28,949 nt of DNA, taken from a virus. The stretch lies in IMG/VR virus record IMGVR_UViG_3300034050_000569, positions 1 to 28,949 of that record, one strand, 5' to 3'. This document shows, piece by piece, positions 1 through 28,949 of this stretch. How positions within the stretch are numbered: position 1 is the first letter of the stretch; each line of letters starts with the position of its first letter. The position numbers and the translations under genes are program-made. The notes beneath the pieces are model-generated. The model was not told where the DNA came from. It did no database searches and worked only from the letters and a program-made list of their open reading frames with translations.

Positions 1-27
1 TCAGGCTCAGTTAAAGACAGACTAGAA

Positions 28-71
28 CAAGCTAATTTCAAGCTAATTTTAAGCTAAGAACAAGCTAAACA
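28..71. repeat. Four 11-bp direct repeats before the first gene
   Basis: Four consecutive 11-bp units (28-38, 39-49, 50-60, 61-71) share the core AAGCTAA; the first two are identical (CAAGCTAATTT). The spacing is close to one helical turn, so every core lies on the same DNA face, and the array ends 2 nt before the ATG at 74. This suits a protein-binding array such as an operator. The adjacent gene encodes a protein with two tandem HTH units, which makes autoregulation a reasonable guess, but nothing in the sequence proves it. Confidence 0.75.
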
Positions 72-73
72 CC

Positions 74-601
74 ATGAAGGACAAACCATTATCAAGACAA
101 CGCCTGCACCAGCTCAACATGAAAAGGCTAAACAGGTGCGGATCGTGCGGTAAAAAAATGCACCCAGTTCTGCAAACCTGCGCTCCGTGCATGGAGAAAA
201 GCAATTTGCGAACAAGAGAGAGAAAAGGCTATAATGCCAAAGTCCATGGGGGGCCGGGCAGACCAAGGAAATGCCTAGACGAAACAGGCACTCAAGCAGT
301 TAGCGAGGTTATCATAATAATGTCAAAAGCCGACTACACTTTAAGTGATCGCGAGCTATCTTATTCTTTGGGTGTTAGTGAAAACACTGTCAGAAAGTAC
401 CGTAAGCTTTACGGACAGGACGCAGTGATTGCAGACAAGAGAGATCCTGCATCCATCATGGCCAACGCGGATTATTCCCTCACTGATAAAGAACTGGTTT
501 ACTTCTTACGGATATGCAAGCCCACCGTTGAGAAGTACCGAAAAATCTACGCTCCGCACACGGTGAAACCGCCCCGGCCATACATTAGGAAGGCCAAGTA
601 A
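74..601 (+). CDS. DNA-binding protein: zinc ribbon, AT-hook and two tandem HTH units
   Basis: 175 aa. Residues 22-39 carry two CxxC pairs (CGSC and CAPC), a zinc-ribbon pattern. GRPRK at 62-66 is an AT-hook-like motif. Two homologous units follow at about 83-114 and 129-160, each of the form AdY(T/S)L(S/T)D(R/K)EL...(T)V.KYRK(L/I)Y, an exact 46-residue period and a helix-turn-helix pattern with a basic recognition helix. It is therefore probably a DNA-binding regulator or replication accessory factor. It heads the replication operon and lies just after the 11-bp repeat array, which could be its operator. No good Shine-Dalgarno is visible; the ATG at 74 is the first in frame. I do not recognise a named family for the whole protein. 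Confidence 0.8.
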   Translation: MKDKPLSRQRLHQLNMKRLNRCGSCGKKMHPVLQTCAPCMEKSNLRTRERKGYNAKVHGGPGRPRKCLDETGTQAVSEVIIIMSKADYTLSDRELSYSLGVSENTVRKYRKLYGQDAVIADKRDPASIMANADYSLTDKELVYFLRICKPTVEKYRKIYAPHTVKPPRPYIRKAK

Positions 602-646
602 ATTTTCTCTCCCAAACCAAACAAAAACCAGAACATACACAAACCT

Positions 647-1408
647 ATGAGTAGTCTTATTTTAAGCAATACGTCAAAAGGGCAGTTTGCGCCACACCCG
701 GAAACAGACGGGTTCATTAAAGCAGTCATCGTCGATGTGACCCCACCGAAGATGATGACCACTAAGTTCGGGGACAAGAACGTTTTCAAACTCGTTTATG
801 AGACCGAACACGTAGACACCAACGGGCGCGCTGGCCTTATGTTCTCAGTGCCTTACAGCCTGAGCCTGCATGAGAAATCATCGTTCCGCCGCGATCTAAA
901 AGCCATTCGCGGCAAGGAGTTGACCGCAGCAGAAGAAAAGCAATTCGACGTAGAGGCCATCTTGCTAGGCTTTCCCGTCCAGATCATCGTCATGCACGAG
1001 GCCAAAGAAGACCGGGTGTATGCCAAGATCAGCCTAATTAAGCCAGACAAGTCTGACGCCCCATACAAGCCGTCCGGCGTTTATGTCCGCGTCAAAGACC
1101 GCGAGGAGAAAGAGGCTGGGGGAACCTATCGCACCGCATCATCCGCGCCCGCAGTCGACGACGAACCGACTGGCCGAGAAGATTGGCAGAAGGTCAAGGT
1201 CCACGTAGGTAAATACGAGGGACAAGAACTCGGTGACTTGCCAAGAGAAGGCGTCCAAGATCTGCACTCAAAGTGGGTGCCAAGCCTGCATGGAGAAAAA
1301 CTCAAGGCTGCCGACAAACGCCTGATGGCCGCCGTGGCAGAAGCCATGGTTGAGATGGAAGAAGATGCCAAGCGAGCAGCAACCATGACGCAAGGAGGCT
1401 TGTTTTGA
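647..1408 (+). CDS. OB/ssDNA-binding-like replication protein with ExoX-like C-terminal domain
   Basis: 253 aa. The N-terminal 140 residues are beta-rich (for example KAVIVDVTPPK, NVFKLVYETE, VQIIVMHEAK), as in phage single-stranded-DNA-binding or recombination-accessory proteins. A low-complexity linker at about 150-180 leads to a C-terminal motif at 184-210, VGKYEGQELGDLP followed by L..KW, which matches the short domain found at the C-terminus of ExoX-type exonucleases and in small phage proteins. The next gene encodes a DnaQ-like exonuclease and overlaps this one by 4 nt, so the two products probably act together on DNA ends or forks. The ssDNA-binding role is inferred from context and fold impression; the ExoX-C similarity is the better-supported part. 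Confidence 0.65.
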   Translation: MSSLILSNTSKGQFAPHPETDGFIKAVIVDVTPPKMMTTKFGDKNVFKLVYETEHVDTNGRAGLMFSVPYSLSLHEKSSFRRDLKAIRGKELTAAEEKQFDVEAILLGFPVQIIVMHEAKEDRVYAKISLIKPDKSDAPYKPSGVYVRVKDREEKEAGGTYRTASSAPAVDDEPTGREDWQKVKVHVGKYEGQELGDLPREGVQDLHSKWVPSLHGEKLKAADKRLMAAVAEAMVEMEEDAKRAATMTQGGLF

Positions 1409-2082
1409 AAACCTGCCTATTTGACATTGAGACGGGTGCTTTGCCGCTAGAACAAATCGAGCACCTCTGCCCCGAGTTTAAGGCTCCCGGCAATTACAAG
1501 GACGCGACCAAGATCGCCGAGAACATCGCCGAACAGAAGGCGACATGGATTGAGCGCGGGGCACTCTCTGCCTTAACCGGCAAGGTGCTTGCCATCGGCC
1601 TGCGCACAGACGGGGTGACCACGATCCTGCAAGATAATGACGAAGCCAAGAACCTGCGCGCATTCTGGGCGTGGCTGGAAGACCGGGTGCGGGAACGCCG
1701 CGCCGTAGTGGGATTCAACTCAAACAAGTTTGACATTCCATTCCTTACGCGCAGAAGCTGGGCGCACGGTATTGCCATCCCATCGGGTGTGTACGCCACC
1801 CGTGGATACGTAAATCAAAGCGTATTCATCGACCTCGCACTGGAATGGCAGTGCGGCGATCGGATGGAATGGGTAAAGCTCGATACCGTATGCAAGTTCT
1901 TTGGCCTCCCTGCCAAGAACGGAAGCGGCAAAGACTTTGCCAACCTGTGGGTAAACGACCGCCAGAAGGCGCTTGAGTACCTCGATAATGACATGCGCAT
2001 CACTTCACTAGTAATGCAGAGGATGCTAAGCATCACAGAAGGATCAGCGACACCAACACCGGTGGCGGCCCTCGACTACTAA
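1405..2082 (+). CDS. DnaQ/PolB-type 3'-5' exonuclease
   Basis: 225 aa. The ExoI motif FDIET (D7, E9) opens the protein, ExoII is VGFNSNKFDIPFL (N105, D110), and ExoIII is around YLDNDMRIT (Y192, D194/D196). This is the three-motif, two-metal arrangement of DEDD 3'-5' exonucleases, closest to the predicted PolB-like exonuclease family. The start is TTG at 1405, overlapping the upstream stop as TTGA. It is supported by AAGGAGG at 1392-1398, 6 nt upstream and one of the few clear Shine-Dalgarno sequences here. No polymerase is visible in the window, so it is more likely a recombination or proofreading accessory acting on phage DNA than part of a fused polymerase. Confidence 0.88.
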   Translation: MKTCLFDIETGALPLEQIEHLCPEFKAPGNYKDATKIAENIAEQKATWIERGALSALTGKVLAIGLRTDGVTTILQDNDEAKNLRAFWAWLEDRVRERRAVVGFNSNKFDIPFLTRRSWAHGIAIPSGVYATRGYVNQSVFIDLALEWQCGDRMEWVKLDTVCKFFGLPAKNGSGKDFANLWVNDRQKALEYLDNDMRITSLVMQRMLSITEGSATPTPVAALDY

Positions 2083-2087
2083 GCATT

Positions 2088-2686
2088 ATGACCATGCGAG
2101 AAATAGCGGCTGCAAACGCAGCCGCCAAGGCCCAAGAGCAGGAGGAAGCTCAAAAAAAAACATCGCCGCTCGTCATAAGAAGTTCTCCATCGGAATCGTA
2201 CAAGTCGATGGGGTTACCGACACGACCCATACAGTTCGATTCACCCCCGTCGCCCTCACCAGAAGAGCGCCTCGTCGGCACAGAGAACCTGAGCGACGTG
2301 ATCCCGAACTTCCCACCGAAGAGCACAGAGAGCGAGAAGTTGTGGCAACAAGCCTGCCTCCTTCCCCAGAGCCGGATGGGGATTATCATGGCCCATTCGA
2401 GCCAGACCGCGTGGCTCGCGTTATCGAGGCATGGGAAGCCGCCATTGCTACTATTCCCACTCCCAGTCCTCGGCCAACTGCCAACAATGCCGCTCGACCC
2501 GCAGCTCTCACCGGAACCGTAACCGCGCGAGATATTGCATGGTTTAACCAGATCAACAGACGAATGGATCTGGTGCCCGCCGAATTCTGCCCGACGTGCT
2601 ACGTCCGGTACAACCGGCAATTATGGCCGTCCTCGTGCGTGTGCACCGGGGCGGTTTCTCTTTCCTTCAAATGCCCACGACACTAA
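2088..2686 (+). CDS. Hypothetical protein read through a -1 shift at an A9 run
   Basis: The ATG at 2088 opens a helical, charged segment (MTMREIAAANAAAKAQ...), but after the run of nine A at 2152-2160 the same frame becomes unlike protein. The -1 frame after the run reads convincingly (AARHKKFSIGIVQVDGVTD onward) to the TAA at 2684-2686, with a CPTC...SSCVC cysteine pattern near the C-terminus. Joined by a -1 slip, the product is 199 aa. The stop overlaps the helicase start as TAATG, which supports the second frame as the real end of the gene. The cause could be programmed slippage, a homopolymer sequencing error or a genuine mutation. Without slippage a 144-aa protein ends at 2522. The function is unknown; it lies between exonuclease and helicase. 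Confidence 0.65.
2152..2160 (+). other. A9 slippery run (possible -1 frameshift or transcriptional slippage site)
   Basis: In the frame of the ATG at 2088 the codons are CAA AAA AAA ACA. Tandem lysine tRNAs on AAA AAA could slip one base back and still pair perfectly, and nine A also exceeds the length at which bacterial polymerases begin to slip. The protein-like frame changes exactly here. Confidence 0.55.
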
Positions 2687-4038
2687 TGACACTAGAACTT
2701 TCAAACGACACAGAACGTACCGCGATTAAGCTCGATCCATCACAGCAAGCAGCCGTCACCATTATGGAGGAAGGCAGAAATGTTTTCCTGACTGGCAATG
2801 CTGGTACTGGCAAGAGCACGGTCATCACACAATTTATTGCTGGCAGCAAACGCACGATTGATATGACGGCGACCACCGGCATTGCAGCACTCAACCTGCG
2901 CGATCAGATCTTTGAGAAGTGCGGCCTAAAGCTGAATGCCAACACCATCTACCGATGGTCAGGCATCGGCCTTGGTCCGCTAGAACATGAGAACGACGAC
3001 CAGTGCTTTGGCCGTCTCTGCGAAGAGATGAAAAAGCCACCGCTCAGCATCACAAGAGAGAAGGCATTTGACCGGATATTCTATGCAAAATGCCTCATCA
3101 TCGACGAAATCAGTATGCTGCCGGGCAAGACGTTCCAATTCTTGGAGTATCTTTGCCGGAAACTTCGGAAGAACGACATCCCGTGGGGAGGCTTGCAAGT
3201 GATTTGCGTAGGCGACTTTTTGCAGCTCCCCCCGGTGTCGAGGACCGGCAAATACGACTGGGCGTTCCAAAACTCAGCGTGGCAGCGGTCAAACTTTAAA
3301 CACGTCGTCCTCCAGCGCATCCATCGGCAAGATGACGACGTGTTCAAAGACCTTCTGAACAATGTTCGAGAAGGGCGGATACAGCCGAAGCACTCAGCCA
3401 TCCTCGCCAAGCGCGTTGCACGATTTCCCCGCGCTGACCTGCTGCGCCTGTTCACGCACAACACGCAGGTGGACCGATACAATAACATGATGCTGGAAGG
3501 GTTAGAGACGGAGGAATACGAATTGCAGATGTACTCGTCAGGTCATTCTGGATGCGAATGGATGATCAAGAATATGCTCACTCCATTCTTGCTGAAAATG
3601 AAAGTGGGGGCTCGCATGATGGTCACCGCTAATATCAGCATTCCCGGCAGTGGTGGAGCATTAAAAGCAGTCAACGGCAGCCTAGGCACTTTGACCCGAA
3701 TCAGCCTAAATCCAAACGAAGCTGAGCTGACGCTCGACTGCGGCAGAACGATTGTGCTTGAACCGTATACATGGTGGGTCGACCCAAGTGACGAAGCAAA
3801 AGGATGCGTGCGCCAACTGCCGCTAAAACTTGCATGGGCCGCCACCATCCACAAGAGCCAAGGCCTCAGCCTTGACTCCGCCCTTATCGACGTGCGCGCT
3901 ACTCGCGAGCCCGGACAGACCTACGTGGCGCTCAGCCGCGTGCGTTCACTCTCAGGATTGTTCCTCAAGGACGTATTCAAAGGCGTCTGGGTTAGCAACG
4001 AAGCCATTGAATTCACAAACCGCATTACTCAGTCATGA
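2686..4038 (+). CDS. Pif1/RecD-like SF1B DNA helicase
   Basis: 450 aa from the ATG at 2686. Walker A is GNAGTGKST (37-45), Walker B IIDEISML (D140, E141), motif III VGDFLQLPPV (175-184), motif V AATIHKSQGLSLD (385-397) and motif VI TYVALSRVRS (412-421). This set is diagnostic of the Pif1 family of 5'-3' helicases, here at the compact phage/bacterial length. An in-frame ATG exists at 2596, but the chosen start gives a TAATG overlap with the upstream gene and begins the conserved part (LDPSQQAAV) at a normal distance. The stop overlaps the primase-helicase start as ATGA, so the genes are translationally coupled. Likely role: fork or recombination-intermediate unwinding during phage replication. 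Confidence 0.93.
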   Translation: MTLELSNDTERTAIKLDPSQQAAVTIMEEGRNVFLTGNAGTGKSTVITQFIAGSKRTIDMTATTGIAALNLRDQIFEKCGLKLNANTIYRWSGIGLGPLEHENDDQCFGRLCEEMKKPPLSITREKAFDRIFYAKCLIIDEISMLPGKTFQFLEYLCRKLRKNDIPWGGLQVICVGDFLQLPPVSRTGKYDWAFQNSAWQRSNFKHVVLQRIHRQDDDVFKDLLNNVREGRIQPKHSAILAKRVARFPRADLLRLFTHNTQVDRYNNMMLEGLETEEYELQMYSSGHSGCEWMIKNMLTPFLLKMKVGARMMVTANISIPGSGGALKAVNGSLGTLTRISLNPNEAELTLDCGRTIVLEPYTWWVDPSDEAKGCVRQLPLKLAWAATIHKSQGLSLDSALIDVRATREPGQTYVALSRVRSLSGLFLKDVFKGVWVSNEAIEFTNRITQS

Positions 4039-6554
4039 TTATCAAGGAAATTACCGCGCTCGAAGAAGCCGAAGTCGCTGGCACATCACAGGCGCAAATC
4101 TCATGGTTCCCGGACGCGACATCCGTGACGCCCATTCACATCGGATCGCTCCACAAGTTCATCACGCAGTGCAAGTCCGGCACGTATCAAGATCTGGTCA
4201 TCAAGATCCGGCAGTACGCAGCCGCCTCGGACACGGCAAAGATGGGGCTTTTGAAGCGCAAACTGCCAGCCGTCACGCTCTCGTGCAGTATGGTCAGCCG
4301 CTCCAAGAATGCCCCTGTGCGCGCCCGCACCCACAGCGGGTGGTTGCAGTGCGACTTTGACGGCAAAGAGAACCTAGGCCTATTACAGGATGAAATACGG
4401 GCACGCTTGCAGGCTGATCCACATGTGGGTGCTGTGTTTGTGGGGCCAAGCGGCGTTGGTATCAAATGCGCCGTTCGTATCGACGGCAGCCAGCACCTCG
4501 CCAGCTTCGCGACCGCCAAGGAATATTTTAGGGAGGAATACGGCTTGACCATCGACAAAGCCTGCAAGGATGTGGAGCGCCTGTGCTTTGTGAGCTACGA
4601 TCCAGACGCATGGGTCAGGGAAGGCGAGACACAAGTTCTGCAAGTGACAGAGCTGGCGGAAAAGGAAACCATCCGCCCGGTTAAGCCGACACGTGAGATC
4701 ACGCCGTTCGAGGAAGACCAGCACGATATGTCCATCGAGGACGTGCGAGAAATCCTCAGCTACCTGCCAAAGCGCCCTGATTACGATACGTGGCTCCGTA
4801 TCGCCTCCGGCGTGTTCAGTGTGCTGCCACTCGCTGCCGGAGTCATGGTCCTTAATGAGTGGGCACCCGAAGAGAATCCCGGCGAATACGAGCGCAAGCA
4901 CCGAAACAGGCTAAAGAACGTGACGATTCGCACCGTCATCCATTACGCGCAGCAACACGGATTTGACGCTGGTGCCGCATCCAGACGGAAAACATGGCTG
5001 GGCCGCATCATCTTTGGTAAAGAGGATAGTGCCGCAGCACACACTGACCTGCTGGAGAGCGATCAAGAAGCACCAGAACTCAGTGAGAGCGACAAGGAGA
5101 TCATCGGAGAGTCCGACGAGCTGGACATTGAGACGATCGCCAAGTACTACGCGGAAGAACAAGTGGGCGACTCAAAGCTCTTTCGGCTCACATCCAGCAA
5201 GGATTTTTCCTATGACCCACTTTCCCAGATGTGGAGGAAGTACAATGCCGCGACCGGCCTGTGGACGAAGGATGCCATCGGCAGCAGCATCCACAATATG
5301 TCAGCACAGGTCATCGCTGGCTACCACACGCTCATCGCACACGTCGAGGCAGAAGCCAAGGCAGCCAAGAACAAGGAGGTGACCAAGAACAATGCCGCGC
5401 ACGTTCAGCACATCCGGCAACGGTGCGGCAGTTTGCAGAAGCTGCCCTACATGAATAACGTGCTGACGCTTGCCCAGCGGTTTGACGCGATGAGCCGCAA
5501 CGCCACCGAGTACGACAAGCACCGCCACCTGCTGGGATTGGCCAACGGCCTGTGCGTGGACTTTGCCAACAAGATCGTCCGCCCTACAGAACGCAGGGAC
5601 TTGATCAGCGTAGCAAGCCCGGTCGTCTACGATACTAACGCCACCTGCCCAGAGTTCGATTCATTCTTGCACCGCGCGTTTGGAGGCGATCCAGACATGA
5701 TCGACTACTGGTGGCGGATCGTGGGATACAGCATGACCGGCTTCGTCGATCACGATGCGCTCTTCTTCTGTTATGGATTGGGCGCTAACGGCAAGAGCAC
5801 GGGGCTCATGGTGCTGCGGTTCTTGCTTGGTGATCAGTTGAGCACCATGGTGGATGTGAACACGCTGCTCGGCACGAACGGCAGCGACGCCTCACTCGAC
5901 TACAAGAAATCCATGCTGGAGGGCAAACGGTTGGTGATCACTGACGAGCTGCCCGACAACAAGAAAATCAACGAGAGTATGGTCAAGGGCTTACTCGGTG
6001 GCGAGGACATCGTAGCACGTAGGCCATACGAGAAGCCGTACACGTTCAGCCCGACACACAAAATCTGGATGGTGGGCAACCACAAGCCCAAGATCTCAGG
6101 CGTTGATCACGGCATCTGGCGGCGGATTCATTTGATTCCGTGGGAAGTGACCATCCCAGCAAACGAGCGCAAACCGCGCTCGCAGATGTGGGCCACTTTC
6201 AAAGCAGAACTGCCCGGCATCCTCAACCATGCAATTGATGGGTATTTGGACTTTGAAGAACGCGGCGGCCTGTGCCCACCCGCAATGGTCAAGGCAGCCA
6301 CCGAGGAATACCGCCTCGAAGAAGACAGTCTCCAGCAGTTCGTGGCAGAACGCATCGTCGCACACAACGGCGCGCACTTCCCTATGCGCGACCTGTTCAG
6401 CGAGTACAAAGCATGGTGCTCGTCCTCCGGCGAAACATGCGTGGTCGATACCTGCAATAAGTTCACACGAACACTAAAGCAGGCGCCTTATAGCATGGAT
6501 ATTGGTTATGATTCCTACAAGGTCAATGTGCTCCACGGGCACATCCTTCGGTAG
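4035..6554 (+). CDS. Primase-helicase: VirE-N/BT4734-like, PriCT-2 and D5-like SF3 helicase domains
   Basis: 839 aa. Residues about 35-205 resemble the BT4734/VirE N-terminal (primase-like) domain, with an acidic GWLQCDFDG stretch at 102-110 and GVGIKCAVRI at 140-149. About 235-310 resembles PriCT-2 (EDVREILSYLP...YDTWLRIASG). About 480-840 is a D5_N plus superfamily 3 helicase: Walker A GLGANGKST (581-589), Walker B VITDE (634-638) and motif C KIWMVGNHKP (676-685), ending in a winged-helix-like tail. It would prime and unwind phage DNA, acting as the central replication initiator. It overlaps the Pif1 gene by 4 nt. It is the last gene of the rightward early operon, and a large inverted-repeat structure, a candidate origin or terminator, follows immediately. 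Confidence 0.92.
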   Translation: MIIKEITALEEAEVAGTSQAQISWFPDATSVTPIHIGSLHKFITQCKSGTYQDLVIKIRQYAAASDTAKMGLLKRKLPAVTLSCSMVSRSKNAPVRARTHSGWLQCDFDGKENLGLLQDEIRARLQADPHVGAVFVGPSGVGIKCAVRIDGSQHLASFATAKEYFREEYGLTIDKACKDVERLCFVSYDPDAWVREGETQVLQVTELAEKETIRPVKPTREITPFEEDQHDMSIEDVREILSYLPKRPDYDTWLRIASGVFSVLPLAAGVMVLNEWAPEENPGEYERKHRNRLKNVTIRTVIHYAQQHGFDAGAASRRKTWLGRIIFGKEDSAAAHTDLLESDQEAPELSESDKEIIGESDELDIETIAKYYAEEQVGDSKLFRLTSSKDFSYDPLSQMWRKYNAATGLWTKDAIGSSIHNMSAQVIAGYHTLIAHVEAEAKAAKNKEVTKNNAAHVQHIRQRCGSLQKLPYMNNVLTLAQRFDAMSRNATEYDKHRHLLGLANGLCVDFANKIVRPTERRDLISVASPVVYDTNATCPEFDSFLHRAFGGDPDMIDYWWRIVGYSMTGFVDHDALFFCYGLGANGKSTGLMVLRFLLGDQLSTMVDVNTLLGTNGSDASLDYKKSMLEGKRLVITDELPDNKKINESMVKGLLGGEDIVARRPYEKPYTFSPTHKIWMVGNHKPKISGVDHGIWRRIHLIPWEVTIPANERKPRSQMWATFKAELPGILNHAIDGYLDFEERGGLCPPAMVKAATEEYRLEEDSLQQFVAERIVAHNGAHFPMRDLFSEYKAWCSSSGETCVVDTCNKFTRTLKQAPYSMDIGYDSYKVNVLHGHILR

Positions 6555-6558
6555 CACT

Positions 6559-6688
6559 CCCGGTAAATCCCGGTAAACCGGTAAATGGCAGGCCAAAATC
6601 CCAACATTCTCCTTAGAGTCTAAAGACTCTTCTTCCTTTTTTAGAAAAGGTTGGGAAAAGGGGGTATGGTTTACCGGTTTACCGGGAT
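6559..6688. repeat. 19-bp perfect inverted repeat enclosing nested hairpins
   Basis: Three CCGGTAAA direct repeats (6559-6585) start 5 nt after the primase-helicase stop. The 19-bp arm at 6567-6585 is perfectly complementary to 6670-6688. Between the arms, TCCCAAC (6599-6605) pairs with GTTGGGA (6650-6656), and inside that lie two hairpins: AGAGTC-TAAA-GACTCT (6615-6630) and CCTTTT-TTAG-AAAAGG (6635-6650). The layout is a branched cruciform or RNA structure. Its place after the replication initiator gene fits a replication origin or a complex terminator. Which one cannot be decided from the sequence. Confidence 0.8.
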
Positions 6689-6788
6689 ATTAAATGCACT
6701 CCTTCTTAGTAGAATAGAAAGTCTAGTAATTCTATAACCATTTAGTTAGATTAGTGCAGTTTCACCCCTTTTTGCCATTTTGGGCGCT

Positions 6789-6843
6789 TCCGGAAAACGT
6801 CATTTCGACACGAGAGCGCCGCGATTTTCCGGAGACCTGCCTT
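6789..6843. other. Non-coding stretch with a 9-bp inverted repeat
   Basis: TCCGGAAAA (6789-6797) is the reverse complement of TTTTCCGGA (6835-6843), with 37 nt between. It lies in the 6555-6953 gap, where I see no convincing gene. The gap also holds an imperfect hairpin near 6849-6872 ending in GTGGTGCT. It could be the leader of the small basic gene at 6954. The role is unknown. Confidence 0.4.
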
Positions 6844-6953
6844 TCTAGCACGCGACCACTCCGTGGTGCTGAGATTACCGCATCCCAGCGCGCGAGGGCG
6901 AAAAACGAGCGCGCGCCAGAGCGAGCGGGCAAAGCCACAAAAACCACAAAACC

Positions 6954-7337
6954 ATGAAGACAAGCAAGACAAACAAGGCCAGAACGACGAGCGAGACGGG
7001 CAAGACCAGCAAGCCCAGCAAGGCAGGCAAGGCAGGCAAGACCAGCACAACGAGCCGGGCCAGCAAGGCAGGCAAGGAAGGCAAGGCCAAGCGCATGCAA
7101 GGGCCGCCTTACCCGCCTAAAGAATCACCAGAAGAACGGGCAGCCGGGAAGGCGGCCTTCGACCGCATCATAGAGCAAATGCGCCGCCCCATGGTGCAGT
7201 ACAGAGAGGTGATGGAACGAGCCAGAATAATAGCAGAGCAAGCGAAAGCAGTGTATGAGGCAGAAGATGCCCCCCCTATGCAGGCCGCTTCAGAAAGCGT
7301 AAAATCTGCGGGGAAGAAGGGCCGCAGAAAGCGGTAG
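6954..7337 (+). CDS. Small Lys/Ser/Ala-rich basic protein, function unknown
   Basis: 127 aa. Residues 1-48 are a low-complexity tail of Lys with Thr, Ser, Ala and Gly (KTSKPSKAGKAGKTS), encoded by near-tandem AGCAAGGCAGGC-type DNA repeats. Residues about 60-105 form a predicted amphipathic helix (AFDRIIEQMRRPMVQYREVM), and the end is basic again (GKKGRRKR). This resembles histone-H1-like or other nucleic-acid-binding tails, so DNA or RNA binding is a fair guess, not a recognised family. No clear Shine-Dalgarno is visible. The repeats also leave other frames open; this frame was chosen because its C-terminal half is protein-like. A G-quadruplex motif starts at its stop codon. Confidence 0.55.
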   Translation: MKTSKTNKARTTSETGKTSKPSKAGKAGKTSTTSRASKAGKEGKAKRMQGPPYPPKESPEERAAGKAAFDRIIEQMRRPMVQYREVMERARIIAEQAKAVYEAEDAPPMQAASESVKSAGKKGRRKR

Positions 7338-7366
7338 GGAGACAGGGAATAGTAGGGAGGCAGGGG
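7337..7366 (+). other. G-quadruplex motif
   Basis: Runs of three or four G at 7337-7339, 7345-7347, 7355-7357 and 7363-7366 are separated by loops of 5, 7 and 5 nt, which meets the usual G3+N1-7 rule on the + strand. The first G belongs to the stop codon of the preceding gene. The next 200 bases remain very purine- and G-rich. It could affect replication or transcript ends; no function is shown. Confidence 0.5.
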
Positions 7367-7769
7367 AGACAGGCGCGATTAGTGCAGGATCGGCGCAGAG
7401 AGGGGGGTAGAGGGAAGGTAGGGCGATTATGCAGGATTGATGGACGAGGAAGGCAGGGGGCATTTGCGGGGCAAGAACTGGGGGAGAGTATGGGCGGACA
7501 ATGCAGGCAGAGAGTGAGGGGGAAATGCTGGCTGAATGTGTGGCAAGATTATGGCGCCAATTCCTAAAAGGATTTGCAGGAAGCAATGCAGAACGATCCG
7601 CAAATTAGGAATAATTATTTTGCTGGATTATTTTTCACTCTAATCCGTTTGAGATATTTCATTTTCAAAGCGACTCAAAAAAAATAAATAGGCCAGCTTT
7701 TTCCTATAGGAATATCTTTTTAAGTAGCCTTTATGGGTATCTAGTCAAATGAACAGCTTTCTTAAAAAT

Positions 7770-7878
7770 GAGAATTTTCGCATTTTTGAGAATTTTCGCA
7801 TTTTTGAGAAAAACTATCAAATGTGAGAATTTTCGTATTTTTGAGAAAAGTCGCATTTTTGAGAAATTCTCATTTATT
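7770..7878. repeat. Six 18-bp tandem repeats (iteron-like)
   Basis: Units start at 7770, 7788, 7806 (degenerate, 19 bp), 7825, 7843 and 7861. The first two are identical, GAGAATTTTCGCATTTTT; the fourth has one change, and the fifth and sixth are more diverged. The array sits in an AT-rich tract with no gene, the setting typical of iterons bound by replication initiators. Short open frames through it exist only because 18 is a multiple of 3. Confidence 0.75.
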
Positions 7879-7970
7879 GGAATTTCCATCATTTGATATT
7901 GAGATTCATTCTCATTTGTTGGTCGTGTTGGTGCACAAACGAACACGTGTTCGCAATGGCGCATTTTTTT

Positions 7971-8243
7971 CTGTCCTACTGGCCCTGCTTGGCCCTGCTG
8001 CTCCTGCTTGTCCTGCTTGGTCCTGCTTGTCCTGCTTGGCCCTGCTGCTCCTGCTTGTCCTGCTTGGTCCTGCTTGGGCCTGCTTGGTCCTGCTTGTCCT
8101 GCTTGTCCTGCTTGTCCTGCTTGTCCTACTGGCCCTACTGGCCCTGCTTGGCCCTGCTGCTCCTGCTTGGTCCTGCTTGCCCTGCTTGGCCCTGCTGCTC
8201 CTGATTGGCCCTGCTTGTCCTACTGGCCCTGCTTGCCCTGCTT
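7971..8243. repeat. CCTGCTT-type short repeat array (9/10-bp units)
   Basis: Nearly thirty copies of a CCTGCTT, CCTGCTG or CCTACTGG core follow each other with mixed 9- and 10-bp periods. On the minus strand, short stretches read as collagen-like Gly-X-Y (GQAGPVGQAG), but the mixed unit length breaks the frame every few copies. CCTACTGGCCCTGCTTG occurs near both ends, and ACGTGTTC lies just outside each end (7946-7953, 8246-8253). It may be a decayed collagen-like gene or a DNA-level repeat. The long + strand frames through it (Leu/Ala/Cys-rich) are repeat artefacts. Confidence 0.75.
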
Positions 8244-8303
8244 TTACGTGTTCAATGCATCAATGCCTCTATTTTGCGCCAGAATCGCGTTCCCACTCAG
8301 TTT

Positions 8304-8397
8304 ATACCCTTTAGGGGTATCCATATTACCTTGCCATCAATCTGGTCGTAGGCACGATTTCAACACCATTTGAACAGGTGCTACACCTGTCAAATGG
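8304..8397 (-). other. Structured element copy 1 (hairpins, 3' of leftward genes)
   Basis: This segment resembles 10890-10956. It has a 6-bp hairpin ATACCC-TTTAG-GGGTAT (8304-8320), then CCATATT and a variable part. The shared stretch TTTCAACACC(A/G)TTTGAACAGGT ends the similarity. In this copy CCATTTGAACAGGTG (8366-8380) also pairs with 8384-8397 around CTA with one bulged base. It lies after the last leftward gene and before the terminator, so it would be in the 3' end of that transcript. Confidence 0.6.
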
Positions 8398-8405
8398 AAA
8401 AGCAG

Positions 8406-8434
8406 AAAAGCCGCGCAAATAATGCGCGGCTTTT
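8406..8434 (-). terminator. Bidirectional Rho-independent terminator
   Basis: AAAAGCCGCGC, loop AAATAAT, GCGCGGCTTTT is a perfect stem. The A and T tracts let it work in both directions, and it lies 9 nt beyond the stop of the last leftward gene at 8444. It most likely ends the leftward accessory operon and shields the repeat region. Confidence 0.9.
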
Positions 8435-8443
8435 GATGGTGGT

Positions 8444-8608
8444 TTAATCGTTCATCATTTCCCATTCTTGGCGGCTTAGGGCGGCACCCTCATAGTCAAT
8501 ACCATCATGGATTGAGTCACGTGCACGCTTTCGTTCCCGTTCAATGGCAAGGAACCTTGCCATAAATCGAATGTTTTCCTTGTCTAGTTCAGAGTGTTCT
8601 GTTTTCAT
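8444..8608 (-). CDS. Small hypothetical protein, charged helix
   Basis: 54 aa from the ATG at 8608. It is almost entirely charged helix: KTEHSELDKENIRFMARFL, then ERERKRARDSIHDGIDYEG and an acidic end. The ATG is chosen because MKTE... matches the start style of its neighbours (ATGAAAACA) and lies 4 nt after the upstream stop; the open frame extends further upstream but reads in the preceding gene. It is the last gene of the leftward operon, followed by a strong terminator. No family is recognised. A small regulatory or anti-host protein is possible, without direct evidence. Confidence 0.6.
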   Translation of the reverse strand: MKTEHSELDKENIRFMARFLAIERERKRARDSIHDGIDYEGAALSRQEWEMMND

Positions 8609-8612
8609 GGTT

Positions 8613-8840
8613 CTAGAAATTGGCGAACAGGACGACGCAGGCCCCGTATGGCCTGAATTCCCATGTATCGCCATACTTTGAAACCATCCCACGAACACCA
8701 TTCAATCCAGCCGCTTTTTTGATGCGGCGCATCATGGCCAAGTCGCTGACATTCTCAGCCGCATCAATGGAATAGCGTCTGACCCATGAATAATTGGCTT
8801 CGCCTCCGAAAGTGTCGGTGTATTCGATATTGATTTTCAT
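8613..8840 (-). CDS. Small hypothetical protein with WEFRPYGACVV C-terminus
   Basis: 75 aa. It has an aromatic/basic core (GGEANYSWVRRYSID), a helix with MMRRIKKAAGL, and the ending TWEFRPYGACVVLFANF. I believe this ending is shared with small uncharacterised proteins on gut phages and plasmids (WxxRPYGxCxVxF), but no function is known to me. The start ATG at 8840 lies 2 nt after the upstream stop, with the AT-rich, Shine-Dalgarno-poor leader typical of this block. It belongs to a tight leftward operon. Confidence 0.75.
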   Translation of the reverse strand: MKINIEYTDTFGGEANYSWVRRYSIDAAENVSDLAMMRRIKKAAGLNGVRGMVSKYGDTWEFRPYGACVVLFANF

Positions 8841-8842
8841 GA

Positions 8843-9190
8843 TTAAAATAAGCCGGTTAGAATAACGCCATTATGTAGAATCATGAAAGTGTCGTAGGTT
8901 CTGAAAAGCGTTTCCTTCAACGCATCATCGCGCTCCTCAGGTTCTAAGTCGTTCATGAGACTATCAAAATCATCATGATAGCCCTCCACAGTGCTTTTGT
9001 TCGCATGAGCCCATTCACTCAAATCAGCGTATTCTGCCCAATCTCCTCTGATAGCGTCAGCATCAAATTCAATGGGTGTATTTGTGTCTCTCTCCATTTC
9101 TTCGTAGTACTGAACAATGGCGATGGCAACCTGCCTTGTGTACCATGGAAGGCGGTCGGCTGCTTGGCTTGTCGAAAGTGTATCGATCAT
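8843..9190 (-). CDS. Hypothetical acidic protein, paralogue of the 9692-10012 product
   Basis: 115 aa, acidic. A central segment YYEEMERDTNTPIEFDADAI followed by DWAEY parallels IEEMEEDTGPYDLDIISL followed by DYSEY in the gene at 9692-10012, and both end in a hydrophobic GVILTGLF/GGIIIADF-type tail. The two are therefore probably duplicated members of one small family. I recall similar proteins in gut phage accessory regions but know no function. The leader (about CAAAATATAAAT before the ATG) has no Shine-Dalgarno. Confidence 0.75.
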   Translation of the reverse strand: MIDTLSTSQAADRLPWYTRQVAIAIVQYYEEMERDTNTPIEFDADAIRGDWAEYADLSEWAHANKSTVEGYHDDFDSLMNDLEPEERDDALKETLFRTYDTFMILHNGVILTGLF

Positions 9191-9221
9191 ATTTATATTT
9201 TGTTTATAGTTTATTGCCTTG

Positions 9222-9677
9222 TTAGTCTTCGGTTCTGTATTTGATGGTCAGGCCTGTTATTTCTCCGTTCGCTTTTGATAAATATTCATTGCTCCAATCA
9301 AGCTGATAAATCCCGTGTCCATGTTTGTCGCTGCTATTTGGGCCATTCGGTCTGAAGCCGTATTCATTGCAAAATGATTCATTCTCGGAAAAGTCTTCTC
9401 CGTATTCTTTGATTATTTCATCCATCGACATATCGCACTCTGGCAAGAATTCGTCGCACAGAATTTCATAAGCATCATGAAGTCTAGGTGCTCTGATTAC
9501 ACCTGCCAAAAACGAGAAATTGCCAAGCTGCGAGTGCCATAAAAAAAGAGGGCCATAACCTTCATCATAGAATTTGACGGAGAAGCCATTTGCATTTTCG
9601 ACAGAAATAATTGCTTGGTTGTCGTCAGGTCGAAACATTTTGTTTTCGGGTTCTGTGTAAATTTGTTCTGTTTTCAT
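9222..9677 (-). CDS. Hypothetical acidic protein (151 aa)
   Basis: The start at 9677 gives MKTEQIYTEPENK; upstream extension to 9755 is open but lies over the preceding gene's end. The middle (FSVKFYDEGYGPLFLW, VIRAPRLHDAYEILCDEFL) and the acidic DEIIKEYGEDFSENESF segment suggest a compact cytosolic protein. A second part begins near YGFRPNGPNSSDKHGHGIY. No membrane segment or known catalytic motif is visible. It shares the ATGAAAACAGAACA start with the gene at 8608, which points to a common leader style for the cluster. Function unknown. Confidence 0.72.
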   Translation of the reverse strand: MKTEQIYTEPENKMFRPDDNQAIISVENANGFSVKFYDEGYGPLFLWHSQLGNFSFLAGVIRAPRLHDAYEILCDEFLPECDMSMDEIIKEYGEDFSENESFCNEYGFRPNGPNSSDKHGHGIYQLDWSNEYLSKANGEITGLTIKYRTED

Positions 9678-9691
9678 GATTGAAAATAGTG

Positions 9692-10012
9692 TTAGAAATC
9701 TGCGATGATGATTCCGCCAAGGAAAGGGCGGATTTGTGTTCTTTCGCTCAGCCAAAAAGCGGCTGCGGCCTCATTCGCAGTGTCAAATTCGTCTGGTGCG
9801 GGGCACCATCCATACATTGATGCTGCCTCCATGGCATTCTGGTATTCACTGTAATCGCAGCGCAGAGAAATGATGTCTAAATCATAAGGGCCTGTATCTT
9901 CTTCCATTTCCTCTATCCACTCCATGAGAATGAGGGCGCCATTTTTGCTGAAATTGTTACAGGCCCGCAGCATAATTTCTGCGGCTTCATAGGGGGTGAC
10001 GAATAGTTTCAT
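9692..10012 (-). CDS. Hypothetical protein, paralogue of the 8843-9190 product
   Basis: 106 aa from the ATG at 10012 (MKLFVTPYEAAEIML). It carries the IEEMEEDTGPYDLDIISL-RCDYSEY core also seen in diverged form in the product of 8843-9190, then an Ala-rich helix (EAAAAFWLSERT) and a terminal FLGGIIIADF. An upstream extension to 10111 is rejected because it overlaps the end of the preceding gene. The ending resembles a recurring tail in small gut-phage proteins. No enzyme motif is visible. Confidence 0.72.
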   Translation of the reverse strand: MKLFVTPYEAAEIMLRACNNFSKNGALILMEWIEEMEEDTGPYDLDIISLRCDYSEYQNAMEAASMYGWCPAPDEFDTANEAAAAFWLSERTQIRPFLGGIIIADF

Positions 10013-10043
10013 ATTTTGGTATTTTGGGTGTATTGGTGTTTGA

Positions 10044-10334
10044 CTAGTAAAGAAGTGATTCAGGGCCTGTGTGCCCGAAGCACCATTGCGCTTTATTGCA
10101 TCCATGGACACGGGCGGATTTACGTAGCTTAGGCATCACAAAGGCGCGGGTCGCTGCCTCCCTATACATTGATGCGTTTTTGTATGGTTCACCATCGGCG
10201 GCCCATGCGTCTCGTGCTGCTCTGCTTGTGAATCGTACTGTATCAAAGCAGGGTAGACTTTTTCCATCATGGTGCTGCCAGAGCGCGTTCTGACCATATG
10301 GCCATACGATGGCGTAGTAATATTTTGTTTTCAT
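10044..10334 (-). CDS. Small hypothetical protein with N-terminal YYAIVWPYG motif
   Basis: 96 aa from the ATG at 10334. The N-terminus, MKTKYYYAIVWPYGQNALW, is beta-like and aromatic. It is followed by VRFTSRAARDAWAADGEPY, which resembles the small-protein pattern of a residue-exchange or DNA-mimic fold only vaguely. The C-terminal half has a basic stretch (MPKLRKSARVHGCNK). The ATG lies 4 nt after the upstream stop, supporting it over the longer open frame to 10412. It belongs to the tightly packed leftward operon. Family not recognised. Confidence 0.7.
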   Translation of the reverse strand: MKTKYYYAIVWPYGQNALWQHHDGKSLPCFDTVRFTSRAARDAWAADGEPYKNASMYREAATRAFVMPKLRKSARVHGCNKAQWCFGHTGPESLLY

Positions 10335-10338
10335 GGTA

Positions 10339-10521
10339 TTAGTAGCGTTCAAATGAACCGTATTTTTTGGCGATAGCGTCAAACACTCGCATGGATGACT
10401 CTTGGAGATCAATGGACAGGTGTTTGATGGTGGCCATAAACTGCCCTCGAACTAGGCGCAAATGGCGGCGGCTCTTGATACCCTTGTGGGCTACTTTCAG
10501 GAATGTGACGGGTTTGTTCAT
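10339..10521 (-). CDS. Small basic hypothetical protein
   Basis: 60 aa from the ATG at 10521. It is strongly basic in the first half (KVAHKGIKSRRHLRLVRGQF) and helical in the second (LQESSMRVFDAIAKKYGSF). Basic charge and size would suit nucleic-acid binding, but no HTH or zinc motif is seen. The start lies 1 nt after the preceding stop. The stop region overlaps a GTTCAAATGAAC palindrome (10348-10359), similar to the operator-like sites at 11478-11573. Confidence 0.62.
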   Translation of the reverse strand: MNKPVTFLKVAHKGIKSRRHLRLVRGQFMATIKHLSIDLQESSMRVFDAIAKKYGSFERY

Positions 10522-10522
10522 A

Positions 10523-10720
10523 CTATTTGCGGGGGTATTCTGAGGCATAAAGAGCATCAAGTGATTCTAATACAGGTGTTCTATATTCTGTTCCATCTGG
10601 GAGGAACACTGTGGCCACAGCCTTGTCTGGCGATTGGATAGAAAAGGCTCCTCCGACATATTGCTTGATGATTTTACCCTCAGCACGTGCTGAGGCGATT
10701 ATTTCTAGATGTGTTTTCAT
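10523..10720 (-). CDS. First gene of leftward accessory operon, small hypothetical protein
   Basis: 65 aa from the ATG at 10720 (MKTHLEIIASARAEGK). It has a beta-like middle (KIIKQYVGGAFSIQS, AVATVFLPDGTEYRTPV) and a short C-terminal helix (LESLDALYASEYPRK). The longer frame to 10792 runs through a pseudoknot-like leader and is rejected. As the first gene of the tight 10720-8444 cluster it would be the direct target of any leader regulation. Family not recognised. Confidence 0.68.
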   Translation of the reverse strand: MKTHLEIIASARAEGKIIKQYVGGAFSIQSPDKAVATVFLPDGTEYRTPVLESLDALYASEYPRK

Positions 10721-10735
10721 TTTGTTTATTTGTTG

Positions 10736-10787
10736 CCCTTGGCTTGATTGCCTCAGTCCTTTCACTGTACCCGCCAAGGGTTGAGGC
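10736..10787 (-). promoter_or_regulatory. Possible H-type pseudoknot in operon leader
   Basis: Read on the minus strand, GCCUCA (10787-10782) can pair with UGAGGC (10755-10750), and CCCUUGGC (10780-10773) with GCCAAGGG (10743-10736). The order S1-S2-S1'-S2' with gaps of 1, 17 and 6 nt is an H-type pseudoknot, and it ends 15 nt before the ATG at 10720. Both stems are perfect. It could be a translation operator or riboswitch-like leader; it matches no riboswitch class I can name. Confidence 0.55.
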
Positions 10788-10792
10788 GTCAA

Positions 10793-10977
10793 ATAAATAA
10801 TTCATGATTTTGCAATCATTTTTGATTTATTTTACTGTTCATATATTCATATCGTTATTTTGCGTTTATTTGGCCGTTCTAGGCACTTTGCTACCCTCCG
10901 GGGGTAGCCATATTGCCCTGCCCATGATCTGCTCACCAGCAAAGTTTCAACACCGTTTGAACAGGTAATACACCATT
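10793..10977. promoter_or_regulatory. AT-rich intergenic leader region of accessory operon
   Basis: The gap between the HTH gene and the accessory operon is AT-rich at 10793-10870. It has a hairpin ATGATT-TTGC-AATCAT (10804-10819) and a TGTTCAT half-site near 10836, and then holds structured element copy 2. The promoter for the leftward operon is expected here, but I cannot assign -35 and -10 boxes with confidence. Confidence 0.4.
10890..10956 (-). other. Structured element copy 2
   Basis: A 7-bp hairpin GCTACCC-TCCGG-GGGTAGC (10890-10908) is followed by CCATATT, a variable segment with a small hairpin (TGCT/AGCA when read on the minus strand), and TTTCAACACCGTTTGAACAGGT (10935-10956). It aligns with 8304-8380. 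The hairpin arms differ between copies yet stay paired (ATACCC/GGGTAT against CTACCC/GGGTAG), which indicates conserved structure. It lies just after the HTH gene stop on the minus strand. Confidence 0.6.
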
Positions 10978-11349
10978 TCAGGCCTGTATTTTAACCATTG
11001 CGATCAAGGCATCTTGATGCTCTTTTGAACACGCTATTTTGTTCGCCACTATAGCCGCAATCTTCTTATGCTGATATGGTGTAATGATTCCCTCAGGCGG
11101 AGACATGGTGTTCAGCCTATCAATTACCATTTTGACCACCCACTCGGGCGGGCAGTGTTCGCCTGTTTCCCATTTTTGGAGTGTTCTTGTGGATACATTG
11201 CAAAGCGCCCTAGCGAGCTGACTTTGTGTGCAATGGTGTTCTTTTCTGTAGGCTTTAAGCAATAACGGGAACGAGTGCATAGACCGCCCACTGTACGGGG
11301 GAAGGGTACAAATTCCATTCATTTGTTTAGAATCATTCATGGTGTTCAT
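10978..11349 (-). CDS. XRE/Cro-CI-like HTH transcriptional regulator
   Basis: 123 aa from the ATG at 11349 (MNTMNDSK); an ATG at 11340 is equally possible. Residues about 30-75 form a lambda-repressor-like HTH: LLKAYRKEHHCTQSQLARAL, then VSTRTLQKWETGEHCPP. The C-terminal part (about 76-123) is helical and has no visible protease or dimerisation domain, so it is Cro- or antitoxin-like in size rather than a full CI repressor. The open frame continues to 11553, but that extension is repeat-encoded operator DNA. It is divergent from the rightward gene at 11684, with operator-like palindromes between: the classic layout of a phage switch. Confidence 0.8.
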   Translation of the reverse strand: MNTMNDSKQMNGICTLPPYSGRSMHSFPLLLKAYRKEHHCTQSQLARALCNVSTRTLQKWETGEHCPPEWVVKMVIDRLNTMSPPEGIITPYQHKKIAAIVANKIACSKEHQDALIAMVKIQA

Positions 11350-11397
11350 TTGCTTTTGTTGTTTATTTGAACGCCAAATGGATTTATATATGCTGCA

Positions 11398-11465
11398 TTT
11401 TTGGATAGGCTGATATTTTGTATAGGCTGACTTTTTGTATAGGCTGGCTTTTTGTATAGGCTGGA
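11398..11465. repeat. Four 17-bp tandem repeats upstream of the HTH gene
   Basis: Units start at 11398, 11415, 11432 and 11449 with consensus TTTTTGTATAGGCTGRC; the first has GGATAG for GTATAG. On the minus strand each reads CAGCCTATACAAAA, a TATACA hexamer that looks like a -10 box repeated four times. They lie between the palindromic operators and the HTH gene start, in that gene's expected leader. A regulator-binding array or expanded promoter element is likely. Confidence 0.7.
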
Positions 11466-11477
11466 CCTTTTGACCAC

Positions 11478-11573
11478 TGTTCAAGTGAACACCATTGTCA
11501 TTTCTGAGAAAAGTGTTCAAATGAACAGTGTTCAGGCGAACACCCCTGTTCAAGAAAACTGTTCATTCGAGTA
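11478..11573. promoter_or_regulatory. Operator-like cluster TGTTCA-N2-TGAACA
   Basis: Full sites are TGTTCAAGTGAACA (11478-11491), TGTTCAAATGAACA (11514-11527) and TGTTCAGGCGAACA (11529-11542, one mismatch in the right half). Half-sites begin with TGTTCA at 11547 and 11560. Several spaced near-identical palindromes between divergent genes is the pattern of a Cro/CI-type switch. The HTH protein at 10978-11349 is the obvious candidate ligand. Related half-sites also occur in the two structured elements. Confidence 0.75.
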
Positions 11574-11683
11574 CGGTGGCGGTTTCCTGCTCACGCGCAG
11601 AAAACTTGTTCATTAATGATTTTTGTTTTAGTCCGATACGCTAAGAAGATTACTGTAAAATTGCTTGCTTGTGTTTTTAGTCA

Positions 11684-12205
11684 GTGTTAATTAGGCCAAT
11701 CGATACCGATCATCCAGTTTTTCAGGTTTCAGCACCTGAATATGTTGAAGCGCATGAAGATATTCTTGCGGAAAGAATAGTGGCGCGATGGAAGACCGTT
11801 TATGATTTGTCACGCGCACAAGCAATATGCATTGTTAAGGAAGAATATGTAAGATTGCAGGCCGAAATCGACAAGCGTTCCGGCCTAGATCTCCCTTCAT
11901 ACGACCGTGGCCTGTCGGCAGTGCTCGCCCACATCTCAGACTCAGCCAGTCCACTGCTGGAACTCGACGTGGTACTGTACTGTTACGGCCTGATCGGGCG
12001 CGCTGAAGAGTCGATGGAGCAAATCGCCAAGCGGCACCGGCTTTCCAAACAGGCGTTCAGCAAGCGAGTTGACCGGCTGCTGGCAGACTTTCACCTTCCC
12101 CCTCAAAACGGTATGCGCCCAGTCCACCAGCGCCATGTGTACGAGTCTGTGCACGTAGCCAAATGGGGCCACATCGAACAAGACGCACCAGCACCCAAAC
12201 CATGA
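11684..12205 (+). CDS. HTH protein, late-regulator or sigma-region-4-like
   Basis: 173 aa from GTG at 11684, the first start in frame after the divergent control region. The N-terminal half is helical (ILAERIVARWKTVYDLSRAQ). Residues about 108-132 (EESMEQIAKRHRLSKQAFSKRV) form a helix-turn-helix of the sigma-region-4/MarR style, preceded by a hydrophobic helix VVLYCYGLIG. It heads the rightward block that leads into the packaging genes, the place where phages put a late activator. A DNA-packaging or replication accessory role is also possible. The stop overlaps the resolvase start as ATGA. Confidence 0.7.
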   Translation: MLIRPIDTDHPVFQVSAPEYVEAHEDILAERIVARWKTVYDLSRAQAICIVKEEYVRLQAEIDKRSGLDLPSYDRGLSAVLAHISDSASPLLELDVVLYCYGLIGRAEESMEQIAKRHRLSKQAFSKRVDRLLADFHLPPQNGMRPVHQRHVYESVHVAKWGHIEQDAPAPKP

Positions 12206-12681
12206 CCACCTATATTGCCATCGACCCCGGCGTAAACGGAGGTATTGCATGGGATGGAGCCGCGCTTCCCTCCTGCATGGGGATGCCGGGCAGTGACACA
12301 GAAATAGCGGAAGAAATCGAGAGGCTTGCTGGAATGGACGATGTGCTTCGCCGCATCCATCCCGGCGTGAAGTGCCTCATTGAGGACGTGCCCAAGTTCG
12401 TCGGCAAGGCATTGCCGGGTAGCACCATCTTCCCTCTCGCGTTTAACTGCGGGCTGGTGCGAGGTATCGCGGTATCTCTTCGGATGCCGGTCATCCTCGT
12501 CCGCCCGCAAGACTGGCAAAAACACTTTCGACTCGGAACCAAAGGCGATACCAGCGGAACGACCGAGTGGAAAAACAAACTAAAGGCCGAGGCACAGCGG
12601 CGTTACCCTCACCTCAAGGTGACTCTCAAAACAGCAGACGCGCTACTGTTGCTCGCGTATGCAAAAGAAAAGGGATTATAA
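12202..12681 (+). CDS. RuvC-like Holliday junction resolvase
   Basis: 159 aa. YIAIDPGVNGGIAW at the N-terminus carries the first acidic residue of the RNase H fold (D8), CLIEDV the second (E61), and KTADALLLLAYA the third (D146), the RuvC pattern and spacing. It would resolve branched phage DNA before packaging, consistent with its place just upstream of the terminase module. The start ATG at 12202 overlaps the previous stop as ATGA, so upstream in-frame codons to 12163 are rejected. The length is close to phage RuvC proteins. Confidence 0.87.
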   Translation: MTTYIAIDPGVNGGIAWDGAALPSCMGMPGSDTEIAEEIERLAGMDDVLRRIHPGVKCLIEDVPKFVGKALPGSTIFPLAFNCGLVRGIAVSLRMPVILVRPQDWQKHFRLGTKGDTSGTTEWKNKLKAEAQRRYPHLKVTLKTADALLLLAYAKEKGL

Positions 12682-12685
12682 TAAT

Positions 12686-12886
12686 ATGTTTACACAGGTT
12701 GAACTCAAAACATCAAGCCGCGTTAAAATCTTTAAGGACCTGCCAGTCGGAGAGGTTCGCGAGGTTGCCAACAAGCCTTTGAATACGTTGAAGTCGATGG
12801 TCCGCTGTCGTATGCGCAGCTACCCCGGCGAAACCTATTCAATCAACGAGCAAGGCCCGCCGTTCCAGCTCCGCCGCGAATCCTAG
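12686..12886 (+). CDS. Small hypothetical protein (66 aa)
   Basis: The ATG at 12686 follows the RuvC-like stop by 4 nt in a TAATATG context, also seen at 13685 and 25447. The protein is basic (VELKTSSRVKIFKDL, LKSMVRCRMRSYPG) with a possible short HTH-like segment (VGEVREVANKPLNTLKSMV). It ends 1 nt before the next gene. DNA binding is plausible from charge and setting, but no family is recognised. Confidence 0.6.
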   Translation: MFTQVELKTSSRVKIFKDLPVGEVREVANKPLNTLKSMVRCRMRSYPGETYSINEQGPPFQLRRES

Positions 12887-12887
12887 T

Positions 12888-13445
12888 ATGCAGCTCGCTC
12901 TTCCAAACTTCGAGTCATTTAACTCTGATCAGCTTCAAGAGTATGCGGCCAGAGAACTGGGCATCATGCGGGATGAGGCGCAGATGGCTGCTGGCATATC
13001 CGCGACGGCATTCAACCGTGCGTGGGCGGTGGGCAAGGCGTGCGTTAAACTCAAGGATGCCGTTGGTGAGGAGAAGTGGGAAGAGTACGCCTCGCAAAAC
13101 ATCGGTGGTGGCGATTACTATGCGGTCTACCGCTGCATGCGGCTGGCGCGGATGTCGCCGGAAGCGCCACCGCTTCAAAAATCTGGGAGCAGCCAATATA
13201 AGCAGCTTCAAATCGCGATTGGCGGCGAGGCAGTGCCAAAGCCGACGCCAAGGAAGACAGACGTGCTGAAATTTCAGAACCTCATGGCATCGCTGGGTTG
13301 CATCCGGCGGTGGTGGCGCGAGGGGGCAGTGCTCGACACATTGGATGAGGAGATGATTTCAGAGATCCTTGAAGACATGCAGTTTGTAATCACCATCTAC
13401 GATGACCTCAAGAAGCAGATTCCCGAAACCCCCGTGTCCTCCTAA
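12888..13445 (+). CDS. Hypothetical protein, DUF3102-like N-terminal helix region
   Basis: 185 aa. Residues about 40-85 (AWAVGKACVKLKDAVGEEKWEEY, then YYAVYRCMRLARM) resemble the pattern in DUF3102-type phage and plasmid proteins, where a conserved helix is followed by a G.W-like turn. The C-terminal part is acidic and helical (EEMISEILEDMQFVITIYDDL). The protein may bind DNA, since related families sit near partition or replication genes, but this similarity is weak and from memory. It is followed by a small gene whose start is uncertain. Confidence 0.6.
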   Translation: MQLALPNFESFNSDQLQEYAARELGIMRDEAQMAAGISATAFNRAWAVGKACVKLKDAVGEEKWEEYASQNIGGGDYYAVYRCMRLARMSPEAPPLQKSGSSQYKQLQIAIGGEAVPKPTPRKTDVLKFQNLMASLGCIRRWWREGAVLDTLDEEMISEILEDMQFVITIYDDLKKQIPETPVSS

Positions 13446-13446
13446 A

Positions 13447-13683
13447 GTGGATGTAGACATCACATTGGGCGACGCTCCCCCGGTTTTTAAGCGGGTCCAG
13501 CAAACCATGGATATTTCAAGGGATACAATAGCCCCCGCTACAGCACAAAGAGGTGCGGGGCAGCCTTGTGATCAGTCCAGTGAGATCTTGCTAAAAGAAT
13601 GGATCGAGTGGTGCAGAAGCACCGGCAGGGAAGCGCACGCTGCGGATCTGATCGAGCGCACGCGCACGGCTCTGCGCCAATAA
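13447..13683 (+). CDS. Small hypothetical protein before the terminase
   Basis: 78 aa if GTG at 13447 is used; an ATG at 13402 would overlap the upstream gene by 44 nt, and an ATG at 13507 is also possible. The C-terminal half is protein-like (EILLKEWIEWCRSTGREAHA, then ERTRTALRQ) and helical; the N-terminal half is less certain. It ends 1 nt before the small terminase gene, separated only by AT, so co-expression with packaging genes is expected. Function unknown. Confidence 0.5.
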   Translation: MDVDITLGDAPPVFKRVQQTMDISRDTIAPATAQRGAGQPCDQSSEILLKEWIEWCRSTGREAHAADLIERTRTALRQ

Positions 13684-13684
13684 T

Positions 13685-14389
13685 ATGGAGGCATTCACTC
13701 CAGAGCAAATGCAGGAGAGGTTTGATACTCTTTTGATTAAGGCGAATAATGGTATTGTGCTCTCCACCGAGGACACAAACTTTCTTCATTCATTCAAGGA
13801 CACCAAGAGGTGGAAGAAGACGTTAAAAGAAGTGTCAGCCTTTTTTAATGTTGATATTACTGCGCTTAACAGGTGGAAGAATAAAGACCCTGATTCTTTT
13901 GCAAAGACTCCGTTGGGCTACGACCTTGATAAAATCAAGGAAACGCGGAAGGCATTCTTGGCGGACGGCAGCCATGTGCGTTTGAATGATGGGGACGAGA
14001 TAAATGTGGAAGGCATTGAGGATGTTGCGACACTCAAGGCCAGAAAGATCTTTCTGGAGTGCAAAAACTTAGAGATCAAGAACAAGAAGGCGGAGGCGAT
14101 CCTGATCGAGGTCGATAAGGTGCTGACCGCATTCAGGGCAATCTGCTATGCCGTGAAGGACAAATTCTGTCGCTTGCCATCGGAACTGGCGTATGAAGTG
14201 AGCGGAGTAACGCCAGCGGAGGCGGAGCAGCGGATGAGGGAGAAGATCGACAAAATATGCCAAGAGTTGTCGGTGGAGGATTACTCAAAGCTGGAGGATG
14301 CATTGACCACGCCTACTGATGACGGCGATGATTTAGAGGTAAAGCCAGCAGAGCCGGAGAAGCAAAAACCTAAGCGGCAGAAGAAATGA
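13685..14389 (+). CDS. Terminase small subunit (lambda Nu1-like)
   Basis: 234 aa. A helix-turn-helix at about 47-65 (LKEVSAFFNVDITALNRWKN) fits the DNA-recognition domain of Nu1/DUF1441-type small terminases. A central helical segment (KARKIFLECKNLEIKNKKAEA) fits the dimerisation coil, and an acidic then basic tail (PAEPEKQKPKRQKK) could contact the large subunit. It would recognise the packaging site. It overlaps the GpA-type large terminase as ATGA, the standard arrangement, which is the strongest evidence for the assignment. Confidence 0.8.
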   Translation: MEAFTPEQMQERFDTLLIKANNGIVLSTEDTNFLHSFKDTKRWKKTLKEVSAFFNVDITALNRWKNKDPDSFAKTPLGYDLDKIKETRKAFLADGSHVRLNDGDEINVEGIEDVATLKARKIFLECKNLEIKNKKAEAILIEVDKVLTAFRAICYAVKDKFCRLPSELAYEVSGVTPAEAEQRMREKIDKICQELSVEDYSKLEDALTTPTDDGDDLEVKPAEPEKQKPKRQKK

Positions 14390-16221
14390 GTTCTATCATT
14401 TACAATGCAGTCAGGGAGATTTTTAGGCCTACTCCCAAACTGGAGGTGCAGGACTGGCTGAAAACGCATGTTCGCTTTGAGCGCGGCCCGATCCTTGGCG
14501 CGTTCGACACGAAGAACTCTCCATGGATCAAGGAACCGTTGACGCAGCTAAAGAACCACGAGACCCGCGAAATCATCTGTGCATGTTCGGTGCAGTCGGC
14601 GAAGACGGCGTTAGCCGAAGGCGCCATGCTCTACCTGATCGCGGAGCAGGGCGGGGACATGTGCTTGTATTTACAGACGGACGAGCACGCTGACGAGTTC
14701 TTGGACACCCGGTTTAAGCACCGTATCCTCGACTGCAAGCCAGTCACCAAGCTGCTGGCTCGTGGGGACAAGAGTATCCAAAAGAGGACGGTCGCATTTG
14801 CCCACATGACGCAATACGTGATGGGTGCGAGCAATATCCACAACCTCCAGTCCAAGGCGGCAAAGTACGTGATTGGTGATGAGGCTGCTTACTGGCCGCA
14901 CGGGCACATTGATGAGTCGCGCAAGAGGACGACATCATTTGATGCGCGGAACAGCAAGCGGATCTACGTGAGCACGCCAATGAACAACTCTGGCGAGTTC
15001 TACGAATCCTTTATCGCTGGCTCATGCAGCGAGTGGAATGTGCGATGCCCGGAGTGTGATGAGCACTGGCCGATGGTACTATCTCAACTCCGGTGGGACG
15101 GCGAAGGTGCAAAGCTCGCAGACGGCAAGTACGACCTAGCGCGCATCCGGAACACTGTTCGATATGAATGCCCGGCTTGCCACGCCATGCTTAGGGACGA
15201 CCCAAGGGTGAGAAGATCGATTGCAAACAGCGGGTTCTACATCAATCAGAACTCGGCGCCAGACCCGCGCGTCAAAAGCTACCACTGGAATGCGCTGACC
15301 GTTCCATGGGTGGCGTGGGACACGATAGCGGGCGAATTTCTAAAGGCTGAATACTCGCGCAAGTTGGGCGATTATTCGCCATTAGCGGAGTTCGTACGCA
15401 AACGACTGGGCGAATTCTGGGATATGCGCGAATTTCAGAGCGAGGAGGTCAATTTATCTGGCTCCTTTGCAATGGAGGAGGAATGGGATCAAGAATTCCG
15501 CCGATACATGACCGTGGACGTGCAGCGAGACTATTTTCGGGTTGTGGTGCGTTTATGGGCACAAAACGGCGATTCTCGTCTGTTTTATGCTGGAGAACTG
15601 CATACTTGGCAGCAATTGATGGATCTACAGAAGAAATTCAACATTAACGCCAGCAGGGTTTTTATTGATTGCGGTTTTGAGCGGTATCAAGGCGAAGTAT
15701 ACAGGCAGTGTGCCGACAATCATTGGTTTGCAGTTAAAGGCGACAAGGCACAGTTTTTTACGTGGACGATTATTGATAAGCGAAGTGGAAAAGCGCAGCA
15801 GGTCAGAAGGCCATACTCGCAAATTCAATACATTGATTCGGGCGTAGGGCTTGCTAGGTCACATGCAAAAGGTGCTAGAAAGGCGGATTTGGCCAAACGC
15901 ATTGTGATGTGTTCTGACCCCATGAAGCAAATCCTGCACCGTTTGCGAGCGGGACAAGGGGCATCGTGGCAGATCGCCCATAATGCGCCAAGGGACTATT
16001 ATAAGGAGATCCAGAACGAGGTGTTTGTTATTGAGAAAGACAAGAAAACCGGCAAAAACAAAAGCTACTTCAAGAAGCTGGGTGAAAACCATTCGTTCGA
16101 CTGCGAAGGTATGCAAGTTCTCGCCGCCTACATTGAAAAACTGCTAGGTACGGCGGATGCAGGTGAAACCCCGTCGCCAAAAGCACAACAAGCAATCGAG
16201 CAGTACCCTGTCAATGCTTGA
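14386..16221 (+). CDS. Terminase large subunit, GpA family
   Basis: 611 aa, near lambda gpA in length. The N-terminal ATPase has the deviant Walker A-like CSVQSAKT (68-75) and Walker B YVIGDEAAYW (161-170). A zinc-binding pair follows, CPEC (221-224) and CPAC (262-265). The C-terminal nuclease region begins near MTVDVQRDYFRVVV and includes VFIDCGFERYQGEVY and FAVKGDKAQF, as in GpA terminases. It is the packaging motor and nuclease that cuts concatemers. The TGA stop at 16219-16221 lies within a TTGACA hexamer that is part of a repeated start-site element. Confidence 0.94.
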   Translation: MSSIIYNAVREIFRPTPKLEVQDWLKTHVRFERGPILGAFDTKNSPWIKEPLTQLKNHETREIICACSVQSAKTALAEGAMLYLIAEQGGDMCLYLQTDEHADEFLDTRFKHRILDCKPVTKLLARGDKSIQKRTVAFAHMTQYVMGASNIHNLQSKAAKYVIGDEAAYWPHGHIDESRKRTTSFDARNSKRIYVSTPMNNSGEFYESFIAGSCSEWNVRCPECDEHWPMVLSQLRWDGEGAKLADGKYDLARIRNTVRYECPACHAMLRDDPRVRRSIANSGFYINQNSAPDPRVKSYHWNALTVPWVAWDTIAGEFLKAEYSRKLGDYSPLAEFVRKRLGEFWDMREFQSEEVNLSGSFAMEEEWDQEFRRYMTVDVQRDYFRVVVRLWAQNGDSRLFYAGELHTWQQLMDLQKKFNINASRVFIDCGFERYQGEVYRQCADNHWFAVKGDKAQFFTWTIIDKRSGKAQQVRRPYSQIQYIDSGVGLARSHAKGARKADLAKRIVMCSDPMKQILHRLRAGQGASWQIAHNAPRDYYKEIQNEVFVIEKDKKTGKNKSYFKKLGENHSFDCEGMQVLAAYIEKLLGTADAGETPSPKAQQAIEQYPVNA

Positions 16222-16240
16222 CAGGGAACCAGATTTTATG
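16218..16240 (+). promoter_or_regulatory. TTGACA-N14-ATG start element, copy 1
   Basis: TTGACA at 16218-16223 lies exactly 20 nt before the ATG at 16238. The 14-nt spacer (GGGAACCAGATTTT) has no Shine-Dalgarno at a usable distance. The element decides the start at 16238 over the upstream ATG at 16214. Confidence 0.65.
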
Positions 16241-16513
16241 GGTGGTCCTTCAATTTTGCGTTACGCCTCGCTGCAATACTGCGAGACTCTTTATGATCAG
16301 TGTCTAGCGGCGCTGACCGAAGGGCAGGGCACAATTGTCATCTCCACATCCGGCGGAGGCGAGTCGGAGACGCGCTCTAGCGGCAACGATGGGGGTATCC
16401 CGGTAATGACTTTAATCCGTGCAGTGATGCGGAGGATGCACCAGCTTGATCCAATCAAGTATCCGCTTATCTCTAACCGTCTAAAAGCAGACTTTAGCGG
16501 CCTTACCCTATGA
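16238..16513 (+). CDS. Small head protein, connector position (gpW-like by place)
   Basis: 91 aa from the ATG at 16238, chosen because it lies 20 nt after TTGACA as at five other starts; an ATG at 16214 would add 8 residues and overlap the terminase. The sequence (SILRYASLQYCETLYDQCL, then VMTLIRAVMRRM and DPIKYPLISNRLKAD) is helical with a Ser/Gly-rich middle. Position between large terminase and portal is that of lambda gpW, a head-tail connector, but I see no clear sequence match to gpW. It overlaps the portal start as ATGA. Confidence 0.65.
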   Translation: MGGPSILRYASLQYCETLYDQCLAALTEGQGTIVISTSGGGESETRSSGNDGGIPVMTLIRAVMRRMHQLDPIKYPLISNRLKADFSGLTL

Positions 16514-18162
16514 CCTATCTCGAATCAATTATCCGCGCAGTCAATCCGAAGCTTGCTTTGGAGCGAAAACGCGCGCAAGCGGCCATTGATATGGGCGAAA
16601 AGGTAGGATTTTGGCGAGTTGGGGCGCAATCAAGCACAAACCGCAAGGCCAGCGGACAAAGCCTTGATCAGCCAGATTCTTCGCGAAATCACACGGATCG
16701 GGTCACTTTGATCCGTGAATCGCGCTGGTTGGAGGAAAACAGCAGCATTATCAAGTCGATTTTGCGCAAATACCGCACGTTCTCCGTCGGGCGGCTGCAA
16801 TATGTGGCTCGCACGAGCAATGAGGCCGTCAACAAGCAGATCGGTGCATACGTTGAGAGGTGGATGGCCAATGCAGATGCCAGCCAGCGGCACCATTTTC
16901 GCACACTTGCCGGGCTTGCTGTCACCAGCATGAAGCGCGATGGCGACATCGGGTTCATCGTGCTGGAAGAACCGATGACTCCGCTTGATCAAATGATGAT
17001 GATTTGCCCGATTCGCATTCAAGCCATCGAGGCGGACCGGATCGGGTCTATTGTGAACCGAGAAGGCCTTGATAGTCGGCCATTTAAGCCGTTGAAGAAG
17101 AATGAGCAGGACTTTTCCGGGGTTGTGGTAAACGGTTCTGGCAAGCCGATCCGGTATCGTATTTACAACCGCAGCCGAACCGGTGAAATGCTGACGCCAG
17201 CACTGGAGGTGCCAGCTCAGGATTTCCTCCACCTGTTTGACCCAACACGGCTCGATTCGTACCGGGGGTTCAGCGTGTTCGATGCAGCCATCACTGACAT
17301 TAAGGATCTGATGGAGATCCTCGCGTGCGAGAAGATGTCAGTGAAGATGCTTTCCAGCATCTCTGGCGTGGTCAATAATTCCGATGGGTCTGCCGATCAG
17401 GACGTGTCGCTGGATATGGCCAATGACTACGATCCAAACGCTGACCGGCTGAAAAAGATTGAGCCCGGCAGCATCGAGTATTTGGCTGAGGGGGAAAGCT
17501 TCAATCCGGTTGAGAGCAACCGCCCGTCGCCAACCTTCAATGGTTTTCTCGATTCATTGATCCGCAACTGCGGCATGGCGACGAACTTGCCGTTCGGCTT
17601 CATTTACAGTTGGGCGGGGCAAGGGACGGCGGTGCGGATGGAGGCAGCACAGGCGGCCCGCGAGTTTGAAATGACGCAGCTCACTTTAGAGGAGAAATTG
17701 CTCAATCCTCTAGTGCGGCGCGTGATTGCTCGCGGAATGCAGCTTGGCCACTTGCCCACCGTCCCAGACTTTGATTCGGGCGAATGGCGCTACCCTGCAA
17801 AGGTCACGGCGGATGTTGGTCGCGAGTCAAAGGCGCTGATCGATGAGACCATGGCTGGCATTATCAGCAAGACTCAGATTGCAGCAGACCGAGGCGAGGA
17901 CCGCGCTATCATTCGCGACTTGTTGCGTGCGGAAGCGATGGAACTCGTGGAGGATGCGAAAATGGTACAGGAGGCGTCAGGGGGAGTGCTTGATCTGCCG
18001 ACTGCAATCTACATGCTCGAACGCCGGGCGCCGAATGCGCCAACCATTGCAACTGCGGCAACTGCGGCGCCAGAGGAGGACGAAAGTTCCGACGAAGTAG
18101 AAGACTCTGCTGCGGACGAAGAAGAGGACATTGCCGAAGGTGATACGGAAGGAGATTCATAA
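16510..18162 (+). CDS. Portal protein, lambda family
   Basis: 550 aa. It matches lambda gpB-type portals: VGRLQYVARTSNEAVNKQI near the N-terminus, the conserved AGLAVTSMKRDGDIGFIVL, DFLHLFDPTRLDSYRG (a family hallmark; compare H-x-F-x-P-x-R-x-x-x-x-RG), and an IYSWAGQGTAVRMEAAQA segment in the wing. The C-terminus is an extremely acidic tail (EEDESSDEVEDSAADEEE), possibly for scaffold or DNA contact. As a dodecamer it forms the packaging channel. Order after terminase and before the protease fits lambda exactly. Confidence 0.94.
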   Translation: MTYLESIIRAVNPKLALERKRAQAAIDMGEKVGFWRVGAQSSTNRKASGQSLDQPDSSRNHTDRVTLIRESRWLEENSSIIKSILRKYRTFSVGRLQYVARTSNEAVNKQIGAYVERWMANADASQRHHFRTLAGLAVTSMKRDGDIGFIVLEEPMTPLDQMMMICPIRIQAIEADRIGSIVNREGLDSRPFKPLKKNEQDFSGVVVNGSGKPIRYRIYNRSRTGEMLTPALEVPAQDFLHLFDPTRLDSYRGFSVFDAAITDIKDLMEILACEKMSVKMLSSISGVVNNSDGSADQDVSLDMANDYDPNADRLKKIEPGSIEYLAEGESFNPVESNRPSPTFNGFLDSLIRNCGMATNLPFGFIYSWAGQGTAVRMEAAQAAREFEMTQLTLEEKLLNPLVRRVIARGMQLGHLPTVPDFDSGEWRYPAKVTADVGRESKALIDETMAGIISKTQIAADRGEDRAIIRDLLRAEAMELVEDAKMVQEASGGVLDLPTAIYMLERRAPNAPTIATAATAAPEEDESSDEVEDSAADEEEDIAEGDTEGDS

Positions 18163-18164
18163 GA

Positions 18165-18187
18165 TTGACACGCGATCTTGCTCTATG
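18165..18187 (+). promoter_or_regulatory. TTGACA-N14-ATG start element, copy 2
   Basis: TTGACA at 18165-18170 is 20 nt before the ATG at 18185. It starts 3 nt after the portal stop. No Shine-Dalgarno lies in the 14-nt spacer, whereas an AAGGAG at 18149-18154 is too far from this ATG. Confidence 0.65.
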
Positions 18188-19081
18188 CAGGTCGCAGACG
18201 AACTCAAAACATTCGCAGCCTTCGAGGGGAAGGTTGCCGGAAACACCATTCAGGGTATTTCGCTGATCCAAGAAGGACCGGCGCTTGGTCATGGAGTGTA
18301 TGTAGATCGTAAGTCGCTTGGTCAGTTTAAGGCGCTGGCCTCAAGCAAAGGGAAGCTGAAGGCCAAGATGAATCACTTCTCCGCGCTTGAGTCAACGGTG
18401 GGGTATTACGAGAATTTCAGGATCTCGAAGGGGAAGCTGCTTGCGGATCTCTCAATCTTTGACAGTTTTTCCGGGCGCGATTCGTTGCTTGAGATGATTG
18501 AGAAAATACCAAGCGAGTTTGGAGTTTCCCTGATGTTTAAGGCTCTTGAGCCGGAGTTAAACAGTGCAGACGGCAAGTTCTACACTCGCGCCAATGACAT
18601 CTATTCAGCCGACTTTGTAGACACTCCCGCCGCCAACCGCGATGGTGTTTTCAGCGTTGCGATTGACAACGACGAGCAAGTTATGGTTGAACCAGAAAAG
18701 CCACAAGCTCCTGAAGCTCCTTCTTTCGTTTCCGAATTTTCGGCATTGTCTGAAAAGATCGAACAACTGTCCGCGCAGATGGCGGCCTACGAAGCCAAGC
18801 TCGCCAGCGAGTGCGAGAAGATTGCTGCCGACATCAAAGCATTTGCTGAGCAGCCAGCGGCTGACCTCGAACTGCAAGCCCGGCTCGCTGCTGCTGCTCC
18901 TGCCCCGGCTGCCTTTTCTGCTCCGGTGAACGAGCAAGAAGCCCCCGCCCCAGTGATCGCTTTTGCTGACGCCAAAAAGTCCGCGCTGGAAGGCAAAGTC
19001 GGACTTGAACGCATCAAAGCGGCTCGTGCTTTTTCTGAGAAGTTCCCATCGGAATCTTCTTACCTTTCTGCTCAATCCTAA
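18185..19081 (+). CDS. Prohead protease fused to scaffold domain
   Basis: 298 aa. Residues 1-160 look like an HK97-type (S78/U35) prohead protease: H64 in KMNHFSALES, S115 in FGVSLMFK, and SADFVDTPAANRDGVF (141-156) parallel to the family's EVS...PAN motif. The catalytic His-Ser spacing is near that of the HK97 enzyme. Residues about 167-298 are a coiled-coil, Ala/Pro-rich region (EFSALSEKIEQLSAQMAAYE), typical of scaffold. The protease cleaves scaffold and head proteins during maturation. A TTG at 18131 would lengthen the protein, but the TTGACA element supports 18185. An internal start at 18683 probably gives the scaffold alone, as for lambda C and Nu3. Confidence 0.82.
   Translation: MQVADELKTFAAFEGKVAGNTIQGISLIQEGPALGHGVYVDRKSLGQFKALASSKGKLKAKMNHFSALESTVGYYENFRISKGKLLADLSIFDSFSGRDSLLEMIEKIPSEFGVSLMFKALEPELNSADGKFYTRANDIYSADFVDTPAANRDGVFSVAIDNDEQVMVEPEKPQAPEAPSFVSEFSALSEKIEQLSAQMAAYEAKLASECEKIAADIKAFAEQPAADLELQARLAAAAPAPAAFSAPVNEQEAPAPVIAFADAKKSALEGKVGLERIKAARAFSEKFPSESSYLSAQS
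18663..18685 (+). promoter_or_regulatory. TTGACA-N14-ATG element, internal copy 3
   Basis: TTGACA at 18663-18668 lies exactly 20 nt before an in-frame ATG at 18683 inside the protease gene. The codons encode IDND; the spacer has no strong Shine-Dalgarno. It marks the protease/scaffold boundary. Confidence 0.6.
18683..19081 (+). CDS. Scaffold protein from internal in-frame start
   Basis: 132 aa, identical to residues 167-298 of the protease protein. It begins MVEPEKPQAPEAP and continues into a coiled coil (FSALSEKIEQLSAQMAAYE), an Ala/Pro-rich region, and a basic C-terminal helix (GLERIKAARAFSEKF) that could bind the major capsid protein. The start is inferred from the TTGACA-N14-ATG element and from the domain boundary. 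In lambda the scaffold Nu3 is likewise made from an in-frame start inside the protease gene C. The arrangement is known in other phages; the proposed signal is not. Confidence 0.6.
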   Translation: MVEPEKPQAPEAPSFVSEFSALSEKIEQLSAQMAAYEAKLASECEKIAADIKAFAEQPAADLELQARLAAAAPAPAAFSAPVNEQEAPAPVIAFADAKKSALEGKVGLERIKAARAFSEKFPSESSYLSAQS

Positions 19082-19096
19082 CCTTTTTTTACTACC

Positions 19097-20020
19097 ATGC
19101 CTCAAGCTAACCTGCTCGACATTGCCAAGCTCAACGGTTCTGACACCATTGTCGGCCTGATTGAGGAGACCCTGACCTACGCTCCCGAGGTTCAGATCAT
19201 GCCAGCCCGCACCATTCGCGGCACCTCGTATAAGATTGCCTCGCGCGTCTCGTATCCGGGCGTCGGCTTCCGTGCGGCCAACGAAGGCTCTGCCCCAACC
19301 AAGTCGGAGTTCGAGAACCAACTCATCGAGTGCTACATCCTCAGTGGTGCAGTGCAGGCTGACGTTGCAGTCGCTCGCGCCTACGAAGACGGTGAGCAAG
19401 CGTGGAAGGACATCGAATCCATCGGTGTCATGCGCCAAGCGATGATCGAGCTGGGTTCACAGGTCATCTACGGCACCTCGGTTGATGCTAAAGGCTTCCC
19501 CGGATTGCAGGCGATTCATACCGCTTTCAACTCTGGCCTTGTGGTTGGCGGTGGCGGCAGTGCTGATCTGTCCTCGGTCTACGGCATTAACACGGACACG
19601 CAAGGGGTGCAGCTCGTGTTCGGTTCCGGCACCACGTTCGAGCTTGGTGAATGGCGTATCGAAAACGTCGGCACCACCACGGTCTACCCTGCTCACGTTG
19701 CTAACCTTACCGCTTGGGTGGGTATGCAAGTCGGAAGCAAATACAGCGTGGGTCGCTTGAATAGCGTTGGCTCAAACTCCGGCGGTGGTGTCACCGACGG
19801 AAAACTGGCTGAGCTGCTCAGCAAATACCCAGTTGGCTACCGGCCTAATTACTGGCTGATGAACCGCCGCAGTGCCTACCAACTGCAAGTCAGCCGGTCC
19901 GCCACCAGCGTGCAAAACGGTGTTAAAACCTCAAGCGGATCAGAGATCTTTGCTCCTCTGCCAACTGAGTCTAACGGCATCCCAATCGTCATCACCGACT
20001 CGATCATCAACGCTGAGTAA
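19097..20020 (+). CDS. Major capsid protein
   Basis: 307 aa. It has the pattern of Bordetella-phage-type major capsid proteins with an HK97 fold: APEVQIMPARTIRGTSYKI near the N-terminus, YPGVGFRAANEGSAPTKSEF, and a C-terminal NGIPIVITDSI. These are typical of the family once the N-arm and E-loop have passed. It lies directly after scaffold/protease and before a small decoration-like protein. The upstream gap has TTACTACC immediately before the ATG, similar to the next gene's leader; no Shine-Dalgarno is seen. Confidence 0.85.
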   Translation: MPQANLLDIAKLNGSDTIVGLIEETLTYAPEVQIMPARTIRGTSYKIASRVSYPGVGFRAANEGSAPTKSEFENQLIECYILSGAVQADVAVARAYEDGEQAWKDIESIGVMRQAMIELGSQVIYGTSVDAKGFPGLQAIHTAFNSGLVVGGGGSADLSSVYGINTDTQGVQLVFGSGTTFELGEWRIENVGTTTVYPAHVANLTAWVGMQVGSKYSVGRLNSVGSNSGGGVTDGKLAELLSKYPVGYRPNYWLMNRRSAYQLQVSRSATSVQNGVKTSSGSEIFAPLPTESNGIPIVITDSIINAE

Positions 20021-20051
20021 TTAAGCGCACCACATCTAAAGAATTACTACA

Positions 20052-20459
20052 ATGGCTAACGAATTTACTAGAAACATTCAGGACGCGGCTCTAACCGAGA
20101 CGGCCACCATCCCGGCCACTGCAACTGATGCATTCACTGCCGACATCAACCTCGGTACCAACAGCAAAGCTTTTCTCACGGAAGAGCAAGAGCTGGAAAT
20201 CGCCTTCCCAGCCTTTACGGTGGGTCAGCTCGCCAACGGTGCAGCCGTCACGGCGGTTGTGCTTAACGGTTCCGCCGCTTCTCCTACCGGCACTGCTCTC
20301 GGCATCACACGTGTTGTGACCGGCGCTGGTGGCGCTGGTGCCCCCGCGACCAGCTTTCGTGTTCGCCTCCCGGCTGCGACCCTTCAGTTCCTGCGTGTCA
20401 AGTTTACCACTTCGGCTGCTAACGCTGGAGGCACTGCCACTGTCAGACTGCTGACCTAA
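20052..20459 (+). CDS. Head decoration/cement-like protein
   Basis: 135 aa, Ala/Thr/Gly-rich and beta-like (TATIPATATDAFTADI, FRVRLPAATLQFLRVKFTTS), with no charged enzyme motif. Small beta-rich proteins directly after the major capsid gene are usually capsid cement or decoration proteins; the assignment rests on position and composition. The leader TTACTACA-ATG resembles that of the capsid gene, so the two may share a high-expression signal. A strong terminator 31 nt downstream closes the capsid block. Confidence 0.65.
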   Translation: MANEFTRNIQDAALTETATIPATATDAFTADINLGTNSKAFLTEEQELEIAFPAFTVGQLANGAAVTAVVLNGSAASPTGTALGITRVVTGAGGAGAPATSFRVRLPAATLQFLRVKFTTSAANAGGTATVRLLT

Positions 20460-20490
20460 TTTTCGGTGCTGGGGGTTGTCGTCATCGGGG

Positions 20491-20528
20491 CGGCTGACAA
20501 GGTTGTATCCTTGTCAGCCGCTTTTTTG
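20491..20528 (+). terminator. Rho-independent terminator after the capsid genes
   Basis: CGGCTGACAAGG, loop TTGTAT, CCTTGTCAGCCG is a perfect 12-bp stem (20491-20520), followed by CTTTTTT. It ends 2 nt before the ATG at 20530. It would cap capsid mRNA and lower expression of the joining and tail genes, which need fewer copies. Confidence 0.85.
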
Positions 20529-20529
20529 T

Positions 20530-20889
20530 ATGCTTTACGCTCAACGTCTCGCCGCCGCGCATGGTCGCATCCGCAACAAGTTTGGTGCGGTGACGCAGAC
20601 CGAGAACCTGTTTGTCTGGCACAAGGGGGCGCAAATCCCGTGCTACCAGTCCACCGGGCGGACTCAGCGCAACCTAATGACGGCAATGATCGTTAATGAG
20701 GCTGCAATTACCGTCTGTGCCACCAAGGTGAACTTTACCAGCGTGCCAGTGGTTGGTGACGAGGTGAAGTATGGAACGAGCTTAGAGGGCGCCCAGACGC
20801 TTCGCATTGATACGGTCAACACGACCGCGATCCGTCCGTTCTATGAGCTGGATCTGATCGACCCAAACAAAGAGGAGACGGCAGCATGA
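20530..20889 (+). CDS. Head-tail joining protein (inferred from order)
   Basis: 119 aa from the ATG at 20530. It contains LFVWHKGAQIPCYQSTGRT, an FTSVPVVGDEVKYGT loop and a beta-rich C-terminus (RIDTVNTTAIRPFYELDLI), with the look of a small connector or FII-like attachment protein. The assignment rests mainly on its place between the capsid block and a gp10/Z-like protein. It starts right after the terminator stem, so the T tract overlaps its leader. It overlaps the next gene as ATGA. Upstream in-frame codons from 20476 run through the terminator and are rejected. Confidence 0.65.
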   Translation: MLYAQRLAAAHGRIRNKFGAVTQTENLFVWHKGAQIPCYQSTGRTQRNLMTAMIVNEAAITVCATKVNFTSVPVVGDEVKYGTSLEGAQTLRIDTVNTTAIRPFYELDLIDPNKEETAA

Positions 20890-21527
20890 GTGTAACCTTC
20901 TTGGCCGACGACAAGAAGCTCCGGGCCGCTCTTATTCAGTATGCCGGGCTGAAGAACAAGAGTGATGCAGAAGTCGTCAACAAGGCGATGCGGTTCTGGC
21001 TTCCATTCGCGTCCAAGCGCGTCATCAAGAAGACTCCGGGGAGACCGAAAGTGATGGCTGACTTGATGGCACCCGCACGCAATCAAGGACGCAACCAGCG
21101 CGGCTCAGCCAATCTTGGTCGATACAGGAACACTGTTGCTGCGGCAATCGTGTTCTATCGGATGAAGATGAAGGGGCAAAAGATTAAGAAACGTGGCAAC
21201 CTGACAAAGGTGGACAAGTTCTTTCGAGCGAGAAAGCGTTCGGCCAACTTCCTCCGTGCCGGATTCATTCCGGCCTTCAGGAAGTTTGGCGTTCCAGAAA
21301 AAGGCCCGTCAAACCAAAAGTTCTTTAAGGGGTACAGCTATGGTTTGATAGCCAAGCCTTCTCCTCGCAACTATGTGGAGGCGATTGCCTCAAACATGCG
21401 GGAAGGAACTCATGAGATTGCGCCAGACGCCTTCAACTCTAGCCGTACTGACGTGACACGCATTTTCATCAAATATATCAATGAGGATCTGGCAAGGATT
21501 GCCAAAAGAACGAAACTCTCACCGTGA
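20886..21527 (+). CDS. Tail completion/minor tail protein, HK97 gp10/lambda Z-like
   Basis: 213 aa, strongly basic. The pattern VNKAMRFWLPFASKRVIKKT early, a basic middle (MKGQKIKKRGNLTKVDKFF), and YVEAIASNMREGTHEIAP then IKYINEDLARIAKR at the end resembles HK97-gp10/lambda-Z-type tail completion proteins, which help join the tail to the head. The position before a tail-terminator-like gene agrees. It is coupled to its neighbours by ATGA and GTGA overlaps. The family match is by pattern, not by a unique motif. Confidence 0.68.
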   Translation: MSVTFLADDKKLRAALIQYAGLKNKSDAEVVNKAMRFWLPFASKRVIKKTPGRPKVMADLMAPARNQGRNQRGSANLGRYRNTVAAAIVFYRMKMKGQKIKKRGNLTKVDKFFRARKRSANFLRAGFIPAFRKFGVPEKGPSNQKFFKGYSYGLIAKPSPRNYVEAIASNMREGTHEIAPDAFNSSRTDVTRIFIKYINEDLARIAKRTKLSP

Positions 21528-22009
21528 TCACATATTCAATCAATCCAAGCGAGCGGTTGCAGCGGCGCATTTCTACGGTGCTGACGAACGACTTGCTCTC
21601 ATTGCCGTTGTTTACTGGCTTCACCACGAACAACGGGCGAGAGTTTACGCCTACCAAGTATCCATTCTTCTCGGTGCAGGTTTCTGATTGCCAAGAGGTT
21701 TTTCCTCGTACCAACGTGTGGAATGTGACAGTTTCAGTCGCTATGGCTGAAGACAGGGAAGAGGCCAACCTCACATTTGGTGAGGACCCTCGCCCCCGGC
21801 ATGAATTGCGGGCAGAGAACGTGACTGCGAGGATATACGGTGGCTGGAACGGTCTGACACTTCCGGAGGCCATCAACGCCATCGACGACAACGAGAACAT
21901 CACCGTGCTGAAGATGTACAATTCGATCCAGTCGAATGGCACCATGAGTGAAGACGAGATCTGCATGGAGTACTCTTTCGTTATGAGCTGCACGACTACC
22001 GAGCAGTAG
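21524..22009 (+). CDS. Tail terminator-like protein (lambda U position)
   Basis: 161 aa starting with GTG (GTGA overlap with the preceding stop). It is beta-rich: YPFFSVQVSDCQEVFP, NVWNVTVSVAMAEDRE, then acidic and ending VLKMYNSIQSNG...EYSFVMSC. Size, fold impression and place between a Z-like protein and the tail tube fit lambda gpU, the ring that caps the tail tube. No unique signature is visible, so the name is by context. Confidence 0.62.
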   Translation: MITYSINPSERLQRRISTVLTNDLLSLPLFTGFTTNNGREFTPTKYPFFSVQVSDCQEVFPRTNVWNVTVSVAMAEDREEANLTFGEDPRPRHELRAENVTARIYGGWNGLTLPEAINAIDDNENITVLKMYNSIQSNGTMSEDEICMEYSFVMSCTTTEQ

Positions 22010-22011
22010 GA

Positions 22012-22034
22012 TTGACACACGCGGCAGTATTATG
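22012..22034 (+). promoter_or_regulatory. TTGACA-N14-ATG start element, copy 4
   Basis: TTGACA at 22012-22017 is 20 nt before the ATG at 22032, and 2 nt after the previous stop. The surroundings match copy 2 (GATTGACAC), and there is no Shine-Dalgarno in the spacer. Confidence 0.65.
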
Positions 22035-22442
22035 GCCGCCGTTGCTGCAATCATCCCATACGGAAACATTCCAACCTCATCCCTACAGGATGAATCGAAT
22101 TCAGTGACCCCAGACATTCTGGTCCAGTCGCTGACTATCAGCGCATCTCGGGAAGAGAAGGAGTACCGCAATTCCACCGGCGCAATTTTTGCTCTGGAGT
22201 TCCGGAACCCGACAATCTCGTTTGCATTTGATGGATACATCACAAACAAAACTGGGGCTCTCTCTAATGGGCAACCGGGCGAGCGCGTGACCACCTTGGC
22301 CAACTTTACGTCTGACACGTTTGGGTTTGATCCAACCGATGGCGTGATGATTTACATGGAGCCAAGCCGTTCTGAGACAAACGAAGAAATTGCGAAAACG
22401 ACCTTTACAGTTAAGCAATATCCGTTTGTGTCTGTAGTATGA
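22032..22442 (+). CDS. Major tail (tube) protein, likely
   Basis: 136 aa, beta-rich: VTPDILVQSLTISASREEKE, AIFALEFRNPTISFAFDGY, then DTFGFDPTDGVMIYMEPS and a closing AKTTFTVKQYPFVSV. This size and profile, and its place after a tail-terminator-like gene and before the G/GT pair and the tape measure, fit the tube protein that polymerises as hexamer rings. It is short for siphovirus tube proteins, so a tube-associated protein is the alternative. Confidence 0.65.
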   Translation: MAAVAAIIPYGNIPTSSLQDESNSVTPDILVQSLTISASREEKEYRNSTGAIFALEFRNPTISFAFDGYITNKTGALSNGQPGERVTTLANFTSDTFGFDPTDGVMIYMEPSRSETNEEIAKTTFTVKQYPFVSVV

Positions 22443-22843
22443 CGCATTCTTGGATTCCGTGTACTGATCTTGATTTAGCCGCCGCATTTGGGACACTGGG
22501 GGTCCCCATGCGGCCAGAGGTGCAAGTAAGGGCGGATAGTGGTAAAGAGTATGTGACGGTGTTCTTGTCTACTGAGAGCGCCACCAATCCCGAGATCAAG
22601 ACGGGAGCATTGATGAAGCTACTCAAGAGCGGAGATCTGGAAAAGCAGGACCCAGAGCATCCATTGCTTTATGCAATCACCGCGATTAAAAACCGTCATG
22701 CGGTAACGCGGTCAATAAAAGAAACGCAGCGGATGATTTTGATTAGCATTAAAGGCAGCAAGAGAACAGCGTTTGTTCGTGAAAATATAACAGGAGAAGG
22801 ACTTGCTATAGCGGAAAGATTTCTGCATACTGGAAGGCCATGA
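22439..22843 (+). CDS. Hypothetical tail-region protein
   Basis: 134 aa, coupled to the tube gene and to the chaperone gene by ATGA overlaps. It begins SWIPCTDLDLAAAFGTLGV, has a basic middle (AITAIKNRHAVTRSIKETQ) and ends GEGLAIAERFLHTG. In lambda no gene lies between V and G, so this is an extra member of the tail-assembly block. No family is recognised; a minor tail or assembly factor is the simplest guess. Confidence 0.6.
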   Translation: MTHSWIPCTDLDLAAAFGTLGVPMRPEVQVRADSGKEYVTVFLSTESATNPEIKTGALMKLLKSGDLEKQDPEHPLLYAITAIKNRHAVTRSIKETQRMILISIKGSKRTAFVRENITGEGLAIAERFLHTGRP

Positions 22844-23292
22844 GCCAACTTGAAGAGAAAGAAATTTCAATCCTAGACCTACCCACTGAAGACCTTGCTG
22901 CTGCCCGCAGGGAGGCGGCCTTTAGCAATTCATACATTTGGGAAGGGAAGCCGTTTGAAGGGCTGACTTCTGCGCGAAAAGATTTGTGGTCATCCTTGTG
23001 CCACAAAGCGGGCTTCCCTCCATTAAGCCAGTGTTTTGACGAGATCTCTTTGTTCGCACCATTGGCAAAAGCGATGTTGTTTGTCCTGATCACGCCGAAG
23101 TCAAAGCTGAAGCTTTTGCGGGCACAGGGTATGGACAAGATGCTGGATGCGTTCGACGACTGGTGCGACGTAGCCGTGCCCATCCATTTGGAACCAGACG
23201 TGATCTCCTTGGGGATCAAGCTCCTTAACGACTCAACGGCCAGCCAGACAGAAGTAGTGCCGTCAGAGGGCAGTTCTGTGGGAAAGCCCTAG
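22840..23292 (+). CDS. Tail assembly chaperone G
   Basis: 150 aa. It is acidic at the N-terminus (LEEKEISILDLPTEDLAAAR) with a hydrophobic core (LFAPLAKAMLFVLIT) and an acidic tail (EVVPSEGSSVGKP). It lies directly before the tape measure, as lambda gpG does, and its gene ends in a GGGAAAG slip site followed within two codons by the TAG stop at 23290. The tail part past the slip gives the GT fusion. Chaperones of this type keep the tape measure extended during tail assembly. Confidence 0.82.
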   Translation: MSQLEEKEISILDLPTEDLAAARREAAFSNSYIWEGKPFEGLTSARKDLWSSLCHKAGFPPLSQCFDEISLFAPLAKAMLFVLITPKSKLKLLRAQGMDKMLDAFDDWCDVAVPIHLEPDVISLGIKLLNDSTASQTEVVPSEGSSVGKP

Positions 23293-23525
23293 CATACCCG
23301 GTCTGGTCTGCATTCTACGTTGCAGCCGTGCACCAGATGACCGGGATGAGTGAAGATGAGATCCTGTGGGATCTCCCACTCGCGCGCGGGCTCGCGTACA
23401 TGCACGTGTCGTTCGTTTTGCAGGGGACGCAAACGCAATGGCCTCGCGATCAATCCTCTAGTGATGAGATGACCAATGTGAAAAAGATGCTCCAAGAGAA
23501 GCCTTGGCGTAAGCTTGACATCTGA
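22840..23525 (+). CDS. Frameshifted tail assembly chaperone GT
   Basis: 228 aa in total. A -1 slip on GGGAAAG (23280-23286) links residue K149 of G to A-L-A-Y-P in the downstream frame, which stays open to 23525 and includes WSAFYVAAVHQMTGMSEDE and LARGLAYMHVSFVLQG, clearly protein-like. The T part has no start codon of its own before 23328. The heptamer is the same as lambda's G-T slip site. In lambda-type tails both G and GT are needed, with GT made in small amounts. The fusion is read directly from frames; its rate is not. Confidence 0.83.
23280..23286 (+). other. GGGAAAG slippery heptamer for -1 frameshift
   Basis: In the G frame the codons are GTG GGA AAG CCC TAG. A shift to -1 re-pairs the tRNAs on GGG and AAA and continues GCC CTA GCA in the open T frame. 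It is identical to the lambda G-T heptamer. Confidence 0.85.
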
Positions 23526-23537
23526 CAATCAGCAATG
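23515..23537 (+). promoter_or_regulatory. TTGACA-N14-ATG start element, copy 5
   Basis: TTGACA at 23515-23520, inside the last codons of the GT frame, is 20 nt before the tape-measure ATG at 23535. The spacer TCTGACAATCAGCA has no Shine-Dalgarno. Confidence 0.65.
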
Positions 23538-25445
23538 GCAACGATCAATGCGAAAATTCGGCTCGACTCCTCCCAATTTCAGGGTGGGCTGAATCGCGCT
23601 GTCACTTCCGCAAGTCAGGCGGTGCAGAAGATGTCTGGTCAGTTCGGGGCGTTGAAGAACATCGCCGGGTTCGGCGCGATTGGTGCGGCGGTTGGCGTGA
23701 TCGGGCAAAAAGTCATTGAGGCGTCGGTGCCATTTGAGAAGTTCCAAAGGCAGCTTTTGTTGGTGGCAGGCGGTGCGGAAGCTGCTAAGACAAAGTTTTC
23801 AGAGCTTCAGCAGGCGGCTACCTTGCCGGGCTTGGACTTAGCCTCCGCAGTTGACGGCCAGATCCGGCTACAGGTGCTGGGCTATACGGCGGACGAGGCT
23901 ACCGCGCACATCAAGACGCTGGCGAAGAATGTCGCCGCCTTCGGTGGTGGCGGGGAGGAAATGAAGGGCGTCATCTTGGCGTTCTCGCAGATTAGCTCCA
24001 AGGGCCAAGTATTTGCGGAGGAAATCAATCAGATTGCAGAACGCCTACCGACAGTCAGAACGCTGATGAAGGAAGCGTTTGGAACAGCAAATGCGGAAGA
24101 GATTCAGAAGATGAACGTCTCTGCAAGAGAGTTCACTGACGCGATGATGAATGGCATGGCTGGCAGCCAGCAAGTGACCTCGGGGCTTGCCGAAGAGTTG
24201 GCCAAGACCAAGATGATCTTGGATTCAATGTTTGCCGAAGGCAGCGGCGTGGCGACGTGGGGAGTCAAGGTTTTTAACAACATAACCAAGACGGGCATTG
24301 GCATGGCGGCCATGTTCAAGGACCTGTACAAAGACATTGTGTACGGGCAGGACAGGCTTAAGGAGATGAGCTATGCGGAAAAGTTTGCCGCAGACATGCA
24401 GGAGAAGCTGGCAAACTCAGATGCCAAGCGAAACAAGGAAGAGGAGGAAGCGGCTGAGACCAAGCGCAAAAGCGCAGAAGATGCAATTAAGGCAGAGCAG
24501 GAAAAGACCAAGGCATTCAATGACCGCATCAAGCAGACATCCATGGCGGTTTCTGCGGCTGGGACGGACAAGGAAAAGTTGGCAGAAGTAAATGCAGAGC
24601 TTAAGCGCCTTAATCTTGTTCAGGATCAAGAGACGCTACTAAAGCGGTTGAAAGATGCACAGGAAGGCCGCCTTGCGTTGAGCGAAAAAGAGCTTGATAA
24701 GATCAATCGTTATTTAGGACTGCTGGGGCAGCGCAAGTCCTTGGAGGAGGCCATGGCTGCTGCCGAGGAGACAGAGAAAGCCAAACAGGCGAAGCTGGAC
24801 AAAGACAAGGCCGACAACATCAAGAAGGTTCTGGATGCACAGAAGGCTGGCGCCACAGCATTAAAAGGTGAAGAGGGTGAGGACAGGCTTCTGACTGTTA
24901 AACGTGAGCTGCGCGGTGATTTTGACGGAGGCAAAAGTGCTGACACCGTGATGAACGAAGTTAATGAGGCCGCCATGAACGGCAAGGAACTTGCCGACTC
25001 AACAATCGAGGCGTACCAGCAGATCGTAGATCTGAAGGTCGAACAATTGAGTATTGAAAAAGCTCTTGCGAAAGAGGCGGAAGAGCGCGCCAAAAAAGCG
25101 GAAGAAGAACAGAAAGCCGCCGACAAGGAAAATGTGAAAGAATCTATCCGTAAGGCCGGGATGAACCGCGAGGAACGGGTGGGCGAAATGCGTGAGAAGA
25201 ATGAGGCAAAGAGGAACGTCAGAAAAGCATTTGATAGCGACGTACGGGAAGAAAAAAGAAGGTTGCGCAAAGCACTAGGCAACCGGTCAATCAGCAAGCT
25301 TGATACAGGCGGGGTGAGCCAAGAAAAGTTCATTGCGCGTGTTGCGGCTGAGAACGTCTCATCAAAATACAAGAACGCCTTGCCAGACTCATTGGAGCAG
25401 CTCATAAAAATCAAGGATATTTTAGCGGCTCTCGCCGCAGCATAA
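23535..25445 (+). CDS. Tape measure protein
   Basis: 636 aa. N-terminal INAKIRLDSSQFQGGLNRAV and the domain around AEEINQIAERLPTVRTLMKEAFG then VSAREFTDAMMNGM match the tape-measure N-terminal domain family. A Gly/Ala-rich hydrophobic stretch (FGAIGAAVGVIGQKV) lies at about 48-62. From about 270 the protein is long charged coiled coil (EEEEAAETKRKSAEDA onward). It sets tail length and exits at DNA injection. At 636 aa it predicts a short tail by the usual linear scaling, and it lacks the lysozyme-like domain seen in some relatives. It follows the G/GT genes, as in lambda. Confidence 0.92.
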   Translation: MATINAKIRLDSSQFQGGLNRAVTSASQAVQKMSGQFGALKNIAGFGAIGAAVGVIGQKVIEASVPFEKFQRQLLLVAGGAEAAKTKFSELQQAATLPGLDLASAVDGQIRLQVLGYTADEATAHIKTLAKNVAAFGGGGEEMKGVILAFSQISSKGQVFAEEINQIAERLPTVRTLMKEAFGTANAEEIQKMNVSAREFTDAMMNGMAGSQQVTSGLAEELAKTKMILDSMFAEGSGVATWGVKVFNNITKTGIGMAAMFKDLYKDIVYGQDRLKEMSYAEKFAADMQEKLANSDAKRNKEEEEAAETKRKSAEDAIKAEQEKTKAFNDRIKQTSMAVSAAGTDKEKLAEVNAELKRLNLVQDQETLLKRLKDAQEGRLALSEKELDKINRYLGLLGQRKSLEEAMAAAEETEKAKQAKLDKDKADNIKKVLDAQKAGATALKGEEGEDRLLTVKRELRGDFDGGKSADTVMNEVNEAAMNGKELADSTIEAYQQIVDLKVEQLSIEKALAKEAEERAKKAEEEQKAADKENVKESIRKAGMNREERVGEMREKNEAKRNVRKAFDSDVREEKRRLRKALGNRSISKLDTGGVSQEKFIARVAAENVSSKYKNALPDSLEQLIKIKDILAALAAA

Positions 25446-25446
25446 T

Positions 25447-26115
25447 ATGTCAACATCTGCTTCCACCCTCATCTTCGGCATCACTTCTGGTGCTGATCCA
25501 ATCCTCTTGGAAGACGGTCTGACATTTTCGCGTTCCGAGAACGGATTCGACAAGATGTCCGGCAAGTACCTTGGAAGGACCAATACGCCTGCATCTTTTG
25601 CTGATTTGAAGTTTCCGGCGGCAAGTACCGCGTCAGCACTGGGTGTGGCATACAGCAAGATGTTCTGCTCCGAGGTTTCTTACAACAATGTCGGCAAAGA
25701 TTTATATACGTTCAATGTCGAGTATATGGGGCTGATCGGTACGCAGGCAGTAAAGCGCACGGTCTCAAGCAAGTCACAGTCGTACACAACTGGGTCAGTC
25801 AATATTCCCGGAGTTGGCGTCGTCCCTAAGGCGCAGGGGCAATACATTAACCTTTCCTGTGAATACAATTATGTGACGGCAACGATGCCGGACACAGCGT
25901 TGGCAAGCCCAGTTCCGCCGGGCGGTGCTGGAACACTTCCGGCACAACCTGCTAATCCATTTACATCTCTCCCCACAACCCCAATATACAATTATCCGTC
26001 TGGATGGATTCGCGAAGGCATTGATGTGGACATGATTAACGGGACAAGCCGGACGGATAGCATTTTTCTAATTAAAGAGAGCTGGGTCTACGTTTACCCA
26101 TACATGCCCGGTTGA
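25447..26115 (+). CDS. Tail protein, distal position
   Basis: 222 aa, beta-rich. It starts with STSASTLIFGITSGADPILL and has a conserved-looking block VAYSKMFCSEVSYNNVGKDL followed by YTFNVEYMGLIGTQAVKRTV, then a Pro-rich segment (ALASPVPPGGAGTLPAQPANP) and ends SWVYVYPYMPG. It lies between tape measure and the glycine-rich proteins, where distal tail or hub proteins are encoded. I do not recognise the family. The TAATATG start context is shared with other non-SD starts here. Confidence 0.6.
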   Translation: MSTSASTLIFGITSGADPILLEDGLTFSRSENGFDKMSGKYLGRTNTPASFADLKFPAASTASALGVAYSKMFCSEVSYNNVGKDLYTFNVEYMGLIGTQAVKRTVSSKSQSYTTGSVNIPGVGVVPKAQGQYINLSCEYNYVTATMPDTALASPVPPGGAGTLPAQPANPFTSLPTTPIYNYPSGWIREGIDVDMINGTSRTDSIFLIKESWVYVYPYMPG

Positions 26116-26116
26116 T

Positions 26117-26995
26117 ATGCTGCCAGCACTGCCGATCATCGACAAGAACGTCAACGGTGCCCGTTCCGGGATTCTGTTGAATACCCTTGTGTCGCGCATC
26201 TTGCGGCAGCGGCTAGTCACGACGGAAACGGTTTCTATCACAGAAACAGCATCTGGGCAGATCATTTCTCGCATTGGAGGATCTGGTGTCGCTCCAGCAT
26301 TCGCTCTAGGCTTTGCTGTCGCCATCGATGGCGACACGGTGACTGTCGCTCCCGGTCGCGTCACAACGCCATCATGGGGGCTGCTAGTGGCCAGTGATCC
26401 GGTCGCCAAAGACTGGGCGGCAGAAGCCAACTTTGTGGGCGGATCTCTAACGAATCCGGTCACACAGGTATGGTTGCAGATAGGCTTTGCTGAGTCGGAT
26501 ACCCCTAGTTACGGGGCTCTCGCGACTAGCACTATCGACATCTCCGGCGCCTCCGGCGGGCGCGGCGGCGGGGGCGGTGGGGGGGCATCCATGGGTGGCG
26601 ACTGGGATGACGAGCGCGCGTACTCGACCATCGGTGAAGGGGGGCAAGCGGGGGATGCGTTTGAGTTTGCAGGTATCGGGGGACTGGGTGGTCTGCCCAT
26701 TAACCCGCCCGATGACATGGCCGCGACCCAGACGGGGCAAGGGAAGAACGGTGGCCCCGGCGGGAACGGAGGATCGGGCGGTGCTGGTGGATCTATCACC
26801 TTCGCACAAAAGACAAAAGCGGAAGTCATTATGCGGCGCTGGGCTTTAGGCTCGATCAGCATCCACACGGCCAAGGGCACTGCCAGTCAGGAATCGGCGT
26901 GGATTCATTTGGCAACAATTAGTAGTGGATCGGTGGAACAGCATGTAGCGGGCGTCATAACGGTCGCTCCCCCAGCAATCTCATTTATCGACTAA
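26117..26995 (+). CDS. Glycine-rich tail tip/adhesin-like protein A
   Basis: 292 aa, first of three tandem paralogues. It starts MLPAL, has a helix with VSRILRQR, then a beta domain ending VWLQIGF (about 118-124), a glycine-rich region (about 144-225) with long Gly runs, and a conserved C-terminal beta segment (VIMRRWALGSISIH, SGSVEQHVAGVITV). The Gly-rich part is reminiscent of polyglycine-helix adhesins such as T4-like gp38, which form the receptor-binding tip. This is by composition only. It ends in a TAATG overlap with the next paralogue. Confidence 0.65.
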   Translation: MLPALPIIDKNVNGARSGILLNTLVSRILRQRLVTTETVSITETASGQIISRIGGSGVAPAFALGFAVAIDGDTVTVAPGRVTTPSWGLLVASDPVAKDWAAEANFVGGSLTNPVTQVWLQIGFAESDTPSYGALATSTIDISGASGGRGGGGGGGASMGGDWDDERAYSTIGEGGQAGDAFEFAGIGGLGGLPINPPDDMAATQTGQGKNGGPGGNGGSGGAGGSITFAQKTKAEVIMRRWALGSISIHTAKGTASQESAWIHLATISSGSVEQHVAGVITVAPPAISFID

Positions 26996-27891
26996 TGCTT
27001 CCGCAACTCAAAAAATACGCGGACAAGGTTCTGTACATCGTGACCGGCGACACAATGGATTTGCTTGTCGATCGCATCCGCCGACAGACGCCAATAGCTG
27101 GGGCAAACATGCGGGTGGAAGAAACGAATAGAGGGCTGCTCCTTCATGCAAATAGTGAAACCCTTGTCGCTCCAGTCACCCCAATCACGTTCGACTTCCA
27201 AGCGTCACTAGCATCGGTCGATTCTCTCGCGATCACAGCCGGTCGCGTGATTGGCACTACCTACGGCACAATCAATGCGGACGATCCGGCCCCGACAGAT
27301 TGGCTGTCAGAACAATTTACCGTGCCAGCCGGGCTTTTCAGCGTGCCATCGGGCAGCAGCGTTTGGTTACAGATAACAGCGACAGAGACTGACCTTGCAT
27401 TAACTGGTGCCCTGCCTCTAACCGGCGCGGTCTCGCGCACCATTACGACCGGCGGGGGTGGTGGTGGCGGATCAGGTGGGGGGGGCGGTGCTACTGGAGA
27501 TCAAACATATTCGACGGCGGGCACAGCAGGCGGGCCGGGGGGCAATGCAGCAGGGCAGGTGCCCGGAGGCAGGAGTGCCTACACCGGCGAAGGAGGCACA
27601 TCTGCCGGGGAAGGAACGTCAGGTACCCCTGCCAACGGCAGCAATGCAGGCAATGGTGCCGCAGGCGGTGCAGGGGAGACAAAGACGTTTACCAATTACG
27701 ACAAACTTAAGATGACGTGGCGGCGGTGGCAGATTACTGGTGCCACACTTGTGGTGGCAGCGGACAAGCCAGTATCATCCGCCACAAGCTTCAACGTGCG
27801 CATTGCGTCACAAACCGCTGGCACCGTGACTCAATATCAAGCAGGTAGCTTTCACATCTGCTTACCAACCATCTCGTACATTGTTCCCTAA
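26995..27891 (+). CDS. Glycine-rich tail tip/adhesin-like protein B
   Basis: 298 aa. It starts MLPQL and has DLLVDRIRRQTPIAG, a domain with TAGRVIGTTYGTINADDPAP then DWL, the SVWLQITA strand (122-129), a Gly-rich region (about 153-227) and a C-terminal MTWRRWQITGATLVVAADKP segment. All of these align in order with its two neighbours, most closely with the third. The ATG is part of a TAATG overlap with gene A. The variation is concentrated in and around the Gly-rich region, as expected for host-recognition tips. Confidence 0.68.
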   Translation: MLPQLKKYADKVLYIVTGDTMDLLVDRIRRQTPIAGANMRVEETNRGLLLHANSETLVAPVTPITFDFQASLASVDSLAITAGRVIGTTYGTINADDPAPTDWLSEQFTVPAGLFSVPSGSSVWLQITATETDLALTGALPLTGAVSRTITTGGGGGGGSGGGGGATGDQTYSTAGTAGGPGGNAAGQVPGGRSAYTGEGGTSAGEGTSGTPANGSNAGNGAAGGAGETKTFTNYDKLKMTWRRWQITGATLVVAADKPVSSATSFNVRIASQTAGTVTQYQAGSFHICLPTISYIVP

Positions 27892-28762
27892 ACTGCCAGA
27901 CTTTCAGAACAACTTGAAGTACTTCCTAAAAGGGAAGACGCTCAACCTTTTCAGGGAAGTGCTTGATCGGCAGATCCCATTAAAAGGAAAAGGCGTGGAA
28001 TTGAATGAAACCGAGGAAGGCATCATGATCATCGCGCCACCTAGCGATGCCTTGGCGACAGTTGGCGCGTTGGATTTTTCTGGTGTTTACAGCGGAGGCA
28101 ATGTAACCGTGCGAGGAGGTAAGGTGATGGGGACGTTGTGGTCCAGCTACAATGCAAATGATCCGGCAAGTGGCGGATGGACGGAAGGAGTGGCAGTTGC
28201 AGGTGGAACGTTTGCTGTTGGGGCAGGGGCATCTGTCTGGCTCAATATCACTATATCTGCAACGACGGCAGACAACATTGGTGATCTGTCGGCATTCGGG
28301 CAATCGACTATTACGGTGACTGGCGGCACCGGAGGCGGGGGTGGTGGGGGCGGTGGTGGTGGAGCAGGAGCCGGAGGAACCGGAACGAGTGGGGCGGGAG
28401 GCAATGGTGTTGCAGGCACTGCTGGAACTATTGGCTCTCCCGGTTCTGGCGGATCGGGTGGCACGGCTGGGTATGTTCCATTCCTTGCTGGCGGAGGTGC
28501 TGGCTCTGGGGGTGGCAGCGGCAACTACGGGGCAGAAGGTAATTACGGTCAGTCGGTCAGCTTTTACGACTACGCCAAAGCAACGGTCAAGGTCCGGCGT
28601 TATTCTATCACAAGCGCAGTTTTGCAGACCACGCAGCCAACCGCTTCACCCACGACGGCGGGGTTACGGATCTTAACGTGGGACGGATCGACTGTGATTC
28701 ATCATCAAGTCGGATCGGTATTCTTAACCTTGCCCGTTATCGTGTACGCTCCGCCTGATTGA
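27881..28762 (+). CDS. Glycine-rich tail tip/adhesin-like protein C
   Basis: 293 aa from TTG at 27881, overlapping gene B's stop. The TTG is supported because it yields MFPKL, matching MLPQL and MLPAL in the paralogues. The order is the same: VLDRQIPLKGKG, VRGGKVMGTLWSSYNANDPA then GGW, SVWLNITI (118-125), a Gly-rich region with a run of eleven Gly (about 148-222), and VKVRRYSITSAVLQTT. It is the third copy of the family and probably part of the same tip or fibre complex. Its TGA stop lies inside a TTGACA hexamer. Confidence 0.66.
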   Translation: MFPKLPDFQNNLKYFLKGKTLNLFREVLDRQIPLKGKGVELNETEEGIMIIAPPSDALATVGALDFSGVYSGGNVTVRGGKVMGTLWSSYNANDPASGGWTEGVAVAGGTFAVGAGASVWLNITISATTADNIGDLSAFGQSTITVTGGTGGGGGGGGGGGAGAGGTGTSGAGGNGVAGTAGTIGSPGSGGSGGTAGYVPFLAGGGAGSGGGSGNYGAEGNYGQSVSFYDYAKATVKVRRYSITSAVLQTTQPTASPTTAGLRILTWDGSTVIHHQVGSVFLTLPVIVYAPPD

Positions 28763-28781
28763 CATCCCGCCGCATTTTATG
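28759..28781 (+). promoter_or_regulatory. TTGACA-N14-ATG start element, copy 6
   Basis: TTGACA at 28759-28764, containing the TGA stop of the third paralogue, is 20 nt before the ATG at 28779. The spacer TCCCGCCGCATTTT has no Shine-Dalgarno. Confidence 0.65.
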
Positions 28782-28949
28782 CCGAACAATTTCGCACTGA
28801 CGCTTAAAGCTCAGAATAGCTATCCGGGCAACTCGGTCATTCCTTCCGCAACTCAGCAGGTGCCGGATTCGGTCGTGCGTGAAGAAGGTTTAATCTCTGG
28901 TGTGTTCGAGGTGTTTGGAGTGCCTGGGACTGGAGCCAATACGCTGGCC
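28779..28949 (+). CDS. Partial CDS at window end, tail-region protein
   Basis: 57 codons are open from the ATG at 28779 to the last base, with no stop: MPNNFALTLKAQNSYPGN and onward to a VFEVFGVPGTGANTL end. The sequence is protein-like and beta-rich. It has the TTGACA-N14-ATG start element, which supports it as a real gene although only the N-terminus is seen. By position it is probably another tail or fibre-associated protein; the function cannot be told from this part. Confidence 0.65.
   Translation, partial: MPNNFALTLKAQNSYPGNSVIPSATQQVPDSVVREEGLISGVFEVFGVPGTGANTLA

Follow-up and report, generated by a model that had tools for sequence, protein, structure and literature searches.

Late gene starts and a TTGACA box in the window

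The DNA analysed here, hereafter the window, is a 28,949-base tailed-phage fragment with a lambda-like late module, in which a GpA-type terminase gene is followed by a gpW-like gene, a lambda-family portal gene, protease and capsid genes, tail genes and a tape measure gene (Table 1). It raises the question of what marks the starts of its late genes, and why six of the nine TTGACA hexamers on the + strand stand 14 nt before an ATG. The first-pass annotation had singled out these six sites and listed the remaining + strand copies at 1421, 1730 and 18459, and all of its coordinates were confirmed. The - strand of the window contains no TTGACA, and the backwards control gave zero sites. An unbiased scan of 4096 hexamers at 41 offsets (0-40) before ATG in the window puts TTGACA with a 14-nt gap at the top of all pairs (P = 2e-9; corrected P = 3.4e-4). 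Five of the copies had been described as intergenic, which needs amending. At 16218 and 28759 the hexamer supplies, through its TGA, the stop of the ORF upstream (the terminase at 16218), and the copy at 23515 overlaps the final codons of the ORF before it, which stops at 23523-23525. The copy at 18663 is internal to the protease ORF and marks an in-frame, nested start for the scaffold.

Table 1. Coordinates of the TTGACA boxes and associated features of the window.
Feature	Coordinates	Strand	Remarks
Sigma-region-4-like HTH protein; candidate TTGACA reader	11684..12205	+	Head of the operon leading into the late genes
Terminase large subunit (GpA type)	14386..16221	+	
GC-TTGACA-N14-ATG before gpW-like gene	16216..16240	+	52/52 orthologues
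gpW-like head-tail joining gene	16238..16513	+	Assigned by position and size; no database match
Portal protein	16510..18162	+	ATGA overlap coupling to gpW; no TTGACA
GA-TTGACA-N14-ATG before prohead protease gene	18163..18187	+	50/50 orthologues
Prohead protease with scaffold C-terminus	18185..19081	+	Nested ORF 18683-19081; weak head maturation protease match only
GA-TTGACA-N14-ATG inside protease ORF, in frame (nested scaffold start)	18661..18685	+	45/45 orthologues
Major capsid protein	19097..20020	+	Leader without TTGACA
Intrinsic terminator after capsid/decoration genes	20487..20524	+	
GA-TTGACA-N14-ATG before putative tail tube gene	22010..22034	+	26/26 orthologues
Putative tail tube gene	22032..22442	+	By position and size
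GC-TTGACA-N14-ATG before tape measure gene	23513..23537	+	19/23 orthologues; other four N15
Tape measure protein	23535..25445	+	
GA-TTGACA-N14-ATG before unnamed late gene running off the window	28757..28781	+	Site at corresponding place in near-complete relatives

Although the hexamer at these sites is the -35 hexamer of sigma-70 promoters, the ATG lies 20 nt from its first T, which is not the sigma-70 -35 geometry. No -10 hexamer was found after a 16-18 nt spacer at the window-family boxes, and no conserved spacer element or -10-like sequence was found before or after the ATG in this family. GGAGG-like Shine-Dalgarno matches are absent 5-10 nt before the starts, nor is any G-rich hexamer conserved there in the window family, in agreement with the earlier statement that the six sites have no usable Shine-Dalgarno. 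The codon wobble pattern indicates that the ORFs are translated from the box-marked ATG, i.e. that this ATG is the real start. Because there is no -10, no Shine-Dalgarno and a genuine start at the marked ATG, the canonical sigma-70 and Shine-Dalgarno roles of the box are excluded on sequence grounds. Most likely, the TTGACA box represents a new kind of phage gene-start switch.

The window contains several further features of interest. The terminator behind the capsid and decoration genes is strong, and the ATG of the next gene (20530) sits at the end of its T-run, an arrangement conserved in relatives. A slippery GGGAAAG at 23280-23292 lies at the end of ORF 22840-23292 and is followed by an ORF in the -1 frame to 23525, whose continuing frame is conserved in relatives; the arrangement resembles the frameshift of the lambda G/GT tail assembly chaperone. 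At 11383-11570, beside a divergent HTH repressor gene, a 17-bp direct repeat of the TTTGTATAGGCTGGCTT type occurs four times together with several GTTCA..TGAAC dyads, probably forming an operator region. A long run of CCTGCTTGTCC/CTGCTTGGCCC repeats (7975-8240) precedes a terminator-like hairpin at 8406-8434, and three glycine-rich, paralogous-looking tail genes follow one another at 26117-28762.

Conservation in relatives of the window

Comparison with 52 metagenomic relatives, whose sites are orthologous and do not represent independent events, shows that 197 of 254 forward TTGACA hexamers have an ATG at exactly 14 nt, the next-largest pile-ups being of 43 and 37. The box stands at the orthologous starts of the gpW, protease, nested scaffold and tube genes in every case, and at the tape measure start it differs in a few relatives by one nucleotide of spacing (Table 1). 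The longer relatives have five or six sites each and none on the other strand, and the portal, capsid, decoration and overlapping genes carry no box. The consensus in this family is G[A/C]TTGACA-N13-T-ATG, the rest of the spacer being free. A 57%-identical relative (L060) retains the box at N13-N14; its spacers are rich in GC and bear little resemblance to those of the window. The claim of a fixed spacing applies to the window family, in which 14 nt is nearly constant; other phages, described below, have 13-16 nt with a tail to ~20.

The box inside the protease ORF is also coding sequence. An in-frame ATG at 18683 is present in 45/45 relatives, as for a lambda-type nested scaffold, and its product is predicted. 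Across 30 distinct sequences the Ile codon of the box is always ATT and the Asp codon always GAC (30/30 each), while most nearby wobble positions vary, which shows that the nucleotides themselves are constrained.

The box at the gpW gene forms part of an inverted repeat, CCCTGTCAA-TGC-TTGACAGGG (16206-16226), whose TGTCAA/TTGACA core is kept at all gpW sites listed and in L060, where the loop is 4 nt.

Recurrence in distant phages and prophages

The first-pass annotation had proposed counting TTGACA at every offset from ATGs in relatives and in the host, with a missing peak in related phages or the host as refutation, and the element was not refuted by this test. The peak is strong not only in the window family but also in a second phage group and in Verrucomicrobiota prophages, and it is absent from host genes. 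Genomes of the second group (L129-L184; terminase 25% identical to that of the window) contain ~8 TTGACA each. Almost all of these lie on the late strand ahead of late genes, with the start codon following at 13-19 nt, and a nested start inside the protease gene again carries the box. The box is also carried by prophages of at least five Verrucomicrobiota genomes, a phylum assignment inferred from an uncultured Opitutae bacterium locus; there TTGACA is mostly followed by a start codon at 13-16 nt, and ~7-11 copies are present in each of several such prophages from sequenced genomes. In prophages L218-L227, L232 and L233, 89 late-strand TTGACA compare with 9 on the other strand, and ATGs pile up among the 89 at 13 nt (17), 14 nt (16), 15 nt (8) and 16 nt (8). 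Neither the second group nor the prophages show a peak on the other strand. Independent evidence for the box comes from the second group, from several lineages of prophages and from the scan of the window.

In the genomes examined, the box is confined to phage DNA, and host genes make no use of it. None of 289 Verrucomicrobiota genomes is enriched in the window-type pattern (none exceeds three), and in a survey of 12 genomes for N13-16 sites those in the chromosomes that could be read cluster in prophages; G143, for example, has nine sites in 28 kb vs. about forty scattered over the other 3.7 Mb. These two surveys ruled out a host-wide signal in the genomes they covered. Terminase relatives, at most 35% identical, are present in 35 of 388 Verrucomicrobiota genomes; a scan of genome contigs with the terminase of the window gave no match, and one with an alignment gave two distant loci. 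The TTGACA peak is lacking in Akkermansia phage Moulinsart, P8625 and four unrelated GpA-type phages, and no literature on a TTGACA start element in Verrucomicrobia or Akkermansia phages was found. Three further properties were considered and set aside. TTGACA is avoided elsewhere in the second group no more than shorter words predict, only 21/45 prophage spacer hairpins are more stable than shuffles, and out-of-frame ATGs in the spacers are neither enriched nor avoided and are hence uninformative.

A contrasting arrangement in P8625-like phages

The nearest named phage by terminase is the Verrucomicrobia phage P8625 (24.5% identity). P8625 and its relatives also have TTGACA before the gpW and tube genes, with 27-36 nt intervening before the start. 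At these sites a -10-like hexamer lies at the standard 17-nt spacing (T24, T26, A27 and A28 enriched), and the ATG coincides with the predicted transcript start or follows it by a few nt. With this TTGACA-N17-(-10) arrangement followed by an ATG, the joining of start codons to promoters is a recurrent feature of the wider phage set. Compared with the P8625-like phages, the window family and the prophages have the hexamer ~16 nt closer to the start, and the -10 is gone. A GTATCC-N7-GGATAC type dyad between TTGACA and ATG, overlapping the -10-like element, is seen in P8625 (L059; 5439, 10750 and 15573) and in an Opitutae prophage (L235). Prophage L226 has a textbook sigma-70 promoter, TTGACA-N17-TAATAT, at 3169 with an ATG just downstream, and the same prophage carries N13-16 boxes.

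A candidate reader of the box

The C-terminal half of the protein encoded at 11684-12205 looks sigma region 4-like by eye (ELDVVLYCYGLIGRAEESMEQIAKRHRLSKQAFSKRV). Pfam, PHROGs and PDB folds gave no significant sigma match; a fold search produced a weak, non-significant list rich in sigma region 4 (1ku7, 8d5v, 7kuf), and the structure model is poor (pLDDT 66). Relatives of this protein occur in the window family, L060, the second group, L218, L221 and L074, all of which have boxes at 13-20 nt. No relative was found in P8625, nor any match in other P8625-like loci, many of them short. Prophage loci L212 and L215 have few boxes and yet encode a relative. The protein was rejected as a universal reader, as it was not found in four box-bearing prophages (L223, L225, L232 and L233). 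It is a lead to the TTGACA reader of some lineages, not an assignment. A different small conserved HTH protein (MNKLYWIV...) heads an operon in three of these prophages (L223 1085-1546, L225 1294-1821, L232 14-532), and it is possible that it serves as an alternative regulator in box-bearing prophages without the 11684-type protein.

How the box may act

The explanation that we consider best, with about an even chance of being right, is that TTGACA-N13..16-ATG is a compact promoter specific to the phages. Transcription from it would begin at the start codon or no more than a few bases away, and each marked gene would yield an mRNA of its own that is leaderless or almost so. The box would replace the Shine-Dalgarno, such that late genes are translated either by overlap with the preceding gene or from a box-bearing start, with an A/C-rich leader in place of the box at the capsid and decoration genes. 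A phage factor, possibly the HTH protein in this lineage, may recruit host RNA polymerase to TTGACA. We infer this action on transcription, the start point and the factor from several patterns. The start-codon distances of the 89 late-strand prophage TTGACA break off sharply below 13 nt and tail off on one side only, as expected if start codons cannot lie upstream of a transcript start. Across some tens of sites, a second conserved G in the prophages (position 18, 12 nt after the box) keeps its register with TTGACA (78%, 0.89 bit) better than with the start codon (65%, 0.55 bit). A few boxes lie directly after strong intrinsic terminators (3/57 by scan vs. 0.4 in shuffles, and two more by eye), which leaves little room for any other promoter. 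The gpW hexamer falls in a predicted mRNA hairpin (unpaired probability 0.12; 0.10 in L060); pairing would hurt an mRNA signal and not a DNA signal. This point is not conclusive, since the terminase stop codon sits in the hexamer and a translating ribosome could open the hairpin. The P8625-type promoters in front of the gpW and tube genes also favour this reading, as does the restriction of the box to phage DNA in the genomes examined. The sigma-4-like HTH protein co-occurs with the box in several lineages and was not found in P8625 itself. Against a promoter stand the missing AT-rich -10 region between box and ATG, the GC-rich prophage spacers (0.70 vs. genome 0.60), which count against melting, and the four box-bearing prophages in which the HTH protein was not found; to our knowledge, TTGACA 20 bp from the start is the geometry of no known sigma factor.

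The principal rival, which we regard as a real but lesser possibility, is a translation-initiation element in which UUGACA stands 13-16 nt before the start, where the mRNA leaves the 30S subunit. It would be bound there by a phage protein or a component of the ribosome, and ribosomes would thereby be recruited to uncoupled starts, the nested scaffold included. Such an element accounts well for a distance that is maintained relative to the start codon and hardly departs from 14 nt in the window family, for the presence of the box at uncoupled but not overlapping late starts in that family, for the conservation of the hexamer alone with a free spacer, as with a Shine-Dalgarno, and for the lack of a -10 or melting region; the nested in-frame start also resembles lambda C/Nu3, which is translational. 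It accommodates less readily the predicted pairing of UUGACA in the mRNA at the gpW and tape measure sites, the GC-rich spacers adjoining the start, the second G that tracks TTGACA and not the start codon, the capsid gene without a box and the disuse of the signal by host genes. The proposed check for pairing with 16S rRNA did reveal TGTCAA in two Verrucomicrobiota 16S genes at ~783, which we place in the helix 26 stem, and in one of them also at 1157; the only copies are presumed to lie in rRNA stems, and no accessible complement was found in these two genes, which may not represent the host of the window. The first-pass annotation had left a translation signal and an unusual promoter near the ATG side by side. 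Of the two, the promoter is somewhat favoured.

The other readings fare worse. It is improbable that the box is the site of a phage regulator (a repressor, antitermination or RNA-processing factor) at gene starts, with other unseen signals initiating. The restriction to phages would suit such a site, as would the TGTCAA-N3/4-TTGACA inverted repeat found at the gpW boxes and at some of the tape measure boxes, but the dyad is missing at most sites, and a regulator alone leaves the fixed start distance and the nested start unexplained. That the hexamer is an ordinary sigma-70 -35 box with its -10 17 nt downstream inside the genes is very unlikely, even though it is a perfect -35 consensus and P8625-like relatives use it so. 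No -10 is found within the first codons in any family, a scan of the late region for promoters gives fewer sites than shuffles, and the transcripts would miss a start codon from which translation is evident; the earlier objection to a normal -35 role therefore stands. Chance, or shared ancestry of a few functionless sites, has next to no probability. The relatives are indeed orthologous and not independent, but the pair is top-ranked in the window alone, the wobble positions of the nested site are frozen, the box recurs in the second group and in prophages at ~25-35% terminase identity, and control phages have no such peak.

Comparison with known gene-start signals

Gene-start signals of Verrucomicrobiota and their phages are almost unstudied, and we are aware of no gene caller that models a TTGACA start box. 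That several distant phage groups have TTGACA locked to their gene starts, while host genes lack it, speaks for phage-specific initiation machinery. If the signal is translational, it would let the virus mark its own starts, nested ones included, in hosts that rarely use Shine-Dalgarno pairing.

Several known systems share some of these properties. As in the leaderless-mRNA promoters of bacteria and phages, the start codon (ATG or GTG) would be fused to the promoter and no Shine-Dalgarno would be needed; however, their boxes lie about -10 and -35 from the start codon, whereas here a -35-like hexamer lies at -20 without a -10. The P8625-type sigma-70 promoters likewise place TTGACA before gpW and tube genes, with the start at or just after the predicted transcript start, and differ in their 17-nt spacer and -10-like hexamer, which put TTGACA ~34-42 nt before the start codon. 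Lambda C/Nu3 likewise obtains its scaffold by initiating in frame within the protease gene, at an internal ribosome site; unlike that start, the internal start of the window, whose product is predicted, carries TTGACA-N14. Among the proteins scanned, which cover part of the ORFs of the 29-kb fragment, there is no phage multisubunit RNA polymerase. Such polymerases serve the giant phages phiKZ and AR9, whose late promoters, TATG with transcription starting at G and AACA-N6-TA/G with the last A/G as the start (PMC5312081), resemble the present element in being very short, phage-specific and built on one recognisable box close to the transcript start, although box and spacing differ. Finally, Verrucomicrobia are Shine-Dalgarno-scarce (PMC10783764), and the TTGACA box shares with the Shine-Dalgarno and with the Kozak-like start contexts of Bacteroidota (PMC6847099) the character of a short upstream start determinant in hosts with few Shine-Dalgarno sequences, while it is set apart from both by its position, its sequence and its restriction to phages.

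Follow-up and report, generated by a model that had tools for sequence, protein, structure and literature searches.

An open reading frame at 18185–19081 of a viral DNA very probably encodes two proteins in one frame: a 298-aa protease-scaffold protein and a free 132-aa scaffold translated from the internal ATG 18683. The DNA analyzed, hereafter the window, is the whole 28,949-nt stretch of IMG/VR record IMGVR_UViG_3300034050_000569. The case for an independently started scaffold is built on the conservation of the start signal and ATG, the codon constraint at the site, the exchange of the two halves between lineages and the presence of a separate gene at the corresponding place in a relative. 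As a whole, the observations are likely to be best explained by a two-protein gene whose internal start is marked by the hexamer TTGACA acting at the RNA level. The original prediction, that TTGACA stands 20 nt before an in-frame ATG at residue 167 and leaves a 132-aa remainder, was confirmed; the ATG occupies 18683–18685, and its first letter comes 20 nt after the first letter of the hexamer, so that 14 nt lie between the two. The coordinates of the features are collected in Table 1.

Table 1 Features of the window discussed in the text, with the evidence for each (offsets run from hexamer start to ATG start)
Feature	Position	Strand	Evidence or remarks
TTGACA before ATG 16238	16218..16223	+	33/33 distinct contexts: 32 at +20, 1 at +19
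TTGACA before full-length ORF start, ATG 18185	18165..18170	+	31/31 distinct contexts: 30 at +20, 1 at +21
Full-length ORF, 298 aa	18185..19081	+	Putative head-maturation protease fused to scaffold; homologues and synteny
Putative protease half, residues 1–160	18185..18664	+	Invariant columns; secondary structure in a low-confidence model
TTGACA before internal ATG 18683	18663..18668	+	42/42 distinct homologous sequences
Internal cistron, candidate scaffold, 132 aa, predicted helical	18683..19081	+	Invariant ATG, module exchange, helix 182–221
Major capsid protein gene, presumed client of the scaffold	19097..20020	+	Starts without the hexamer
TTGACA before ATG 22032 (136-aa gene, probably tail)	22012..22017	+	18/18 distinct contexts
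TTGACA before ATG 23535 (tape measure protein)	23515..23520	+	18/18 distinct contexts: 15 at +20, 3 at +21; one spurious pattern match left out (L135, an unrelated sequence without the signal)
TTGACA before ATG 28779 (gene truncated at the end of the window)	28759..28764	+	3/3 distinct contexts

The ORF lies between the portal gene and the major capsid gene. A lambda-type terminase (PF05876/PF20454) and the portal (PF05136) are encoded upstream, and downstream the capsid protein, of the GP7/phrog_212 type (PF20911), is followed by a tape measure protein. At a threshold of 0.001, the ORF itself had no match in Pfam or PHROG. Its gene order, the family matches of its neighbors and a long helix at residues 182–221 of a low-confidence model agree with the single-ORF arrangement of nested protease/scaffold genes, the C-terminal part being the presumed scaffold.

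The protease label of the N-terminal half is putative and is based on synteny and a motif. Residues H36, N63-H64, S115, D143 and D146 are invariant in this half (columns of 5 and 20 sequences), and H64 and S115, unchanged in the 20 sequences, are the catalytic candidates; the pattern NH...GVS...PAAN is one that we take to resemble HK97-type (S78) proteases. The half gave no match to Pfam and none to the NCBIfam prohead proteases, a PHROG 976 match (E 0.0036) covered only residues 172–233, outside the protease half, and tblastn of the protease against isolates returned no match. Two structure models were weak (pLDDT 46 and 42); several prohead proteases were among the top viral Foldseek matches, none of them significant, the PDB matches were unrelated, and a PDB sequence search returned nothing relevant. 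In the model of the 298-aa protein with a mean pLDDT of 46, strands and helices extend to residue 160, no regular structure is seen at 161–181 and the long helix follows; at this low confidence, the unstructured linker contains M167.

The hexamer by itself is uninformative in the window (15 copies found, 16.7 expected), and it is its position that carries meaning. An ATG was found at exactly +20 after six of the nine plus-strand copies (those in Table 1) and after none of the six minus-strand copies. For a single fixed offset, at least six of nine has a probability of 2e-9; multiplication by the 54 offsets gives 1e-7, and the TTGACA-ATG spacing in the window is thus beyond chance. All six of these ATGs are gene starts or the start of the internal frame of the ORF. 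The first belongs to a gene of 91 aa that lies between terminase and portal and is gpW-like only in its position, and the hexamer before it includes the terminase stop codon TGA.

The same spacing recurs in related phages. In 27 non-redundant related IMG/VR loci, chosen from 103 by leaving out redundant loci and the window itself (L001), 99 of 135 plus-strand copies had an ATG at +20, the next most frequent offset having 17, and none of 59 minus-strand copies did; these loci share kinship, so that the 99 matches are not independent events and only about seven different genes count as independent units. It is the sharing of one spaced hexamer by these genes, together with the codon constraint at the internal site, that carries the weight of the argument. 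The pattern TTGACA-N12-16-ATG was present in 4–8 copies on the late strand of 22 of 23 related records, nearly always at the same late genes, and 0–2 times when read backwards. The exception was G007 (L100), with two copies at another spacing. Even the distant L109, whose terminase is 58% and whose protease-scaffold protein is 49% identical, keeps the signal at both the protease start and the internal start. The spacing is not perfectly fixed, as 19, 21, 22 and perhaps 25 also occur; the offset of 22 is that of a further signal gene in full-length records (L180:18394). Two more TTGACA copies with an ATG at +25 were seen in L182/L183 (G010) at 18427 and 23683, and one of these sites is found again, as TTGACA...GCAATTAAGCCATG, in several related records. 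In L109, the phosphoesterase-like gene that has been inserted after the terminase gene (4162–5003) brings its own TTGACA-N14-ATG.

We looked for Shine-Dalgarno pairing at these starts. At 18683, the best duplex energy was −2.2, compared with a random mean of −2.3, and no GGAGG-like run was present. Mean energies were −1.3 for genes with the signal, −0.8 for the other genes and −2.3 for random positions, and 16238 was the only signal start with moderately strong pairing (−5.1). The starts of this phage are therefore poor in Shine-Dalgarno sequences, with pairing weaker than at random positions.

The distribution of the signal followed the coupling of genes. When starts that overlap or touch the upstream stop codon were counted as coupled, a partition chosen after inspection of the data and with 20530 assigned by hand to the uncoupled and 4850 to the coupled class, the signal was present in 6/9 uncoupled versus 0/9 coupled starts in the late region of the window (Fisher P = 0.009), and in 6/8 versus 1/11 in L180 (P = 0.006), where the one coupled signal gene is 18394, with the overlap TAATG. 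The uncoupled starts without the hexamer in the window are those of the capsid gene at 19097, of its neighbor at 20052 and the ATG 20530 behind a hairpin; the capsid gene and its neighbor use other leaders. The capsid leader at 19072–19099 is conserved in homologues and consists of TAAC, a T-rich run and a short A-containing stretch ending in ACCATG. The hairpin at 20487–20524, terminator-like and strong (16 pairs and a T tail), lies within the late operon just before the probable start at 20530.

Because the signal is split in this way between coupled and uncoupled starts in both the window and L180, the data suggest a role for TTGACA in loading ribosomes at starts to which coupling is not available, the internal scaffold start among them. 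We thus lean towards reading the hexamer as a Shine-Dalgarno-independent translation-start element for uncoupled late genes. In the mechanism we propose, the ORF would be translated whole into the 298-aa protein, UUGACA about 14 nt upstream of the AUG would act in the RNA to select the start at 18683, and ribosomes initiating there would produce the free scaffold, originally predicted to be made in excess of the protease. A set of late genes in this phage lineage would share the signal where both Shine-Dalgarno pairing and stop-codon coupling are missing. The hexamer may be bound by a phage protein or by the ribosome, in the 30S/S1 region ahead of the start codon; a gene for bS21, one candidate reader, was found in 0 of 10 related records.

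A different role for the same set of sites, that of an operator at which a phage regulator, binding RNA or DNA, would switch late genes, is unlikely, although the restriction of the hexamer to about seven late genes per record would suit an operator. A perfect 9-bp inverted repeat surrounds the signal before 16238 at 16206–16226 (CCCTGTCAA-TGC-TTGACAGGG, loop TGC), and shorter inverted repeats of a similar kind were seen at the equivalent gene in L109 (TGTCAACTAATTGACA) and L180. However, an RNA hairpin around the hexamer was clear only at the 16218 site and no consistent hairpin or repeat was found at the others, no candidate regulator was identified, and an operator leaves the mainly uncoupled distribution of the signal unexplained.

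TTGACA is also the textbook −35 consensus, and one may ask whether it belongs to a sigma-70 promoter for a separate scaffold transcript, and likewise at the other late genes. Geometry makes this improbable. With a spacer of 16–18 nt from an ordinary −35 box at 18663, the −10 element would fall within codons 2–4 and the transcript would begin about 15 nt downstream of the ATG. A promoter scan at 18663 found neither a promoter-like site nor a −10 partner, no second conserved box emerged from position frequencies across 81 distinct sites, and promoters do not require a fixed distance to an ATG. The internal start of the first interpretation stood, conserved and placed where the two halves meet. 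The reading of the hexamer as an ordinary −35 box was given up on account of this geometry and the empty scan.

More distant marine relatives, akin to Verrucomicrobia phage P8625, do carry arrangements that resemble promoters. In P8625 itself (L104, at 5412, 10736 and 15558) and in L110–L137, TTGACA lies 34–42 nt upstream of the ATG and is often followed 17 nt further on by a box resembling TTTAAA or TATAAA; such near-leaderless promoters stand before genes comparable to 16238 and 22032. Because these relatives pair TTGACA with −10-like boxes at comparable genes, the hexamer may derive from promoters, although its present geometry in the window speaks against that role. The true start of P8625 gp07 may be 33 nt upstream of the annotated one.

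For the internal site, conservation in homologues had been proposed as a check. Of the 141 loci that contain the motif, three were too short (L021, L056 and L169) and the rest collapsed to 42 distinct sequences; all 42 keep the hexamer and its ATG at +20, so that the refuting outcome named beforehand, homologues lacking both, did not arise. The internal ATG was invariant in all 43 distinct CDSs, M167 remaining unchanged while neighboring residues vary. Among the 81 invariant amino-acid columns with degenerate codons, only three used a single codon in all 43 CDSs, F118, I160 (ATT) and D161 (GAC), and the latter two spell the ATTGAC of the signal. The next base was always A, although the encoded residue is N, S, K or T. 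Judging from this codon usage, the internal site is selected at the nucleotide level.

I160, D161 and M167 are also invariant as amino acids, and maturation proteases often cleave the scaffold near the protease/scaffold border, so that the three residues could form a protein feature such as an autocleavage site, with the TTGACA-N14-ATG match as a by-product. We regard this as very unlikely, because the protein does not require the single codons ATT and GAC or the invariant A in the variable codon that follows, and the window has the same spaced signal in front of five other genes, without its being translated there as I-D.

The part of the gene behind the internal ATG behaves as a module. The DNAs of L013 and L042 are 90% identical before this ATG and 48% identical after it (over 60 alignment columns), whereas the window and L007 are 66% identical before and 92% after. 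Because the two pairs show opposite patterns, scaffold versions have been exchanged between lineages at the internal ATG in both directions. This exchange could suggest that the signal is a recombination linker at module borders with no role in expression, but this is hardly credible, as a linker needs neither an exact distance to a start codon nor a conserved ATG, no hexamer is found at the coupled gene borders of the window, and exchange is expected anyway at a site that opens an independent cistron. The conservation, the codon constraint and the exchange together favor the placement of an internal start at the boundary of two halves, as originally proposed, and this boundary fits the low-confidence model.

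L100, the exception mentioned above, offers another view of the same arrangement. Its capsid protein is 66% identical to that of the window, and in place of an internal signal it has a protease gene with a match to phrog_53 (head maturation protease), a separate 133-aa gene and then the capsid gene. The 133-aa product is coiled-coil-like as judged by eye, and homology with the window scaffold was not demonstrable (best BLASTP E 1.4, and 0.032 for the L083 version). Because of this lack of demonstrable homology, the free-standing gene backs a separate scaffold by analogy.

In lambda, the Nu3 start is nested within gene C. The ORF resembles C/Nu3 in its position between portal and capsid genes, in its single frame and in having the presumed scaffold as the C-terminal part. 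It differs in that no match to a ClpP/S49-type protease was found, that the start is marked by TTGACA at a distance of 14 nt and not by a Shine-Dalgarno sequence, and that the scaffold is swapped as a module among relatives. The B-C-Nu3 complex of lambda is described in PMC3224144, and the nested protease/scaffold is treated as a single gene in lambda and P2 in PMC8508860. For Mu and the Pseudomonas Mu-like phage PaMx73, PMC4378225 reports an in-frame internal scaffold start inside the protease gene, with a Shine-Dalgarno sequence 8–9 nt upstream; codon 177, given there for PaMx73, is close to 167 here. The difference from Mu and PaMx73 is that the start of the present ORF lacks a Shine-Dalgarno sequence and carries instead a hexamer common to other genes. 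By analogy, the nested scheme would be the same as in lambda C/Nu3 and Mu, and it is the start signal that is unusual.

Two other kinds of upstream element, the closest among the known non-Shine-Dalgarno elements that were found, invite comparison. ACA motifs upstream of Salmonella yifK and dppA raise initiation, without a strict position and as studied upstream of a Shine-Dalgarno sequence (PMC3879156). Like the present signal these are upstream RNA elements containing ACA, but they differ from a full hexamer at a near-fixed distance and without a Shine-Dalgarno sequence. Flavobacterium likewise initiates without Shine-Dalgarno sequences, and PMC6847099 describes Kozak-like starts tuned by upstream bases, with the region near −13 close to S1. 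Single A preferences at −3, −6, −12 and −13 are found there, in contrast to a conserved hexamer at −20 to −15 here, which would sit near or just upstream of the mRNA stretch passing ribosomal protein S1. A search of the open-access literature found no description of this spaced hexamer as a start signal.

Among isolates, the portal is best matched in Verrucomicrobia phage P8625 (25.8% identity), which only hints at the host phylum, and a scan of genome contigs returned only four distant terminase relatives. Some Verrucomicrobia are counted as Shine-Dalgarno-scarce in PMC10783764. Tentatively, and with somewhat less confidence than in the role at uncoupled late genes, we propose that UUGACA about 14 nt upstream of AUG could be a previously undescribed Shine-Dalgarno-independent initiation element with which a lineage of phages with Shine-Dalgarno-poor hosts opens uncoupled late genes, the nested scaffold among them. 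Either the ribosome or a dedicated protein would then recognize the exact hexamer.

How start codons are chosen in bacteria and phages without Shine-Dalgarno sequences is an open question, on which a compact hexamer at a nearly exact spacing bears. The copy at the internal site lies within coding sequence and can be tested by synonymous mutation. The ORF would add to the protease-scaffold scheme of lambda and Mu a case with a different internal start signal, and the signal would let annotators detect hidden cistrons in related phages.

A further arrangement was noticed in the gene before the tape measure gene. Lambda G/GT frameshifting uses a slippery heptamer; near the end of ORF 22840–23292, GGGAAAG at 23280–23286 stands in slippery register and the −1 frame behind it stays open to 23525, which resembles a lambda G/GT-like frameshift.
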